Below the pieces are notes generated by a model that saw nothing but the letters and a program-made list of their open reading frames with translations, searched no databases and was not told the origin of the DNA. Positions 1-64,000 of a DNA stretch of 64,000 bases are shown piece after piece. Numbering within the stretch: the stretch's first letter is position 1; each line of letters opens with the position of its first letter. This DNA comes from Rhodoblastus sphagnicola (GTDB taxonomy: Bacteria > Pseudomonadota > Alphaproteobacteria > Rhizobiales > Beijerinckiaceae). Location of the stretch: positions 62,001 through 126,000 of the forward strand of contig NZ_NHSJ01000043.1 of NCBI RefSeq assembly GCF_002937075.1, given 5' to 3'. A program made the translations under genes and the position numbers.

Positions 1-215
1 CCGGGGCGAGGTTCGCTGAGATAATGCAGGGCGAATGGGGAAGCTTTTGCCAATTCGGCGACGGCCGCGCGTGCGTTGGCGTCGGGCGAATTGTCCACGA
101 CGATGATTTCCAGATCGAGCCCCGCCAGATTTTGCTGGGCCATCAAGCTTCGCAGCGCCCGCAGCAAGGGGGCCGGGCGGTTCAAGGTTGGCGTGACGAC
201 GCTGATCCTGTCCAT
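1..215 (-). CDS. Family 2 glycosyltransferase, N-terminal part (cut by window edge)
   Basis: The reading frame runs leftwards off the window, so only about 71 residues are visible. They begin MDRISVVTPTLNRP, a GT-A/GT2 opening in which a beta strand leads into a (T/F)xNRP-type turn. The IIVVDNSPD segment near residue 42 is the nucleotide-sugar binding strand of this fold. The product should transfer a sugar from a nucleotide-sugar donor; the acceptor cannot be told. It is divergent from the next gene, and the two N-termini clearly resemble each other, so they are probably diverged paralogues. The ATG start is the first in frame, but a TTG a little upstream is possible. Confidence 0.75.
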   Translation of the reverse strand, partial: MDRISVVTPTLNRPAPLLRALRSLMAQQNLAGLDLEIIVVDNSPDANARAAVAELAKASPFALHYLSEPRP

Positions 216-284
216 GTCAATCCGCGCGTTGGCAAGCTCAACAATTCTTAAGGGACCAGGGTTAAGAATTCGGCTGCCGAACAG

Positions 285-1250
285 ATGGATGACTCAATGT
301 GCGCTCAGAAGCCCGCGCTGGCGATCATTGTATGCACGTTCAAGCGGCCTGATCTGCTGCGGGCGACGTTGAAGAGCATTGCGGCGCAACAATCCATGGT
401 TTGCGCCGAACGCGTTCAAGTTTACGTCGTTGACAACAGCGACGAGGGCGACGCGCGCGGGATCGTCGCCGAACAAGCGGCCACCAGCCCCTGGCCGATG
501 ACTTGGCTCGAAGCGCACCCGGCCAATATCTCCGTGGCGCGCAACGCGGGCGTGAAGGCCGGCCAGGAAGAGTTCGTCGCCTTTGTCGATGACGATCAGA
601 TCTTGCACCCGGGCTGGCTGGACGCCGTCGCACGACTGTTTTCGCACAAGGAAGGCGACGCTTGGCTCGGATGCGTTCATGGGGTTTTTGAAACGCCCGA
701 AAGGACGACGCCCGCGATACGGTCGCTGTTCGGTCGAGAGCTCCAGGAGCCGTTCGGTTACGAACTGTTCGCATTCGGCTCCGGCAAATTGCCGAGCGTC
801 AACCCGGCGACCAACAATTCGATCTTTCGCCGCGCCGCCTTGGATTCCGACGCCCCATTCGATCCGGCTTACGGCAAGGGGGGCGGCGAGGATTACGATC
901 TCTTTTGTCGATTGCAGCGGCGGGGCAAGCGCTTATTCTGGGCGCCGGATGTCGTGGTGAGTGAATTTGTCCCCGCGAGCCGTTGTGATCGAGGCTATCT
1001 GCGCCGCCGCTTCTTCGCCGGCGGGCAAGTTTTCGCCGCTGCGATTGCCGGAAGCGCAAGCCGCCCCGGCCTGGCGCGTTGGCTCATTCGTCTGAAGGCG
1101 CTGGTCCAGGGCGCCTTGCTTTTGGCGGGAGGGCCAAAAGCTTGTTTCGCCGGCGAGGCCCGCCGCGCGGACTATTTGTTTCGCTGGGCCGGCGTCCTTG
1201 GCAAACTGTCCTTTGGCGAAATCTATCCGCTCTATCAGCCCAAGAAATAA
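285..1250 (+). CDS. Family 2 glycosyltransferase
   Basis: A 321-residue GT2 enzyme. Residues about 10-125 form the GT-A domain: ALAIIVCTFKRPDLL opening, VYVVDNSDEGD donor-binding strand, the ISVARNAGV motif and FVDDDQ, whose Asp cluster serves as the metal/UDP-sugar binding DxD. The C-terminal third has a GGGEDYDLFCR segment, the usual ED-type catalytic region of GT2 proteins that glycosylate lipids or polysaccharides. No convincing multi-pass membrane region is seen, so it is probably cytosolic or peripheral. A second ATG lies four codons downstream. Its neighbours suggest cell-surface glycan synthesis, but the sugar and acceptor are unknown. Confidence 0.85.
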   Translation: MDDSMCAQKPALAIIVCTFKRPDLLRATLKSIAAQQSMVCAERVQVYVVDNSDEGDARGIVAEQAATSPWPMTWLEAHPANISVARNAGVKAGQEEFVAFVDDDQILHPGWLDAVARLFSHKEGDAWLGCVHGVFETPERTTPAIRSLFGRELQEPFGYELFAFGSGKLPSVNPATNNSIFRRAALDSDAPFDPAYGKGGGEDYDLFCRLQRRGKRLFWAPDVVVSEFVPASRCDRGYLRRRFFAGGQVFAAAIAGSASRPGLARWLIRLKALVQGALLLAGGPKACFAGEARRADYLFRWAGVLGKLSFGEIYPLYQPKK

Positions 1251-1253
1251 CCG

Positions 1254-2183
1254 TCAGTCGGTCGCCATGTTTCGCGCGCGCCCCTTGGCGCGTTCGAGCA
1301 ACTCCAATCGCTTGCCGAACGGCATCCGCGCCGTGGACTGGATCAGCAAGGCGATGTGATGCGTCTCCAGACCGTCGATGAATTCATCCTCTTCCTGTGG
1401 CGTCTCCGGCTCGATGTCCCAGATGGCGTGGACTTGCGATTGCTCGGCGGCGAAGTGGCCGGCGGCTTCAATTCCCAGGGATTCAACAAAAACCCCATAA
1501 AGCGTGTATTCCGAGAAATGCGGCTCGCGGGCGAGAACGACGCGCCAATCCGTTCCTGCGACCTTTTCGATGCGTTCGATCATGCGGCGGACGATGGATC
1601 GGCGCCACACCACGCAGAAATTGATGTAATCGCCGGGGTTGATGCTGTTGGGATCGACGTTGAGCAGGCGGCAGGCCACCTCGCGCCAGAGCACATGGGT
1701 CGCGCGCGTTTCGGCGGCGGGATTGCGATAAAATCGCACCAATCCTTGCGCGTTGACCAGCATTTCCCTGGTCAACGGTCGGATGAACACGCCGTCGCTA
1801 TCCATGTGCACGACAATTTCAGTCGGACTTTGCGCGCCGGCCTCGATCTTCATGATCTGTTGCGCGATCCAGCCCCGGATCGGCGCGCCACGCAAGTTCA
1901 GATACAGATTCCGACGCGGCAACCGCAGCAACTGGCGCAATCGCGGACCGGGCATGGGCAGTTTGAGCAGCCAGAACGGAAGAAGATCGCGCTCGAACCC
2001 GATGGTCCGGTCGGGCGTCGCCAGCACGGAAAACAGCTCCTCGTCCTGCGCAGGCACAAAAAGGCGATGCGACAGGCCCTTGGCGAACGCGTCCAGGCTT
2101 TGGCACAGCAGGCGGCAATAGTCGAAGTCGCCGCGATAGGATAATGTGACGATGCTCGCGTCGATCTGGCCGGGAAGACTCAT
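1254..2183 (-). CDS. DUF6492-like protein, probable glycosyltransferase-related
   Basis: A 309-residue protein. The start chosen is the ATG that overlaps the stop of the oxidoreductase gene upstream by four bases (ATGA), showing translational coupling. The N-terminus (IDASIVTLSYRGDFDYCRLL) and the central VVHMDSDGVFIRP segment look like a GT-A fold with a DSD metal-binding motif, as in DUF6492 proteins encoded in polysaccharide clusters. A longer in-frame extension upstream lies inside the oxidoreductase gene and was rejected. Function is inferred from fold resemblance and context only; the donor and acceptor are unknown. The family name is recalled rather than searched. Confidence 0.6.
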   Translation of the reverse strand: MSLPGQIDASIVTLSYRGDFDYCRLLCQSLDAFAKGLSHRLFVPAQDEELFSVLATPDRTIGFERDLLPFWLLKLPMPGPRLRQLLRLPRRNLYLNLRGAPIRGWIAQQIMKIEAGAQSPTEIVVHMDSDGVFIRPLTREMLVNAQGLVRFYRNPAAETRATHVLWREVACRLLNVDPNSINPGDYINFCVVWRRSIVRRMIERIEKVAGTDWRVVLAREPHFSEYTLYGVFVESLGIEAAGHFAAEQSQVHAIWDIEPETPQEEDEFIDGLETHHIALLIQSTARMPFGKRLELLERAKGRARNMATD

Positions 2184-3337
2184 TGCGCCCAATCCATTGG
2201 CGCCAGCGGCGCGAAAGACGATTGCACCAGGCCGGGACGTTCGTAACGATCGGGATGCTGCAACATTTCGGTGACTTCGGCGATGTGAACCGCGAAATCG
2301 CCGTCCAGCCGCGACGGCCTGTTGTCGCGCGCGGCGCGGGCGAGTTCGACGATCCCGCGCGCGAAATCCATCGTCGGTTCGCCGCGTCCTGGCCGCATGG
2401 CCGGCTGGCGGACCATTGGGACCGTCTTCCCGGATCCTATTCCCTGGACGCGCCGTTCCAGGAATCGCGCGAGGCGATTCTGGGAAACGCCGCGCCACTT
2501 GACCGGGCAGGCATAGTCCCAGGCTTCGCGAATCTCCAGCCTTCCCTCGTCGCCAATCACCTGGAGCCGGTGATTGTAGGGCGCCACGATGGAATTGGTG
2601 ACGCGGGCGACGATTCCGCCGTCAAATTCAATCAAACCCACGGAAAAATCCGGAGCGGGGTTTGGCAAGGGCGGATCGGTCATTTTGTTGGCGACAAGCA
2701 AGGCTGAAAACGCGGTGACGCGTCGAACCGGGCCAAACATGGCGCAAAGCACGGTGAGGACATAGCCGGCGTGTTCGAAGGTGCAGCCGGTTTCGAATTC
2801 GCCGCGCGCGGGCCAGGCCTTGCCGGACCGGTTCTTCCATTCGCGATAATTGGTCCGGTGGATCATGCCGTCGTCCAATTCGGCATAAACCAGCCTCGGC
2901 GCGCCGATGGCGCCGGAACGCACGGCCTTCCAAAGCGTTTGGGCGCTTTCGCCAAGAATATTGCACGGCGCGGCGGCCAGACGCAGGCCTTTCTCCGCCG
3001 CGAGGTCGCGCAACGCAATTGCCTCGGCGCGGGTCATCGCCACCGGCTTTTCCGAATAGACATGCTTGCCCGCCAGCAGGGCGGCGCGCGTGACTTCGGC
3101 GTGGTTCTCGGGGTCGGTGAGATTGATGATGATTTGCGCGGCGTCATCGGCGAGCATATCGTCGATTGAAGAATAGACTCGGCCGCCCCAGTATTCGGCG
3201 TGCGCGCGCAAGCGAACCGCGTCGCGATCGAACAAGCCGACGAGACGCAGGTCCGACTCATGAAGTTTCAGACAATGTCGATAGGAATCGGCGATGTAGC
3301 CGCAACCGACGATGGCAATCCCGGTCTGTTCCGTCAT
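2180..3337 (-). CDS. Gfo/Idh/MocA family NAD(P)-dependent oxidoreductase
   Basis: A 385-residue protein with the N-terminal Rossmann signature GIAIVGCGYIADSYRH and the family motif YSEKPVAMT near residue 95, whose EKP lysine is part of the active site. The C-terminal part is the alpha/beta substrate-binding domain that forms an open sheet. Such enzymes oxidise, reduce or epimerise sugars or cyclitols using a bound nicotinamide cofactor. It is the first gene of a two-gene unit with the DUF6492-like gene, with a four-base overlap, which suggests it makes or modifies a sugar nucleotide for surface glycan assembly. The substrate cannot be read from the sequence. Confidence 0.85.
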   Translation of the reverse strand: MTEQTGIAIVGCGYIADSYRHCLKLHESDLRLVGLFDRDAVRLRAHAEYWGGRVYSSIDDMLADDAAQIIINLTDPENHAEVTRAALLAGKHVYSEKPVAMTRAEAIALRDLAAEKGLRLAAAPCNILGESAQTLWKAVRSGAIGAPRLVYAELDDGMIHRTNYREWKNRSGKAWPARGEFETGCTFEHAGYVLTVLCAMFGPVRRVTAFSALLVANKMTDPPLPNPAPDFSVGLIEFDGGIVARVTNSIVAPYNHRLQVIGDEGRLEIREAWDYACPVKWRGVSQNRLARFLERRVQGIGSGKTVPMVRQPAMRPGRGEPTMDFARGIVELARAARDNRPSRLDGDFAVHIAEVTEMLQHPDRYERPGLVQSSFAPLAPMDWAQ

Positions 3338-3417
3338 GCGCGCCCCGAGGCTTCAGCCTTCGACCGGGCGCAAATTAAGCTGCCGGGTGTTAATTGCGCG
3401 TTACGCGGCGTGACCGT

Positions 3418-3936
3418 TCAACTGAAAGCCGCGCGCAGACGGGCAAGCTGCTCTTCCACCGGACTTCCCACGGGGCTCGATATGGCCACCTTGGGATCGA
3501 GATAGAGCAATTGGTCCAAATGGATGACACGCGCCTGCAGGCGTAGGGATTCGCCGACCAGGGCCTGCAAGTCATGCGGCAGCCTCTCGAACACGTCGGG
3601 GGCGGTCGCCATATCCTGCTGGGACAATTTGACCTTGCGCTTTTCCGAGAGGGCCTGCTCGAAGGTCAATTCGCCTTCGTTGACCGCGCGCTGCAACAGC
3701 AGCCATGACGCCAGTTGCATCAACCGCGTGGTCAGCCTCATGCTTTCCGCGGCATAGGCAAGGGATTCGTTGCGTTCGAGCTCGCGCGCCTGTTCCCGTC
3801 CGGGTCCATCGAGATAGGCCGCAGCCTCCTCGACCAAGGACATGCCCTCGCGGAACATGGCCTTAAAGGCCTCGGAGGAGGCGAGACGAGCGACGAAAGA
3901 TACGGGTTCGTCATCATGCTGAATAAACTGAGACAT
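3418..3936 (-). CDS. rcdA: DUF1465 protein, RcdA-like regulator of CtrA degradation
   Basis: A 172-residue helical protein beginning MSQFIQHDDEPVSFV, with the DUF1465 pattern: an ESLAYAAESMRLTTRLMQ helix, QLASWLLLQRAVNEGE, and a conserved LQARVIHLDQLLYLD segment. In Caulobacter, RcdA helps deliver the response regulator CtrA to ClpXP during the cell cycle. The start was set at the ATG at 3934-3936 because upstream in-frame sequence has no family resemblance. Two related cell-cycle genes (DUF1192 and trcR) lie next to it. A cluster of TTAA tetramers about 100 bases upstream could reflect CtrA control. Function is assigned by family. Confidence 0.8.
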   Translation of the reverse strand: MSQFIQHDDEPVSFVARLASSEAFKAMFREGMSLVEEAAAYLDGPGREQARELERNESLAYAAESMRLTTRLMQLASWLLLQRAVNEGELTFEQALSEKRKVKLSQQDMATAPDVFERLPHDLQALVGESLRLQARVIHLDQLLYLDPKVAISSPVGSPVEEQLARLRAAFS

Positions 3937-4036
3937 GCGCCACCTCGGAACGCGCGCAAACGCTGATTGCCAGCGACCAGTTGTTGGCCACCAGGGAACT
4001 GCAACAAGATAGCGCCATTTTGAGCAGGCCGCTCGT

Positions 4037-4056
4037 TTAATCTTATTTAACGTTAA
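4037..4056 (-). promoter_or_regulatory. TTAA cluster, possible CtrA-type site upstream of rcdA
   Basis: Three TTAA tetramers occur within 20 bases, at 4037-4040, 4047-4050 and 4053-4056, about 100 bases before the rcdA start. The spacings are N6 and N2, whereas the classical CtrA box is TTAA-N7-TTAA, so this is at best a degenerate site. It may simply be an AT-rich promoter. Confidence 0.25.
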
Positions 4057-4088
4057 TCGTGTAGCGGATGAAACCTTTGACCGCGCTC

Positions 4089-4119
4089 GAAAAAAGAAGA
4101 GCCGCAAACCGCGGCTCTT
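4089..4119 (-). terminator. Rho-independent terminator of the DUF1192 gene
   Basis: A perfect nine-base-pair stem (AAGAGCCGC at 4097-4105 with GCGGCTCTT at 4111-4119) has a five-base loop. On the minus strand it is followed by a U-rich run at 4090-4096. It lies about 145 bases beyond the stop codon of the leftward DUF1192 gene. Confidence 0.75.
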
Positions 4120-4261
4120 GGGGAGTTTGTCTAACAGGGAGGCATGACAAGGCGCTTGTCAGCGCCAATCCGGGATATCCGGACCATAGAAAATCTAACA
4201 TTTCGAAAGTTAAATTGAGGTCAATGCGACCCGTCTTGGAGCAAAAAAACATTTTGAATCA

Positions 4262-4474
4262 TTACGATGGGTCAGCCTTGAAGAACAAGGAGGCCGCATT
4301 GAGCGACGCGCGCTTTTGCGCGATCGCGATTTCGATCCGGTCGATCTCCGCGCGCAGCAAGGCGATGCGTTCGCCCAGCTCTTCAATCGAAAGCGCATCC
4401 AAGGCTTCACCGATGGCGTGATGCGCGCCTGCGGATTTTCTTGGACCAAAGTTATCGTCGTCATCTCGAGCCAT
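4262..4474 (-). CDS. DUF1192 family small protein
   Basis: A 70-residue protein beginning MARDDDDNFGPRK and ending in FFKADPS. The middle (LSIEELGERIALLRAEIDRIEIAIAQKRAS) is a predicted coiled-coil helix typical of DUF1192, a small cytosolic family widespread in alphaproteobacteria and often encoded beside rcdA, as here. No molecular function is established. A longer upstream start in another frame was not chosen. Its own terminator separates it from rcdA. Length and composition match the family. Confidence 0.7.
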   Translation of the reverse strand: MARDDDDNFGPRKSAGAHHAIGEALDALSIEELGERIALLRAEIDRIEIAIAQKRASLNAASLFFKADPS

Positions 4475-4639
4475 CTATTCTGCCCCCTGCTGTTTGGCCA
4501 CAAGTTGCCTTTCCAGGCCAATCGGCATATATATGCGAAATTCCCGTCATGAATGGAAACTTGAGGCCGCGCCTCAGCCGGGCTGGCTCGAGCGCGATGG
4601 CGCGCGGGCGGCGAGAAGAAGAGATTCTAGGAGAGAATG

Positions 4640-5368
4640 ATGAGCAATGCCCCGCTCATGCCCAAGGCGACCGCAATCTGGCTGGTGGAAAATACCTCTC
4701 TGACGTTCGATCAGATAGCGGAATTTTGCAAGCTGCATCCTCTCGAGGTCAAGGGGGTCGCCGATGGCGAGGTGGGCGCCGGCATTCGTGGACTTGATCC
4801 GATCACTTCAGGTCAATTGACCCGCGAAGAAATCGAACGGGCCGAGAAGAATTCTTCTCATCCGCTCAAGCTCGCGGTGTCCAAGGTTCGCCTTCCGGAA
4901 CCCAAGCGCCATCGCGGTCCGCGCTATACGCCGCTGTCGCGCAGACAGGATCGTCCCAATGCGATCCTCTGGCTGGTGCGCAACCATCCTGAACTCAAGG
5001 ATGCGCAAATCATGCGGCTGGCCGGCACCACCAAGAACACGATTGCGGCAATTCGCGATCGCACGCATTGGAATTCCGCGTCCCTGACGCCAATGGATCC
5101 GGTCACGCTGGGGCTCTGCTCCCAGATCGATCTGGATTTCGAAGTCCAACGCGCGGGCAAGGAACGTCCGCAATTGGTTCAGGATCAGGGCGCGATGCTG
5201 GCGCCGGCCGAACAGACGACCCAGCCGTATTATTACGAGCCGGTTTCGCAGTCGGTTTCGCAGGAAGAGGTGTTCGGCTCCACCGCCGCCAAGCCGGTCG
5301 AGGAGGAAGACGATTTCGATGTCGAGTCCGTGTTCGGCAAGCTCAAGGATCTGAAGATCAAGGAGTGA
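4640..5368 (+). CDS. trcR: DUF1013 protein, TrcR-like cell cycle transcriptional regulator
   Basis: A 242-residue protein of the DUF1013 family. The N-terminal half has [21 protein letters not shown] and [17 protein letters not shown] followed by [16 protein letters not shown], which look like two helix-turn-helix-like modules. The tail is acidic and low in complexity. Family members are called TrcR and act on ctrA transcription in alphaproteobacteria. Two ATG codons stand in tandem (4637 and 4640); the second is better spaced from AGGAG. The stop is only four bases before ruvC, so it may head the rightward ruv transcript. Assignment is by family pattern. Confidence 0.75.
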
Positions 5369-5372
5369 GGGG

Positions 5373-5885
5373 ATGCGGGCGGCGGTTCGCATCCTCGGCA
5401 TCGATCCCGGATTGCGTCACACGGGCTGGGGCGTGATCGAGGCGGAGGGCGCGCGACTCAGCTATGTCGCGTCGGGCGCTATCCACCCGCCGACGGACGG
5501 CGATCTGGCGCTTCGGCTTCGGGCGCTGCATGAGGGGCTGGCGGCGGTCATCGCAACTCACGAGCCGGACGAGGCGGCGGTCGAGGAAACTTTCGTCAAC
5601 CGCGACCCACAATCGGCTTTGAAACTGGGTCATGCGCGCGGCGTGGCGTTGGTGGTTCCGGCCTTGGCCGGCGTGGTCGTCTCGGAATATTCCGCGAATC
5701 TGGTGAAAAAGACGGTGGTGGGCGCGGGCCATGCGGAAAAAGCCCAAATCGCCATGATGGTCAAGGTGTTGTTGCCGCGAAGCGACGCGCGAAGCGCCGA
5801 CGCCGCTGACGCGCTGGCGGTGGCCATTTGCCACGCGCAACATCGTGGCGCCCGCAATCGCGAAGCCATGCTGTTGAGGACGTAA
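5373..5885 (+). CDS. ruvC: Holliday junction resolvase RuvC
   Basis: A 170-residue endonuclease that cuts Holliday junctions moved by RuvAB. The RNase H-like fold is recognised from [14 protein letters not shown] (first catalytic Asp), AAVEETFVN (catalytic Glu), the GHARGVAL helix and the C-terminal [14 protein letters not shown], which carries the last acidic residues. Length matches the family. It lies four bases after trcR and about 60 bases before ruvA, giving the normal ruvCAB order. The start is the ATG with GAGG just upstream. Confidence 0.95.
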
Positions 5886-5948
5886 CCGGGAGCCGCCGCG
5901 AATGTCGTGCGAATCGGATAAACTACAGCGGCGAATCGGGCGGGGCGG

Positions 5949-6563
5949 ATGATCGGCAAGCTGAAGGGCGTGGTGGAGTCACTCCACGAGGAACATCTGA
6001 TTCTTGACGTGCATGGCGTCGGCTACGTGGTCTCCTGCTCGAGCCGAACCTTGCAGAAGCTGCCGCGCCCAGGGGAGGCGGCGGTTCTCGCCATAGAAAC
6101 GCAAGTGCGCGAAGACTCGATCCGGCTGTTCGGTTTCCTGTCGGATGCGGAACGCGACTGGTTTCGCATGTTGCAAAACGTGCAGGGCGTCGGCTCCAAG
6201 GTGGCCTTGGCCATTCTCTCGATTCTGCCTCCGTCCGAACTGACCTCCGCCATCGCATTGCAGGACAAGGCGTCCGTCTCCCGGGCGCCGGGCGTAGGCC
6301 CCAAGCTTGCGGCCCGAATCGTCGCGGAATTGAAAGACAAGGCAGGCGCGTTCGAGGGCGTCGATTCCACGGCGGCTCAACTCGCCGGGAACGACGCTGG
6401 CGGCGCATCCAGCGCCGCGATGGAGGCGATTTCCGCCCTGGTCAACCTCGGCTACGGACGTCCTCAGGCCGCGACCGCGATCGCCGCAAGTCTCAAGGTT
6501 CTGGGTGAAGACGCCGAAACCAGCGCCTTGATCCGGCGCGGGCTCAAGGAGTTGGCGCAGTGA
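5949..6563 (+). CDS. ruvA: Holliday junction branch migration protein RuvA
   Basis: A 204-residue DNA-binding subunit whose tetramer clamps the Holliday junction and loads RuvB. It starts [26 protein letters not shown], the OB-fold domain I. Residues about 70-140 hold the helix-hairpin-helix pair, seen in [17 protein letters not shown] and [19 protein letters not shown]. The C-terminal 50 residues form domain III ([16 protein letters not shown]), which contacts RuvB. The stop overlaps the ruvB start by four bases, so the two are translationally coupled. Confidence 0.95.
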
Positions 6564-7606
6564 CGTCGCCGCGCGTGATGTCGCCTGAAAAGCGCGAGGA
6601 GGATCTCGAAGCCTCGATCCGGCCGCTGACCCTTGCCGACTTCACCGGGCAGGAAGCCGCCCGCAAAAACCTGAAAGTTTTCATCGAGGCGGCCAAGGCG
6701 CGCAAGGACGCTTTGGACCATGTGCTTTTTGTCGGACCGCCAGGACTGGGAAAAACCACCTTGGCCCAGATTGTCGCGCGCGAACTCGGCGTGAATTTTC
6801 GTTCGACCTCCGGCCCGGTCATCGCCAAGGCGGGTGATCTCGCCGCGCAATTGACCAATCTCGAAGAGCGTGACGTCCTCTTCATTGATGAAATCCATCG
6901 TCTCAATCCGTCGGTGGAGGAAATCCTTTACCCGGCCATGGAGGATTTTCAGCTCGATCTCATCATTGGCGAGGGGCCGGCGGCGCGTTCGGTGAAGATC
7001 GATCTGGCGCGTTTCACCCTTGTCGGCGCCACCACCCGCGCCGGTTTGCTGACGACGCCCCTGCGCGACCGGTTCGGGATTCCGATTCGCATGAATTTCT
7101 ACACGGTCGAGGAGTTGGAGAGCATTGTCGCGCGCGGCGCGCGGGTGATGAAATGTCCGATGAACTTCGAGGGCGCCAACGAGATCGCGCGCCGCTCGCG
7201 CGGCACGCCCCGCATCGCCGGACGGTTGTTGCGCCGGGTGCGTGATTTCGCCCTGGTCGACGGCGACGCCATGGTGACGCGCCAAGTCGCCGATCACGCC
7301 CTGAAATTGCTGGATGTCGACTCCATCGGGCTTGACGAGATGGACCGCCGCTACCTCAATATGGTCGCGGTGAATTTTGGCGGCGGCCCGGTTGGCATCG
7401 AGACCATCGCCGCCGCGCTCTCGGAACCGCGCGACGCCATCGAGGATATTATCGAGCCCTATTTGTTGCAGCAGGGTTTTCTCAATCGCACGCCGCGCGG
7501 CCGTATGCTGACGCCGCGGGCGTTCAGCCATCTTGGGCTTGCGGCGCCAGAACAGGCGCAACCCCTTCAGGCCGGATTGTTTCAAGACGATGGCGAACGG
7601 GAATGA
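6560..7606 (+). CDS. ruvB: Holliday junction branch migration ATPase RuvB
   Basis: A 348-residue AAA+ motor that pumps DNA through the RuvA-bound junction. Visible motifs are Walker [12 protein letters not shown] near residue 57, Walker [10 protein letters not shown], sensor 1 [10 protein letters not shown], the arginine-finger region PLRDRFG, and the C-terminal winged helix with [16 protein letters not shown]. Length is typical. Its start is GTG within the end of ruvA, and its stop overlaps the thioesterase start by four bases, continuing the coupled rightward unit. Confidence 0.95.
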
Positions 7607-8037
7607 GCGAATCCGGCATCAACGACAGGCCGCATGTCTTTTCGATCCGCGTCTACTACGAAGACACCGATTTTTCCGGCATCGTCTATCATGCGAATTA
7701 TCTCCGTTTCATCGAACGCGCTCGGACGGAAATGCTTCGCGAGGTGGATCTTCATCAGGCTGAGATCCATGCCGGCGAGCAGATTTTTTTCGTCGTCGCG
7801 CGGATGAGCATCGAGTTTCTGCGTCCCGCGCGCATGGACGATCTCTTGACGGTGGAGACGCGGGTCGAACGGATCACCGCCGCGACGCTTGAGCTCGACC
7901 AGCGCGTCAAGAGAGGTGACGAGGTCCTGTTCACGGCTCGGGTTCTGATCGCGGCCGTCTCGGGCGGCCGCGCTTGCCGTATCCCACGGGAAGTCCGCGA
8001 AAAACTGACGCCGATCGGTGGAAAGTGCGAATCGTAA
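7603..8037 (+). CDS. ybgC: Tol-Pal-associated acyl-CoA thioesterase YbgC
   Basis: A 144-residue hotdog-fold thioesterase. The motif [19 protein letters not shown] near residue 16 contains the catalytic Asp and the conserved His-Ala-Asn of 4-hydroxybenzoyl-CoA-type thioesterases. Family members hydrolyse acyl-CoA or acyl-ACP and are linked to phospholipid supply near the Tol-Pal machine. The gene overlaps ruvB by four bases and precedes tolQ, the usual alphaproteobacterial order. The physiological acyl substrate is not known. Confidence 0.9.
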
Positions 8038-8044
8038 CTAAACG

Positions 8045-8052
8045 TTAACCAT
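8045..8052 (+). promoter_or_regulatory. TTAACCAT, possible CtrA half-site before tolQ
   Basis: The octamer TTAACCAT sits in the ybgC-tolQ gap, about 120 bases before the chosen tolQ start. TTAACCAT is described as a CtrA half-site in Caulobacter. The same octamer occurs before pal (11986-11993). Functional meaning is inferred. Confidence 0.3.
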
Positions 8053-8172
8053 CGGAGTCTCTTAACTGAGGCGTTGGCGGCTCCATTTTGCATGTTCAGC
8101 CGCAGAATTGACGGATTTTCCCGTCATGTGCAGCGCGGCAAAAGCGCCGCGGGAAGGATGAGGATCGCCCTG

Positions 8173-8877
8173 ATGAATGAAGTCGCCGCAGTCGGGAGCG
8201 AAACATCCGTCTTCACCATGTTTCTGCACGCCTCCATCGTGGTGAAGCTGGTGATGATCGGTCTTCTGTCCGCTTCGGTCTGGTGTTGGGCGATCATCAT
8301 CAACAAGACGCTGCTGATCCGGCGCGCCCGCGCCGCGATGGAGGAATTCGAAACCGTGTTCTGGTCCGGCAATTCGCTGGAGGACCTCTACCAGTCGCTG
8401 GCCGCGCGGCCGACCATGGCGACGGCGTCCCTGTTCGTCGCGGCGATGCGGGAATGGAAACGTTCGTTCCAGAACGCCGCGGCCTCCTATGTCGGCCTGC
8501 AATCGCGCATCGAGAAGGTGCTGGATGTTTCGATCGCCAGGGAAATCGAGAAGCTGGAAGCAAACCTCCTGGTGCTGGCGACGGTCGCGTCCGCCGGCCC
8601 CTTCATTGGCTTGTTCGGCACGGTCTGGGGCATCATGACGTCGTTCCGCTCGATCGCGGCATCGAAAAATACTTCGCTGGCGGTGGTGGCTCCGGGCATC
8701 GCCGAGGCGCTGTTCGCCACGGCCATCGGCCTGTTCGCCGCGATTCCCGCGCTGATCGCCTATAACAAGCTCTCCGGCGACGTCGCGAAGACGCAGGCGA
8801 AAATGGAGGCGTTCGCGGACGAGTTTTCCGCCATCCTTTCGCGCCAGATCGATCAGCACACGTCGCGCGGCGCCTGA
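8173..8877 (+). CDS. tolQ: Tol-Pal system proton channel subunit TolQ
   Basis: A 234-residue inner-membrane protein of the MotA/TolQ/ExbB family. It has one N-terminal membrane helix (VVKLVMIGLLSASVWCWAII), a large cytoplasmic loop, and two C-terminal helices, with ATVASAGPFIGLFGTVWGIM marking the second. With TolR it forms the stator that uses proton motive force to energise TolA during constriction. The start at 8173 (MNEVAAVG) was chosen for its AGGATGAGGA ribosome site; an in-frame extension reaches back to 8074 but adds an atypical 33-residue leader. Confidence 0.92.
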   Translation: MNEVAAVGSETSVFTMFLHASIVVKLVMIGLLSASVWCWAIIINKTLLIRRARAAMEEFETVFWSGNSLEDLYQSLAARPTMATASLFVAAMREWKRSFQNAAASYVGLQSRIEKVLDVSIAREIEKLEANLLVLATVASAGPFIGLFGTVWGIMTSFRSIAASKNTSLAVVAPGIAEALFATAIGLFAAIPALIAYNKLSGDVAKTQAKMEAFADEFSAILSRQIDQHTSRGA

Positions 8878-8891
8878 GGAGACCTTGAGCC

Positions 8892-9335
8892 ATGGGCATA
8901 TCTGTTTCGGCGGGGGGCAAGGGGCGACGGCGGCGGGGTATGCCGCGCTATGGCGCCATGGCCGACATCAACATGACGCCCTTCATCGACGTCATGCTGG
9001 TCCTTCTGATCATTTTCATGGTCGCGGCCCCGCTGCTTTCGTCTGGCGTGCCGATCGATCTGCCCGCGACCAAGGCGGGTGAACTGAACATAGACAAGAA
9101 GCCGATCGCCGTCGCGATCAAGGACAATGGCGAAATCTACCTGATGGATCAGAAGATCGACCTCGCCCAGTTGGTCGATCAAGTGAAGGCTCAGGCCAAG
9201 GAAGGCGTCGATGAACGCGTCTATGTCCGCGCCGACAAGGACGTTCCCTATGGCAAAGTGGCGGAAGTCATGTCCGATCTGACCGCGGCGGGATTCAAGA
9301 AAGTCGCGCTCGTGACCCAGCAGGAGAAAAAATAG
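8892..9335 (+). CDS. tolR: Tol-Pal system protein TolR
   Basis: A 147-residue ExbD/TolR protein. After a short basic N-terminus (KGRRRRGMPRYG) comes the single membrane helix with the signature MADINMTPFIDVMLVLLIIFM, whose Asp in FIDV is the proton-carrying residue. The remaining periplasmic domain (IAVAIKDNGEIYLMDQKI onward) is the TolR fold. It follows tolQ by 14 bases and is encoded with tolA and tolB. Length and motifs are standard. Confidence 0.95.
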   Translation: MGISVSAGGKGRRRRGMPRYGAMADINMTPFIDVMLVLLIIFMVAAPLLSSGVPIDLPATKAGELNIDKKPIAVAIKDNGEIYLMDQKIDLAQLVDQVKAQAKEGVDERVYVRADKDVPYGKVAEVMSDLTAAGFKKVALVTQQEKK

Positions 9336-9465
9336 GGTTTTCCTCCAGGCGTGAATTCGGCGGCGGCCAACGACTTCATGCTTGGAATCCTTTGTTTTGG
9401 CAGGATTAATCTCCGAAAACCGGCGGCTGCTTTTCGGAAATCCTGCTCAGGAGAATGATGCGGCG

Positions 9466-10587
9466 GTGAAGATTTCGCGCTCCGAACCCGGCCTGTTGTT
9501 GTCGGCGGCGGTCCATTTGGGCGTGCTGGCGCTTCTGCTCGTCCATTTCTCCCTGGAGCCCAAATTCGAAGACGCCCAGGAGGCCGTGCCCGTCGAAACC
9601 ATCACCGACGCGCAATTCAGCCAGATCATGAAGGGCGAGAAATCCGCGAAGGAGGTTGCGGCCAAGCCACGGGTGGATCGCGTCGCGCGCGTCGAGGAGC
9701 AAAAGCCGACTCCCCCGACGCCTCAGGCGCAGAAGGACGTTCCGGCGCCGCCGCCGCCGCTTAAACGCCTGCCCGATCCTGTCGAGTCGAGCGAACCGCC
9801 GCCGCCGCCTCCCGTGCGGCCCGTGGAGCCGAAACCCACGCCCACGCCGAAACCGGCGCCAAAGCCCCCTGAAAAGGCCGAGCCAGAGGAAGAGCCGGAA
9901 AAGGACGACGCCGAGCCGGTCAAGCCTCCGCCGCGCCCGAAGCCGCCGGAAAAGAAGGTCGAGACCAAGCCGGAGCCTCCGAAGCCTCCGACTCCGCCGA
10001 CGCCGCCAAAGCCACAGGAAAAGCCGACGCCAAAACCGCCGAAACTGGATGAGGTCGCCAAGCTTTTGTCGCAGAGCAACGATGGCAAAGCCAACGACAA
10101 GCCGAGCGACAAGCCGGCGAAACCGAAATCCGGCGAGGAAAGCAACGCCCGACCCTCTCCGAATCTTTCGGAGGTGTCGAAACTGCTCAGTCATGAGGCG
10201 GCGCAATCGCAAGGTTCGGCGGGTCGCGAGGTCAGCCATGCCGCGTCTCTCGGGGCGGCCTCGGGACATGCCGCAAAGATGTCGCCCTCGATGGCCAACG
10301 CCTTCGATGGTTTCTTGCGCGAGCGCTACAAACAATGCTGGAACTATCTGTCCTTCTCCGATACGCCGCGCTATGTGCCGAAAATCCGCGTGGCGTTTCG
10401 TCAGGATGGATCGCTGGCGGCGACTCCGGTGTTGCTCAATCCTCCGGCTGATCCCGCCGCGCGGTCCTTGGCCGATAGCGCCTTGCGCGCCGTGCGATCG
10501 TGCGATCCTATGAAAATTCCAGCGCAATTCGCGCCCTTTTACGAGCAATGGAAGGATTCCACCGTCGCGTTCAATCCGCAGGACTGA
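9466..10587 (+). CDS. tolA: Cell envelope integrity protein TolA
   Basis: About 373 residues with the TolA layout: a single N-terminal membrane helix (LLLSAAVHLGVLALLLVHF), a very long Pro/Lys/Glu-rich periplasmic stalk (roughly residues 60-250), and a C-terminal domain with YKQCWNYLSF and LADSALRAVRSCDPMKIP that would contact Pal or TolB. The stalk is proline-rich rather than the Ala/Lys/Glu helix of E. coli TolA. The start is uncertain: GTG at 9466 follows AGGAG, whereas the frame stays open from a TTG at 9382. It transmits TolQR energy to the outer membrane. Confidence 0.88.
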   Translation: MKISRSEPGLLLSAAVHLGVLALLLVHFSLEPKFEDAQEAVPVETITDAQFSQIMKGEKSAKEVAAKPRVDRVARVEEQKPTPPTPQAQKDVPAPPPPLKRLPDPVESSEPPPPPPVRPVEPKPTPTPKPAPKPPEKAEPEEEPEKDDAEPVKPPPRPKPPEKKVETKPEPPKPPTPPTPPKPQEKPTPKPPKLDEVAKLLSQSNDGKANDKPSDKPAKPKSGEESNARPSPNLSEVSKLLSHEAAQSQGSAGREVSHAASLGAASGHAAKMSPSMANAFDGFLRERYKQCWNYLSFSDTPRYVPKIRVAFRQDGSLAATPVLLNPPADPAARSLADSALRAVRSCDPMKIPAQFAPFYEQWKDSTVAFNPQD

Positions 10588-10588
10588 C

Positions 10589-10605
10589 ATTTGACGCCGT
10601 CAAAT
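10589..10605. repeat. 17-base perfect palindrome in the tolA-tolB gap
   Basis: ATTTGACG and CGTCAAAT are perfect inverted arms around a single C, starting two bases after the tolA stop codon. It could be an operator or a small RNA hairpin; no U-run follows, so it is unlikely to be an intrinsic terminator. Confidence 0.4.
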
Positions 10606-10660
10606 TTGCTGCGCGCGCCGGACTTAAAAGTTCACGATCCCAACATCCAGGACGAGAGAA

Positions 10661-11947
10661 ATGACCTTTGCCCCCACTCGCCGTAACGTAACTGCCCTGC
10701 TGAGCGGACTGGCCGCGGTCCCGTTGTTGCGCGGCTCTGGTCACGCGGAACGTTACATCGACGTTCATGGCGGCGGCGATTTCAAGCCGGTCAATGTCGT
10801 CGTCGCGCCCTTCGGCGGCGACAGCGGCGCGGCGATGAGTTCAATCATCGTCAACAATTTCAAGCGTTCCGTCTTCATCAATCCTGTCGAGGGCGGCGAC
10901 ATGGGCGCCGACGCGCCGAACCTGGACGCGGCGCGTTCCGTCAACGCCCAATATGTCGTCACCGGCCGCTCCGGCCGTGGCGACGGGCGGATGAAAACCG
11001 AATTCCGGCTTTGGGATGTCGGCTCGGGCGCTCAGGCGTCTGGACAGCAATATGTCACCGACCCCAACAATTCACGCCGGGTCGCCCATATCGTTTCCGA
11101 CGCCATTTTCTCGAAAATCACCGGTGAGAAGGGCTTTTTCGATACGCGCGTCGCCTTCGTCGACGAGAGCGGCCCGCGCGAGAACCGCCGCAAGCGGTTG
11201 TCGATCATGGACCTGGACGGCGCGAACGTTCGGCATTTGACGCGCGGTGACGATCTGGTCGTGACGCCCAGGTTTTCGCCAAATTCCCAGGAACTCACCT
11301 ATATGGCGTTCGGCTCCGAAGACCCGCGCGTTTTCCTGCTCAACATCGACACCGGCCAGCGCGAAGTCGTGGGCAATTTCCCCGGAATGACCTTTTCGCC
11401 GCGTTTCTCGCCGGATGGACAGCGCGTCGTGATGTCGCTGGAGCAGGCTGGCTCCGCGAATCTCTATTCGATGGATCTGCGCACGCGCGCGACGACGCGC
11501 CTGACCGATACCGGGGCGATCGACACGTCCCCATCCTATTCGCCGGACGGATCGAAAATCGTGTTCGAATCGGATCGCGGCGGCACCCAGCAAATCTATG
11601 TCATGGGGGCGGGGGGAGGCGGCGCCAACCGCATCTCTTTCGGCGCCGGCCGATATTCCACCCCTGTCTGGTCGCCGAAGGGGGACTACATCGCCTTCAC
11701 CCGCCAGGGCAATGGCGGTTTCGCGATCGGCGTCATGAAGCCCGACGGTTCCGGCGAGCGGATTCTCACCGAAGGGTTCCATAACGAAGGTCCGAGTTGG
11801 GCGCCCAACGGTTTGTTCGTCATATTCTTCCGCAATGGCGGGGGCGGCCCGAAGCTGTTCATGAGCGATATTCTGGGCCGCGCCGAGTTCCCCGTGCAGA
11901 CGCCGGGCTTTGCGTCGGACCCGTCCTGGAGTCCTCTGCTTGGATAG
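10661..11947 (+). CDS. tolB: Tol-Pal system beta-propeller protein TolB
   Basis: A 428-residue periplasmic protein. An N-terminal export signal ([17 protein letters not shown], with a twin Arg) precedes the alpha/beta D1 domain, and from about residue 180 there are repeated blades of the PD40/WD40-like type, seen as [43 protein letters not shown] and [14 protein letters not shown]. TolB binds Pal and TolA and contributes to outer-membrane constriction. It starts at ATG after AGGACGAGAGAA. Length is typical for alphaproteobacteria. Confidence 0.95.
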
Positions 11948-11985
11948 AGCGAGGCTTTCGCCCCATTCTGGCCAGAAACATCTTG

Positions 11986-12002
11986 TTAACCATGACGTTA
12001 AA
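11986..12002 (+). promoter_or_regulatory. TTAACCAT and a second TTAA before pal
   Basis: TTAACCAT at 11986-11993 is followed by TTAA at 11999-12002 (TTAA-N9-TTAA counted from the first tetramer), about 120 bases before the pal start. It is similar to but not identical with the TTAA-N7-TTAA CtrA box. The octamer is shared with the region before tolQ. Confidence 0.3.
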
Positions 12003-12118
12003 CGTCTCAAATTCGCCGGATTTCGTTACCCGTCATCAAGGTTACGAAAACCTTTGCTTAATGTTCGCAGGCTACGACTGGCGGAAAGCACATTCCGCCA
12101 GCCTAGGGAGCGCGTCGG

Positions 12119-12643
12119 ATGAATAGTTTTGGCTCGATGCATGGATTGAAATTCGCCGTGGCGATCGCCGCGGCCTTGGCTTTGGGCGCTTGCTCCAAGA
12201 ACCCGACTGATCTCGATAGTCTCAACGGATCGGGCGCGGGCGGTTCTGGCGGCGTCGGCGCCGCCGGGTCCGCCCGGCCTGGTTCGACCCAGGATTTCGT
12301 CGTGAATGTCGGCGATCGCGTCTTCTTCGACAGCGATTCGTCCGAGATCAACGGCGCGGGCCAGGCCACGCTGGACAAGCAGGCGAATTGGCTCAACCAA
12401 TACAGAAGCTACGCCTTCACCGTCGAGGGTCATGCGGACGAACGCGGCACCCGCGAGTATAATTTCGCGCTTGGCGCCCGCCGCGCCGAGTCGGCAAAAA
12501 ACTATCTCGTCGCCCGCGGCGTCTCGGCTTCGCGCATCAAGACGATTTCATACGGCAAGGAGCGTCCTGTCGCCGTTTGCGACGATATTTCCTGCTGGTC
12601 GCAGAATCGCCGCGCCGTGACCGTGCTGAAACCCGGCAGTTGA
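12119..12643 (+). CDS. pal: Peptidoglycan-associated lipoprotein Pal
   Basis: A 174-residue outer-membrane lipoprotein. The signal peptide ends in the lipobox LALGACS, so the mature protein starts at the Cys near residue 25. A Gly/Ser/Ala-rich linker leads to the C-terminal OmpA-like domain with DRVFFDSDSSEI, YAFTVEGHADERGTREYN and ALGARRAESAKNYL, which hold the peptidoglycan-binding Asp and Arg. It anchors the outer membrane to the wall and is pulled by TolA. A strong terminator follows the stop codon. Confidence 0.95.
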   Translation: MNSFGSMHGLKFAVAIAAALALGACSKNPTDLDSLNGSGAGGSGGVGAAGSARPGSTQDFVVNVGDRVFFDSDSSEINGAGQATLDKQANWLNQYRSYAFTVEGHADERGTREYNFALGARRAESAKNYLVARGVSASRIKTISYGKERPVAVCDDISCWSQNRRAVTVLKPGS

Positions 12644-12681
12644 CCGGCCGATTGACTCAAATAGCCTGCCCGATAAGGAAA

Positions 12682-12708
12682 TCCGACGCTTCGGCGTCGG
12701 AATTTTTC
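12682..12708 (+). terminator. Rho-independent terminator after pal
   Basis: TCCGACGC and GCGTCGGA form a perfect eight-base-pair stem with a TTCG tetraloop, followed by ATTTTTC. It lies about 40 bases after the pal stop and separates the tol-pal unit from cpoB. Confidence 0.85.
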
Positions 12709-12804
12709 GTTGCGCGTTTCTCGGCCCGCAAAAGCCATTTTTCGTGCTTATCGCAACGCGAGCTATGATAAATTTCAGCGAGTCAAACTTGAGCCGAGGA
12801 TGGA

Positions 12805-13806
12805 ATGGGACGATTTGAACCCAGGGCGAATCTTCGCGCCGGCTGGCGGCCGGTTGCGGCTTCGATCGTTTTGGCCCTCATGGCCACGACGACCTGCGCG
12901 CAAAATTATGAGCGGCCGCCCGCCGATATCGAGGAGCGCGGTTCCGGAGGCGCCGACGCGGGCGAAAGCATCCGCGTGGACCGTCTGGAGTCGCAGGTGC
13001 GCGCTCTGAACGGCCAAGTCGAGCAATTGCAGTATCAGACCAAACGCCTGGAAGAGATGCTTCGCAAGTTCCAGATGGACGTGGACGCGCGTTTTCAGGA
13101 CCATGGCGGGCGTCAGCCGCAGGCGCCGCAACGCCGTTCGGATAGTCAGGACCAGCCGCCGTCGCCTCAAGACGCGCTGAACCAACCCGCGACGAACGCT
13201 CCGCCGCCCGCGGTAAGCGAGGGGCGCCGCCGCGATGCATTCGATCCGTCGCTTCAGAATGGGGCGGCCGGCGCGCCAAGAGAGCTGGGCTCGCCGAACT
13301 CGGCCAGCAAGCCTCTTCGCGCCGACGGTCGCGATCCGACGGCGCCGATGGACATCAGTCCCGCAAACGGACGTGTCGCGACACCGGCGGCTTCGCCGCC
13401 CCAAGCCGCGATGGCCCCGGCCGATCCGGTGAAGGCGGATTTCGACGCCGCCGCCGAGTTGCTGAACGCTCAACGATACGACGCCGCGCAGCAGGCGTTT
13501 TCGAGCTTCCTGCAGAAGCATCCGGGCACACGCTACAACGCGCCCGCGATCTATCATTTTGGCGAAAGCTATTATTTTCAAAATCGGCATCGCGAGGCGG
13601 CCGAGCAGTTCCTGAAGATTGCGACCGATTATTCCAAGAGCAGCGTCGCGCCCGGCGCGATGGTTAAATTGGGTGTTTCGCTCAATGCGCTGGGGGCGAA
13701 AGAGCAGGCTTGCGCGTTCTTCGCCGAGGTTCCGCACAAATACCCCAATGCGTCGGCGTCCGAAAAACAGGCGGCCGCGCGCGAGGCGAAAAAGGCCGCC
13801 TGTTGA
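12805..13806 (+). CDS. cpoB: Cell division coordinator CpoB (YbgF)
   Basis: A 333-residue periplasmic protein. A short signal segment (VAASIVLALMATTTCAQ) is followed by a coiled coil (VDRLESQVRALNGQVEQLQYQTKRL is its start), a long Pro/Ala-rich linker and a C-terminal TPR domain from about residue 210, seen in AAAELLNAQRYDAAQQAFSSF and YHFGESYYFQNRHREAAEQF. CpoB couples the Tol machine with septal peptidoglycan synthesis. It follows pal, as in most proteobacteria, and its stop codon overlaps the probable TTG start of tilS. Confidence 0.92.
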   Translation: MGRFEPRANLRAGWRPVAASIVLALMATTTCAQNYERPPADIEERGSGGADAGESIRVDRLESQVRALNGQVEQLQYQTKRLEEMLRKFQMDVDARFQDHGGRQPQAPQRRSDSQDQPPSPQDALNQPATNAPPPAVSEGRRRDAFDPSLQNGAAGAPRELGSPNSASKPLRADGRDPTAPMDISPANGRVATPAASPPQAAMAPADPVKADFDAAAELLNAQRYDAAQQAFSSFLQKHPGTRYNAPAIYHFGESYYFQNRHREAAEQFLKIATDYSKSSVAPGAMVKLGVSLNALGAKEQACAFFAEVPHKYPNASASEKQAAAREAKKAAC

Positions 13807-14819
13807 GCGACGACGAAGCCGCTTTGGAACCGGCGAAGCTGTTTTCCGCGCTCGCGCCCGGCTCCAAACTTCTGCTCGCGGTGTCCGGCGGTCCCGATTC
13901 CATGGCGCTGCTGCGCCTAGCGGCGGCTTGGCGAGACGGTTCGCGGCGAGACGGTTCCTTGACGCCCCCGGCTCTGGCGGCCGCCACGGTCGATCATGGC
14001 CTGAGGCCCGAAAGCGCGGCCGAGGCGGAAAAAGTCGCCGAATGGTCTCGAGCGCTGGGCATACCGCATCGGATTCTGCTCTGGAGCGGCGAGAAGCCGA
14101 CCACTGGCGTGCAGGAGCGCGCCCGGAGCGCGCGCTACCACCTGCTGTGTCAACACCTGCGCGAGATTGACGCCGAGGCTGTGGCGACGGCGCATCATGC
14201 CGACGATCAATGGGAAACCGTGATGATGCGGTTGTCGCGCGGCAGCGGCATCGCTGGCTTGGCCGGAATGTCGGGCGATCAGGAAGTTTTTGGCGGACGG
14301 CTTGTCCGGCCGCTGCTTCAGGTGTCCAAAGCGACATTGGTCGATTATTGCCGCCGCCACGGGCAGGCGTTTTTCAACGATCCATCAAATGAAGATCCCC
14401 GATTTGAGCGGTCGAAATGGCGGGAGCTTGCGGCGCCGTTGCACCGCCTCGGTTTGACGCGAGAGCGCGCTGCGCGGCTGTGCGCGCGGGCTGAAAAATT
14501 TGATCACGCTCTCGAATGGGCTGCGACACGTTTTTTTTCAAAGGTCGAAATTTCGAACGAAAAAAATGCCTATGATCTGTCGGCCGCCGAGGATACGCCA
14601 CAGGCGATCATGGAATATTTCCTGCAAGACGCGTTGTCCAAGGCCGCCGGGGCGCCGCCGGCGCGCCTAGAGCGCCTGGAGGATTTCGCGAGGAGACTGG
14701 GCCTTGCGCTCCGGGCAGGGACCGAGCTTCGCGCGACCCTGGGAGGCTGCACGCTTGCCCTGAACAGAAGCAAACGGTTGAGAATCGCTTTGGAACCCGA
14801 GCGCAAACGGGGACTTTAG
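13803..14819 (+). CDS. tilS: tRNA(Ile)-lysidine synthase TilS
   Basis: About 338 residues. The PP-loop motif [15 protein letters not shown] near residue 20 marks the N-type ATP pyrophosphatase that attaches lysine to C34 of tRNA-Ile(CAU), giving AUA decoding. The [15 protein letters not shown] motif is a conserved active-site segment, followed by RPLL and the NEDPRFERS loop. The frame is open further upstream, inside cpoB, but TTG at 13803 overlaps the cpoB stop and gives the expected length before the PP-loop. The order cpoB-tilS-ftsH is standard. Confidence 0.92.
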
Positions 14820-14928
14820 CGCGCGAAGCAGTCCGCCTTCCCTTGGCAAGTGGAACCTGGGCAACTACATTGATGTTTCTCCGCGACCGGCGCGCTTCCA
14901 TCGACCGGGAAGGTTACGCAAGAAAGAG

Positions 14929-16854
14929 ATGAATCCAAATTTCCGCAATTTCGCCCTTTGGGTGATCATCGTTCTGCTTGTCGTGGCTCTCGTGGTGCTG
15001 TTCCAGAAGCCCAGCGAGCGCGCGCCCGCGCAGGAAATCAACTACAGCCAGCTCCTGGCCGACGCCGATCAGGGGCGCATCAAGGACGTGACGATTTCCG
15101 GCGCTGAGATCACCGGGCATTACAGCGACGGCAAGTCGTTCTCTATCTATTCGCCCAACGATCCCAGTCTGGTTCAGACGCTGAACAAGAAGGGCGTCCA
15201 GATTACCGCGCGTCCGCCTTCGGACGGCAACAATTGGCTGGTGACGCTCCTCGTCAATGGCCTTCCGCTGATCGCCTTCATCGGCATGTGGATTTTCCTG
15301 TCCCGGCAGATGCAAGGCGCGGGAGGCAAGGCCATGGGGTTTGGCAAGTCAAAAGCCAAGCTCTTGACCGAGGCGCATGGTCGCGTGACCTTCGAGGACG
15401 TCGCCGGCGTGGACGAGGCCAAGGAAGACCTGGAGGAAATCGTAGAATTTCTGCGCGATCCCCAGAAATTCCAGCGCCTCGGCGGACGCATCCCGCGCGG
15501 CGTGCTGCTGGTCGGCCCGCCGGGCACGGGCAAGACGCTGCTGGCGCGCGCGATCGCGGGCGAAGCCAATGTGCCGTTCTTCACGATTTCCGGATCGGAT
15601 TTCGTTGAAATGTTCGTCGGCGTCGGCGCGAGCCGCGTGCGCGACATGTTCGAGCAGGCCAAGAAGAACGCGCCCTGCATCATCTTCATCGACGAAATCG
15701 ATGCGGTTGGCCGTCATCGCGGCGCTGGCCTCGGCGGCGGCAACGACGAACGCGAGCAGACGCTGAATCAGCTGCTGGTCGAAATGGACGGCTTTGAAGC
15801 CAATGAAGGCATCATTCTCATCGCCGCGACCAACCGCCCGGACGTTCTCGATCCGGCGCTGCTCAGGCCCGGCCGTTTCGATCGCCAGATCGTCGTGCCC
15901 AATCCCGATGTCATCGGCCGCGAGAAAATCCTGCGGGTGCATGCGCGCAAGGTTCCGTTGTCGCCCGATGTCGACCTCAAGGTCATCGCGCGGGGCACCC
16001 CCGGTTTCTCCGGCGCGGATCTGATGAACCTCGTCAACGAGGCGGCCCTCCTGGCGGCGCGGCGCGGCAAGCGCGTCGTCACGAAGGACGAGTTCGAAGA
16101 CGCCAAGGACAAGATCATGATGGGCGCGGAGCGCCGCACCATGGTCATGACCGAACAGGAAAAGCTGCTCACGGCCTACCACGAGGGCGGCCACGCCATC
16201 GTTGCGCTCAATGTCGCGGCGACCGATCCGGTTCACAAGGCGACGATCATCCCGCGCGGTCGCGCGCTCGGCATGGTCATGCAGCTGCCGGAGCGTGACA
16301 AGCTGTCGATGAGCTTCGAACAGATGACGTCGCGTTTGGCTGTGCTGATGGGTGGCCGCGTCTCCGAGGAAGTCATTTTCGGCAAGGACAAGGTCACCTC
16401 CGGCGCCCAAAGCGATATCGAACAGGCGACCAAGCTTGCTCGAGCGATGGTGACGCGCTGGGGCTTTTCCGACGAACTCGGGACAGTGATGTACGGGGAG
16501 AACCAGGAAGAGGTGTTCCTCGGCTACTCCATGGGGCGTCAGCAGAACATCTCGGAGGCCACTTCGCAGAAGATCGACAGCGAAGTCCGTCGGCTCGTCG
16601 AGGCCGGACAGGCCGAGGCGCGCAAGATCATCACCGAGAAGCGCGACAATCTGGAGGCTTTGGCCAAGGGATTGCTCGAATACGAAACCCTGTCGGGAGA
16701 TGAGATCCGCAACCTCCTTGAGGGTATTCCCCCTGTGCGCGAGAGTGACGAGCCGCCGACAACGCCGCGTCGTTCCGCCGTCCCGGCTGCGGGGAAAGCA
16801 AACTGGGGGGCGCCGGACGCCGACCCCGGTCTCGCGCCAGCTCCGCAATCCTGA
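14929..16854 (+). CDS. ftsH: ATP-dependent zinc metalloprotease FtsH
   Basis: A 641-residue membrane-anchored AAA protease. Two N-terminal membrane helices ([18 protein letters not shown] and [16 protein letters not shown]) flank a small periplasmic domain. The AAA module carries Walker [12 protein letters not shown], Walker [12 protein letters not shown] and the second region of homology [18 protein letters not shown]. The protease domain has the zinc motif HEGGH. It degrades misfolded membrane proteins and regulators such as LpxC in other bacteria. Length and order are normal. A hairpin follows the stop codon. Confidence 0.96.
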
Positions 16855-16869
16855 CCGGTTCATCTGGTT

Positions 16870-16900
16870 CAACGGGCGGCTTTGCCGCCCGTTGACGTTT
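16870..16900 (+). terminator. Probable terminator after ftsH
   Basis: An 11-base-pair perfect stem (CAACGGGCGGC at 16870-16880, GCCGCCCGTTG at 16884-16894) with a three-base loop is followed by only a short T-rich stretch. It ends the tilS-ftsH transcript or attenuates read-through to glmM. Confidence 0.6.
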
Positions 16901-16996
16901 AGGGAGGCTGTCCCTGTAAAACCTGTTCACGAAATGTGAATGGGAGCCTTCCGCATCTAGTATATATTCGCTGAAAATTTCTGGAGATTCGCAAAT

Positions 16997-18337
16997 ATGA
17001 GCCGCAAGTTTTTCGGCACGGACGGCATTCGCGGCCTCGCCAACAAAGTCATCACGCCGGACCTGGCGCTGAAGGTCGGGCAGGCAGCCGGCATCGTATT
17101 CCAGACGGGCGATTATCGGCACCGTGTTGTTATCGGCAAGGACACGCGGCTCTCCGGTTACATGATCGAATACGCCATGGTCGCCGGTTTCACTTCCGTG
17201 GGCATGGACGTTCTTCTGCTTGGCCCGATGCCGACGCCGGCGGTGGCCATGTTGACCCGCTCGATGCGCGCGGATCTCGGCGTCATGATTTCCGCGTCTC
17301 ACAATGCTTTCGAGGACAACGGCATCAAATTGTTTGGTCCCCAGGGATTCAAGCTGTCCGACGAGGTCGAACGGCAGATCGAGGTCCTGATGGAGTCCGA
17401 TCTCGGTTCGAAACTCGCGACCTCCTCCAGTCTCGGTCGCGCACGTCGCGTGGATGACGTTCGCGCCCGCTATGTCGAATTCGCCAAGCACACCTTGCCG
17501 CGCAACATGTCATTCGAAGGCATGCGCGTGGTGATCGACTGCGCCAATGGCGCGGCCTACAAGGTGGCGCCGGAAGCCCTGTGGGAGCTGGGCGCCGAGG
17601 TTTTTTCGGTCGGCGTCGATCCCGACGGATTCAACATCAACCGCAATGTCGGCTCGACCGCGCCGCAAGCCCTCGCGCAAAAGGTGCGCGAACTGCGCGC
17701 CGACATCGGTATTGCCCTTGATGGCGACGCCGACCGGGTTCTGATCGTCGATGAACATGGCCATCTTGTTGACGGCGACCAACTTATGGCTGTTGTCGCG
17801 CAGGACTGGCGAGAGGACGGAAAATTGTCGCGACCCGGGATCGTCGCGACCGTGATGTCCAATCTCGGACTGGAGCGCTATCTCGCCTCTCTCGGCTTGT
17901 CGCTGGCGCGGACGCCGGTGGGCGACCGCTACGTGCTCGAGCACATGCGCGAGCATGGCTATAACGTCGGCGGCGAGCAATCCGGACACATGATCCTGTC
18001 CGATTATTGCACGACGGGCGATGGTCTGGTGGCTGCGATGCAGGTGATGGCGGTCGTCAAACGGCGCGGCAAGCCGGTTTCGGAAGTCTGCCACGCGTTC
18101 GATCCCTTGCCGCAAATCCTGAAAAACGTCCGTTTCAAGGGCGGAAAGCCCTTGGAGACGGCCTCGGTGGCGAAGGCGATCCAGGCGGCCAAGGACAAGC
18201 TTGGCGGCGAGGGGCGACTGGTGATCCGTCCCTCCGGCACGGAGCCTGTGATTCGCGTCATGGCCGAGGGGGATGACCGGGCCTTGGTCGAGAGCATCGT
18301 GGACGATGTCTGCGAAGCGGTCGCCGCCGCCGCCTAG
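16997..18337 (+). CDS. glmM: Phosphoglucosamine mutase GlmM
   Basis: A 446-residue alpha-D-phosphohexomutase that converts glucosamine-6-phosphate to glucosamine-1-phosphate for UDP-GlcNAc synthesis. It begins [13 protein letters not shown] (phosphate-binding start). The phosphoserine loop is [15 protein letters not shown] near residue 100, the metal loop is [13 protein letters not shown], the sugar loop is GGEQSGHM and the C-terminal phosphate loop is [15 protein letters not shown]. Length is standard. The stop codon coincides with the left edge of a dispersed repeat. Confidence 0.96.
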
Positions 18338-18404
18338 AGCATGATCGCAAAAAGTGGACACCGGTTTTTGGAAAAGATCGTGCGAAAACAAAGAGTCTAG
18401 AGCA
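18335..18404. repeat. Dispersed Rhizobiales-type palindromic repeat
   Basis: The 70-base unit starts at the glmM stop codon with TAGAGCATGATCGC and ends TCTAGAGCAC. GCATGATC (18339-18346) and GATCGTGC (18376-18383) form inverted arms around a GTGGACACCGGTTTTTGG centre. This layout matches a short intergenic repeat that recurs many times in Hyphomicrobiales genomes. The right edge abuts the IS66 remnant. Identification as that repeat is from recall of its typical sequence. Confidence 0.7.
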
Positions 18405-18410
18405 CGGATG

Positions 18411-18720
18411 CGTTTCCGTGTAAGCCATGCCTGCGGGTCGGCGTCGTTGAGCTTGCAGCTCTCGACCGGCGTGAAGACCGCTGCGGCCCTATGGCCCCGG
18501 CGTCGGAACCGGCGAACGTCCAGTCGCGGCGCCCGACCGCTATGCCTCTCAGGGGGCGCTCGGCGGCGTCATTGGTCAGGCAGACGCGGCCGTCGTCAAG
18601 GAAACGCGTGAACGCGACCCGTCGCGACAGGCGGTAATAGATGTCCTTGGCGAGATCGGTCTTGGCCGAGAGCTTCGCGCGCTGCTCGGTCAGGCACACA
18701 CGCAAGTCCTCGACGAGGAT
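18411..18720 (-). pseudogene. IS66-family transposase, C-terminal remnant with frameshift
   Basis: The leftward frame encodes LTEQRAKLSAKTDLAKDIYY, then FTRFLDDGRVCLTNDAAERP and RRDWTFAGSDAG. This is the C-terminal part of the DDE transposase of IS66 elements, including the conserved N-D-A-x-E-R catalytic Glu region. After GSDAG the match continues in another frame (VESCKLNDADPQAWLT), so a frameshift is present. The first three quarters of the transposase are missing, and no complete terminal repeats are seen. Upstream in-frame sequence to 18933 has no recognisable match. It is a dead relic of an insertion next to a dispersed repeat. Confidence 0.75.
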
Positions 18721-19032
18721 CGTGTCCCCGTGCGTGGTGTAGGACGACGGGAGAAAGCCGCTTGCGAAGCGCGCTCCCGGTAGCGCCGCAGCCAACGTTC
18801 GCGCATGACTTGCGAGTGTTGCCATCGCTTCATCGCGCTCTATATCTCCAAGGCGCACACCTTGCATATTTCTATCCAAATCAGCGCGGCGCGTCATGAC
18901 TCGAAGCAGGCGCCGTATGCGGTAGCGCCGCACGTAAGGATCTGAGGGGGTGTGGGGAAACTCACGTCCCCACCGTGACCGTCCTGTTGTGCAACGCGGT
19001 TCCGGTCAGCAACGTCGCGCTCGACCGCTGAC

Positions 19033-20331
19033 TCAGAAATTGACGAGATAGCGCTCGGTCTCCACGGGAGTCACCTGCGCTTCGACAAAATCGATTTCGC
19101 GCTCGGCTTGGCGCACCAGGATCGTCAACCTATCCTCGCCGATCACCCGCTTCAGGAACTCGGACCCCTTGGCGAGCGCCACCGCATGGCTCAAATCGCG
19201 CGGCAGCGCCGGCAGATCGGGACGTTCGTAGGCGTTGCCCTCCACCGGCGGGGTCGGTTCCAGCCGCTGTTCGATTCCGTCCAGGCCGGCGGCGATTTCG
19301 GTCGCCAACAGATAATAGGGGTTGGCGTCGGCGGCGCCGTCGCGCTTCTCGATGCGCACTTGATGGCTCTTGCCTTCGATGACGCGCAAAGCCGCCGTGC
19401 GGTTATCGACGCCCCAACTGACGTTGGTCGGGCAGAAGGTGGACGGGCGGCGGCGGCGGAAGGCGTTGGGCGTCGTCGAAGCGGCGAGCGAGGCCTCGGC
19501 GATGCGCTTTTCCAGCCCGGCGAGGAAATGACGGCCGGTTTTCGACAGCCGGCCGGAATCGGCGAACAGATTCTGGCCATTCTTCCACAGCGAATAATGG
19601 GTATGGAAGCCGCTGCCGGATTGATCGATGAAGGGCTTGGCCATGAAGGTGGCGAGAGACCCGTGGCGGGCGGCGATCTGTTTGATGGCGCTGCGAAACA
19701 GCACGACGCGGTCGGCGCTGGTCAGCGCGTCGGCATGGCGGATGTTAACCTCGACCTGGCCCGGCGCGTATTCGGGGTTGGACTGCTCGATGGGAATGCC
19801 GATCGCCTCCAGATGATTGCGGATCGGCCCGATGACCGGCTCGAGCTCGGCCGCGCGGTCGATGCCGTAAAGCGAGATGCCGTTGCCGCGCGGGCGCTTC
19901 GTCTCCGGATCGAGCAGATAGAATTCGAGTTCGGTTCCGACTTCGACAGTGATCCCGAGCGCGGCGGCGCGCTCGATCTGGGTCAACAGCGCGCCGCGCG
20001 GGTCGATCGGCACCGGGCCGTGGTCGAGCGCTTCGGCGCGCCCGAGCACGATCGCCACCCCCGGCTCCCACGGCGTCGCCGCCGGCGCGGCGAGCGGAAA
20101 CAGGTGCATGTCGACATAGCCGTTGGCGAGAGAACAATAGGGCGTGTCCCAGATGTCGCTGGTCATGTCCATGGCGAAGATGGCGGCGCAGATCGCATTG
20201 CCTTCTTCGCAGGTCGCGGCCCAGTTGCTGGCGGGGATGCGCTTGCCGCGCATCGCGCCGTTGACGTCGCCAACTCCGAGAACGACCGTATGCGTTCCCT
20301 CAGGAAGCGGAAAGACCGAAGAAGACATCAC
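19033..20331 (-). CDS. Glutamine synthetase family protein (gamma-glutamyl ligase type)
   Basis: A 432-residue protein of the glutamine synthetase superfamily. It has the Glu-rich metal motif GTELEFYLLD near residue 150, QSNPEYAPGQVEVNIRHADAL, the GSGFHTHYSLWKNGQNLF segment with the conserved His, NRTAALRVI in the ATP site and the IEKRDGAADANPYYLLA motif. It lacks the full GSGMHxHxS/adenylylation-loop pattern of assimilatory GlnA and is shorter, so it may glutamylate an amine (PuuA or glutamylpolyamine type) rather than ammonia. It stands alone between an IS66 relic and sulfatase fragments, which suggests acquisition by transfer. Substrate unknown. Confidence 0.8.
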   Translation of the reverse strand: MMSSSVFPLPEGTHTVVLGVGDVNGAMRGKRIPASNWAATCEEGNAICAAIFAMDMTSDIWDTPYCSLANGYVDMHLFPLAAPAATPWEPGVAIVLGRAEALDHGPVPIDPRGALLTQIERAAALGITVEVGTELEFYLLDPETKRPRGNGISLYGIDRAAELEPVIGPIRNHLEAIGIPIEQSNPEYAPGQVEVNIRHADALTSADRVVLFRSAIKQIAARHGSLATFMAKPFIDQSGSGFHTHYSLWKNGQNLFADSGRLSKTGRHFLAGLEKRIAEASLAASTTPNAFRRRRPSTFCPTNVSWGVDNRTAALRVIEGKSHQVRIEKRDGAADANPYYLLATEIAAGLDGIEQRLEPTPPVEGNAYERPDLPALPRDLSHAVALAKGSEFLKRVIGEDRLTILVRQAEREIDFVEAQVTPVETERYLVNF

Positions 20332-20458
20332 AAACCCCTTAGCGCGCTCTTTTGATAAAGGCGATAATAACTATCGACTATGCATGATAGGCCTGCTCTC
20401 GCAAGGTTGTCGAGCGGTCCGCGGGTTCTAGGCTTATCGGGAAGGCGCAGCGGGGACC

Positions 20459-20692
20459 TTGCTCCCGAGGCGGATAAACGTTTTCGAGATCACCCCGGAC
20501 GGCGAAATCGTCTGGGATTTTGCAAATCCCTATAAGACCAACGGCGAAAGCCACGGCCATCCCGTTCTGAATCCGCAGGTCTGTCGCGCCCAGGCGGTTT
20601 CCTATGAATGGGGGCCGGAGGGAACGCCCCATGCCGAGAAGGCGATCACGGCTCCCCTCCTGTCCCAATTCCGGAGTCCTGCGGCGAAATGA
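20459..20692 (+). pseudogene. Arylsulfotransferase-like C-terminal fragment
   Basis: A 77-codon frame with INVFEITPDGEIVWDFANPY near its start resembles the last propeller blade and tail of bacterial arylsulfotransferase (ASST/PF05935), followed by RAQAVSYEWGPEGTP. The rest of a roughly 500-residue protein is missing upstream and the apparent start is only a TTG, so this is read as a gene relic. The assignment rests on motif resemblance and should be confirmed by a profile search. Confidence 0.5.
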
Positions 20693-20847
20693 CCCAATAT
20701 ATTATGCCATCTTAACGGGCGGATTAATATTGTTATAGTTGCCCGATTGTTCATTCAGCGTCCACGGGACTCTGGAGGGTCCGTCTTTGAACCTTGCCTC
20801 GATCTGAAAAAGCTTCAACCTGTTCCTGGAGGTCAAATTCATGGCTC

Positions 20848-21080
20848 TCTCCCGACATGCCCAAGCCCCCTACGGCGCCGAAAAACGCGCCGAACGTCCT
20901 GCTGGTCCTCCTGGAGGACGTGGGCTTTGATGCGACATCGACCATGGGCGGTCCGGTTTCGCCCCCCCGCGCTGGAAAAACGCGCCAGCGGCGGCCTTCG
21001 CTACAACCCGTTCCATGTCAACGCGCTGTGCTCGCCGACGTGGTCATGTCGGCATCCTCACGATCGCGCTGGTTTCAATC
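20848..21080 (+). pseudogene. Arylsulfatase remnant with frameshift and lost catalytic motif
   Basis: One frame encodes [20 protein letters not shown] followed by STMGGPV, the N-terminal metal-binding start of sulfatases. After about position 20965 the match moves to the next frame: [19 protein letters not shown], where a working enzyme has a CSPTR formylglycine signature. Here Arg is replaced by Trp, and the frame then decays. About 80 residues of a roughly 550-residue enzyme remain. Together with the arylsulfotransferase fragment it marks a lost sulfate-ester locus. Confidence 0.7.
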
Positions 21081-21156
21081 GGCATGGAGCTGTTTTTGCG
21101 CGCGCTGCAAAAAGCAATCGTCCCCTGGCAGGGTCACGAATGGAGCGCGCGCTGCT

Positions 21157-22164
21157 CTAGCTCTTGAGCGCGCGGGCCAAATTCGCGAAATCCTCCGGCG
21201 GTTCGCTCTCGAACAGAAGCTCTTCGCCGGTGATCGGATGTTCGAAACCGAGCGCGCGCGCGTGCAGCGCTTGCCGGTCCAGGGTCGTCAGGGCGGCGCG
21301 CGCGGCCTCGGGCAATTGTGACGCCTTGGTCTTGAAGCCGGCGCCATAGGTCTTGTCGCCGAGCAGCGGATGGCCGATGTGGGCCATGTGAACGCGGATC
21401 TGATGGGTGCGGCCCGTCTCCAATTGGCAGGCGATCAGGCTGGCGATAGGCTTGCCGTCGCGGTCCTTGCTGAATGTTTCGATGACCCGCCAATGCGTTA
21501 TGGCTTCACGTCCGCGCGCCTCCGGGACAACGGCCATTTTCTCGCGCTGGATCGCGTGACGCCCAAGCGGCGCGTCAACAATTCCGCTCTGCCGATCGGG
21601 CGCGCCCCAAACCAGGGCCAGATATTCGCGGGTCAAGGAGAGACTGCGTCCATGGTCGGCAAAGAGTCGGGATAGCCGGTGATGCGCGGCATCGGTCTTG
21701 GCGACCACCAATAGTCCTGACGTGTCCTTGTCGAGTCGGTGCACGATGCCCGGCCTCTTGACGCCGCCAATGCCGGAAAGCGTATCGCCGCAATGCGCGA
21801 TCAGGGCATTGACCAGCGTCCCCGTCTCATTGCCGGCGCCTGGGTGAACGACAAGGCCCGCCGGCTTGTCGAGTACGACGATATGGTCGTCCTCGAAGAC
21901 GATGTTAAGCGCAATCGCCTCACCCAGCGGCTCCGCCGGCGTCGCATCCGGAACCTCGATGACAATGATTTGGCCGGCGCGAATTTTCAGTTTGGCCTGG
22001 GTCGCCTTGGCGCCGTCCACGGTCACACTGCCGCCATCGATGAGCGCTTGAATGCGGGTGCGCGAAAGGCTCTCGGCCTGCACCACGGCTTGGGCGCTCA
22101 GAAATTGGTCCAGGCGCTGCGTCGCCCCGGTCGCGTCGACTTCGATCTCGATCCTTGTTGTCAT
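21157..22164 (-). CDS. rluD: Ribosomal large subunit pseudouridine synthase, RluD type
   Basis: A 335-residue RsuA/RluA-family enzyme. An N-terminal S4 RNA-binding domain ([20 protein letters not shown]) precedes the catalytic domain with [13 protein letters not shown] and the active-site motif [16 protein letters not shown], whose Asp attacks uridine. C-terminal motifs include [19 protein letters not shown]. RluD makes pseudouridines in helix 69 of 23S rRNA. The start at 22164 ([10 protein letters not shown]) was chosen over an upstream ATG that would add 41 unrelated residues. Confidence 0.92.
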
Positions 22165-22207
22165 GACATCGATAGAACGGTCCGCGAAAAGATTGTAAAG
22201 CCCACAT

Positions 22208-23419
22208 ATGAGAAAAACAGCTGTCGTCATCGGCGCCGGTCCCGCGGGACTGAGCGCCGCCGAATGCCTGGCCCAAGCCGGCGTCAAGACTCATGTCTAC
22301 GAGCGCATGTCGAGTCCGGCCCGAAAATTCCTCATGGCGGGGCGGGGTGGCCTGAACCTGACGCATTCGGAGGAGTTTTCCCGCTTCATCACCCGCTATG
22401 GCGACGCCGCGACGAAGATCGCGCCCTTTTTGCATGATTTCGGGCCTGAGCGCCTGCGCGAATGGTGCGCCGGCCTGGGGGAGGAAACGTTTGTTGGCTC
22501 CAGCGGAAGGGTTTTTCCCAAGAGCTTCAAGACCTCGCCCCTTCTGCGGGCGTGGTTGCGACGCCTTGCCGGCCTGGACGTCGAATTTCATCTTCGTCAC
22601 CGGTTTGATCATTTCGAGGACCAAAAGGCATGTTTCGAGGGGCCTGATGGCGTTCAGTTCGTGCAAGCCGACGTTTTCGTATTGGCGCTTGGCGGCGCCT
22701 CCTGGCCTCGGCTCGGCGCTGACGGCGGCTGGGTCGAACCGCTGAAGGCCATCGGCTTGAACGCGACGCCCTTGAGCCCCGCCAATTCAGGATTCGTGAT
22801 CGCGTGGTCCGACGAAATCACCAGCAGGTTCGCGGGCCAGCCGTTGAAAAACATCCGTCTGTCCCTGGGAGATCAAACCGCGCGAGGGGAATGCGTGGTG
22901 ACCCGTCGCGGGCTGGAAGGCGGCGTTGTCTATGGCTTTTCGCATCACATCGACAGCCTGCTGCGCGCCGGCGCAACGGCGGATGTCCGGCTTGACCTGC
23001 GGCCGGATCTCTCGCTTGAAGCGCTTGCAACCCGGCTGGCGCGCCCGCGCGGCAAGGCGAGCACGTCGAATTTTCTGCGCAAGGCGGCCCATCTCGAACC
23101 GGTCGCGATCGCGCTGCTTCGGGAATCCGGCCCGCCGCCGTCCGACGCGGTTGAACTCGCCATGCGCATCAAGTCGCTGCCTCTGGCGGTAAAGGGCGTT
23201 GCCGGCCTCGACCGCGCTATATCGACCGCAGGCGGCGTCATGTGGGACGCCCTCGACGACAGACTGATGGCCAAGGCCTTTCCGGGGCTGTTCGTCGCCG
23301 GCGAGATGATTGACTGGGAGGCGCCGACGGGCGGTTATCTTCTGACGGCCTGTTTCGCCACCGGCCGAGCGGCGGGCGCCGCCGCCGCGCAATGGCTTAA
23401 AGAGTCAGCGTCACGCTGA
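22208..23419 (+). CDS. FAD-dependent flavoprotein, HI0933/BaiN-like (TIGR03862 type)
   Basis: A 403-residue flavoprotein. The N-terminal dinucleotide site is AVVIGAGPAGLSAAECLA, followed by the family hallmark KFLMAGRGGLNLTHSE near residue 40. The C-terminal FAD motif is GLFVAGEMIDWEAPTGGY. The family includes oxidoreductases of unknown physiological substrate. It is divergent from rluD across 43 bases, and its 3' end overlaps the convergent xthA by 23 bases, an unusual tail-to-tail overlap. No metabolic role can be assigned. Confidence 0.85.
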   Translation: MRKTAVVIGAGPAGLSAAECLAQAGVKTHVYERMSSPARKFLMAGRGGLNLTHSEEFSRFITRYGDAATKIAPFLHDFGPERLREWCAGLGEETFVGSSGRVFPKSFKTSPLLRAWLRRLAGLDVEFHLRHRFDHFEDQKACFEGPDGVQFVQADVFVLALGGASWPRLGADGGWVEPLKAIGLNATPLSPANSGFVIAWSDEITSRFAGQPLKNIRLSLGDQTARGECVVTRRGLEGGVVYGFSHHIDSLLRAGATADVRLDLRPDLSLEALATRLARPRGKASTSNFLRKAAHLEPVAIALLRESGPPPSDAVELAMRIKSLPLAVKGVAGLDRAISTAGGVMWDALDDRLMAKAFPGLFVAGEMIDWEAPTGGYLLTACFATGRAAGAAAAQWLKESASR

Positions 23420-24203
23420 CCGGCGCGTGATCGGAAGGGCGCTCCCAACCGCGCGCTTCCTTGAAAATCTCCAGACTGGTGAGATTGTCGCCTAATCTGT
23501 TCGAGACCCAGACGTGATCGAGTCGCCGGCCCTTGTCGGCCTTGGCCCAATCCGGCGACCGATAACTCCACCACGTGTAAAGTTTTTCGGTCATCGGCGT
23601 GAAACGGCGCAGGGCGTCCACCCACGCGCCATCGTTCAGGATCGCCTTGAGCTTGTCGGTTTCGACAGGCGTGTGGCTGACGACGTTGAGCAGCGCCTTA
23701 TGGCTCCAGACGTCGTGCTCATGGGGCGCGACGTTGAAATCGCCAACCAGAATGGTGTCGGCCTTGGCCAAGGCGTCCGATTGAGTCCAGCCATGGAACT
23801 CATCGAGAAATGCGAGCTTGTGCGCGAATTTCACATTGACGGCCGGATCAGGCTCGTCGCCGCCTGCGGGAATGTAAAAATTGTGCAGATGAATTGATCG
23901 GTCGCCCACGGTGAACGCGGCGCCGATATGGCGCGCGTCGCCCTTGTCGCAAAAATCCCGACGGAGCGCCTCGCTCAGGGGGAGGCGCGATGCGATCGCG
24001 ACGCCGTGATAGCCCTTCTGGCCATTGACGAGAATATGCTCGTAGCCCGCTTGCCGCAGGGCGGAGAGCGGAAATTCACTGTCGCGACACTTGGTTTCCT
24101 GAAAGCAAATAATGTCAGGCGAATGTTTGGCGAGGAAATCGATAACCAAGCCGATGCGCAGTCGGATGGAATTTATGTTCCAGGTGGTGATCTTGACGTT
24201 CAC
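23397..24203 (-). CDS. xthA: Exodeoxyribonuclease III (AP endonuclease)
   Basis: A 268-residue member of the endonuclease/exonuclease/phosphatase family. Motifs are ITTWNINSIRLR at the start, IICFQETKC with the metal-binding Glu, the VGDFNVAPHEHD active-site segment, and RRLDHVWVS and PSDHAPVSV at the end. It cuts abasic sites and degrades 3' ends in base excision repair. The start was set at GTG (24201-24203), which gives the normal family N-terminus; an ATG 18 codons earlier is possible. It overlaps the convergent flavoprotein gene by 23 bases. Confidence 0.93.
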   Translation of the reverse strand: MNVKITTWNINSIRLRIGLVIDFLAKHSPDIICFQETKCRDSEFPLSALRQAGYEHILVNGQKGYHGVAIASRLPLSEALRRDFCDKGDARHIGAAFTVGDRSIHLHNFYIPAGGDEPDPAVNVKFAHKLAFLDEFHGWTQSDALAKADTILVGDFNVAPHEHDVWSHKALLNVVSHTPVETDKLKAILNDGAWVDALRRFTPMTEKLYTWWSYRSPDWAKADKGRRLDHVWVSNRLGDNLTSLEIFKEARGWERPSDHAPVSVTLTL

Positions 24204-24271
24204 ATAAAACTCCAGCCCTGGCGCTGGATGTCGCCACGCGAGACCGGCGCCGCTCATGATGTTGTTTGGGG

Positions 24272-24955
24272 TTATTCGGAAAAGAGGCCTTCGCTCGGGA
24301 TGTGAAACAGGCTCGGACTGGGTATGGTGGCGCGATCGATGTTGTGCAGGACCACGAGCGTTTCATATCCTTGCGGATCCTTGACAGCCCATTGCGTCAA
24401 GTTAAAATTCTTCATGTCGAAGGACAGGCGGATCGTTGAAGTGCCGCCAAAGGTCGTCGAGTCTTCAAGGCTGATGACGGTTTTGTCTTTCGTTAGCGCC
24501 ACGTCGGTAATCTTGACGTCTTTTTTCAGGCGCAGATCGTTCTTGAGCAAGAATTTCAACGGTGTCTGTTCGATGAAATAGAGTTCCTGCGTCTTGAGCT
24601 TGCGGTCGCGTATAGCGACCGATACGCCATCGGCGATGATCTCCATCGTCGCCGGTTGAGCATATTCAAACCGCATCCGTCCCGGCTTGACCACGTAAAG
24701 CTTGCCTTCGGCGCGGCGACCATCCTGGCCCGTCTGGACAAAGTCCGCCGTCATGACGCGTGAGGAATTGAAATAATCGTCGGCCATTTGAATGGCGACC
24801 TCGGGATCGCTGATCGCCGATATTTCCGGCTTGACGACTTTTACTTCCGGCTTGACGACTTTCTTCTCTACCGTCTTGCTGGCTTGCGCGAAAACCGGCT
24901 CCACGACCGGCGACAGCGCCAGGCCGCACAAGAGGATAGCCATGCTGAGTTTCAT
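24272..24955 (-). CDS. lolA: Outer-membrane lipoprotein carrier LolA family protein
   Basis: A 227-residue periplasmic protein starting MKLSMAILLCGLALSP (signal peptide). A short Lys/Val/Pro/Glu repeat (KVVKPE twice) precedes the LolA barrel, seen in FNSSRVMTADFVQTGQDG, GKLYVVKPGRMRFEY and MNLTQW-like strands near the end. LolA ferries lipoproteins from the inner-membrane LolCDE complex to the outer membrane. The order ftsK-lolA-xthA is conserved in alphaproteobacteria and supports the call. An ATG further upstream would put 15 residues before the signal peptide and was rejected. Confidence 0.88.
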   Translation of the reverse strand: MKLSMAILLCGLALSPVVEPVFAQASKTVEKKVVKPEVKVVKPEISAISDPEVAIQMADDYFNSSRVMTADFVQTGQDGRRAEGKLYVVKPGRMRFEYAQPATMEIIADGVSVAIRDRKLKTQELYFIEQTPLKFLLKNDLRLKKDVKITDVALTKDKTVISLEDSTTFGGTSTIRLSFDMKNFNLTQWAVKDPQGYETLVVLHNIDRATIPSPSLFHIPSEGLFSE

Positions 24956-25083
24956 GAAACGGACCTTCGACCCGAGGTGGCCGGCTGTGCAGAGGCTCAA
25001 GGCCTTGAAGGGTTATGGATCAAGGAGGCGCCACGACGCATGAGACCGGACTATAGAATTTTGTTTGTGGCGGCAATAGGACG

Positions 25084-27450
25084 CTATTCCACCTCGAACG
25101 CGCCGCGATCCACGCCGCCTCCGACGAGGATCTGGCGTTTTCCGGCGTGGTTGGCGGGGCCGACCACGCCTTCCTTCTCCATGCGCTCGACCAGCGAGGC
25201 CGCCTTGTTGTAGCCGACCGAAAGCCGGCGTTGCACATAGGAGGTCGAGCATTTCTTGTCGCGCAGCACCACCGCCACCGCGCGGTCGTAGAGATCGGCC
25301 CCCTCGTCGTCGCCCGTAGACAGCGACGCGGACTCGTCGTCCTCGCCATCGTCCTCGACCGTGACCGCGTCGAGATATTCCGGCTGCCCCTGCATCTTGA
25401 GATGCGCCACCACGCGCTCAACCTCGGTGTCCGAGACGAACGGACCATGCACGCGCACGATGCGGCCGCCGCCGGCCATGTAGAGCATGTCGCCCTGGCC
25501 CAGCAGTTGCTCCGCGCCCATCTCGCCCAATATGGTGCGGCTGTCGATCTTGGACGTCACCTGGAACGAGATGCGGGTGGGGAAATTCGCCTTGATCGTG
25601 CCGGTGATGACATCGACCGAGGGGCGCTGCGTCGCCATGATCAGGTGGATGCCGGCCGCGCGCGCCATTTGCGCCAGACGCTGGATCGCGCCTTCGATCT
25701 CCTTGCCGGCCACCATCATCAGGTCGGCCATTTCATCGACGATCACCACGATATAGGGCAGCGTCGACAGGTCCATCTGCTCCTGTTCGTAAACCGCTTC
25801 CCCGGTTTCGCGGTCAAAACCGGTTTGCACCGTGCGGGTGATGACCTCGCCCTTCGCCGCGGCTTCAGTGACGCGGGCGTTAAACCCGTCGATGTTGCGC
25901 ACGCCGAGCTTGGACATTTTCTTGTAGCGGTCCTCCATCTCGCGCACCGCCCATTTGAGCGCCACCACGGCCTTTTTCGGGTCGGTGACGACGGGGGTGA
26001 GCAGATGGGGGATGCCGTCGTAAACCGACAGCTCCAGCATTTTGGGATCGACCATGATCAGGCGGCAGTCCTGCGGTTTCAGCTTGTAGAGCAGGCTGAG
26101 GATCATGGTGTTGATGGCGACCGACTTGCCCGAACCGGTGGTGCCGGCGACGAGCAGATGGGGCATTTTGGCGAGATCGACGATGACGGGCTCGCCGCCG
26201 ATGGTTTTGCCGAGCGCGATGGCGAGGCGGTGCTTTGAATCGGTGAAATCGGCGGAGGCGATGAGTTCGCGCAGGTAGACGGTCTCGCGGCGGGGATTGG
26301 GCAGTTCGATGCCGATGGCGTTGCGGCCGGGCACCACGGCGACGCGGGCGGAGACCGCCGACATCGAGCGGGCGATGTCGTCGGCCAGCCCGATCACCCG
26401 CGAGGACTTGATCCCCGGCGCAGGCTCGAATTCGTAAAGCGTCACAACAGGGCCGGGGTGGACGCTGACGATATCGCCCTTGACGGAAAAATCCTCGAGC
26501 ACGCTTTCGAGCAGGACCGCGCTTTGTTCCAGGCTTTCCTGAGGAACGGATCGCGGTCCGGCTTTGGGAAGATTCAACAATTCGGTTTCGGGAAGGCCAA
26601 AGGGATCGTTTGCAAGCCGAGACTTTGAATGAACCTGCTGGCGCCAGGGGGCGGCGGCGTTTCGCGCCGTCGCGGACTCTCCTGCATTGGCGCCGCGGCC
26701 TTTGGCCACCTCCTGTTGATCGGCGTCAAACCCCGGCTCGTCGCGAGGCGCAGCGGCGGAGGGGGCGGTCGAACGCGCGCGGTTCAAAGGGAGAAATCGT
26801 GTCAACCGATCGAACCACCGCCGCGTGGCCCGGTCCTTTTTCGCTTGGAAGCCGAGGCGCGCCTCGTCGCGCGTTTTCAGTTTGTCGGATTGCGGGAGAT
26901 TGCCGAAGCCGGCGGCAAGGGACAAGGAAAAGATCGCCGCGACCGAGAGCACGAAGCTGGTCAGCACCAGGCCCGCGTCGGAAAAATAGAGACGGGGCAG
27001 CGAAAGAACCGAATCGCCGATCACGCCGCCCATTCCGGTCGGCAGAGGCCAACGCTCCGTGTTGGGCAGGAGGGACGCGAGCGCCGCCGACGAGATGATG
27101 CCGAGCAGCCAATAACCGGACCGCAGCCGGCTCTGGCGGGCGGGTTGGTGAACGGCGACCCGCCAGCCGAAAAACCCGAGCGGCGCGAGCAAGGCGATGG
27201 AACTCACGCCGATGAGTTGCATGACGAGGTCGGCGACGATGGCGCCGTTGACGCCGAGCAGATTGCGCACGGGCGCGTCGGTGGCGTGGTTCAGGCTGGG
27301 GTCGTTGATGGACCAGGTCGCCAGGGACGCGCCCAGCGCCAAGGTTGCGGCTATGATCGCAAGGCCGACAAGCTCCTGAAGCCGACGCTGCATGAACAGC
27401 CGCGCGGTTTCGGGCATGAAATCTCCGAAGGGGAAGGTTGTCGTGCGCAT
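25084..27450 (-). CDS. ftsK: DNA translocase FtsK
   Basis: A 788-residue septal DNA pump. Four membrane helices occupy about residues 25-185, then a low-complexity linker, then the motor: Walker A VAGTTGSGKSVAINTM, Walker B IVVIVDEMADLMMV and the TQRPSVDVITGTIKANFP segment. The last 65 residues form the winged-helix gamma domain (DRAVAVVLRDKKCSTSYVQR) that reads KOPS. FtsK clears chromosomes from the septum and activates XerCD at dif. The start may instead be the ATG 11 codons later. A perfect TTAA-N7-TTAAC box lies about 60 bases upstream. Confidence 0.95.
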   Translation of the reverse strand: MRTTTFPFGDFMPETARLFMQRRLQELVGLAIIAATLALGASLATWSINDPSLNHATDAPVRNLLGVNGAIVADLVMQLIGVSSIALLAPLGFFGWRVAVHQPARQSRLRSGYWLLGIISSAALASLLPNTERWPLPTGMGGVIGDSVLSLPRLYFSDAGLVLTSFVLSVAAIFSLSLAAGFGNLPQSDKLKTRDEARLGFQAKKDRATRRWFDRLTRFLPLNRARSTAPSAAAPRDEPGFDADQQEVAKGRGANAGESATARNAAAPWRQQVHSKSRLANDPFGLPETELLNLPKAGPRSVPQESLEQSAVLLESVLEDFSVKGDIVSVHPGPVVTLYEFEPAPGIKSSRVIGLADDIARSMSAVSARVAVVPGRNAIGIELPNPRRETVYLRELIASADFTDSKHRLAIALGKTIGGEPVIVDLAKMPHLLVAGTTGSGKSVAINTMILSLLYKLKPQDCRLIMVDPKMLELSVYDGIPHLLTPVVTDPKKAVVALKWAVREMEDRYKKMSKLGVRNIDGFNARVTEAAAKGEVITRTVQTGFDRETGEAVYEQEQMDLSTLPYIVVIVDEMADLMMVAGKEIEGAIQRLAQMARAAGIHLIMATQRPSVDVITGTIKANFPTRISFQVTSKIDSRTILGEMGAEQLLGQGDMLYMAGGGRIVRVHGPFVSDTEVERVVAHLKMQGQPEYLDAVTVEDDGEDDESASLSTGDDEGADLYDRAVAVVLRDKKCSTSYVQRRLSVGYNKAASLVERMEKEGVVGPANHAGKRQILVGGGVDRGAFEVE

Positions 27451-27506
27451 GAGCCCTGGGTCTGTCCTCGCGCATTTAGGGAGGTGTTCAGCATAACGTC
27501 GCCGGG

Positions 27507-27522
27507 TTAACCGACGCTTAAC
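27507..27522. promoter_or_regulatory. CtrA-type box upstream of ftsK
   Basis: TTAA at 27507-27510, a seven-base spacer CCGACGC, and TTAAC at 27518-27522 match the alphaproteobacterial CtrA consensus TTAA-N7-TTAAC exactly. It lies 57 bases before the ftsK start codon. CtrA binding itself is inferred. Confidence 0.6.
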
Positions 27523-27539
27523 CTTCTGACGGTCGGGCC

Positions 27540-27575
27540 AGACATAAAAAAAGCGGCTCGAAAGCCGCTTTTTAT
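27540..27575 (-). terminator. Rho-independent terminator of carD
   Basis: AAAAAGCGGCT and AGCCGCTTTTT form a long perfect stem around a CGAA loop (about 27547-27573), with further A residues on the left giving a U-tract in leftward transcripts. It lies about 25 bases beyond the carD stop codon and could act in both directions. Confidence 0.85.
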
Positions 27576-27597
27576 CCGTGATATGGCCGGAATGCGC

Positions 27598-28287
27598 TCA
27601 GGCGGCTTCTTCGACATCGGCGTCGTCGGCGGGTTCTTCGGTCTTGGCCGTGCGACGCGGGCTCTTCTGCAACTGACCCTCTATGACCTTCAGCGCTTCG
27701 CTGTCCGTCAACTTCTGCACGACCGCGATCTCGCGCGCCATGCGATCGAGGGCGGCCTCATAAAGCTGCCGTTCGGAATACGACTGTTCGGGCTGAACTT
27801 CCGACCGATAGAGATCACGCACCACTTCCGCGATGGAGACGAGATCGCCAGAGTTGATCTTGGCCTCGTATTCCTGCGCGCGGCGCGACCACATGGTGCG
27901 CTTGACGCGCGCGCGGCCCGTCAGCGTGTCCAAGGCTTTCTTGACGACATCGGCTTCGGCGAGCTTGCGCATGCCGACCGACGCGACCTTCGGCGTGGGA
28001 ACCTTGAGCGTCATTTTGTCCTTGGCGAAGGAAATGACGTAGAGTTCAAGCTTGAAACCGGCGACTTCCTGCTCTTCGATCGCGGTGATCTGGCCGACGC
28101 CATGAGCTGGATATACGATGAATTCACTGGCTCTGAAGCTCGCCTTCGTCGATCCTCCCTTGGCAGGTTTGATGGGGGCTTGAGGCTTGTTTTGATCGTT
28201 GGAACGAGGAGCGGTCGTCGCGGCGTTCGCCGACAAGGAGAGTTTTTTTTGCGTCACCTTGAACCATTCGCTAAGGTTTGAGTTCAA
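27598..28287 (-). CDS. carD: CarD/CdnL family transcriptional regulator
   Basis: A 229-residue protein. Residues about 50-115 are the CarD RNA-polymerase interaction domain (FIVYPAHGVGQITAIEEQEV), and the rest is the helical DNA-contacting domain (VKRTMWSRRAQEYEAKINSG). It has a Lys/Ser-rich N-terminal extension of about 48 residues and an acidic tail. CarD/CdnL stabilises RNA polymerase open complexes, notably at rRNA promoters. The gene sits upstream of ftsK and downstream of fdxA, all leftward; carD-fdxA neighbourhood is common in Rhizobiales. It has its own strong terminator. Confidence 0.92.
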   Translation of the reverse strand: MNSNLSEWFKVTQKKLSLSANAATTAPRSNDQNKPQAPIKPAKGGSTKASFRASEFIVYPAHGVGQITAIEEQEVAGFKLELYVISFAKDKMTLKVPTPKVASVGMRKLAEADVVKKALDTLTGRARVKRTMWSRRAQEYEAKINSGDLVSIAEVVRDLYRSEVQPEQSYSERQLYEAALDRMAREIAVVQKLTDSEALKVIEGQLQKSPRRTAKTEEPADDADVEEAA

Positions 28288-28779
28288 ATCTCCAGCCCGA
28301 AAGCCGATCGGCCTTGAGCTGAAACTTCGATAAGGGCGGGCAGTCCACCCTTCTCAGCCCGGTAGGGGCTGAAATCGCTTGCAGACGCGTTTTTCGATGC
28401 GGATTCCCTTTGTTGCTTACGAGCCGAACGTTGCCGCGGCAAAGCGAACGCGCACCGCCGAGTCGATGTCCCGATCACCACATGAGCTTCAGGAAACCGG
28501 ACTCCGTTGTGAGCTCGGCATTCGGAGCGAGAGACGTGACGAAGCATGACGCGACGAAGTTAAAATAAGCCCCACGCCTGAGCGGGGACTGTGCCGTTTG
28601 GTCACTATTTCCTCACGAGCTTAAGATTGTCGCGCGTTCTGTCTGGCGACTGCGTGAGCTTCAATATCATAAATTAACGAACGAATCAAAGGATTATTGA
28701 TCCGCCAAAATCTCCAGGCGGTCAATGGTTAAGATCGGCGCCGCAAGTCGCGAATGCGACTTGCGTATGTCGCCTTTTC
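28288..28779. other. 492-base intergenic region between fdxA and carD
   Basis: No convincing gene is seen. The carD-proximal part holds a small hairpin (CAGCCC with GGGGCTG near 28357-28371) and a leftward 87-codon open frame that overlaps the carD start and has no family features. The region near 28670-28735 is AT-rich with an ATGGTTAA octamer (28725-28732). It probably contains the carD promoter and could hold a small RNA, but none was recognised. Confidence 0.4.
28742..28765 (-). terminator. Hairpin after fdxA
   Basis: CGCAAGTCGC and GCGACTTGCG make a perfect ten-base-pair stem with a GAAT loop, starting 14 bases past the fdxA stop codon. No clear U-run follows, so it may be a weak terminator or a 3'-stabilising structure. 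Confidence 0.45.
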
Positions 28780-29118
28780 TCAGTCGCCCTGGCCGGGGTT
28801 CTTGCTGAAAAAGGCCTCCAGCTTGCCTTCGCGACCGTCGTGTTCCTTGGCCTGCGGCATGGCGTCGCGCTTGATCGTGACGTTGGGCCAAAGCTGCGCG
28901 TATTCGGCGTTCAGCGCGAGCCATTTTTCAAGATCCGGCTCCGTGTCGGGCTTGATCGCCTCGGCCGGACATTCCGGCTCGCAGACGCCGCAGTCGATGC
29001 ATTCATCGGGGTTGATGACAAGCATGTTCTCGCCCTCGTAGAAACAATCCACGGGGCACACCTCGACACAATCCATGTACTTGCACATGATGCAATTGTC
29101 GACGACGACGTAGGCCAT
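28780..29118 (-). CDS. fdxA: Seven-iron ferredoxin FdxA
   Basis: A 112-residue ferredoxin with a [3Fe-4S] and a [4Fe-4S] cluster. The N-terminus has [20 protein letters not shown], followed by [16 protein letters not shown] near residue 40, which is the Azotobacter FdI/FdxA pattern. The helical C-terminal extension of about 50 residues is typical. It is a cytosolic low-potential electron carrier whose partner is not evident. It begins at an ATG with GAGAGG before it and ends in a hairpin. Its neighbours are cobT, which runs the same way, and carD. Confidence 0.94.
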
Positions 29119-29225
29119 TATCCTCTCCGCACGCGACCTGAAACCGCGCGATCAACTATGAATGTGCGGCTAGCTACCGCTTTTGTTGACGCTATGCAAG
29201 CCATGCTTGGCGCGCCGCGTCCAAT

Positions 29226-31109
29226 TTATCGGCCGCCATGGGCGCGCGTTTGCGTGTCCGAGAACAGTTCCGCCAGTTTCTCGGTCATGGCGCCGCCAAG
29301 CTCCTCGGCGTCGACGATGGTCAGGGCGCGGCTGTAATAACGCGTGACATCATGTCCAATGCCGATGGCGAGAAGTTCGACAAGGTTCTGGCTCTCGATC
29401 TGGCCGATCATCTGGCGAAGATGTTTCTCCAGATAGTGGCCGGCGTTTACGGAAAGCGTGGAATCGTCGACGGGCGCGCCATCGGAGATCATCATCAGAA
29501 TCTTGCGTTGCTCCGAACGACCGAGCAATCTCTTGTAGGCCCAATCCAAGGCTTCGCCGTCGATATTCTCCTTGAGCAGCCCCTCGCGCATCATGAGGCC
29601 GAGATTCTTCCTCGACCGGCGCCAGGGCGCGTCGGCCGATTTGTAGACGATATGTCGCAGGTCGTTGAGGCGGCCGGGGTTGGCCGGCTTACCCGCGGCG
29701 AGCCAGGCTTCGCGCGCCTGCCCGCCCTTCCAGGCCTTGGTCGTGAACCCGAGGATTTCCACCTTGACGCCGCAACGCTCCAGCGTGCGCGCCAGAATGT
29801 CGGCGCAAGTCGCCGCCACGGTGATGGGGCGGCCCCGCATCGAACCTGAATTGTCGATCAGCAGCGTCACCACGGTGTCGCGGAAATCGGCGTCCTTCTC
29901 GCGCTTGAACGAAAGCGGCGTCTGCGGATCGACGATCACGCGCGACAGCCGCGCCGGGTCGAGCATGCCTTCTTCGAGGTCGAATTCCCAGGCGCGGTTC
30001 TGCTGCGCCAGCAGCCGTCTTTGCAAGCGGTTGGCCAGTCGCGCCACGACCGCCGAGAGATGGAGCAACTGCTTGTCGAGATAGGCGCGCAACCGTTCCA
30101 ACTCCTCGGGATCGCAAAGATCCTCGGCGTTGACGGTCTCGTCGAATTGGGGCGCGAAGGCGCGATAGTCCGCGCCGGGCGCCATGGCGTTGGACGGCGG
30201 CGGACGCCGCGTTCCCGAGGGCTCGTCGCTCTCGCCGGGCGCGAGATCGTCGGGCGTTTCGCCCGGCGGACCGCTCTCCACGTCGCCCTCGAAGTCGGGC
30301 GTGGCCTCGTCGGCATCCTCGACGCGTTCGCTCTTGAGTTGATCGAAGGCCTGTTCCTGCTCGCCCTCGCCCCCTGACTCGTCCTCGCCATTGTCCGGGC
30401 GATCGTTGGAGTCTTCATCGTCCTCGTCGATCCGATCGTCGCCGGCTTCCGCCAGATCGAGATCCTCCAGGATGTGGCGGACGATTTTCGCAAAGCCGCG
30501 CTGATCTTCCAGCGCCGAGTCCAGGCGCGCCAATGTCGCGCCCGCCTGGGTCTCGATGACGTCGCGCCAAAGCTCGACGACTCCGCGCGCCGCGTCGGGC
30601 GGGGGGCGTCCGGTCAGCCGCTCGCGCGCCAGCAGGGCCAGGGCGTCTTCCAGCGGCGCGTCGTCGCGCGCGCGGACGGCGGACAGGCCCGCGCGTTGAT
30701 AGCGGTCGTTCAGGGCCGCTTCGAGATTCTGGGCGACGCCAACCATGCGCCGCGCGCCAACACATTCCACGCGCGTCTGCTCGAGCGCGTCGAAGATCGC
30801 CCGCGCGGCCTCGCCGCGCGGCATGATCTTGCGATGCAACCCGGCGTCATGACAGGCGATCCGCAGCGCGGCGGAATCCGCCTGGCCGCGCAGCACGGTC
30901 GCATCCTGCGCGCTCATCCGGCGCGGCGGTTCGGGCAGCCGCGGCGCGCCAGGCTCCACAGCCTGAATTGCGCCCGGCTTGTCGACGACAAAGCTGACTT
31001 CGAGCCCGGGCTTGGCCGCCATGGCGCGCAGACAGCCGACCACCGCCCGCTTGAACGGTTCGGAGGGCGCCTCGCGGGGACCCGGGGCCTTTTGGTTGGA
31101 AGACGTCAA
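29226..31109 (-). CDS. cobT: Aerobic cobaltochelatase subunit CobT
   Basis: A 627-residue protein of the CobN-CobS-CobT complex, which inserts cobalt into hydrogenobyrinic acid a,c-diamide during aerobic cobalamin synthesis. The middle is a very acidic Asp/Glu-rich stretch (about residues 215-310). The C-terminal VWA domain has the MIDAS motif [12 protein letters not shown], and [14 protein letters not shown] follows. Length is typical. cobS lies 26 bases upstream in the same direction, so the two are one transcript. CobN is not in the window. The link to B12-dependent Ecm is functional, not operonic. Confidence 0.95.
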
Positions 31110-31134
31110 AGGGCGCGACCTCGCCGAAAAATGG

Positions 31135-32115
31135 TCAGCTCAGAGCGACATTCAACGCCGATTCGGGCAGATCCTTGCCGAAACAGCGCTGGTAGAATTC
31201 GGCGACCAGCGGCCGTTCGAGTTCGTCGCACTTGTTGAGGAAGGTCAGCCGGAAGGCGAAGCCGATGTCGCCGAAGATTTCACAGTTTTCCGCCCAGGTG
31301 ATCACCGTGCGCGGGCTCATCACCGTGGAGAGATCGCCGGCCATGAAGGCGTTGCGGGTGAGATCGGCGACACGAACCATCTTGCCGATCGTGTCGCGCC
31401 CATCGCCGCCCGCCAGACCGTGCTTGACCTTGGCGGCCACGATTTCGACCTCCTTGTCGTGCGGCAGGTAGTTCAGCATGGTGACGATCGACCAGCGATC
31501 CATCTGCCCCTGGTTGATCTGCTGCGTGCCGTGATAGAGACCGGAGGTGTCGCCCAAGCCGATCGTATTCGCGGTGCAGAACAGGCGGAAGGCGGGATGG
31601 GGCTTGATGACGCGATTCTGGTCCAGCAGCGTCAGCCGGCCGGAGACCTCGAGAACGCGCTGGATCACGAACATCACGTCCGGGCGGCCGGCGTCATATT
31701 CGTCGAAACAGAGAGCGATATTGTTCTGCAACGCCCAAGGCAGGATGCCGTCGCGGAATTCGGTGATCTGCTTGCCGTCCTTAAGGACGATGGCGTCCTT
31801 GCCGACCAGATCGACGCGCGAGACGTGGCTGTCGAGATTGACGCGCACGCAGGGCCAGTTCAGCCGGGCCGCGACCTGCTCGATATGGGTCGATTTGCCG
31901 GTGCCGTGATAGCCGGTGACCATGACGCGGCGGTTGAAGGCGAAACCGGCGAGGATGGCGAGCGTGGTGGTGCGATCGAACAGATAATCCGGATCAAGTT
32001 CCGGCACATGTTCAGTTCGCGTGGAGAACGCGGGAACCTTCATAGCCGAATCGAAGCCGAAGGTTTCGCGCACCGCGATGAATGTGTCTGGAATCGCGAG
32101 CTTGGGCGTTGTCAT
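31135..32115 (-). CDS. cobS: Aerobic cobaltochelatase subunit CobS
   Basis: A 326-residue AAA+ ATPase of the MoxR type that partners CobT. Motifs are Walker [20 protein letters not shown], Walker [15 protein letters not shown], sensor [18 protein letters not shown] and the helical lid [14 protein letters not shown]. The start was placed at the ATG ([12 protein letters not shown]) at 32113-32115, since earlier in-frame residues are basic and not conserved. It is the first gene of cobS-cobT and drives cobalt insertion together with CobN. Confidence 0.95.
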
Positions 32116-32313
32116 CGACGTCAATTGCTTCTGTCCTCCATTGTCGCCGCGCTTTTTCCTCTCCAGTGCGAAGCGGACGCGCGCGATCCGACGGGTTTTA
32201 TCCATGCACGTCCGGGCGGCGACGGGCCTAGCCTCAAAGACTCGGAATCCTTGATAGCCTTTCGGCGCGCGGGCCTACAAGCAAAAGCTTGGATTTCTTG
32301 GATCAGGCCGGGA

Positions 32314-32895
32314 TCATACGGCCCGAGAGGAGCGCAGCACATTGTAGGCGTTGATGATCTCGCGCAGCTTATCTTCATTGGAACGATCCCCGCCATTGGC
32401 GTCGGGATGCAGTCTCTTGACCATTTCCTTGTAGCGCCCCTTGATCTCGGCGGGGCGCGCTTCATCGTCAAGACCGAGAACGTGCAAGGCCTTGCGGGCG
32501 ACAACCCCGTGCTTGGGCGTCCGGCTCTTGCCCGCCTTGGCGCCCTGCATATGGAAAGGATCCTGCATGCCGGCGCTGGCGACGCCAGCGCGGTTGGCGC
32601 CCATTTTCCAGGTCGGCCGGTGGCCGATCACGGCGTCCTTCTGATAGCGGAGGACATCTTCGTCGCTCATGCCGTTAAAATAGTTGTAAGTCGCGTTATA
32701 TTCTTTGACATGATCGAGACAGAAACAAAAATACTGCCCTTCCCGCAACCGCCCCATCGGCGCGCGGAATTCGCCGGGGGCCTGGCAACCGGGATGCGAG
32801 CAAACCGTCCCACGCGCGGGGCTAGGCTCCGTCTTGGCTTCGCGTCGCGTCCTGATTCGGTCGAACAAGGGTGAGTTGAGGTTCATGTTCGGCAT
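32314..32895 (-). CDS. J-domain protein with N-terminal Cys-containing region
   Basis: A 193-residue protein. The C-terminal 65 residues form a J domain: ALHVLGLDDEARPAEIKGRY followed by KEMVKRLHPDANGGDRS, with the HPD motif needed to stimulate a DnaK-type ATPase. The N-terminal part has Cys and His residues (VCSHPGCQ and YFCFCLDHVKEY) that might bind zinc. There is no G/F region or DnaJ zinc finger, so it is a specialised co-chaperone. The gene is divergent from bolA and lies upstream of cobS. The client protein is unknown. Confidence 0.85.
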   Translation of the reverse strand: MPNMNLNSPLFDRIRTRREAKTEPSPARGTVCSHPGCQAPGEFRAPMGRLREGQYFCFCLDHVKEYNATYNYFNGMSDEDVLRYQKDAVIGHRPTWKMGANRAGVASAGMQDPFHMQGAKAGKSRTPKHGVVARKALHVLGLDDEARPAEIKGRYKEMVKRLHPDANGGDRSNEDKLREIINAYNVLRSSRAV

Positions 32896-32990
32896 GATAT
32901 GGCGTGGTCGGCGCCGGGGGCAAGGATGATGAGGAGATTAAATCCGTTGACTTACCAAATTGCCCGCAAATGAAGGAACAGGTGAAAAAA

Positions 32991-33275
32991 ATGGCGCTCA
33001 GTCTCCGCGAACGCATGGAATCGAAGCTCAGGCAGGCCTTCGCCTCGACAGAGGTCGAGGTCATCGACGACTCTCACAAGCATGCGGGTCATATCGTGCA
33101 TGAAGGCGGGGCGCCGCAGGGGGGAGAAACGCATTTCCGCGTTCGGATCGTCTCGCCCGACTTTGCGGGAAAAAGCCGCGTGGAGCGACATCGCGCCGTC
33201 AATGCGCTGTTCGCCGACGAATTCGCCGGCGGATTGCATGCGCTGGCGCTCGATACGCGCGCGCCGGGCGAATGA
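32991..33275 (+). CDS. bolA: BolA family protein
   Basis: A 94-residue BolA/IbaG-type protein. The core fold shows LRERMESKLRQAFASTEVEV, the conserved HKHAGH histidine segment (glutaredoxin/iron-sulfur ligand region), GETHFRVRIVSPDFAGK, and SRVERHRAVNALFADEF. BolA proteins pair with monothiol glutaredoxins in iron-sulfur homeostasis or act as transcriptional regulators. The start at 32991 (MALSLRERM) follows an AAGGAACAGGTG ribosome-binding site; the frame is open 29 codons further upstream. It is divergent from the J-domain gene. Confidence 0.9.
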   Translation: MALSLRERMESKLRQAFASTEVEVIDDSHKHAGHIVHEGGAPQGGETHFRVRIVSPDFAGKSRVERHRAVNALFADEFAGGLHALALDTRAPGE

Positions 33276-33424
33276 ACGGCGGTCATTAAATCGCCGCAAG
33301 CAAGGCGCATCGGAACCGACGCGCTTTTGAGCTTTGATTTGACGGCGGGGGCGTCCATAACGCGCCCTTGAGCGTCTAATACGCGAATTTGCCTGAAACG
33401 CGATCCGGAGGTATGCGGAACGCC

Positions 33425-34786
33425 ATGAGTCCCAAGTCCTTTCGTTCCTCTCTGCGTCTGACTTTGCTCACGGCGCTCCTCCTGCCTGGCCTTGCTGCGC
33501 CGAACCAGGCTTTCGCCGCGCGCAAGCACGCCAAAGCCAAAGCCGCGCCCGCGCAAGCGGCGGTCGCGCATGTGCCGACCCCTTATATCGCCATCGACGT
33601 GGAGAGCGGCCGCGTCATCGCCCAACGCGATTCGACCCGCGCCTGGTTCCCGGCCTCGGTGACGAAACTGATGACGGTTTACGTGGCGCTCGACGCTGTC
33701 AAGTCGGGGCGGCTTACGCTCGATACGCCCCTGTTCGTGAGCGCGCGCGCGGCCCGGATGCAACCTTCCAAAATGGGTTTTGCGCCGGGCGCCCAGGTGA
33801 CGCTGGGAAATGCCTTGAAAATGCTGATGGTCAAGTCGGCCAACGATCTTGCTGTCACCATCGCCGAGGGCGTCTCGGGATCGGTCGAGGCTTTCGCCGA
33901 TGAGATGAATGCGTCGGCGCACGCCCTGGGCATGCAGGAGTCGCATTTCGTCAATCCAAACGGGCTGCACGATCCCAATCATTACAGTTCCGCGCGCGAC
34001 ATGGCGATTTTGGGTCGCGCCATCCTGCTGCGCTTTCCCGAGCGCGCCGATCTCTTCAATATCGGCGCCTTCAGGCTCGGGGACCAGATCGTGCCCACCC
34101 ACAATGGGCTGCTCGGCCGCTATCCCGGCGCCGACGGGATGAAGACCGGCTTTACCTGTCCGGCGGGGTTCAATCTGGTCGCCAGCGCCACGCGGTCAGG
34201 CCGTCGGGTGATCGTTGTGGTCTTTGGCGACACGTCCGCGCGCGTGCGCACCGCTCACGCGGTTGACCTGCTGAATCAATCCTTCGCCGGTTCCGCTTCG
34301 AACACCACGATCGCCGACCTGCCCTCGGCTGGCGGCGCGCCGCCGAACATGAAGGCCGTGGCTTGCGGCGGCCGGAGCAAGCAAGCGCAACTCGCCGCCG
34401 AGAGCGAGGATTTTGCCGCGCCGGTCGCGGCGGCGGAAGGCGAACAGGCGGCGCCGGCCAGCGGCGCGGCAATCGCCGCCTTGCCGCGTCCCAGCTATGA
34501 ACCCGTCGATCTCTTTGTTGGCCCGGCGCCGGGCTATCAGGGACCGGTCGCCGGTCCTCGTCCCGCCGACACGCCGATCGGCGTCATCGCTTATTCCGCG
34601 CCGCCAGCCGCCGCCGCGGCTTCGGCGATCTCCCATCATGCGGCGACGCCCGCGCCGAAGCCGGTCCACGCCCACAAGGCCGCCAAGCACAAAGCGGCCG
34701 CGATCAAGGGCGCGGCGACAAAAAAGGATGACAAGGCGAAGGCGGGCGCCGACCAGCCCAAGCACGACAAGGCGGCCGCGCATTGA
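33425..34786 (+). CDS. Serine-type D-alanyl-D-alanine carboxypeptidase
   Basis: A 453-residue periplasmic peptidase S11 (low-molecular-mass penicillin-binding protein). A signal peptide is followed by an Ala/Lys-rich linker and the catalytic domain with SxxK in WFPASVTKLMTVYVAL, SxN in VKSANDLAVTIAEG and KTG in GMKTGFTCPAGFNLV. The C-terminal 150 residues are Ala/Pro/Lys-rich and lack the PBP5 beta domain, so it may bind the wall rather than the membrane. It trims the last D-Ala from peptidoglycan stem peptides. The start follows GGAGGT with 12 bases spacing; an ATG at 33413 is too close to that site. It is coupled to the next gene by overlap. Confidence 0.9.
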   Translation: MSPKSFRSSLRLTLLTALLLPGLAAPNQAFAARKHAKAKAAPAQAAVAHVPTPYIAIDVESGRVIAQRDSTRAWFPASVTKLMTVYVALDAVKSGRLTLDTPLFVSARAARMQPSKMGFAPGAQVTLGNALKMLMVKSANDLAVTIAEGVSGSVEAFADEMNASAHALGMQESHFVNPNGLHDPNHYSSARDMAILGRAILLRFPERADLFNIGAFRLGDQIVPTHNGLLGRYPGADGMKTGFTCPAGFNLVASATRSGRRVIVVVFGDTSARVRTAHAVDLLNQSFAGSASNTTIADLPSAGGAPPNMKAVACGGRSKQAQLAAESEDFAAPVAAAEGEQAAPASGAAIAALPRPSYEPVDLFVGPAPGYQGPVAGPRPADTPIGVIAYSAPPAAAAASAISHHAATPAPKPVHAHKAAKHKAAAIKGAATKKDDKAKAGADQPKHDKAAAH

Positions 34787-35991
34787 CAGACGCCTCATCG
34801 AGATCGCAACGCCCCGCGCCGGTTCCGCTGACGATCCTCACGGGATTCCTTGGGGCCGGCAAGACGACCCTGCTCAATCGCCTGTTGCGCGATCCCGGCC
34901 TGGCCCGGTCCGTCGTGCTGATCAACGAATTCGGCGAGATCGGGCTGGATCATCTCTTCGTCGAGAAGATCGACGGCGACATGGTGATGCTGGCGTCGGG
35001 ATGCGTGTGTTGCACCATTCGCGGCGATCTCGTCGATGCGCTGGAGAAACTGCTGCGTGACCGCGACAACGGCCGCATGGGGGAATTCGACCGGGTGATC
35101 ATCGAAACCACGGGCCTCGCCGATCCCGCGCCCGTGCTGCACACGCTCATGAGCCACCCTTATTTCCTGATGCGCTTCCGGTTGGACGGCATCGTGACCT
35201 TGGTCGATGCGGTCAATGGCGCAGCCACGCTTCAAAATCACCCGGAAGCGCTGAAACAGGCCGCCATCGCGGATCGTCTGGTGCTTTCCAAGACCGATCT
35301 GCTCGACAGCGACGAAAGAAGGCATGCGTTCGAAACTCTGACGCGCCGGCTCCACAACATCAATCCGACCGCGCGCTTGCTGCGCGCCGAGGATCCGATC
35401 GGCGCGGCCGAATTGCTCAATGCGGGTTTGCATGATCCCGACTCCGCGCGCCCGAATGTTCGCGCCTGGCTGAACGCCGAGGCCTTGGCCGAAACGGCCG
35501 TCACCGACACAGCATCGACCGACACCTGCGCCGTTTGCGGCGAGGACCACGATCACGCGCACCACGACCATGCCCATCACGACCATGCCCATCACGATCA
35601 CGGCAACCATGACGAGGCTATCCGCAGTTTCTGTCTCACCAGCGCGGAACCGCTGAGTCCGAACGCCTGCGGTCTGTTTCTGGAAATGCTGCGCAGCGCG
35701 CACGGGCCAAATCTCCTGCGCGTCAAAGGTTTGATCGCGCTGTCGGACGATGCCGAGCGTCCCCTCGTCATCCATGGTGTCCAGCACGTCTTTCATCCGC
35801 CGGTTCGGCTGGACTCCTGGCCCGATGCGGATCGGCGCACCCGGATGGTCTTCATCGTCAAGGATCTCGACGAAAAATTCGTCGAAGGGCTCTATCGCGC
35901 CTTCGCGGGTCAGGCCGCCGTCGACAGGCCGGACGCGACCGCATTGAGCGCAAATCCGCTGGCGCCGCGAGCGGGCGGACTGCTCGGCTGA
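34783..35991 (+). CDS. CobW/COG0523 GTPase, metal chaperone, His-rich
   Basis: A 402-residue G3E GTPase. Motifs are Walker A LTGFLGAGKTTLLN, the metal-binding SGCVCCTIRGDL (CxCC), switch IETTGLADPAPV and VLSKTDLLD. Near residue 250 there is a run of repeated His/Asp/Ala (built from about 15-base DNA repeats), then the CobW C-terminal domain. Relatives deliver zinc or other metals, and CobW itself is linked to cobalt chelation. It starts with TTG, overlapping the stop of the peptidase gene. cobS and cobT lie 3 kb away, so a cobalt role is possible; a zinc role is equally possible. Confidence 0.88.
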   Translation: MTDASSRSQRPAPVPLTILTGFLGAGKTTLLNRLLRDPGLARSVVLINEFGEIGLDHLFVEKIDGDMVMLASGCVCCTIRGDLVDALEKLLRDRDNGRMGEFDRVIIETTGLADPAPVLHTLMSHPYFLMRFRLDGIVTLVDAVNGAATLQNHPEALKQAAIADRLVLSKTDLLDSDERRHAFETLTRRLHNINPTARLLRAEDPIGAAELLNAGLHDPDSARPNVRAWLNAEALAETAVTDTASTDTCAVCGEDHDHAHHDHAHHDHAHHDHGNHDEAIRSFCLTSAEPLSPNACGLFLEMLRSAHGPNLLRVKGLIALSDDAERPLVIHGVQHVFHPPVRLDSWPDADRRTRMVFIVKDLDEKFVEGLYRAFAGQAAVDRPDATALSANPLAPRAGGLLG

Positions 35992-36006
35992 ATTCTGGCC
36001 CAAAGT

Positions 36007-37368
36007 TTGAATGATTCTAACTGGAGCTGTTCTGGTGAGGTCATTTGGTGTCAAAACGGCGCAAAATGCCGGACTTTGTCGCTGATATGGCCGGAGTTGA
36101 AGCATTTGACCGATTCGTACTGGCTTCCTGCCTCATTCTTGAACGGGCTATCGCCGGGCGCTTTGGACGCGCCGCGATCCCCGGAGGCGGACCTCGCGCG
36201 CGGGGCCGACGATTCTCAGCCGCCCTTCCCGCATTTCCTCGAATGTCTCGGCGTGGAAGAGGCGCAAAACTATACGGCCGAATGGGCGGACCTCTGTGAA
36301 CGCGCGCTGGAGCCGAACATCTTCTTCGCGCCCGGTTTCGCCTTGAACGCCGCGCGCCATATTCCAGGCTCCGGCAAACCCGAATTCCTGTTTTGCTGGG
36401 AGGCTGAAGGCGTGAAGGCGCGCGGCCGTCTGCTGGGCGTCTGGCCTCTCCTGTTGCCGCAATCCACGTTTTCGTCGCTGGCGCGGAGTTGGAGCCACGA
36501 TTACGGTTGCTCCGGCGCGCCCTTGCTCGACCGCGCCCGCGCGCCCTTCGCGCTGGAGCGGATGACGGCGTGGCTGCGCCAACATCACCGCCATCTCAGC
36601 GTCTTGGAAACGACCCAGTTGGTCAAGACCAATCCGGATTTCATCGCCATGAGCGAGCATGCGCGGCGACACAATCTTCCTTTCAAAATTGTCGGGCAAT
36701 ATGACCGCGCCAGACTCGACGCCACTCCGGTGGCGGTTGGCGCCCGCGACTTCATTTCGTCCAGGAAACGCAAGGAATTGCAGCGGCAGTATCGGCGTTT
36801 GCGCGAGTTGGGCGCAGTGGCGTTCCATGTGACGCGCGACGCCGACGACCTCCGCGCGCAGATCGAGGCCTATATGCTGCTGGAGGCCAAGGGCTGGAAG
36901 GGCGAGAAAGGCACGGCCTTTCTCAATGACGCGGGTTTGGCGACCTTCCTGCGTGCGATGAGCCGGACGCTTGGGCTTGACGGCAAATGCCGGATCTATT
37001 GGCTGTCGCTCAACCAGAAGATGATCGCCGGAAATATCGTCTTGCTGGATTCCCGGGGCGGCGCCTATTTCTGGAAAACCACCTATGACGAGGATTACCG
37101 TTCGCTGTCGCCGGGCGTTTTGCTGACCATGGACATGACCGACCGCCTGCTCGAGGACAAGGACGTCGCAACGGTGGATTCCTGCGCCGTCGCCAATCAT
37201 CCGATGATCGATCACCTCTGGCGCGGACGCTTGTGCATCGCCGACGTCATGATGGGCGCCGCGCCGGATCGCGCCTTCGCGTTCAATGTCGTGTTGCAAC
37301 GCGAAAAGTTTCGCCGCTCGTTGCGGGAAAGGGTCAAGACCGTTCTGGCGCGGATCAAGGCGCGCTGA
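36007..37368 (+). CDS. GNAT-type acyltransferase (PF13480/CelD-like)
   Basis: A protein of up to 453 residues. The C-terminal half has SSRKRKELQRQYRRLRELG, AYMLLEAKGWKGEKGTAFLN and YWLSLNQKMIAGNIVLLDS, features of the Acetyltransf_6 domain of CelD/BcsL and FemAB-like proteins, which modify exopolysaccharide or cell-wall precursors. The N-terminal 60 residues are not conserved-looking and the first start is TTG, so the true start may lie further in. It ends directly before the S4 gene, with no gap. Its substrate is unknown. Confidence 0.7.
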   Translation: MNDSNWSCSGEVIWCQNGAKCRTLSLIWPELKHLTDSYWLPASFLNGLSPGALDAPRSPEADLARGADDSQPPFPHFLECLGVEEAQNYTAEWADLCERALEPNIFFAPGFALNAARHIPGSGKPEFLFCWEAEGVKARGRLLGVWPLLLPQSTFSSLARSWSHDYGCSGAPLLDRARAPFALERMTAWLRQHHRHLSVLETTQLVKTNPDFIAMSEHARRHNLPFKIVGQYDRARLDATPVAVGARDFISSRKRKELQRQYRRLRELGAVAFHVTRDADDLRAQIEAYMLLEAKGWKGEKGTAFLNDAGLATFLRAMSRTLGLDGKCRIYWLSLNQKMIAGNIVLLDSRGGAYFWKTTYDEDYRSLSPGVLLTMDMTDRLLEDKDVATVDSCAVANHPMIDHLWRGRLCIADVMMGAAPDRAFAFNVVLQREKFRRSLRERVKTVLARIKAR

Positions 37369-37659
37369 ATGAGCGGCGATTGCGGCCGCCAGCGCCTCGA
37401 CAAGTGGTTGTGGTTCGCGCGCATGGCGCGAACGCGCGCGCTGGCTCAGGAGTTGATTGAGCACGGCTATGTTCGCGTTGACGGCCGCAAGGCGCAACAG
37501 GTGGCCCGACAGGTCGGCTCGGGAAATGTGCTGACCATCGCCCTGGCGCAAAAAGTGGTTGTCCTGGAAATCCTCGGCTGCGCCGAGCGGCGCGGCTCCT
37601 ATCCCGAGGCGCAAAAACTCTATCGGCTCATCGGTCCCGACGCGCCCGAGGGCGAATGA
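37369..37659 (+). CDS. S4-domain RNA-binding protein (Hsp15-like)
   Basis: A 96-residue protein consisting mainly of an S4 domain: QRLDKWLWFARMARTRALAQ and EHGYVRVDGRKAQQVARQVG. E. coli Hsp15 (HslR), which binds stalled 50S subunits carrying nascent chains, has this layout. The start ATG directly follows the upstream stop codon, so the genes are probably co-translated. A hairpin overlapping its stop codon separates it from the convergent mcd gene. Confidence 0.85.
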   Translation: MSGDCGRQRLDKWLWFARMARTRALAQELIEHGYVRVDGRKAQQVARQVGSGNVLTIALAQKVVVLEILGCAERRGSYPEAQKLYRLIGPDAPEGE

Positions 37660-37680
37660 GCGCGCCTGTAAGGCGCGCTC
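37658..37680. terminator. Hairpin between the S4 gene and mcd
   Basis: GAGCGCGCCT and AGGCGCGCTC form a ten-base-pair perfect stem with a GTA loop in a 30-base gap between convergent genes. It lacks a U-run but is well placed as a bidirectional terminator. Confidence 0.5.
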
Positions 37681-37689
37681 TCGGATCGA

Positions 37690-39348
37690 TCAGCCTTCAA
37701 GCAGTCGGCGGGCGATGACCTGCGCCTGGATTTCCGCCGCGCCCTCGAAAATGTTGAGGATGCGGGCGTCGCACAGCACGCGCGACACCGGATATTCCAA
37801 GGCGAAGCCGTTGCCGCCGTGGATTTGCAGGGCGTTGTCGGCGGCGGCCCAGGCGACGCGGGCGCCGAGCAGCTTGGCCTGACCGGCTTCGAGGTCGCAG
37901 CGCTTGCCCTCGTCTTTCGCGCGCGCCGCGAAATAGGTGATCTGGCGGGCGATGTGCACTTCCACCGCCATCATGGCGATCTTGTCGGCCACGCGCGGGA
38001 AATGGACCAGCGCCTTGCCGAACTGGATGCGCTCCTTGGCGTAGCGCAGCGCCAGCTCCATGGCGCATTGCGCCACGCCGACGGCGCGGGCCGCCGTCTG
38101 GATGCGGGCGCCTTCAAACGTCTGCATGAGTTGTTTAAAGCCCTGGCCCTCGACGCCGCCGAGCAGGTTTTCGGCGGGAACCTCGAAACCGTCGAAGGCG
38201 ATTTCATATTCCTTCATGCCGCGATAGCCGAGCACGTGGATTTCGCCGCCGGACATGCCCTTGGCCGGGAAAGGGTTGGCGTCGTCGCCGCGCGGCTTTT
38301 CCGCCAGCAACATGGACAGGCCCTTGTAACCCGGCTCATTCGGGTTGGTGCGCACCAGCAGGGTCATCAGATCGGCGCGAACCGGATGGGTGATCCAGGT
38401 CTTGTTGCCGTTGACGATATATTTATCGCCCTCCTTCACGGCGCGGGTGCGCAGCGAGGCGAGGTCGGAGCCCGTGTTCGGCTCGGTGAACACCGCCGTC
38501 GGCAGGATTTCGCCGGAGGCGATTTTCGGCAGGTATTTCTCCTTCTGCGCCTGGGTGCCGCCGCACAGAATCAGTTCGCCGGCGATTTCCGAACGGGTGC
38601 CGAGCGAGCCGACGCCGATATAGGCGCGCGAAAGTTCCTCGGTAACCACGCACATGGCTTCCTTGCCGAGGCCCATGCCGCCGAATTCCTCCGGCAAGGT
38701 CAGGCCGAACACGCCGAGATCGGCGAGGCCCTGAATGATTTCGAGCGGGATATATTCGTTCTTGAGGTGCCATTCATGGGCGTGCGGCACGACTTCGGCT
38801 TCCGCATATTTGCGGATTTCCTCGCGGATGGCTTCCAGCGTCTCGTCGAGGCCGGGCGCGCCGACGGTGGCCGAGGCTTCGGCGTGATCGACCAGATCGA
38901 CCAGGCGGGCGCGATTGGCGACGGTGTTGCCGGTCGCGATCAGCGTGTCGATCTCGGGGATTTTCTTGGCGGCGATCGATTCCAGCGACAGGCCGAAATC
39001 CGACAGGCGGATGATTTCGCCCTGGCTCATGGCGATGCCGCCAAAGATCTGCGCCAGATATTCGCCGACGCCGATGCGGGTCAGCAGGTCTTCGGTTTCG
39101 CCATAGCGGCCTTCGCCATTGATGCGCTCGGCATAGGCCAGCATTTCGCGCACGGATTCGACATAAGTGGCGAACCAGGCGAGGCCGTGGGCGGCGTGCT
39201 GTTCCTTTTCGATCAGGGCATTGGACAATTTGCCGTTTTCAACGACTTTTCCGCGCAGGCTCACGACCGCGTCGGTGTAAAGCGCCTGGATGGCGTGGGT
39301 CGCCTTGCGGCCGAGGGCAAAAAGGTCTTCGTTGGCGGCCTGAGTCAT
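37690..39348 (-). CDS. mcd: (2S)-Methylsuccinyl-CoA dehydrogenase
   Basis: A 552-residue acyl-CoA dehydrogenase-family flavoenzyme that oxidises methylsuccinyl-CoA to mesaconyl-CoA in the ethylmalonyl-CoA pathway. The catalytic core (about residues 165-550) has FGLTLPEEFGGMGL, TEPNTGSDLASLRTRA, GYRGMKEYEIAFDGFEVPAE and ALQIHGGNGFALEYP. About 160 residues of N-terminal extension (LFALGRKATHAIQALYTDAV onward) set this family apart from ordinary short-chain dehydrogenases and support the specific call. ccr and ecm are within 5 kb. A perfect 19-base palindrome lies about 57 bases upstream. Confidence 0.92.
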   Translation of the reverse strand: MTQAANEDLFALGRKATHAIQALYTDAVVSLRGKVVENGKLSNALIEKEQHAAHGLAWFATYVESVREMLAYAERINGEGRYGETEDLLTRIGVGEYLAQIFGGIAMSQGEIIRLSDFGLSLESIAAKKIPEIDTLIATGNTVANRARLVDLVDHAEASATVGAPGLDETLEAIREEIRKYAEAEVVPHAHEWHLKNEYIPLEIIQGLADLGVFGLTLPEEFGGMGLGKEAMCVVTEELSRAYIGVGSLGTRSEIAGELILCGGTQAQKEKYLPKIASGEILPTAVFTEPNTGSDLASLRTRAVKEGDKYIVNGNKTWITHPVRADLMTLLVRTNPNEPGYKGLSMLLAEKPRGDDANPFPAKGMSGGEIHVLGYRGMKEYEIAFDGFEVPAENLLGGVEGQGFKQLMQTFEGARIQTAARAVGVAQCAMELALRYAKERIQFGKALVHFPRVADKIAMMAVEVHIARQITYFAARAKDEGKRCDLEAGQAKLLGARVAWAAADNALQIHGGNGFALEYPVSRVLCDARILNIFEGAAEIQAQVIARRLLEG

Positions 39349-39404
39349 GTCGGCTCCTGCATTTCGGATGACAAAAATTCGTATGAAGGCGGATTATCGC
39401 GCCG

Positions 39405-39423
39405 CATATTGCGGCGCAATATG
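39405..39423. promoter_or_regulatory. 19-base palindrome upstream of mcd
   Basis: CATATTGC and GCAATATG are perfect arms around GGC, 57 bases upstream of the mcd start and nine bases from the end of the M3 peptidase gene. Its core TGCGGCGCAAT also occurs before ccr (43809-43819). It is a strong operator candidate; the regulator is not known from this window. Confidence 0.5.
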
Positions 39424-39431
39424 ACCTTTGA

Positions 39432-41468
39432 TCAGGCAAAGCCCTTTTTTCGCAGCAAGGCCGCCGTATCGGGCGCCCGGCCGCGAAAAGCGGCGTAGGC
39501 CACGTTGGGGTCGCGGCGGTTGCCGGCCGCGTAAACATTGTCCCGCAGCCTGCGCGCCGTTTCGGGATCGAAAATGTCGCCGGTTTCCTCGAAAGCCGCG
39601 AAACCGTCAGCGTCGAGCGTCTCCGACCAAAGATAGGAATAATAGCCGGCCGCATAGCCCTCGCCGGCGAAAATGTGCCCGAAGTGCGGCGAGCGATGCC
39701 GCATCACCATGAAAGCGGGCATGGCGACCCCGGTCAGGATTTCGGTTTCGGCGGCGCCGATGTCCTCGGGCGCGTCCGGCCGCCAATGCAGCTTGAAATC
39801 GACCAGAGCCGAGGCCAGGAATTCCACCGTGCCAAATCCTTGATTGAAATGGCGGGCCGCGACGATGCGGTCGATCATGGCTTGCGGCATGGCCGCGCCG
39901 GTCTCGTGATGCGTCGCGAATTTTTGCAGCACTTCCGGGCGGAGCGCCCAGTGCTCGTAAAGCTGCGATGGGAATTCGACGAAATCCGTCGGCGTGGAGG
40001 TTCCGCTCATGGAGGGATAGACCACGTCCGAGAGCATGCCGTGCAGCGCGTGGCCGAATTCGTGGAACAGCGTCATGACCTCGGTCAAGGACAGCAGCGA
40101 GGGCCGATCCGGCGAGGGTTTGGAAAAATTCATCACATTGACGATCACCGGGCGCTCCTCGCCGCCCAGCTTCCTCTGGCCGCGAAAACCCGACATCCAC
40201 GCGCCCGAACGCTTGCCCGCGCGGGCGAAATAATCGCCGTAGAAAATGGCGACGTGGCGGCCCTGCCCGTCGGTGACTTCATAGGCGCGTACGTCCGGGT
40301 GATAGACGGGCAGATCGCGGCGCTGTTGAAAGCGCAGGTCGAACAGTTTTTCCGCGCAGTGGAAGGCGGCCTCGATCATGCGCTCCAACTGGAAATAGTT
40401 GGCCAATTCCGCCTGATCCAGCGCGTAGCGCGACCGCCGCAGCTTTTCCGCGTAATAGCGCCAATCCGGCGCGGCGAGCGGGAAATTGCCGCCTTCTTCA
40501 TCCACGATCTGTTGCAGGGCGGCGCGCTCGTCTTCGGCGCCGCGCAGCGCCGGCGCCCAAAGCTGCTCCATCAACGCCATCGCCGCGCGCGGCTCACGCG
40601 CCATGGTCGGCTCAAGCTTGTAGTCGGCGAAAGTTTCATAGCCGAGCAGGCGCGCCTTCTCCTGACGCAACGCGAGGATTTGCGCGATCAGCGGCCGGTT
40701 GTCGGTCTTGCCCGGATTTTCGCCCCGCGCGATCCAGGCCTTGAACAAATCTTCCCGGAGATCGCGGCGGCTGGACTGACTCAGGAAAGCCTCGACGTTC
40801 GAGCGTTGCAAGGTCAGGGCATAGGGCTTGGTTGTGTTGCGATCTTTTGCCGTCTGGGCGGCGGCGGCTTTCACATCCTCCGCAACTCCGGCAAGGTCGG
40901 TTTCCTCCAGTTCGAACAGAAAATCGGTCTCGTCGGCCAGAAGATTTTGCGCGAATTCGGTTTCGAGGGTTGTGAGCTGCTCGGCGATCTCCGCGTAGCG
41001 CGCGCGAGCCGCGCCTTGCAGCTGCGCGCCGGTGCGAACGAAGCCTTTGTAGGTGAGTTCAAGCAGCCGCGCCTGTTCCTCGTCCAGCGTCAGCGTCTCG
41101 CGGCGGCGATAAAGCTCGGCCACGCGGGCGAACAGGTCGGGATTGAGCGAAATAGCGGTGTAATGGCGGGTGAGCAGCGGAGAAATTTCACGCTCGATGG
41201 CGCGCAATTCTTCGGTCGAATCCGTGCCGGTCAGGTTCCAGAACACGCCGCCGACCTGGTTGAGCTTTTGGCCGGCGAGTTCCAGCGCGTCGATGGTGTT
41301 GGCGAAAGTCGGCGCGTCCGGGTTTGCCGTCAGCGCGGCGATTTCCTGTTCGTGTTCGCGCAAGGCTTGGTCAAATGCGGCCGGGAACTGGTCCGTCCTG
41401 ATTTGGGTAAAGGGAGGCAGGGCGAAAGGCGTGGTCCACTCGATCAAGAGCGGGTTCTGTCCGGTCAT
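39432..41468 (-). CDS. M3 family oligopeptidase (Dcp/OpdA-like)
   Basis: A 678-residue metallopeptidase. The zinc motif MTLFHEFGHALHGML near residue 460 holds HExxH, with a downstream conserved Glu in EFPSQLYEHW. SGTSTPTDFVEFP and FAGEGYAAGYYSYLWS are also typical of the oligopeptidase A/dipeptidyl carboxypeptidase group. It degrades short peptides in the cytosol. The start at 41468 (MTGQNPLLIEWTTPF) fits the family; the frame is open 47 codons further. It lies between the ethylmalonyl-CoA genes without an obvious link to them. Confidence 0.92.
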   Translation of the reverse strand: MTGQNPLLIEWTTPFALPPFTQIRTDQFPAAFDQALREHEQEIAALTANPDAPTFANTIDALELAGQKLNQVGGVFWNLTGTDSTEELRAIEREISPLLTRHYTAISLNPDLFARVAELYRRRETLTLDEEQARLLELTYKGFVRTGAQLQGAARARYAEIAEQLTTLETEFAQNLLADETDFLFELEETDLAGVAEDVKAAAAQTAKDRNTTKPYALTLQRSNVEAFLSQSSRRDLREDLFKAWIARGENPGKTDNRPLIAQILALRQEKARLLGYETFADYKLEPTMAREPRAAMALMEQLWAPALRGAEDERAALQQIVDEEGGNFPLAAPDWRYYAEKLRRSRYALDQAELANYFQLERMIEAAFHCAEKLFDLRFQQRRDLPVYHPDVRAYEVTDGQGRHVAIFYGDYFARAGKRSGAWMSGFRGQRKLGGEERPVIVNVMNFSKPSPDRPSLLSLTEVMTLFHEFGHALHGMLSDVVYPSMSGTSTPTDFVEFPSQLYEHWALRPEVLQKFATHHETGAAMPQAMIDRIVAARHFNQGFGTVEFLASALVDFKLHWRPDAPEDIGAAETEILTGVAMPAFMVMRHRSPHFGHIFAGEGYAAGYYSYLWSETLDADGFAAFEETGDIFDPETARRLRDNVYAAGNRRDPNVAYAAFRGRAPDTAALLRKKGFA

Positions 41469-41607
41469 GAAAAATCTCCGTTCGCGTTGAAAATAGGCTG
41501 CGCGGGGTCGGCGCGCCAGATATTTGCATCGTCGCGTCACGTGCTGCGTGGTAGCCAAGCCTTGGCGCCTTTGGCGCGGAGGGATTTCCGGGCGCGAAAG
41601 GATTCCC

Positions 41608-42477
41608 ATGCGTGAATTTTGGCGTTTGGCGCTGGAAAGCGCCCGAAGTTTCGAGAACGACGACGGCTACGCCATGTCGAGCCATATTGCGTTGCAGGGT
41701 CTGACGGCGATTTTTCCCTTCCTGATTTTCGTGACCAGTCTGGGGGGCTTTTTCGGCGCGCAAAAAATGGCCGACGACGCGGCCGGAGCGTTCTTCGAAA
41801 TCTGGCCGCCGCAGGTCTCCGCACCCATTCTCAACGAAATCCACCAGGTTTTGAGCGCGCGGCACGGCGGACTGGTGACCATCAGCGCGGTTCTGGCGGT
41901 CTATTTCTCCTCCAGCGGGGTGGAAGCGCTGAGAACGGGCTTGAACCGCGCCTATGGCTTGAAGGAGACGCGGCCGTGGTGGCGGTTGCGGCTTCAGTCC
42001 ATCGGCTATGTTCTGATCGGCGCCCTGGCCCTGCTGTCGCTGACTTTCATGCTTGTGCTCGGTCCGCTGATCTGGGCGGGCGTGCTGAAACTGGCCCCGG
42101 CGCTGGCGCCGGCGAGTCATCTGGTGGCGTTGGCGCGTTACGGCGTCGCCACGGTCATTCTCCAGATCGCCTTGATCGTCGCGCATTGGGTGCTGCCCAA
42201 CGCCCGCATGCGGTTGCGCGATTGCGCGCCGGGCATCATCCTCACCTTCGGCGCGTGGATGGCTTTCGCGCTGGCCTTCAGCGCCTATCTCTCCCGCTTC
42301 GCGTTCAATTACGTCGCGACCTACGCCGGCCTGGCTTCGGTGATGATCGCCATCGTGTTTCTTTACGCGCTCGCGGCCATTTTCATTTATGGCGCGGAAG
42401 TGAACGAGGCGCTGGCGCGGGCGCGACTGGCGCGCTCCCAAAAAAAAGGGCGGGAGCAACCTCCCGCCCCGAAATAG
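41608..42477 (+). CDS. YihY/BrkB family inner-membrane protein
   Basis: A 289-residue protein of the YihY/virulence factor BrkB family with six predicted membrane helices, for example LQGLTAIFPFLIFVTSLGGF, YVLIGALALLSLTFMLVL and SVMIAIVFLYALAAIFIYGA. The FSSSGVEALRTGLNRAYG motif is typical. Function is unsettled despite old annotation as RNase BN; a transport or envelope role is likely. The start at 41608 was chosen because upstream residues are basic and variable. Its final codons contain the intrinsic terminator of the convergent ccr gene. Confidence 0.85.
   Translation: MREFWRLALESARSFENDDGYAMSSHIALQGLTAIFPFLIFVTSLGGFFGAQKMADDAAGAFFEIWPPQVSAPILNEIHQVLSARHGGLVTISAVLAVYFSSSGVEALRTGLNRAYGLKETRPWWRLRLQSIGYVLIGALALLSLTFMLVLGPLIWAGVLKLAPALAPASHLVALARYGVATVILQIALIVAHWVLPNARMRLRDCAPGIILTFGAWMAFALAFSAYLSRFAFNYVATYAGLASVMIAIVFLYALAAIFIYGAEVNEALARARLARSQKKGREQPPAPK
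42440..42469 (-). terminator. Rho-independent terminator of ccr inside yihY
   Basis: GGGCGGGAG (42448-42456) and CTCCCGCCC (42461-42469) pair perfectly around a CAAC loop. The eight A residues at 42440-42447 give an uninterrupted U-run in leftward transcripts. It lies about 24 bases beyond the ccr stop codon and inside the last codons of the convergent membrane-protein gene. Confidence 0.85.
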
Positions 42478-42492
42478 CGCGCTTGCGGCGGG

Positions 42493-43782
42493 TCACGCCT
42501 TCCGGCCGGCCTCGATCACGTCTTCAATGGTGCGCAGGCCCGTTTCTGTCGCGTTGACCAGAACGGCCATGTTTCCGGGCGCGTGTTGGTTTTTCCACAT
42601 TTTGGTGTGGGCCAGGGGGATCTTCCCCCAGGGGAAGACTTCGGACATGCAGGGATCGACGCGGCGATCGAGCACGAAATTGTTCGCCGCCGCCGCCTGT
42701 TTCAGATGGGCGAAATGCGACCCCTGGATGCGCTTCTGGCGCATCCACACGTAGCGGGCGTCAAAGGTGAGGTTGAAGCCGGACGTGCCCGCGCAAAACA
42801 CCACCATGCCGCCGCGCTTCACCACCAAAGTCGAAACCGGGAAGGTGGCTTCGCCCGGATGTTCGAACACGATGTCGACATCCTTCTTGCCGGTAATGTC
42901 CCAGATCGCCTTGCCGAACTTGCGGGCTTCCTTGGTCCAGTCGGTGTATTCCTGCGAATTGACCTTGGGCAATTGGCCCCAGCACTTGAAGTCCTTGCGG
43001 TTGATCACGCCCTTCGCGCCGAGCGAAAGCACATAGTCGCGCTTGGATTCGTCGGAAATGATGCCGATGGCGTTGGCGCCGGCCGCCGCGATGAGCTGCA
43101 CGCCGAACACGCCGAGACCGCCCGAAGCGCCCCAGACCAGGACATTGTCGCCGGGCTTGAGGCGGTGCGGCTCATGGCCGAACAGCATGCGGTAGGCGGT
43201 GGCGAGCGTCAGCGTATAGCAGGCGCTTTCCTCCCACGTCAGATGCTTGGGGCGCACCATCAACTGGCGGTCCTGCACGCGGCAGAACTGGGCGAAGGAG
43301 CCGTCCGGGGTCTCGTAGCCCCAGATGCGCTGCGAGGAGGAGAACATCGGATCGCCGCCGTTGCATTCCTCGTCGTCGCCGTCGTCCTGGTTGCAGTGGA
43401 CGACGACTTCGTCGCCGACCTTCCAGCGCTTCACCTTGGAGCCGACCGCCCAGACAATGCCGGAGGCGTCGGACCCGGCGACGTGATAGGGCTGCTTGTG
43501 CGCGTCGAGCACGGAAATCGGCTCGCCCAGCGCCGCCCACACGCCATTGTAGTTGACGCCGGCGGCCATCACGAGAACCAGCACGTCGTGACTGTCGAGC
43601 GGCCAGGTGGGAATGACCTCAAGCTGCATGGCGGATTCCGGCGGCCCGTGGCGATCCTTGCGGATTACCCAGGCGTGCATGTTTTTCGGAACATGGCCAA
43701 GGGGCGGGATTTCGCCGATATCGTAGAGGTCTTTGTAGACCGGCGCCTTATCGACGCTTGACGCTGGCGTTTGATCGGTCAA
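42493..43782 (-). CDS. ccr: Crotonyl-CoA carboxylase/reductase
   Basis: A 429-residue MDR-family enzyme that reductively carboxylates crotonyl-CoA to ethylmalonyl-CoA with NADPH, the key step of the ethylmalonyl-CoA pathway. It shows GEIPPLGHVPKNMHAWVIRK at the N-terminus, AAGVNYNGVWAALGEP, HVAGSDASGIVWAVG, the cofactor loop VLVWGASGGLGVFGVQL, and the CCR-specific FEHPGEATFP and GTSGFNLTFDARYVWM segments near the C-terminus. It starts with TTG after GGGAG. It is divergent from ecm and has a perfect intrinsic terminator. Length and motifs separate it from ordinary alcohol dehydrogenases. Confidence 0.95.
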   Translation of the reverse strand: MTDQTPASSVDKAPVYKDLYDIGEIPPLGHVPKNMHAWVIRKDRHGPPESAMQLEVIPTWPLDSHDVLVLVMAAGVNYNGVWAALGEPISVLDAHKQPYHVAGSDASGIVWAVGSKVKRWKVGDEVVVHCNQDDGDDEECNGGDPMFSSSQRIWGYETPDGSFAQFCRVQDRQLMVRPKHLTWEESACYTLTLATAYRMLFGHEPHRLKPGDNVLVWGASGGLGVFGVQLIAAAGANAIGIISDESKRDYVLSLGAKGVINRKDFKCWGQLPKVNSQEYTDWTKEARKFGKAIWDITGKKDVDIVFEHPGEATFPVSTLVVKRGGMVVFCAGTSGFNLTFDARYVWMRQKRIQGSHFAHLKQAAAANNFVLDRRVDPCMSEVFPWGKIPLAHTKMWKNQHAPGNMAVLVNATETGLRTIEDVIEAGRKA

Positions 43783-44181
43783 CGCTCACTCCCTTTGTTT
43801 TTCCCTGATGCGGCGCAATGCTAGAACGGCGTTCGCAAAATCCAAAAGCGAAATTTGCTGCGCTGCCGCAATTTGCCGTCGGGAAACGGGAGCGCGCCGG
43901 AAAAGTTCGCGCCTCCGCCTCCGATTGAGCCGGGAAATATACATTTTATTGAGGCTTGGCGAGTGTCCTCGCGGCCGTTTCGGTTCGTCCATAAGTCGAG
44001 GCCCGCTTTGTTCTCTTGCCCCGGGGCGACAGAGCTAAAGCGCCGGAAAACCTCTGGTTTTTGGGGGTCAGGCGGGCGCAGGGGCGCTGTTTTCCGGACT
44101 TGACGTCCGATTGTGCTTTGCGAAAAAGTGGGGCAAAGCATCGCTCGACAGAGATCGCCGCAACCCTTGTGAGAGGCTCGA
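43783..44181. promoter_or_regulatory. Divergent ccr-ecm control region
   Basis: This 399-base region holds promoters for both pathway genes and no convincing gene. On the ccr side, TGCGGCGCAAT (43809-43819) matches the core of the mcd palindrome. Further along come GCAAA and TTTGC half-elements near 43831, 43853 and 43869. On the ecm side, TGCTTTGC (44114-44121) and GCAAAGCA (44133-44140) form perfect arms 11 bases apart, about 40 bases before the ecm start. GCAAA/TTTGC motifs resemble sites of short-chain fatty acyl-CoA (ScfR/RamB-type) regulators. Binding is inferred. Confidence 0.45.
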
Positions 44182-46164
44182 ATGACGAAGACCCAGACCG
44201 GGCGCGACAAGCCGTGGATTTTCCGCACCTATGCGGGCCATTCCAACGCCGCGGACTCAAACAGGCTCTATCGCGGCAATCTCGCCAAGGGCCAGACCGG
44301 CCTGTCCATCGCCTTCGATCTGCCCACCCAGACCGGATATGATTCCGATCATCCCCTCGCGCGCGGCGAAGTCGGCAAGGTCGGCGTGCCCATCAGCCAT
44401 CTCGGCGACATGAACACTTTGTTCGATGGCATTCCCATCGCGCAGATGAACACGTCGATGACAATCAACGCCACCGCGCCCTGGCTGTTGTCGCTCTATA
44501 TCGCCGCCGCCGACTTGCAGGGCGCGCCGCGCAATGCGCTACAGGGCACGACCCAGAACGACATCATCAAGGAATATCTGTCGCGCGGCACCTATGTGTT
44601 TCCGCCGGGGCCGTCGCTGCGCCTGACCAAGGACGTCATCCTGTTCACCACCAAGGAAGTTCCCAAGTGGAACCCGATGAACGTCTGCTCCTATCATTTG
44701 CAGGAGGCGGGCGCGACGCCGGTGCAGGAGCTGTCCTACGCGCTGGCGACGGCGGTGGCGATCCTCGACACCGTGAAAAAATCCGGTCAGGTGGCGGAGG
44801 AGGATTTCGGCGAGGTCGTCGGCCGCATCTCGTTCTTCCTCAACGCCGGCATGCGCTTTGTCACCGAACTGGCCAAGGTCCGCGCCTTCACCGAACTTTG
44901 GGACGAACTGACCCGCGACCGTTATGGCGTCAAGGACGAGAAGCATCGCCGTTTCCGCTATGGCGTGCAGGTCAATTCGCTCGGCCTCACCGAGCAGCAG
45001 CCGGAAAACAACGTCTATCGCATTCTGATCGAGACGCTGGCGGTCGTGCTCTCCAAGAAGGCGCGCGCCCGCGCCGTGCAATTGCCGGCCTGGAACGAGG
45101 CGCTCGGGCTGCCGCGTCCGTTCGATCAGCAATGGTCGCTGCGCCTCCAGCAAATTTTGGCCTACGAGACCGACCTGCTGGACTATGGCGACCTGTTCGA
45201 CGGTTCGATTGAACTGAGCAGGAAGGTCGAGGAGCTGAAACGGGAAGCGCTGGCCGAACTGGCCGCCATCGACGCCATGGGCGGCGCGGTCGCGGCGGTG
45301 GAGACCGGCTATCTCAAGTCGAAACTGGTGGAGTCCAACACCCGCCGGCTGGAATCGATCGAGGCGGGCGAGCAGATCGTGGTCGGCGTCAATAAATTCG
45401 TCGAAAGCGAGCCCTCGCCGCTGACCACGGGCGACGGCTCCATTCTCGTGATCTCCGAGCATGTCGAGGCCGAACAGATCGCGCGCCTGAAAAGCTGGCG
45501 CGCCCAGCGCGATCCCAAGGCGGTGGACAAGGCTTTGGCGGAGCTGCGCGCCGCCGCTCAGGAAGACCGCAACATCATGGAGCCGTCGATCGCGGCGGCC
45601 AAGGCGGGCGTCACCACCGGCGAATGGGGCCAGACCCTGCGCGAGGTGTTCGGTGAATTCCGCGCGCCCACCGGCGTCGGCCGCACGGCGCGCGACACCG
45701 GCGGCTCGCTGGCCGCCGTGCGCGCGGAAGTCGAGCGCGTCTCGAAGAAGATCGGGCGCCGCATCAAATTCCTGGTCGGCAAGCCCGGCCTCGACGGGCA
45801 TTCCAACGGCGCCGAGCAGATCGCCGTGCGCGCGCGCGACGCCGGCATGGAAGTGGTTTACGAGGGCATCCGCCTCACGCCGGCGGAGATTGTCAACGCC
45901 GCGCTTGAGGAAGGCGTTCACGTCGTCGGACTGTCGATCCTGTCCGGGTCGCATCTGCCGCTGGTGCGCGACGTGCTGGCCAAGATGAAGGCGCAAGGGA
46001 TTTCCGACGTGCCGGTGATTGTCGGCGGCATCATTCCCCCGGAAGACGAAAAGCTGCTGCTTTCGGAAGGCGTCGCCGCCGTCTACACGCCCAAGGATTA
46101 CGAACTCAACGCCATCATGGCCGATATCGTCCGCGTGGTGGAAAAAACCGCCGAAACCGTCTGA
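44182..46164 (+). CDS. ecm: Ethylmalonyl-CoA mutase
   Basis: A 660-residue adenosylcobalamin-dependent mutase converting (2R)-ethylmalonyl-CoA to methylsuccinyl-CoA. The TIM-barrel half begins PWIFRTYAGHSNAADSNRLY and has TGLSIAFDLPTQTGYDSDHP and LQGTTQNDIIKEYLSRGTY. The C-terminal B12 domain has the lower-axial-ligand motif GKPGLDGHSNGAEQ (DxHxxG) and GLSILSGSHLPLV. Ecm is a single-chain relative of methylmalonyl-CoA mutase, distinguished by length and by its divergent position next to ccr. A strong terminator follows. Confidence 0.95.
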   Translation: MTKTQTGRDKPWIFRTYAGHSNAADSNRLYRGNLAKGQTGLSIAFDLPTQTGYDSDHPLARGEVGKVGVPISHLGDMNTLFDGIPIAQMNTSMTINATAPWLLSLYIAAADLQGAPRNALQGTTQNDIIKEYLSRGTYVFPPGPSLRLTKDVILFTTKEVPKWNPMNVCSYHLQEAGATPVQELSYALATAVAILDTVKKSGQVAEEDFGEVVGRISFFLNAGMRFVTELAKVRAFTELWDELTRDRYGVKDEKHRRFRYGVQVNSLGLTEQQPENNVYRILIETLAVVLSKKARARAVQLPAWNEALGLPRPFDQQWSLRLQQILAYETDLLDYGDLFDGSIELSRKVEELKREALAELAAIDAMGGAVAAVETGYLKSKLVESNTRRLESIEAGEQIVVGVNKFVESEPSPLTTGDGSILVISEHVEAEQIARLKSWRAQRDPKAVDKALAELRAAAQEDRNIMEPSIAAAKAGVTTGEWGQTLREVFGEFRAPTGVGRTARDTGGSLAAVRAEVERVSKKIGRRIKFLVGKPGLDGHSNGAEQIAVRARDAGMEVVYEGIRLTPAEIVNAALEEGVHVVGLSILSGSHLPLVRDVLAKMKAQGISDVPVIVGGIIPPEDEKLLLSEGVAAVYTPKDYELNAIMADIVRVVEKTAETV

Positions 46165-46186
46165 AACAACCATATGAGATTGCCAG

Positions 46187-46227
46187 CCTCCGCCGTGTGG
46201 GTCAAAAACGGCGGAGGTTTTGTTTTG
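46187..46227 (+). terminator. Rho-independent terminator after ecm
   Basis: CCTCCGCCGT (46187-46196) and ACGGCGGAGG (46208-46217) form a perfect ten-base-pair stem with an 11-base loop, followed by TTTTGTTTT. It lies 22 bases beyond the ecm stop. Confidence 0.88.
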
Positions 46228-46246
46228 ATTCGACAGGAGTGCGCGC

Positions 46247-47122
46247 ATGGCCGCCGAAGCCTGTACACAGGGACTGGACACCGGATTTATTGAACTCGGG
46301 TTCGCGAAAGTGGCGGCGCTCGGCGTGGTTCAGGGCATCTCGGAACTGCTTCCCATCTCCTCGACAGCGCATATGCGCATCGTTCCGGCGCTGCTGGGCT
46401 GGCGCGACCCCGGCTCGGCGTTTTCCGCCGCCATGCAGATGGCGGCATTGGCTGCGGTGATTTCCTATTTCTGGAGCGATATCAAGGGATTGGTTGGCGG
46501 CTCGCTCAACGCGGTTTGGCGGCGCGACTTTCGCGATTGGCAGTTTCGCTTCACCAGCTGGATCCTGCTCGCCACCGTCCCGCTGGTCATCTTCGGGGTT
46601 TTGCTGTCAAAGACGCTGAACACCTGCGGTTCGCCCTTGCGCAGTCTCTATGTCATAGGCGCCGCTTGCATCGTGATGTCGCTGTTGCTGGCGCTGGCGG
46701 AGAAATTCTGCGCGCATCGCCGCACGATGGATAATGTGTCGCTCAAGGACGCCATGTTGGTGGGTCTGGCGCAAGTCGGCGCGCTCATTCCCGGTGTTTC
46801 CAGATCCGGCTCAACCCTGACGGCCGCGCTGTTTCTCGATCTCAAACGTGACGAGGCCGCGCGTTTCTCGTTCCTGCTCGGACTTCCCGCGATATTTCTC
46901 GCCGGCGTCAAGGAATTCTACGAGCTTTACCACGCGCATCTGTCGGCGAACGGCTGGATGATTCTCGGCGTCGGCCTGATCGTTGCGTCAATCTCGGCTT
47001 TTGTCGCGATCTGGAGCCTGATGAAATTCCTGGAGCGATTCTCGTCGTGGATTTTTGTGTTTTATCGTTTCATCCTCGGCGTTGTCTTGATCGTCGGGGT
47101 TTACTGGGGCTGGCTGGCGTAA
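46247..47122 (+). CDS. uppP: Undecaprenyl-diphosphatase UppP (BacA)
   Basis: A 291-residue inner-membrane enzyme that dephosphorylates undecaprenyl diphosphate to recycle the lipid carrier of peptidoglycan and other glycans. The family motif GVVQGISELLPISSTAHMRI lies near residue 30, and the second catalytic motif is VGALIPGVSRSGSTLTAALF near residue 180. Eight or so hydrophobic helices follow the known topology. The start ATG has AGGAG nearby. It is convergent with dnaA and probably independently transcribed, since a strong terminator separates it from ecm. Confidence 0.92.
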   Translation: MAAEACTQGLDTGFIELGFAKVAALGVVQGISELLPISSTAHMRIVPALLGWRDPGSAFSAAMQMAALAAVISYFWSDIKGLVGGSLNAVWRRDFRDWQFRFTSWILLATVPLVIFGVLLSKTLNTCGSPLRSLYVIGAACIVMSLLLALAEKFCAHRRTMDNVSLKDAMLVGLAQVGALIPGVSRSGSTLTAALFLDLKRDEAARFSFLLGLPAIFLAGVKEFYELYHAHLSANGWMILGVGLIVASISAFVAIWSLMKFLERFSSWIFVFYRFILGVVLIVGVYWGWLA

Positions 47123-47148
47123 CAGCCGGGCGCCTTGGCGCTGAAAAT

Positions 47149-47174
47149 GGCCTCTGTGCGGACGCACAGGGCCA
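47149..47174. terminator. Hairpin between convergent uppP and dnaA
   Basis: GGCCTCTGTGCG and CGCACAGGGCC pair around GA with one bulge. It sits in the 81-base gap between convergent genes and is a plausible bidirectional terminator without a U-run. Confidence 0.4.
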
Positions 47175-47203
47175 AGGTCGTCAATAATCAAAAAACCTGC
47201 TTA

Positions 47204-48637
47204 TCAATCCTCAAGCAACTGCTTGAGCAGGTCCAGTTCGCGCTTCAGCGAATTGTCCTGGGCCACCAACCCGTCGATTTTACGCACGGCGTGCAGAACG
47301 GTGGTGTGATCGCGGCCTCCGAACCGACGGCCGATCTCCGGCAGGGAGCGCGGCGTCAGGATCTTGGCGAGATACATGGCGATCTGACGCGGCTTGACCA
47401 CATTCGCCGTGCGACGCGAAGACAGGATATCGGCGCGGCTGACATTGAAATGTGTCGCCACCAGCTTCTGGATGTCTTCGATCTTGATGCGCTTGGCCTC
47501 GCGGTGCCGGATCAGGTCGCGAATGGCGTTTTCGGCCTGCTCCATCGACAAGACGGAGCCAACCAGCGTGGTATGGGCGAGCAGGCGATTGACCGCGCCG
47601 TCGAGATCGCGGCCGTTGGTCCGGATCAGGTTCGCCACCATCTTGACGACGGCGGGCGAGACGTCGAACGCGGGCTGAACAATTTTGGTCGCGGCGACTC
47701 TGGCCTCGACGATGTTCAGGCGCAATTCATCGTCCAGCGGATGAATTTCGACGCAAAGACCGCCAGCCAACCGTGAGCGGATGCGTTCATCGAGATTGTC
47801 GAGCTCATTCGGCACGCGATCGCAGGCGATGACGACCTGCCGCCCATTGTCGATCAGCGCGTTGATCGTGTGGCAAAACTCCTGCTGGATCGTCTTGCCC
47901 TGCAGGAATTGCACGTCGTCAACGATGAGAATGTCGATGCCGCGCAGGGACTCCTTGAAAGACAGCGACGTCTGCGCCTTGAGCGCCGACACGAAACTGT
48001 ACATGAACTTTTCGGCGGTGAGATAAAGCGCGTTGCGCCCGGCCACCGTCGCGTTGTGCGCGATCGCCTGGACCAGATGCGTTTTCCCAAGGCCGACGCC
48101 CGCGTGGACATAGAACGGGTTGTAGATCGATGACGAGCGGCTGACTTCCTGCGCGGCGGAGAACGCCAGTTGATTGGATTTGCTGACCAGAAAGGTCGAG
48201 AAATTCATGCGCGTGTCGAGCACGGAGGTCTCGACGCCCGTATTGGCTTCCTTGAACATCTCACGCGGTCGCGCCGACCCGGCCGCCGCCTGCGAACCCG
48301 AAACGCGCGACTGGCCGGCGGGTTCGGCTTCGGCGCCCACGACGCTGAAGGTTGTGGTGCGTACAGAAAGGCAAATCTCGGATATCGCGGGCAATTGCGC
48401 GAGCGCTATCGCGCGAAGCTTGTCGTAATAATGTGCATGAATCCAGCTTTTCAGAAATTTTGTCGGCACGGACAGATAGGCGCAACCATCCGCAATACGA
48501 TCCAACTCAAGCCGGGTGAACCAAGACGAGTAAATGGCGTCACCCAGTTCAGCCCGCAAAACGGCGCAAAACTTCGTCAACTCATCGCTGCGGGAGTTGG
48601 CGCCGGTTAGTGCTTTTTGAGTGTTTGCCTTTGACAT
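47204..48637 (-). CDS. dnaA: Chromosomal replication initiator protein DnaA
   Basis: A 477-residue initiator. Domain I is within residues 15-90 (LGDAIYSSWFTRLELDRIAD), domain III has the AAA+ motifs VHAGVGLGKTHLVQAIA, ILIVDDVQFLQGK and CDRVPNELDNLDERIRSRL, and domain IV ends in RQIAMYLAKILTPRSLPEIG and GGRDHTTVLHAVRKID, the DnaA-box-binding signature. It binds ATP and opens the chromosome origin. It stands alone: no dnaN or recF adjoins it, which is normal in many alphaproteobacteria. An AT-rich tract lies 200 bases upstream. Confidence 0.96.
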   Translation of the reverse strand: MSKANTQKALTGANSRSDELTKFCAVLRAELGDAIYSSWFTRLELDRIADGCAYLSVPTKFLKSWIHAHYYDKLRAIALAQLPAISEICLSVRTTTFSVVGAEAEPAGQSRVSGSQAAAGSARPREMFKEANTGVETSVLDTRMNFSTFLVSKSNQLAFSAAQEVSRSSSIYNPFYVHAGVGLGKTHLVQAIAHNATVAGRNALYLTAEKFMYSFVSALKAQTSLSFKESLRGIDILIVDDVQFLQGKTIQQEFCHTINALIDNGRQVVIACDRVPNELDNLDERIRSRLAGGLCVEIHPLDDELRLNIVEARVAATKIVQPAFDVSPAVVKMVANLIRTNGRDLDGAVNRLLAHTTLVGSVLSMEQAENAIRDLIRHREAKRIKIEDIQKLVATHFNVSRADILSSRRTANVVKPRQIAMYLAKILTPRSLPEIGRRFGGRDHTTVLHAVRKIDGLVAQDNSLKRELDLLKQLLED

Positions 48638-49637
48638 TTCAGTCTTCTTGTCTTTTTGCCTGATGGTCTACGATCTGTGCAACGAACGCACTTGAATAAA
48701 GAGGAACTCGCACCCCCTACGACATACATGCCTCCGCGTCTCCGAAGACGCCGCCAGGATACATGCTCATTACACCATCCGCATTTTTGGCAAGCCTGCC
48801 GCTTGGCCATCTAGCAAAAATTATAGCAAAAATCAATAAAAAAAATTAATCAATTTGAATCAGGCTGTTTGCAGTCAGGTTCAAGAGAGACGAGAACCCT
48901 AGTTCCTAAACGTTGCGTGCTTCTATACATTGGGTTTCTTATAGTTAATCTTGTGTAATACAATTGCTTGAAACCATGAAGAAACGATACACGCGAGCCG
49001 TTGGTCGCGCAATGGCAAAACTACAATTTTCCGCCACATGACGGCCATGATCGGGTCGTCAAGACTCTCGCTTGATCTGATGCGCCGGAGAAAGCGCCGA
49101 GTCCGAGCAAAAACGCCAAGGCGGCTCATTCGCGGAAAAAAAACGCCGCTCCCATCCTTGCCGATTCGGGCCGTCTGGACGCGCGAGTCAAGAACGTCCG
49201 AGGCGCCTCCACAGCGCCCTTTGCGGATAAGCGACGAAAACCTATGGAGGTTCAAGCACCGCGGCCAAGGCCCGACAGAAAAATTTCCGCGGAATTGCCC
49301 ATTCGACACAGGCGCGCTCCGGCGCTCCACGCCTCACGCGCGCAAATTAAGCCAACGTCGCCTCTGAGCGCGGGCGTAACCTCGCTGTGGACGCCGACCC
49401 GGACGCCGGTCAGGCCCATCGCCTTGGGATCGCCTCTCAACGGCGGCGTTTGCGGTGATGGCGGCCCCACCTATCCGGCGATCGTCCGGTTGGCGGCGCG
49501 GCGATTCTGCCCTTTGCAGCTATTGCGCGACAGATCGGGCGGCCGAAATCTCGGCCATTTGCGCCCCGGCGCGACCCAAATCCGAGACAACGCCGTTCGG
49601 CTCTCTCTATTGATGGACCGGAAGCCCTTGGATTGTT
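48638..49637. other. 1-kb region between dnaA and tRNA-Pro without a clear gene
   Basis: No open frame here shows family features, a good ribosome site or sensible composition. Near dnaA (48800-48960) the DNA is strikingly AT-rich for this genome, with runs such as AAAAAAAATTAATC, and probably holds the dnaA promoter. From about 49100 it returns to high GC and contains only short overlapping frames; one plus-strand frame runs into the tRNA in antisense and was rejected. I see no perfect TTATCCACA boxes, so an origin is not called. Confidence 0.5.
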
Positions 49638-49714
49638 TGGTCGGGGCAGCAGGATTCGAACCTGCGACCTGTAGTACCCAAAACTACCGCGCTACCAGGC
49701 TGCGCTATACCCCG
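49638..49714 (-). tRNA. tRNA-Pro (anticodon UGG)
   Basis: On the minus strand the 77-base sequence starts CGGGGTATAGCGCAG and ends TGCCCCGA plus an encoded CCA. The acceptor stem CGGGGTA pairs with TGCCCCG, the D-arm has GCAGCCTGGTAGCGC, the anticodon loop reads TTTTGGGTA with TGG in the centre, and the T-arm has the GGTTCGAATCC pattern. It decodes proline CCA and probably other CCN codons. It stands alone between dnaA and an EamA transporter gene. Confidence 0.97.
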
Positions 49715-50012
49715 TGACGCCCTCCCGCTAGCATGGCCAGCACGACGCGGCAAGTTGCGGCTGGCCCCGGCGGCCATTCTGCAACCTGTTCCGGTCAGAT
49801 TGAACCGGATCGGGACTTTGGATTGTTGTCTTTCGCATTTTCTTGACGCGAACCGGCATCCCCTTCGCTCAAAAATTGCTCTAAATGCGTCGCTCCCTGC
49901 ATTATCAGGCCCTAATCTGTTTTTCGCTTTCGGGGGAGCTTGGATTGGATCGGGGTTGTGTCGCACCCGGACTGGGGCCATCGCCACCCCTGCGTCGCAG
50001 GAGCAAGCGTCG

Positions 50013-51080
50013 ATGATCGGGACTCGCCTATTTTCGCATCTCTGGCCGGGCGTGCCGCTGGCGTTCGGCTCGGCCGTCCTGTTCGGGATGACGGCGCCGC
50101 TCGCCAAGGGTCTGCTCGCCGCCTTCGATCCGCAATTGCTGGCGGGCGGGCTTTATCTCGGCGCCGGACTCGGCCTCGCCGGGGTCGTCTTCGCGCGCCG
50201 CGCTGTTGGCAGGCCGGCGGCCGAGGCGCCGTTGCGGCGCGCGGATCTGCCCTGGCTGGCGGCCATTGTGCTGGCGGGCGGCGTGCTCGGTCCGCTGGCG
50301 CTGATGGAGGGCCTGAACCGGACCAGCGCCGCCAACGCCTCGCTGCTGCTCAATCTGGAAGGGCTGGCGACCATGGCCATCGCCTGGCTGGTGTTCCGGG
50401 AGAATGTCGACGCGCGTCTGCTCGCAGGCGCCGCCGCCATTCTGGCGGGCGCGGCGGCGCTGTCGTGGCAGGGGCGCGGGCTGTCGCTGGACACGGGCGC
50501 GCTGCTGGTGGCCGGCGCCTGTCTGGCCTGGGGCGTCGACAACAATCTCACCCGCAAATTGTCCTTTGCCGATCCGGTGAGCATCGCCACGATCAAGGGG
50601 CTTGTCGCCGGCGCGGTCAATGTCGCGGCGGCTTTTTGGCGCGGCGCCGCGATGCCTTCGCCGACAGCCATCGGCCTTGCGGCCTTGCTTGGCTTTCTCG
50701 GGGTCGGCGTCAGCCTCGTCCTCTTCATCCTTGCGCTGCGCCATCTTGGAACGGCGCGGACCGGCGCCTATTTCTCGCTCGCTCCGTTCATCGGAGCCCT
50801 CGCCGCCATCGGCCTGCTGCATGAAGCGCCGACGATGAAACTGGCCGTGGCCGGCGTGATGATGGCGGCCGGCGTCTGGCTGCATCTCACCGAACGGCAC
50901 GAGCATGACCATGAACACGAGGCTCTGGACCATGCGCATGCGCATGTGCATGACGAACATCACCAGCACGGGCACGACGAACAGCCGGTGGTCGAGCCGC
51001 ATGCGCACTGGCATCGTCACGCCCGGCTGATCCACGCCCACCCGCATTACCCGGATCTGCACCACCGGCACATGCATTGA
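50013..51080 (+). CDS. EamA/DMT family transporter with His-rich C-terminal tail
   Basis: A 355-residue drug/metabolite transporter-type protein with about ten membrane helices in two EamA repeats; examples are GVPLAFGSAVLFGMTAPLAK and AAIVLAGGVLGPLALMEGL, the latter followed by NRTSAANASLLLNLEGL. The last 60 residues are extraordinarily rich in His, Asp and Glu (HEHDHEHEALDHAHAHVHDE and onward), suggesting that it binds a divalent metal such as nickel, cobalt or zinc and exports it. The start follows GGAG in GCAGGAGCAAGCGTCG. Metal specificity is inferred, not seen. Confidence 0.82.
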   Translation: MIGTRLFSHLWPGVPLAFGSAVLFGMTAPLAKGLLAAFDPQLLAGGLYLGAGLGLAGVVFARRAVGRPAAEAPLRRADLPWLAAIVLAGGVLGPLALMEGLNRTSAANASLLLNLEGLATMAIAWLVFRENVDARLLAGAAAILAGAAALSWQGRGLSLDTGALLVAGACLAWGVDNNLTRKLSFADPVSIATIKGLVAGAVNVAAAFWRGAAMPSPTAIGLAALLGFLGVGVSLVLFILALRHLGTARTGAYFSLAPFIGALAAIGLLHEAPTMKLAVAGVMMAAGVWLHLTERHEHDHEHEALDHAHAHVHDEHHQHGHDEQPVVEPHAHWHRHARLIHAHPHYPDLHHRHMH

Positions 51081-51087
51081 AACCTTG

Positions 51088-51924
51088 TCACAGGCGCGCG
51101 GCGTGCCAGGCGATATGGTCCGCCATGAAACTTGAGATGAAATAATAGGAGTGGTCGTAGCCCTCGCGCATGTTGAGCGTGAGCGGAATGCCAGCCTTCC
51201 GGCAGGCCGCCTCCAGCAGCCAGGGTTTCAGCCCCTTGTCCAGAAACGAGTCGGCGCCGCCCTGATCGACCAGGAATTCCTTGAATTTTTTGCCATCGGC
51301 GATCAGCAAAGTGGCGTCGTAGGCGCGCCATGCCGCCTCGTCGGCCCCCAAAAATTTGGTCAGCGCGGGGATCGACCAGTCGCTGGTGGAGGGTTGCACG
51401 ATGGGCGCGAAGGCCGAGCAGCTCTTGAAGCGCTCGGGATGTTTCAGCGCCAGGGTCAGCGCGCCATGGCCGCCCATGGAATGGCCGAACACCCCCTGGC
51501 GCGACAGGTCGGCGGCCGGAAATTGCTCCGCAATCAGCTCGGGCAATTCCCGCGCAATATAGGAATACATGCGGTAATTGCGGTCATAGGGCGCTTGGGT
51601 GGCGTCGAGATAGAAGGCCGCGCCGGAGCCGAATTGCCAATTGTCCTTCTCGTCGGGCACATCGTCGCCCCTTGGCGAGGTGTCCGGGCACACGATCATC
51701 ACGCCATGGCGCGCCGCCGCCGCCCGGAACTCGCCCTTTTCGGTGACATTGGCGTGGGTGCAGGTGAGGCCGGAGAGATACCACAGCACCGGAACTTTCC
51801 CCGTCACGCCTTGAGGCGGAACGAAGACCGAAAAGGTCATGGGGGTTTTGGTCTCGCGCGAATCGTGGCGATAGACGCCTTGAACGCCCCCATGCGCTTT
51901 GGCGGTCGATACGGTTTCCATCAA
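51088..51924 (-). CDS. fghA: S-formylglutathione hydrolase
   Basis: A 278-residue esterase D-type serine hydrolase that splits S-formylglutathione into formate and glutathione in the glutathione-linked formaldehyde route. The nucleophile elbow is GVFGHSMGGHGALT near residue 145, the N-terminal part shows VPVLWYLSGLTCTHANVTEKG, and the catalytic Asp and His are in the C-terminal RKAGIPLTLNMREGYDHSYY region. Length is typical. gfa lies 70 bases upstream in the same direction, so both act in one pathway. The formaldehyde dehydrogenase is not in the window. Confidence 0.94.
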   Translation of the reverse strand: MMETVSTAKAHGGVQGVYRHDSRETKTPMTFSVFVPPQGVTGKVPVLWYLSGLTCTHANVTEKGEFRAAAARHGVMIVCPDTSPRGDDVPDEKDNWQFGSGAAFYLDATQAPYDRNYRMYSYIARELPELIAEQFPAADLSRQGVFGHSMGGHGALTLALKHPERFKSCSAFAPIVQPSTSDWSIPALTKFLGADEAAWRAYDATLLIADGKKFKEFLVDQGGADSFLDKGLKPWLLEAACRKAGIPLTLNMREGYDHSYYFISSFMADHIAWHAARL

Positions 51925-51993
51925 CGACTCCAGTGTTGCGGCAATAGAAAGCGCCGGCGCAAGCGCCGACGCTCTTCATTCCCTTGAAATAAG

Positions 51994-52566
51994 TCACGCC
52001 GCCAGCTTGCCCGCCGCCTTGGCGACATGGGAGGCGATGGCGTCCATCAGCGGCGGCGACAGGCAATCGTAAGGCTCCAGCCCGATCGACCTGAGTTGCG
52101 CGCGCACCTCGCCCATTTTCGCCGGCGGGAAGCCGGATTCGATGATCGAGGACACGAAGGCGGCGAATTGCGGCTCCTGCCAGCCCTGCTCGTTCGACAG
52201 TTCGGTGTGAACGAAATCGAGGCCGTAGAACGGATGGTTGGCGTTTTCGATGCGGCCGTACATATGCACGCCGCAGTCCCGGCAGGCATGGCGCTGGATG
52301 GTCGCGGACGCATCGACGACATGGAGCTTTTCGGCGCCGGACACGACTTTCAGATTGTCGCGCGAGACCACGGCGACGACCGAGAACACCGCGCCCTGGG
52401 GCTTCCAGCATTTGGTGCAGCCGCAGGCGTGATTATGCGCGACATTGCCGGTGATGCGCACCTGCACCGGATGATCGGCGCATTTGCAGGTGAGCGCCCC
52501 GCCCGCGAAATTGGGGTTGCCTTTCCTGACGCCATTATCGATCGACGGGTGAAGTTTCAGCGCCAT
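51994..52566 (-). CDS. gfa: S-(hydroxymethyl)glutathione synthase
   Basis: A 190-residue zinc protein that promotes condensation of formaldehyde with glutathione. The zinc-binding cysteines are in [27 protein letters not shown] and [12 protein letters not shown]. The protein begins [18 protein letters not shown], as in Paracoccus Gfa. The start at 52566 was chosen because a strong AAAGGAGG lies just upstream; an in-frame extension reaches another 64 codons but has no family features. It is the first gene before fghA. Confidence 0.93.
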
Positions 52567-52898
52567 GGGGGCCTCCTTTCGCATCATGGAAACGTTGGAC
52601 GTCGGTGAGCCGGCGGTCTCCGAACCTGAGTCGGCGTCGGAGCCGATATTGAAGAATTGCATGAGCTTTTTCAGCATCGCAGAAGCCTCCACTTTCGCGC
52701 GCGGCTTGCCCGCAAGCAGTTTTAAATGAAAAAACGCCAGACTTGCGAACACTCCCACGAAAAAACGCCAAGTCTTGCGGCAAGACTATCGCACCATGAT
52801 TATGGCACGGAGCTTCTGTCGCCGCATGGGCGGGAGTCTTAGAACTCTCTTATGATTTTCACATTGACGACTTAAAAATAATCGGCTGAATTCTTGTC
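52567..52898. promoter_or_regulatory. Repeat-rich control region between gfa and the binding-protein gene
   Basis: This 332-base divergent gap has three notable motifs: GCTTGC-CC-GCAAGC (52704-52717); two direct copies of GAAAAAACGCC followed by AGACTTGCG or AAGTCTTGCG (52728 and 52759); and the palindrome AGTCTTGC-G-GCAAGACT (52771-52787). An AT-rich stretch with TATGATT near 52850 could be a promoter for the rightward gene. No coding sequence is seen. The repeats look like operators for one regulator of the divergent genes. Confidence 0.4.
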
Positions 52899-54116
52899 AT
52901 GACGCAAGCAACGCCCGGCTCCCTCGCCCTCCGGCGCTTCAGCCGAGCTTTTTCGCTCGCGGGGCTCGCGCTTGTGTTGGCGGCGGCCGCATGGGCCGAC
53001 CCGTTGAAGATCGAGATCGCCTTCATCGCGCGCGCCCGCGCCCCGTCGCCGCCCTATGTGATCGACGCCCCGCCGCCCGGCGAAGGTTTTGACGGCGCCA
53101 AGCTCGCGGTGCAGGACAACGCCACCACCGGCGCCTTTCTCGACCAGAGTTTTGAATTGCGCGACGTCGAGCTTGGCGAGGATGAAAGCCCCGTCGAAGC
53201 AGCAAAACCGCTGCTGGCGCGGGGCGTCAAAATGTTCGTCAGCGCCCTGCCCGCCGACGAGACGCTGGCGCTGGCCGATGCGCTCAAAACCCAGGGCGCG
53301 CTGCTGTTCAACGCCGGAGCGACCGACGATTTTTTGCGCGGCTCCGCGTGCCGCTCGAACCTGTTCCATACCGCGCCGAGCCGGGCCATGCTGACCGACG
53401 CTCTGGCGCAATATCTGGCGGTGCGGCGCTGGAGCAAGGTTTTGCTGGTTCCCGGCCCCAACGCTGGCGACGCGGCCTATGCCAGCGCCTTCCGCGCCTC
53501 GGCGAAGAAATTCGGCGTGAAAATCGTCGCCGAAAAGCCCTGGGCTTTTGGGCCGCTGGCCCGCGCCCGCTCCGATGCGGTGACGGAGGCCGAAGCCCTC
53601 ACTTTTGCACGCAATGTGGAGGCTGATCTCATCGTCGTCGCCGACGAGGCCGACGATTTTGGCGACTATATCCTCTACCGCACCGCCGAACCGCGCCTCG
53701 TCGCCGGGACACAGGGGCTGACGCCGGTGTCGTGGCACCCGACCCATACCGCCTATGGCTCCGAGCAATTGCAGAACCGCTTCATCCGCATGACCAAGCG
53801 CCGGATGCGGCCGATCGATTATCAGGCCTGGATCGCGGTGCGCGCCATCGGCGAAGCCGTGACCGAACTGCGGTCCGCCGACCCCGCCAAAATCGGCTCG
53901 GACATGCAGGGGCCGGGCTTCAACCTCGCCATTTTCAAGGGCGCGGCGGCGAGTTTCCGGCCCTGGGACCGGCAATTGCGGCAGGCCATTCTGCTGGCGC
54001 AGCCGAAATCCCTGATCGGCCTCGCGCCGCTGCCGGAATTCTTGCATCAGCGCAACACGCTGGACAGTTTGGGCGTCGACGCGAGCGAAAGCGCCTGCAA
54101 ACCGGGGACGCCATGA
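52899..54116 (+). CDS. ABC-type substrate-binding protein of the PQQ-alcohol dehydrogenase system
   Basis: A 405-residue periplasmic binding protein with a signal peptide ending near AAAAWA, then a type I binding fold (IEIAFIARARAPSPPYVID and MLTDALAQYLAVRRWSKVLL segments). The end has the family pattern FRPWDRQLRQAILLAQPK and FLHQRNTLDSLG, seen in TIGR03863, proteins encoded with PQQ-dependent alcohol dehydrogenases. The usual ATPase and permease genes do not follow. Its stop codon overlaps the propeller start by four bases. Ligand unknown; a quinone or alcohol-derived signal has been suggested for relatives only by context. Confidence 0.85.
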   Translation: MTQATPGSLALRRFSRAFSLAGLALVLAAAAWADPLKIEIAFIARARAPSPPYVIDAPPPGEGFDGAKLAVQDNATTGAFLDQSFELRDVELGEDESPVEAAKPLLARGVKMFVSALPADETLALADALKTQGALLFNAGATDDFLRGSACRSNLFHTAPSRAMLTDALAQYLAVRRWSKVLLVPGPNAGDAAYASAFRASAKKFGVKIVAEKPWAFGPLARARSDAVTEAEALTFARNVEADLIVVADEADDFGDYILYRTAEPRLVAGTQGLTPVSWHPTHTAYGSEQLQNRFIRMTKRRMRPIDYQAWIAVRAIGEAVTELRSADPAKIGSDMQGPGFNLAIFKGAAASFRPWDRQLRQAILLAQPKSLIGLAPLPEFLHQRNTLDSLGVDASESACKPGTP

Positions 54117-55075
54117 AAGCCTTCCGCCTCGCCCTTGTCGCCTGCGTTGTCGCCAGCCCGGCCAGCGCCTATCGCATCTATGTCACCAACGAAAAAGCCA
54201 ACACGATCACCGTGATCGACAGCGACACGCTGACCGTGACGCAAACGGTCAAGGCAGGGCGCCGGCCGCGCGGCGTGCGGGTCAGCCCCGACGGCAAGCT
54301 GCTTTACGTCTGCGCCAGCGACGAGGATGGAATCCAGGTGTTCGACACCGCGACGATGAAGCTGCTGCGCACGCTGGAGTCCGGCCCGGACCCGGAGCAG
54401 TTCGCGATGAACGCGGCCGGCGACCTGCTCTACATCGCCAACGAGGACAATGCGCAAGTGACCGTGCTCGACGTGGTAAAAAACCAGGTCGTCGCCAATG
54501 TGCCCGTTGGCGTCGAGCCGGAGGGCATGGCGCTGAGCCCCGACGGTTCGGTGCTGGTCAACACCTCCGAGACCACCAATATGGCGCATTTCATCGACGC
54601 CAAAACTTTTAGACGGATCGACAATGTGCTGGTGGACAAGCGCCCGCGCTACGCCGTGTTCACGCCCGACGGCTCAAGACTGTGGGTGAGTTCGGAAGTC
54701 GGCGGAACCGTGTCGGTGATCTCCGCGAAAAACCGCGAGATCGTGAAGAAAATCCGCTTCGACGCGCCCGGCCTCACGCCCGAGGAAGTGCAGCCGGTCG
54801 GCATGCGCATGACGCGGGACGGCAAGACCGTTTTCGTCGCGCTCGGACCGGCCAACCGCGTCGCCGTGGTGGACGCGGAAACTTTTGAAATCCGCAAATA
54901 TATTCTGGTGGGACAGCGGGTCTGGCATCTGGCGCTCACGCCCGACGAAAGATACCTGTTCACCGCCAACGGCAATTCGAACGACGTCACCGTCATCGAT
55001 GTCGCCGCGTTGAAGGCGATCAAGTCTATTCCAGCAGGAGCGGCGCCCTTGGGCGTCGCGTCTTCTCCGAACTGA
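54113..55075 (+). CDS. YVTN beta-propeller protein of the PQQ-dependent system
   Basis: A 320-residue secreted protein. The signal peptide (ALVACVVASPASA) is followed by seven-bladed propeller repeats, seen as IYVTNEKANTITVIDSDTL, GRRPRGVRVSPDGKLLYVCA, LYIANEDNAQVTVLDVV and VEPEGMALSPDGSVLVNTS. It matches TIGR03866-type 'PQQ-dependent catabolism-associated beta-propeller' proteins, whose biochemical role is not settled. It is coupled to the binding-protein gene by ATGA. Its last 26 coding bases before the final codons are repeated 41 bases downstream, a recombination scar. Confidence 0.85.
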   Translation: MKAFRLALVACVVASPASAYRIYVTNEKANTITVIDSDTLTVTQTVKAGRRPRGVRVSPDGKLLYVCASDEDGIQVFDTATMKLLRTLESGPDPEQFAMNAAGDLLYIANEDNAQVTVLDVVKNQVVANVPVGVEPEGMALSPDGSVLVNTSETTNMAHFIDAKTFRRIDNVLVDKRPRYAVFTPDGSRLWVSSEVGGTVSVISAKNREIVKKIRFDAPGLTPEEVQPVGMRMTRDGKTVFVALGPANRVAVVDAETFEIRKYILVGQRVWHLALTPDERYLFTANGNSNDVTVIDVAALKAIKSIPAGAAPLGVASSPN

Positions 55076-55117
55076 AACCTGCGGCGCCCTTGGGCGTCGC
55101 GTCTTCGCCCAATTAGG
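55040..55117 (+). repeat. Duplicated 3' end of the propeller gene (26-bp direct repeat)
   Basis: GCGGCGCCCTTGGGCGTCGC plus GTCTTC occurs at 55040-55065 and again at 55081-55106. Each copy encodes AAPLGVASS and is followed by PN and a stop, but the last codons differ silently: TCT-CCG-AAC-TGA in the first copy and TCG-CCC-AAT-TAG in the second. The second copy lies in a different frame and after the stop codon, so it is untranslated debris. Confidence 0.8.
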
Positions 55118-55127
55118 TGGATCGGCC

Positions 55128-55808
55128 ATGCGGGGTTTTCGCGCCCATAAAGTCGCCCTCATGCTGAGGAGCCTGCGCAGCAGGCGTCTCGAAGCACGAG
55201 GGCGGCCCACGCGCCTTTCAGCGCTGCTTCTCTTGGCCTTCGCCACCCCCGCCCTGGCTGGCGGCCCTCCGCCGGCCGACGAGGATTGGCCCTGCCCGCA
55301 GCGGCGCGCCGGCGCCATCAGCCGGGCCGCGATCTGGGCCGGCCCGGCGGCCGAGAGCCGCTGGGACGACGACCGCGAGGCGGCGGCGCTGGCGCGAAAA
55401 CTGGCCTCGCGCCGCACCCCGCTCGACGAGGCCGATGCGCTGATCGAGGCCTTCGCCAAACAGGCCGGCGCGGACAAGGACAAACGGCTGACCCTGGTGT
55501 TCGAGGGAACGCTCGACCTGATCAATGGCGAGCGCGACAAGGTGATGTCGGCGATCGCGCGCTACGCCCGAGGGCAGAAGGCGCTGGCGGCGAAAGTGCG
55601 GGAGGACGCCGAAAAAGCCGCCGATGCGCAAGAGGGCCAGGGCGACATCACCGCGCCGGACGCCTTGGAGCAGGCGCATCCGGACCTCAAATGGGACAAG
55701 CGCATTTTCGACGACCGCGCGCAGACGCTGACCTATGTGTGCGAAAGCCCGGTGTTGCTGGAGAAGCGGGCGTTTGCGCTGGCGCGGGTCCTTCAAGAAA
55801 AATTGTAA
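55128..55808 (+). CDS. Secreted protein of unknown function in the quinoprotein cluster
   Basis: A 226-residue protein with an unusually long basic n-region, then a signal-peptide core (LSALLLLAFATPALAGG), ending near residue 45. The mature part is helical and charged with only two Cys (DWPCPQRR and TYVCESPV). No domain is recognised. Most of the codons for residues 10-26 are contributed by a palindromic repeat element (55154-55204), which reads through in frame, so the start may be ATG 55128 or ATG 55161, both of which keep the signal peptide. It follows the propeller gene where an ABC ATPase is expected. Confidence 0.65.
   Translation: MRGFRAHKVALMLRSLRSRRLEARGRPTRLSALLLLAFATPALAGGPPPADEDWPCPQRRAGAISRAAIWAGPAAESRWDDDREAAALARKLASRRTPLDEADALIEAFAKQAGADKDKRLTLVFEGTLDLINGERDKVMSAIARYARGQKALAAKVREDAEKAADAQEGQGDITAPDALEQAHPDLKWDKRIFDDRAQTLTYVCESPVLLEKRAFALARVLQEKL
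55154..55204. repeat. 51-base palindromic (REP/RPE-like) element inside a gene
   Basis: CGCCCTCATGCT (55154-55165) pairs with AGCACGAGGGCG (55193-55204) with one mismatch, and an inner hairpin GCCTGC-GCA-GCAGGC sits in the centre. The sequence pattern CTGAGGAGCCTGCG...CGTCTCGAAGCACGAGG matches a palindromic repeat common between genes in Hyphomicrobiales. Here it is within a coding frame without a stop, before the signal peptide core. Confidence 0.75.
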
Positions 55809-56024
55809 CGGTGCGGCATCTTTGATCTAGCCTGTTGTTCCACAAATACTTTTGGCAGAAATCCCCAAATTCATAAGAATAAAATAATAAGGTTTTTCGG
55901 CTCTAGCGGAACAGAAGGAATTTTATTTCGTTGTTTGCCGGAGCGGGAGAACATACTCTCTCAGTTGCCGCAATCCGGGCGTCAGACCTGGATGCGGGAG
56001 GAAGCGCAATGCAGGGCATGACAC

Positions 56025-56729
56025 ATGAATGTTCTGATTATCGAAAATGATCTGGTGGCCGGAGGCGTACTCGCCGAAGGCCTGAAAGCCGAAGGTTTTG
56101 ACGTTACCTTCGTTCAAAAAGCCGAAGACCCCGTGGAGACCGTCAAGGCGCTCAACCCTTGCGCCGTGGTGTTCGACACCCCCTTGGCCGACGGCAGCGA
56201 TCTCGAAACCTGTCGGGCCATGCGCCGCCATGGCCGCACCGAGCCGATCCTGTTCCTGAGCGACCGGCGCGATCCCGCCGACCGCGCCAATGGCTTGATG
56301 GCCGGGGCCGACGATTACATCGCCAAACCCTTCGCCTTCGAGGAATTTGTCGAACGGCTGCGGGCGCATCTGATGCATCGCTCGATCTCCGACGATTCGC
56401 GCGAGCGCCGCAAGGTCGGGCAATTGATCCTGGATATGCACACGCGCCAGGCGCATTACGGCAAGGCCCATATCCGCTTGACCCAGCGCGAGGCGGAACT
56501 GCTGGGCATTCTGATGGAAAACGCCAACCAGCCGGTATGCCGGGGCGACATATACGACCAGCTTTGGGGCGACCAGGGCTGTACGTCGTTGAATGTCGTG
56601 GATGTCTATCTGGGCTATCTCCGAACCAAATTCACGGAGATCACCCGCGTCGGCGGCCCCTTCATCAGCACGGTGCGCGGGCGCGGCTTCATGCTCGACA
56701 TCAACGGCTACAAATGCGCGGCGCGCTGA
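56025..56729 (+). CDS. OmpR/PhoB-type response regulator, orphan
   Basis: A 234-residue two-domain regulator. The receiver domain (about residues 1-115) has MNVLIIENDLVAG, the phosphoacceptor in CAVVFDTPLADGSDLE, and the conserved Lys in DDYIAKPFAFEEF. The C-terminal winged helix (LTQREAELLGILMENAN to FISTVRGRGFMLDI) binds DNA. No histidine kinase is adjacent, so its partner lies elsewhere or it is kinase-independent. An AT-rich 200-base promoter region precedes it. It could regulate the methanol-oxidation genes on either side; this is inference from position only. Confidence 0.9.
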   Translation: MNVLIIENDLVAGGVLAEGLKAEGFDVTFVQKAEDPVETVKALNPCAVVFDTPLADGSDLETCRAMRRHGRTEPILFLSDRRDPADRANGLMAGADDYIAKPFAFEEFVERLRAHLMHRSISDDSRERRKVGQLILDMHTRQAHYGKAHIRLTQREAELLGILMENANQPVCRGDIYDQLWGDQGCTSLNVVDVYLGYLRTKFTEITRVGGPFISTVRGRGFMLDINGYKCAAR

Positions 56730-56802
56730 GCGCCGACTGATCCTCCTCAAAACTTTCGGCGCGCGCCGCATCCGCGCGGGCGCGCCGGAGCGAGGTTTCT
56801 TC

Positions 56803-57459
56803 ATGCGTCATCTTTCTTCCGTGCTCAGCGCGGCGGCTTTTGCTTGCGCTGTTGTCGCCGGCGCCGCCTCCGGGGCGCAAGAGTCCCCGCTCTCGGCGGC
56901 CGACCTCCTGTTCGAACGCCCGCAATTGCAGGGGCTGAAGGCAGGCGACCGGCTGGAGTACAGCTACAGTTTCCACTCGGCTGACGAAAAACTGTTCGGG
57001 CCGGCCTTCGACGACCGCATCGGCCTGCGGGTCGAACCGGGCGAGGCTCCCGACAAGAGGCGCGTCGAGGTGGACCTGTTTTCGGCCGCGCGCCGACGCG
57101 CCGCCGGGCCGTTCGACGACATGACCGGCAATCCCCTGCTCAGCCTGATGCTGGAGGAGAACCTTCAGCGCCTCGCCGCGATTTTCCAGTCCAATCCGCG
57201 CTATATGAAGACCGCGATCCGCCTCGCCCTGCGCAACGCCGTCGCCAGCCCCGATTCTGCGGACGGCTGGCGCGTCGAGGTCGAGCCGTTCAGGAACGAC
57301 GTTCACAAGGCGCGGATGCACGGGCTGGAGACGCTGACCTACCGCTTCCGCGTGTCGGCGGCGGCGCCGGGCGAAATCACCGAGATCGACATTTTCGCCC
57401 GCGATCCCTCGGGCGCCGTCCTGTTCGAGGAGACCACCCGCTATGCCGGCAAGAACTAG
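56803..57459 (+). CDS. Secreted protein of unknown function
   Basis: A 218-residue protein with a clear signal peptide (MRHLSSVLSAAAFACAVVAG) cleaved near AASGAQ. The mature part has alternating strand-like segments (LKAGDRLEYSYSFHS, RVEVDLFSAARRR, LTYRFRVSAAAPG) and no cysteines, suggesting a beta-rich periplasmic fold. No family is recognised. The start follows GGAG in GGAGCGAGG; the frame is open 70 codons further upstream but lies in the response-regulator gene. It overlaps the next gene by 17 bases, so the two are expressed together. Confidence 0.7.
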   Translation: MRHLSSVLSAAAFACAVVAGAASGAQESPLSAADLLFERPQLQGLKAGDRLEYSYSFHSADEKLFGPAFDDRIGLRVEPGEAPDKRRVEVDLFSAARRRAAGPFDDMTGNPLLSLMLEENLQRLAAIFQSNPRYMKTAIRLALRNAVASPDSADGWRVEVEPFRNDVHKARMHGLETLTYRFRVSAAAPGEITEIDIFARDPSGAVLFEETTRYAGKN

Positions 57460-57790
57460 TTTTGCGCTCGGCTTGCTGCTGGCGGGAACTTTGGCGGCGG
57501 CGGCGCAGACTCCGGCGAACGATTTTCCCACCGAGGCGCGCGCCGACTATGTGTTCGCCTGCATGGCCGCCAATGGCCAGACGCCTGACGCCCTGAGAAA
57601 ATGCGCGTGCTCGATCGACATGGTCGCCTCGATCCTGCCTTACGACCGCTATGTCGAGGCGGAAACCGTGCTGTCGATGCGCCAGGGGCTGGGACGCAAG
57701 GCGTCGATGTTCCGCGCCGCCAATTTCGAGGACATGGTGGCCGACCTGCGCCGCGCCCAGGCCGAAGGCGAGATCCGCTGCTTTTACTGA
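57443..57790 (+). CDS. Small secreted cysteine-containing protein of unknown function
   Basis: A 115-residue protein with a signal peptide (FALGLLLAGTLAAAAQT). The mature part has four Cys: FACMAANG, a CAC pair in RKCACSID, and a C-terminal RCFY. Such spacing could form two disulfides or hold a metal. No known domain is recognised. It starts inside the preceding gene (17-base overlap) and ends ten bases from the convergent SoxYZ-like gene. Coupling suggests a joint function with the 218-residue protein. Confidence 0.7.
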   Translation: MPARTSFALGLLLAGTLAAAAQTPANDFPTEARADYVFACMAANGQTPDALRKCACSIDMVASILPYDRYVEAETVLSMRQGLGRKASMFRAANFEDMVADLRRAQAEGEIRCFY

Positions 57791-57800
57791 CGCCCAGCGC

Positions 57801-58601
57801 TCAATAGGCGGCGCCGTCGGCCGAAAACCTTTGCGCATAGGCGCCGCCCCTGGAATCCCTGGCTTCGATGCGCACGGGCTGGCCGTTGGCGACATAGCTG
57901 AAGCGGAAGGTCGGGTCTTCACTGAGGGAAATGCCGTTCTCCAGCGAAAACAGCAGCGCCTCGCCCTGGCTGACCCGCACCTGCGTCACATACCAGGCCG
58001 GCGTGTACATGCGGGTGATCTGGTCCATCTGCATGCCGGAATAATTGGGATGGCGGATCATCGCCTGCGCTTGCGCCATGCCTTGCGCGGCGAAAGAGCG
58101 AAAGCGCATTTTTCCCACATTGGCCCCGGCCTCGTCGGGGTCTTTCGAGGCCGGCGCCGAACAGCCGCCCGCCGCCTTTACATAGGCCTTCGCCATGTGC
58201 AGGGCGCCGCTCTCGGTCTCGGCGACGACGCGCACGAAGGAATAGGAATTGACCCGCAGGCGCAGCGCGAAATCGAAGGCGGCGTCATCAACGGGGCCGC
58301 GTCTGAAAACGGTCGCCAGCGGCGCGGGGTTCTCGTCCACGATCACCGTCGCCGCCACCACGCGGTCGCCCTTTTCGCGCGGCGGGAATTTCAGCTCGAC
58401 AGGCACAAGCGCGGCGTCTTCCGCGCGCGGCGGCGCGTCCAGCGTCACATAGCCCGGCGCCTCGTCGATCGGCTTGTCGGCGAAGAACATGGCTTTGAGT
58501 CCCGTCCACGTCTCCTCGCTCTCGGCGGCGTGCGCGGAACATGCGAACGAAGCGACGGGCAGAAGCAGGGCGCAGTGCAGCAACAGGCGGCGGTTCGGCA
58601 T
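57801..58601 (-). CDS. Quinoprotein-dehydrogenase-associated SoxYZ-like carrier
   Basis: A 266-residue secreted fusion. After a signal peptide (LLHCALLLPVASFACSA) comes a SoxY-like domain (about residues 30-147) ending in AAGGCSAP, where Cys147 corresponds to the swinging-arm cysteine of SoxY, and then a SoxZ-like domain (GKMRFRSFAAQG, HPNYSGMQMDQITR, IRIEAR-like end). In thiosulfate oxidation SoxYZ carries sulfur intermediates on that cysteine. No other sox genes are present, so the carried group is unknown. It is the last gene of the leftward xoxFGJ unit, ten bases after the CxxxCW gene. Confidence 0.85.
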   Translation of the reverse strand: MPNRRLLLHCALLLPVASFACSAHAAESEETWTGLKAMFFADKPIDEAPGYVTLDAPPRAEDAALVPVELKFPPREKGDRVVAATVIVDENPAPLATVFRRGPVDDAAFDFALRLRVNSYSFVRVVAETESGALHMAKAYVKAAGGCSAPASKDPDEAGANVGKMRFRSFAAQGMAQAQAMIRHPNYSGMQMDQITRMYTPAWYVTQVRVSQGEALLFSLENGISLSEDPTFRFSYVANGQPVRIEARDSRGGAYAQRFSADGAAY

Positions 58602-58611
58602 GGCGGCGTCC

Positions 58612-59148
58612 TCAGCTTCCGTAGGGCTGAACAATTTCCGTCGGCAGATCGGCCTCGCGCCAGCCCTCGATCCCCTCGGAGAACCACTGGACGGCGCTAT
58701 AGCCGTAGCTTTGCGCGCGACGCGCCGCATTCCACGACATCCAGCAGTCACGCTTGCAGAAGATCACGATTTTGCGCGAAAAATCGCCGGCGGTGAGCGC
58801 GGACAGGGCTTGGCGAAAATAGGTCTCGGTCCGCGCCGAAACTTCGCCGCGCCCGACATCCGGCAGCCAGATCGCGCCCTTGATGCTGACATGCGGCTTG
58901 TCGACAAAGACCGTGGCGGGCGAGAGGCCCTCCGGGCGCGGCGCGTGCGGCAGAACGTCGAGGAACAGGGCTTGGCCGGCGTCCCACAGCGCCCTGGCCT
59001 GGGCGACATCCAAAGCCGGTTGGCCGTTCAGGGTGGCGGGAACGGGGGATTGGTAATCGTCGAGCCGATAGGATGGCGGCTCGGCCGGCGCGGCGCCGAC
59101 CGCGAGCGTGAGGCCAAGCAGAAAGCCCATTGCGAGGCGGCCGCTCAT
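58612..59148 (-). CDS. PQQ-dependent catabolism-associated CxxxCW protein (rhodanese-like)
   Basis: A 178-residue secreted protein. A signal peptide (AMGFLLGLTLAVGAAPA) precedes a rhodanese-like domain: LFLDVLPHAPRPEGL, KGAIWLPDVGRGEV and IVIFCKRDCWMSWNAARRA, with Cys131, Cys135 and Trp136. It matches the TIGR03865-type family encoded with PQQ alcohol dehydrogenases. Rhodaneses transfer sulfur through a cysteine, which suits the SoxYZ-like carrier encoded next to it. It overlaps xoxJ by four bases. The reaction is not known. Confidence 0.85.
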   Translation of the reverse strand: MSGRLAMGFLLGLTLAVGAAPAEPPSYRLDDYQSPVPATLNGQPALDVAQARALWDAGQALFLDVLPHAPRPEGLSPATVFVDKPHVSIKGAIWLPDVGRGEVSARTETYFRQALSALTAGDFSRKIVIFCKRDCWMSWNAARRAQSYGYSAVQWFSEGIEGWREADLPTEIVQPYGS

Positions 59149-59993
59149 TCCGCCCCCTCCCCGCGCTGCGAACTCGCCCCGATTGGGGCCGCCTCGATTG
59201 GAACCAGCGGCGCGCCGTAATCGCGCAGCACGGCCTCGAAATCTTTTTTGCGCGCGCGGATGACATCGTTGAGGCGGTGCTTCCACTCCAGTTCGTTGCG
59301 GCGCAGGCCGAAGCCGATCCGATAGGCCAGCGCCGGCCGCTGGTCGGCGTGCAGCGGCGCGACCGCCAGCGGAACCGCCGCCTTTTTGGCGAAATAGCCG
59401 CCAATCGGCCCCCAGATCGCCAGCGCGTCAATGGCGCCGGTCTCGACATCGTGGATGGCCTCCTCGGCGGGCGAGGCGAAGCGGCGGTCCACCAGCAGGG
59501 CGTAGGTTTTGGCCTTATCGAGCAGGCCGAGGCGCAGCAGGTGGTCTGTCGGCGGCGTCGCCGCGATCACCCCCAGTTTGACGCCCGCCAGACGCGGATC
59601 GTCGAGGGTTTCAACATTTTCCAGCCCGGATCCGGCGCGCGACACCAGCGCATAGGTCGAGGCGTAATAGGGGTTGGAATGATCGACCACGTCCGAGCCG
59701 ACGGCATAGCCGACGATCACGTCGCACATGCCCTCGCCGAGCGTGGCGCGCACAAAACCCGGCCCTTGCGGCATCCAGAAATAGCGCAGCGGCAGTTTCA
59801 ACTCGTCCGCGACGATTTCGGCGATGCGGTTCTCGAACCCCGCCTTGGCCTTGTCGGAATAGGGCAGGTTTGACGGGTCGGCGCAGACGCGCAGGCGGTC
59901 GCGCGAGACGAGGTCGGGCCGCGTTTGCGCCAGCGCGGCGCCGGCTGCGGTCAGGACGACAACGAGGCCGAGGGCGCCGCGCAAAAAGCCCAT
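59145..59993 (-). CDS. xoxJ: XoxJ, periplasmic binding protein of lanthanide methanol dehydrogenase
   Basis: A 282-residue periplasmic protein of the MxaJ/XoxJ group in the type 3 solute-binding fold. A signal peptide (FLRGALGLVVVLTAAGAALA) is followed by RLRVCADPSNLPYSDKAKAGFENRI, a hallmark of the family, with LGEGMCDVIVGYAVGSD further on. It is thought to bind and help activate XoxF. It starts five bases after the xoxG stop, and the frame extending upstream inside xoxG was rejected. The order xoxF-xoxG-xoxJ is the standard one. Confidence 0.92.
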   Translation of the reverse strand: MGFLRGALGLVVVLTAAGAALAQTRPDLVSRDRLRVCADPSNLPYSDKAKAGFENRIAEIVADELKLPLRYFWMPQGPGFVRATLGEGMCDVIVGYAVGSDVVDHSNPYYASTYALVSRAGSGLENVETLDDPRLAGVKLGVIAATPPTDHLLRLGLLDKAKTYALLVDRRFASPAEEAIHDVETGAIDALAIWGPIGGYFAKKAAVPLAVAPLHADQRPALAYRIGFGLRRNELEWKHRLNDVIRARKKDFEAVLRDYGAPLVPIEAAPIGASSQRGEGAE

Positions 59994-59998
59994 GGCCG

Positions 59999-60583
59999 TC
60001 AGCTCGGCGCGCCCATGCAGGCGTTTTCGGCATCCTCCCACGCCTTCGGTTTGGGATCGTGGCCGGGCGGACGGGCGCGGCCCACCGCGTCGTCGGAGCG
60101 CGCTTTCAGATAGGTGTAGATGTCGTCGATGAAGCACATCACGTTCTTGTCGAGGCCGAGCGTCGGCATCACCTTGTCCTGGCCGTTTTCCAGGTTCTTC
60201 CTGCCATTGGCGACGGTGGAGAGAAAATCGCCGTAGGACAGCGTCTTCAGCGAATTGACGAGCGCCGGCGCATAGGAGGAGCCCATGCCGTCGGGGCCGT
60301 GGCAGCGCATGCATTCGGCGCTGTAGCGCTGGAAACCGGAATAAGTGTACCAATCGACCTTGCCGTTGGAATCGACCTTGTAAATCGGCTCGCCTTCGGC
60401 GTCGAAATACTTGCCGTCCTGGCTGGAGACGGCCGCGCGCGGCTCGGCCTGGGCGGGCGCGACGGCCTGGGCGGGCGCGACGACTTGGGCGGCGGTCACG
60501 GCCAGCGCGGCCATCATCAGCACGGCGAAACGGTTTGTTCCGGCGCGGCGGGTCTCTTTGACGAAATCGGTCACGACGCTCAT
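59999..60583 (-). CDS. xoxG: XoxG, c-type cytochrome electron acceptor of XoxF
   Basis: A 194-residue secreted cytochrome. It has a signal segment (FAVLMMAALAVTAAQ), a short VAPAQA repeat, and one haem motif CMRCHG near residue 91, with a Met ligand probably in the NGQDKVMPTLGL segment. The family is called methanol metabolism-related cytochrome c. It takes electrons from PQQ of XoxF and passes them to the respiratory chain. It lies 146 bases downstream of xoxF. Two further Cys (VMCFIDD and ENACMG) may form a disulfide. Confidence 0.93.
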   Translation of the reverse strand: MSVVTDFVKETRRAGTNRFAVLMMAALAVTAAQVVAPAQAVAPAQAEPRAAVSSQDGKYFDAEGEPIYKVDSNGKVDWYTYSGFQRYSAECMRCHGPDGMGSSYAPALVNSLKTLSYGDFLSTVANGRKNLENGQDKVMPTLGLDKNVMCFIDDIYTYLKARSDDAVGRARPPGHDPKPKAWEDAENACMGAPS

Positions 60584-60729
60584 TCCAATCGGTTTTGGGC
60601 GCGATCCTCTGTTCGCCCGCGCTGCCGGGCGTTCAAGAAAACTGGCGCCGGGAAGACGGACGCAATGTCTGGGAATGAAAATGCCGGGCGGACGGGTCGC
60701 CCGCCCGGCAATCAGGGGCTATCCTACGA

Positions 60730-62532
60730 TCACTCGGGGAGAGCGAAGACCGTCAGGGCGCCGCCAAGCGCGGTGTAATTGCTGAGCGCCGCATAGCCGC
60801 CGACCGCGCCAAGGCCGGCGTGGGGATCGGCGAGGCCAGCCGCGAGGCCGATGCCGGCCCAGCCGCCGACGCCGGAGAGCACGGCCACATATTGCCGGCC
60901 CTTGTGCTGGTAGGTCATGACGTTGCCGATAATGCCCGACGGGGTCTTGTACTTGTAGAGCAGCTTGCCCGTCTTGGCGTCCACGGCCTTGAGATAGCCT
61001 TCCAGCGTGCCGTAGAACACAATGTTGCCGGCGGTGGCGAGCGCGCCCGACCAGACCGAGAACTGTTCCGGATCGGACCAGACGATCTTGCCCTTGGTGG
61101 CGTCCCAGGCGATGAAATTGCCCATATTGGCGTCGCCGGGGGCCGGATACATCGCGAGCGTCGCGCCGACATAGGGCTGTCCCGGCGTGTAGCTGACGCG
61201 GAACGGCTCGTAATCCATGCAGACATGGTTGGTTGGCACGTAGAACAGGCCGGTCTTGGGCGAGAAGGCCGCGGGCTGCTCGTCCTTGGAGCCGAGCGCC
61301 GCCGGGCAGATGCCCTGCGAGTTCTCGTCCTCGCCATTATGCTCGGTGGAATATTTGGCGACCACCAGCGGACGGCCATAGGTCGGGCTGGCCTTGTCCA
61401 TATCGACCTTGCTGGCCCAGTTCACCGCCGGATCGTATTTCTCGGCGACCAGCAACTCGCCACTGACGCGGTCGAGCGTGTAGCCGAAGCCGTTGCGGTC
61501 GAAATGCACCAGCAGCTTGCGCTGCTTGCCGTCGATCTTCTGCTCGACCAGCGGCATTTCGTTGACGCCGTCGTAATCCCACTCGTCATGCGGGGTCATC
61601 TGATAGATCCATTTGGCCATGCCGGTGTCGGGATCGCGCGCCCAGATCGACATCGACCATTTGTTGTCGCCCGGCCGCTGCTTGGGGTTCCAGGTCGAGG
61701 GATTGCCGGAGCCGTAATAAACCAGATTCAGCTCGGGATCGTAGGAATACCAGCCCCAGGTGCAGCCGCCGCCGGTCTTCCACTGGTCGCCCTGCCAGGT
61801 TTTCAGCGACGAATCCTTGCCGATTGGCTTGCCGAGCGCGGTGGTCTTTTCCGGATCGACCATGATCTGATCGTCCGGGCCTTCGGAATAGGCGCGCCAG
61901 ACCTTCTTGCCGGTCTTCAGGTCATAGGCGGTGATGTGGCATTGCACGCCGAACTCGCCGCCGGAAATGCCGACCAGCAGCTTGTCCTTGACCGGAAGCA
62001 CCGTCGCGGTGTTGGTTTCGCCCTTCTTGGGGTCGCCGTTGACCGCGCTCCATTCGACCTTGCCGCTCTTGGCGTCGAGCGCGACCACCGTCGTGTCGGC
62101 CTGGTGCAGGAAGATCTTGCCATCGGCATAGGCGAGACCCCGGTTGACCGTGTCGCAGCACATCACCGGCACGACGTTGGGATCCTGCTTGGGCTCGTAT
62201 TTCCAGATGATCTTGCCGTCATTGTTGAGGTCGAGGGCATAGACGATGTTGGGGAACGGCGTGTGGACATACATCACGTCGCCGACGACCAGCGGCGCGC
62301 CTTCGTGGCCGCGCAGCACGCCGGTGGAAAAGCTCCAGGCCGGCGCCAGCTTGCCGACATTGGCGTCATTGATCTGGTCGAGCTTCGAATAGCGCTGGTT
62401 GTCGTAACCGCCGGCCTGCATGACCCATTGCTTGGGGTCCTGCGTCCCCTTCATGACCGATTCGTTGGCGAAGGCCACGGTGTTGAGCGCGAGAGCGCTG
62501 ACGGATAGAACAGATGCGAACAGGCTCTTCAT
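60730..62532 (-). CDS. xoxF: Lanthanide-dependent methanol dehydrogenase XoxF
   Basis: A 600-residue PQQ-dependent periplasmic dehydrogenase with a signal peptide ending near AFA. It shows the adjacent-cysteine disulfide [10 protein letters not shown] (125-126), Trp-docking repeats, Glu193 in GGEFG, Asn277 in GSGNPSTWN, and the DYD motif in [12 protein letters not shown]: Asp319 is the catalytic base and Asp321 the extra lanthanide ligand that calcium-type MxaF lacks. It oxidises methanol to formaldehyde, or further. The start follows GGAGGAAACCC. No small subunit gene (mxaI) is seen. It probably belongs to XoxF clade 5, which is inferred. Confidence 0.96.
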
Positions 62533-62828
62533 GGGTTTCCTCCAATGCCATAGCCCGTCGTCAGACGGGCGTCCGGACGCCCTACGGCCGACCGCGAACG
62601 GCGACATTGCCGCCGGGGGTTGGTCATTGTTTGATTTTGCTAAGCCGCCGCCAGCAGAGACTCGCGCTATGCAAAGTCTCGACTTGCTTGGGCACGGTCA
62701 TTATTTTTATGACTTGGAAAAGCTAATCTCTGCGCGGGGCGCCGGCAACAAGGCAAGGCCGCGTCGATCTTTAGATTTGACTTAGAAGCGCCCGCCCATG
62801 GCCTGAAAATTCTGTTGCGGCGCCATAA
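62533..62828 (-). promoter_or_regulatory. xoxF promoter and leader region
   Basis: Going upstream from xoxF, GCCCGTC-GTCA-GACGGGC (62553-62570) is a perfect hairpin 20 bases before the start codon, and it overlaps the perfect palindrome GCGTCCGGACGC (62569-62580). Farther up, GAGACT and AGTCTC are arms 12 bases apart (62657-62680), and GTCAT and ATGAC flank an AT-rich centre (62697-62713). No gene is seen. These could be a structured leader and two operators. A lanthanide-responsive role is only a hypothesis. Confidence 0.4.
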
Positions 62829-63800
62829 TCATTCCCACTCCTGCTCGTGATAGGCGGTGGTGGCGTTGCGGGCGTTGAAATCGTCGAACAGCCGCCATTT
62901 CGGACGCTCGGACGCGGCGGCCGTCGTGGCGGTCTGGCTCAGGGTCTCCCCCCTGCGCAGGGCGTCGCCGACATCGCCGCGCAGGCGCCGCAGATAGGAC
63001 TCCTCTGCGTCAGCGGCCTGAGGCCACGCCATCGCGGCCGGTCCATGTCCGGGAACCACGATTCGGGCGGGGCGTTGCCGCAGCTTCGTCACATTGGCGA
63101 GCCAGCCGGTCAGTTTGCCGTCCAGGGCGGGAATGTGACCGGAAAAAAGCAGATCGCCCAAATAGATGGCGCCGCTTGCCTCGTCCGTGACCGTCAGATC
63201 GGCGTTGGTATGGCCGGAGGGCCAGCTTTCGAGCTTCAGCTTGCGTCCGCCCAGGTCCAGCTCCCTTTCCCCCTCGACCAGCACGGTCGGCGCGACGATT
63301 TGCGTTCCCGCGAAATTGGCCTCCCCGACCAGCTCGCGGGCGGCGCGCAGATAGGCGTCGCCGTGGGTCGCGAAAACGTCGGGGAGGGCGCGATGGCCGA
63401 CAAAGATCGGGTTCTGGTCGAGAAAAGCGGCGGCGCCGAGGGTGTGATCGGGATGGCCATGCGTAAAAATGACATAAAGCACGGGCAGACCGGTCGTGGC
63501 TCGAATGGCCGCGAGCAGGCGCTTGCCGACCGTCACGCTTCCGCCTGTATCGATGATCGCGACGCCGTCGCGGCCGACGATGAAGCCGGAATTGCTGATC
63601 TGGCCCGCGTTTTGCTGACTTGAGAGTGCAATGACGCCCGGCAGGACGTAGTCTCCCGGCGCGATTTCGACAGCAGCGGACGGCGGCGCCTCTCCCGTTC
63701 CGGCGAAAGCCGGCGGAAAAGCATCAAGCCTCGGGATAACAAAAGCTGCGAGACTGACAAAGAGGAATGCCCGCATCACGCGCCGCGCCGCGCCGATCAT
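62829..63800 (-). CDS. Quinoprotein relay system metallo-beta-lactamase-fold hydrolase
   Basis: A 323-residue secreted metallo-beta-lactamase-fold protein. A hydrophobic export signal (RAFLFVSLAAFVIPRL) precedes the domain with NSGFIVGRDGVAIIDTGGS, the zinc motif FTHGHPDHTLGAAAF (HxHxDH), SGHTNADLTV, IYLGDLLFSGHIPAL and VVPGHGPAAMAW. The pattern fits the SoxH-related 'quinoprotein relay system zinc metallohydrolases' found near PQQ dehydrogenases. It is upstream of xoxF in the same direction, separated by a 296-base promoter region. The start is uncertain (ATG at 63800, 63776 or 63884). Substrate unknown. Confidence 0.85.
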   Translation of the reverse strand: MIGAARRVMRAFLFVSLAAFVIPRLDAFPPAFAGTGEAPPSAAVEIAPGDYVLPGVIALSSQQNAGQISNSGFIVGRDGVAIIDTGGSVTVGKRLLAAIRATTGLPVLYVIFTHGHPDHTLGAAAFLDQNPIFVGHRALPDVFATHGDAYLRAARELVGEANFAGTQIVAPTVLVEGERELDLGGRKLKLESWPSGHTNADLTVTDEASGAIYLGDLLFSGHIPALDGKLTGWLANVTKLRQRPARIVVPGHGPAAMAWPQAADAEESYLRRLRGDVGDALRRGETLSQTATTAAASERPKWRLFDDFNARNATTAYHEQEWE

Positions 63801-63874
63801 CGGCGCGCGCGGCCGGGGAACGCCTGGAAGCCTGGACTCAGGCGACGTCGTCGTCTCGCGCAAAGGAACATCCC

Positions 63875-64000
63875 ATGTCCGCATTCACCGCCATCATCCT
63901 TGTATGTCAGCTCTCGACGCCGCCGCAGGCCTGCGACGAAACCCACGCGGTCGATGTCATCTCGACCCAGGTGGAAAACCAGTTCGCCTGCCTGCACGGC
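63875..64000 (+). CDS. Start of a secreted protein, cut by window edge
   Basis: An open frame starts at ATG 63875 after AAAGGAACA and runs off the window with no stop for 42 codons. It begins MSAFTAIILVCQLSTPPQAC, a short possible signal segment, and has further Cys near the edge (AFCLH-like, seen as FACLHG). It is divergent from the metallohydrolase gene. Too little is visible to assign a family. Confidence 0.5.
   Translation, partial: MSAFTAIILVCQLSTPPQACDETHAVDVISTQVENQFACLHG

What the first reader, a model, noticed from the sequence alone, without database searches (positions are those of the whole stretch)
52899..63800. Quinoprotein 'relay' cluster around lanthanide XoxF, lacking its ABC transporter partners
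Seen: an ABC-type binding protein, YVTN propeller, three secreted unknown proteins, an orphan response regulator, a SoxYZ-like fusion carrier, a CxxxCW rhodanese-like protein, XoxJ, XoxG, XoxF and a metallo-beta-lactamase-fold protein, all within 11 kb. Known: TIGR03863/TIGR03866-type proteins are usually followed by an ABC ATPase and permease. Inference: here the binding protein and propeller act without import, perhaps as periplasmic sensors or assembly factors for the Ln/PQQ enzyme, together with sulfur-type cysteine chemistry (CxxxCW plus SoxYZ-like). This is the best candidate for an undescribed system.
Basis: partly seen in the sequence, partly recalled or inferred. Interest (0 to 1): 0.72.

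Follow-up and report, generated by a model that had tools for sequence, protein, structure and literature searches.

The report
Lanthanide methanol-oxidation locus with relocated importer
This is a lanthanide-dependent methanol-oxidation gene cluster built from known parts; the import pump that seemed to be missing is encoded elsewhere in the same genome, and the unusual points are that the pump genes are not in the cluster and that its regulator has no partner sensor beside it.

Summary
The gene list is right; "lacking its ABC partners" holds only for this stretch. The genome carries the TIGR03864 ATPase and TIGR03861 permease on contig C29, beside a second binding protein and propeller. The lone pair is not random: 4 of 4 held genus genomes have it plus a separate complete set, and a named Rhodoblastus MAG matches gene for gene. 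Nor is it unique: 14 fetched lone pairs fall in seven genera, and Methylocella silvestris LutBAH homologues beside xoxF1 are in print (PMC9291206). The three "unknown" secreted proteins match LutG, Orf7 and Orf6 by homology and gene order. The orphan regulator resembles MxbM. Relative G073 holds lutABEFG, lanM-like, mxbDM, pqq, orf7-orf6, xoxJ, xoxG and a gap-cut xoxF in one run; this locus looks like that one minus lutEF, mxbD and pqq. Best reading: a lanthanide-methylotrophy locus whose LutA/LutB-like pair feeds the distant LutEF core. New detail: five of five Rhodoblastus-group regulators lack the EDD acidic pocket that eight of eight kinase-linked relatives keep, yet are strongly constrained between close species.

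The parts
52899..54116 (+). Periplasmic binding protein, TIGR03863 (LutA/PedA1-like)
   Evidence: 38.9% identical to the second copy on contig C29; tree clade with Methylobacterium-type copies, SH-aLRT 98
54113..55075 (+). YVTN beta-propeller, TIGR03866 (LutB/PedA2-like); its ATG overlaps the stop of the binding protein
   Evidence: 50.3% identical to the C29 copy
55128..55808 (+). Secreted-looking protein, LutG homologue (no NCBIfam family; in Pfam only PIN at E 0.031, below cut-off); annotated N-terminus overlaps a dispersed repeat, so the start may lie further in
   Evidence: 35 of 119 family genomes; directly after the permease in Methylobacterium lut loci; alignment A1; repeat
56025..56729 (+). 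OmpR-type response regulator, MxbM-like, no kinase gene beside it, altered acidic pocket (E7 N8 D9 instead of EDD)
56803..57459 (+). Secreted-looking protein, homologue of the gene next to pqqE in Methylobacterium (Orf7 position)
   Evidence: 10 of 119 family genomes
57443..57790 (+). Small secreted-looking protein with four invariant cysteines among 20 aligned copies (Orf6 position)
   Evidence: 35 of 119 family genomes
57801..58601 (-). Fused SoxYZ-like carrier, TIGR04557, GGC motif
58612..59148 (-). CxxxCW rhodanese-like protein, TIGR03865
59145..59993 (-). XoxJ-type protein, TIGR03871
59999..60583 (-). XoxG cytochrome, TIGR03874, CxxCH
   Evidence: the only match at E <= 1e-30 in this genome
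60730..62532 (-). XoxF methanol dehydrogenase, XoxF5-like, DYD motif and vicinal cysteines
62829..63884 (-). Metallo-beta-lactamase-fold protein, TIGR04559 (quinoprotein relay zinc metallohydrolase 2), HxHxDH; start codon uncertain
51994..52758 (-). S-(hydroxymethyl)glutathione synthase (gfa); start codon uncertain
51088..51924 (-). S-formylglutathione hydrolase (fghA)

Best explanation
The stretch is the lanthanide-dependent methanol oxidation locus of a Rhodoblastus-type bacterium. XoxF oxidises methanol to formaldehyde in the periplasm, XoxG takes the electrons, and XoxJ, the SoxYZ-like/CxxxCW/metallohydrolase trio, and the LutG, Orf6 and Orf7 homologues assist enzyme maturation, metal supply or redox protection; gfa, fghA and class III formaldehyde dehydrogenase beside it remove the formaldehyde. 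The binding protein and propeller are a LutA/LutB-like pair without neighbouring LutE/LutF genes. It most likely hands lanthanide (free or chelated) in trans to the one LutEF-type ABC core encoded on contig C29, next to that core's own LutA/LutB-like pair. Shown: family identities, gene order, conservation, purifying selection, presence of the ABC genes in the genome. Inferred: lanthanide as the ligand, delivery in trans, and the roles of the accessory proteins.
For: Family assignments over curated cut-offs. ATPase, permease, second binding protein and propeller on C29. All 52 of 52 sampled genomes with the binding protein have the ATPase. In G061 the ABC genes (L101) have no binding protein in the fetched 11 kb and both binding-protein pairs (L100, L102) are unlinked; in G021 the only pair (L130) and the ATPase (C27) are on separate contigs. 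If that core works, it must be fed in trans. Relative G073 has lutA, lutB, lutE, lutF, lutG, lanM-like, mxbD, mxbM, pqqB, pqqCD, pqqE, orf7, orf6, xoxJ, xoxG and the end of xoxF in one run. Pairwise omega below 0.3 against two close species for all 12 genes 52899-63884. The homologous systems move lanthanides in M. extorquens (PMC7391723, passages) and Pseudomonas putida (PMC12997753, passages).
Against: No expression, binding or deletion data for this organism. C29 already has its own binding protein and propeller, so the window pair is not needed to complete a transporter. The two binding proteins are only 38.9% identical, so they may not dock on the same permease. Beijerinckiaceae bacterium RH AL1 keeps lanthanides mostly in the periplasm, and its authors suggest that its lut ABC homologues might have another function (PMC8316094, passages). 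In M. silvestris the equivalent pair is lowered three- to fivefold by lanthanide (PMC9291206), which fits uptake but not a fixed role with XoxF5.
Confidence: 0.6

Rival explanations
1. The window pair works in the periplasm only: the binding protein and propeller carry or insert lanthanide (or PQQ) into XoxF or report on it, and no longer touch any ABC transporter.
For: Pairs without ABC genes fall in at least four groups of the binding-protein tree, and 12 of 14 such fetched pairs have a XoxF-family match in the fetched stretch against 13 of 38 ABC-linked ones (a coarse count: stretches differ in length and the XoxF match of L123 is weak at 101 bits). The pair stays under purifying selection in the genus.
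Against: All 52 of 52 sampled genomes with the binding protein keep a TIGR03864-type ATPase; in G061 and G021 the only ABC core has no linked binding protein. Deleting lutA slows growth and deleting lutE or lutF stops it until suppressors arise in M. extorquens (PMC7391723, passages), a transport pattern.
Confidence: 0.25
2. The pair is a decaying leftover of a former lut operon without function.
For: No lutEF at the locus; the lone binding protein evolves slightly faster than the linked one (omega 0.17 and 0.20 against 0.13 and 0.12 for the same two genome pairs). The propeller shows no such difference (0.11 and 0.19 against 0.15 and 0.16).
Against: Open frames in four of four genus genomes and in the named Rhodoblastus MAG; omega well under 1; propeller 88-90% identical between close species.
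Confidence: 0.05
3. The C29 ABC genes are the window cluster's own lutEF that moved away, so nothing was lost.
For: AU tests do not reject a clade of the Methylobacterium/g35 ABC proteins with the genus' C29 proteins (ATPase p 0.46, permease p 0.147).
Against: The binding-protein tree joins the window set to g35 (SH-aLRT 93), but g35 plus genus is rejected for both ABC proteins (p 0.0025 and 0.0002); C29 carries its own, different binding protein, and a within-genus duplication is rejected for it (p 3e-6; propeller p 0.04). These groups were chosen after seeing the trees.
Confidence: 0.15

Closest known systems
lut cluster of Methylorubrum/Methylobacterium (lutABCDEFGH, lanM)
   Same: Binding protein, propeller and LutG homologue in the same order; a LutH-like TonB receptor (39% identical) elsewhere in the genome
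   Different: No lutEF, lutH or lanM-like match at the locus; ABC core on another contig; the locus is fused to xoxFGJ and to orf6/orf7 homologues
PedA1A2BC lanthanide transporter and PP_2666/PP_2677/PP_2678 of Pseudomonas putida
   Same: By the published annotation (PMC12997753) the same kinds of protein: binding protein, propeller, rhodanese-domain protein, SoxYZ-like carrier, SoxH-like metallohydrolase
   Different: In P. putida the ABC genes are in the cluster and the lanthanide enzyme is PedH, not XoxF
xoxF1 locus of Methylocella silvestris BL2 (PMC9291206) and the similar loci L093, L096, L127
   Same: LutA/LutB-like pair beside a xoxF
   Different: Beside another XoxF type (493-499 bits to the window XoxF against over 1000 for XoxF5-like copies) with a LutH-like gene near; their binding proteins form another branch
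MxbDM two-component system with pqq genes of Methylobacterium
   Same: Response regulator 51-53% identical, in the same place between lutG and orf7/orf6 in relative G073
   Different: No kinase beside it; best kinase matches in the four genus genomes are 31-37% identical; acidic pocket changed

Membership tests
TIGR03863 binding protein (LutA/PedA1-like) | Score over the curated cut-off, full length | tested here: met
   439.6 bits against 413.6, profile 5-347 of 347
lut/PedA1A2BC lanthanide ABC transporter | Binding protein, propeller, ATPase and permease encoded together | tested here: not met
   No ATPase or permease between 52899 and 63884; met at G000:C29
lut/PedA1A2BC lanthanide ABC transporter | Lanthanide uptake activity | not testable with these tools
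   Needs binding, uptake or growth tests
XoxF5 lanthanide methanol dehydrogenase | Extra lanthanide-binding Asp (DYD), vicinal cysteines | tested here: met
   Motifs; which Asp binds the metal is recalled
XoxF5 lanthanide methanol dehydrogenase | Placement in clade 5 | tested here: inconclusive
   Best PDB match 6oc5/6oc6 XoxF, 1150.6 bits; that this is M. extorquens XoxF1 of clade 5 is recalled; no XoxF tree was built
Quinoprotein-associated SoxYZ-like, CxxxCW and SoxH-like set | TIGR04557, TIGR03865, TIGR04559 over cut-off | tested here: met
LutG | Homologous to the gene after the permease in Methylobacterium lut loci | tested here: met
   45-48% over the aligned part to four genus g9 copies, placed after the permease; the AM1 protein itself was not compared
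Orf6/Orf7 | Homologous to the two genes next to pqqE in Methylobacterium | tested here: met
   AM1 sequences not compared, equivalence rests on the gene numbers given in PMC7391723
MxbDM two-component system | Cognate MxbD kinase encoded with the regulator | tested here: not met
   No kinase match at the locus; best kinase in G000 31% over residues 81-518, beside its own OmpR-type regulator
MxbDM two-component system | Intact receiver acidic pocket (EDD) | tested here: not met
   END in the window; D51, S79 and K101 kept

The most novel reading that the evidence does not exclude
In the Rhodoblastus group the lanthanide circuit has been rewired at this locus: together with lutEF, the sensor kinase mxbD is gone, and the MxbM-like regulator has lost its magnesium-binding acidic pocket while being the most constrained protein of the cluster between close species. 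It would then control xox genes without a kinase, either constitutively or by sensing something else, while the LutA/LutB-like pair handles lanthanide on the periplasmic side.
Probability: 0.25. Interest if true: 0.6.

Novelty: new variant of a known kind. Interest (0 to 1): 0.4.

Why it matters
How lanthanides get from the cell surface into XoxF, and whether they must pass through the cytoplasm to be sensed, is an open question. Genomes in which the binding protein and propeller sit with XoxF while the ABC core sits elsewhere, or where the core has no binding protein beside it, are natural test cases for separating import from periplasmic delivery. A regulator of the MxbM type that has lost both kinase and acidic pocket would show how the lanthanide switch can be simplified. 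The lutG, orf6/orf7 and mxbM equivalences also put testable names on four genes that looked unknown or orphan.

Tried and rejected
Tried and rejected. (1) "Loss of the calcium enzyme explains loss of MxbD": rejected as a general explanation, because G000 itself has an MxaI small subunit (C31) with MxaF- and MxaJ-like genes near it, although the three other genus genomes showed none. (2) "The window pair is a recent duplicate of the C29 pair": rejected by the AU test for the binding protein (p 3e-6), only marginally for the propeller (p 0.04). (3) [quoted passage not shown]: a ~60-base repeat covers about 55151-55211 and recurs on other contigs, but the G100 locus lacks lutEF without it, so I do not use it. 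(4) A named scan with the LutG alignment was not possible for want of conserved stretches; the propeller alignment was used instead. (5) PDB sequence searches gave no useful relative for LutG (best E 0.043) or the CxxxCW protein (0 at E <= 0.01), and one weak one for the binding protein (E 1.6e-4). (6) Structures of the LutG and Orf7 homologues could not be predicted (tool off). (7) PQQ-binding proteomics paper PMC13088180: the passages found held nothing on these proteins.

What the counts leave out. Trees used only fetched stretches: 53 binding proteins, 51 propellers, 43 ATPases, 42 permeases, quick method. Alignment A1 used 25 of the 29 other LutG-like loci (L058, L061, L066, L070 left out). 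The named scan kept the best 80 of 548 relatives. The 119 genomes are a sample drawn from a larger family.
Full report
What is there. On the plus strand: binding protein TIGR03863 (52899-54116), propeller TIGR03866 (54113-55075), a 226-residue secreted-looking protein, an OmpR-type response regulator, a 218-residue and a 115-residue secreted-looking protein. On the minus strand: SoxYZ-like TIGR04557, CxxxCW TIGR03865, XoxJ TIGR03871, XoxG TIGR03874, XoxF, and metallohydrolase TIGR04559. XoxF carries the DYD and CC motifs, the metallohydrolase HxHxDH, XoxG CxxCH, the carrier GGC and the rhodanese-like protein CxxxCW. XoxF is nearest to the solved XoxF 6oc5/6oc6, which I recall as M. extorquens XoxF1 of clade 5. 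The flanks are gfa and fghA on one side and, just outside the window, class III formaldehyde dehydrogenase on the other, so formaldehyde removal by glutathione surrounds the methanol enzyme.

The missing partners are in the genome. TIGR03864 was searched in the window's own assembly: 85 matches, one over the family's cut-off, at C29:4895-5596. Open frames around it give binding protein, propeller, ATPase and permease in one operon-like run; the permease scores 413.5 bits for TIGR03861. The C29 binding protein is 38.9% and its propeller 50.3% identical to the window copies. A LutH-like TonB receptor (39% identical to the Methylobacterium protein in lut position) is on C134 and pqqE on C100.

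Is the absence random? No. In a sample of 119 genomes of the family, 52 have a TIGR03863 protein at E <= 1e-20 and 54 a TIGR03864-type ATPase at E <= 1e-80; all 52 are among the 54. All 4 of 4 genomes of the window's genus have one lone pair near xoxG and one set of binding protein, propeller, ATPase and permease elsewhere. In G071 the block from gfa to orf6 is turned round, and the more distant G033 (its contig has the same length as one of the named MAG WY3.bin95) shows no SoxYZ-like, CxxxCW, 218-residue or metallohydrolase match at the locus.

Is it unique? No. Among the stretches I fetched, 15 had a binding protein without ATPase; 14 of these are pairs with a propeller (the other, L128, is at a contig end), in seven genera, against 38 with ATPase. 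On the binding-protein tree the lone pairs fall in at least four separate groups. Of the best 80 named propeller loci, 69 have the ATPase within 5 kb, 5 do not (one of these, L185, has it 7.5 kb away) and 6 end too soon to tell. In print, Methylocella silvestris BL2 has LutBAH homologues beside xoxF1, lowered three- to fivefold by lanthanide (PMC9291206, passages).

What the unknown proteins are. The 226-residue protein is in 35 of 119 genomes: all 34 that have XoxG and G035. The 115-residue protein is in the same 35, the 218-residue protein in 10. The first stands directly after the permease in Methylobacterium lut loci, which is the lutG position in M. extorquens AM1 (PMC7391723, passages). 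The other two stand next to pqqE in a Methylobacterium genome (L227), the place of orf6 and orf7 in AM1 by the gene numbers in that paper. In AM1, deletion of lutA, lutB, lutG, orf6 or orf7 slows or delays lanthanide-dependent growth, and lutE or lutF deletion stops it until suppressors arise (same passages). I did not compare AM1 sequences themselves; genus g9 is taken as Methylobacterium because contig G083:C5 has the length of the named Methylobacterium sp. Leaf112 contig (L145).

How the arrangement arose. Relative G073 (L085) carries lutA, lutB, lutE, lutF, lutG, an EF-hand lanM-like gene, mxbD, mxbM, pqqB, pqqCD, pqqE, orf7, orf6, then xoxJ, xoxG and the last 117 residues of a xoxF that is cut by a run of N in the assembly. 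G035 of the same genus has the same genes in two blocks within about 28 kb, with a complete xoxF (81% identical) but no XoxG match. The window keeps the G073 order without lutEF, lanM-like, mxbD and pqq, and adds the SoxYZ-like and CxxxCW genes. Window binding proteins group with those of G073's genus (SH-aLRT 93) inside a clade with Methylobacterium (98), and a within-genus duplication is rejected. Whether the old lutEF were lost or moved to C29 is less certain: grouping the C29 ABC proteins with g35 is rejected (p 0.0025, 0.0002), grouping them with the whole Methylobacterium/g35 set is not (p 0.46, 0.147). I favour loss.

How it works. The homologous transporters carry lanthanide from periplasm to cytoplasm in M. 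extorquens (PMC7391723, passages) and P. putida (PMC12997753, passages). The simplest reading is that the window pair delivers in trans to the C29 core. The best natural evidence is G061: its one ABC core has no binding protein in the fetched 11 kb and both its pairs stand alone at xoxF-like loci. A periplasm-only role remains possible. The SoxYZ-like, CxxxCW and metallohydrolase set is known to accompany PQQ dehydrogenases; disulfide formation, cofactor stabilisation and protection of PQQ from sulfur nucleophiles are the published suggestions (PMC12997753, section 15).

The regulator. It is 51-53% identical to response regulators that sit beside a histidine kinase and, in L227, the pqq genes in Methylobacterium. 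I name them MxbM and MxbD because MxbDM controls the lanthanide switch in this genus (PMC5784242, PMC7356819, passages); that mxbDM lies next to pqqA in AM1 is recalled. The window genus has no such kinase at the locus, and the best matches in its four genomes are 31-37% identical, over most of the protein in G071 and parts of it in the others; the one in G000 has its own regulator and a PQQ dehydrogenase beside it. The receiver's acidic pocket reads EDD in eight of eight MxbM-like regulators compared from outside the group, each with a kinase gene in the same fetched stretch, and in the G000 regulator of L259, but END, END, END, GHE and GED in the five Rhodoblastus-group proteins; the phospho-acceptor D51 and S79/K101 stay (the roles of these positions are recalled). 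Against all eight the window's receiver has diverged more than its DNA-binding part, whereas between L227 and six other kinase-linked proteins the two parts are about equal. Pairwise omega is 0.09 and 0.05 against the two close species, the lowest of the 12 genes, but 0.28 against G033, where it is not the lowest. A link to loss of the calcium enzyme does not hold, since G000 has MxaI.

Verdict. Known families, known kind of locus, unusual and conserved arrangement, with an unexpected change in the regulator. My paper searches found no description of this locus (one paper holds both "Rhodoblastus" and "xoxF", seen as a listing only), but the library lacks most subscription journals.

Noticed in passing
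42493-43782 (-) and 44182-46164 (+): Crotonyl-CoA carboxylase/reductase (619.6 bits) and a methylmalonyl-CoA-mutase-family protein (below the full equivalog cut-off, possibly ethylmalonyl-CoA mutase) lie next to each other, pointing to the ethylmalonyl-CoA pathway.
   Followed up: partly
47204-48637 (-): A DnaA replication initiator gene (455.1 bits for TIGR00362) lies about 4 kb before the binding protein gene.
   Followed up: no
55151-55211: A dispersed ~60-base repeat lies in the annotated N-terminus of the LutG homologue; copies lie on other contigs of the same genome, one at the start of the C29 propeller frame.
   Followed up: partly
L085 (G073:C53:68000-87900): A contiguous lut, lanM-like, mxbDM, pqq, orf7-orf6, xoxJ, xoxG supercluster ending in a xoxF cut by an assembly gap.
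   Followed up: yes
L259 (G000:C129:85000-96000): Another PQQ alcohol dehydrogenase gene next to its own OmpR-type regulator and histidine kinase, the latter the best MxbD match in this genome.
   Followed up: partly
L257 (G000:C31:5000-24000): The genome also carries MxaF-, MxaJ- and MxaI-like genes with a histidine kinase (sub-threshold MoxY-type domain) and a NarL-type regulator nearby; the three other genus genomes showed no MxaI.
   Followed up: partly
L125 and L126 (G003, G045): Two genomes of one genus have the ATPase and permease but no TIGR03863 binding protein at the threshold used.
   Followed up: no
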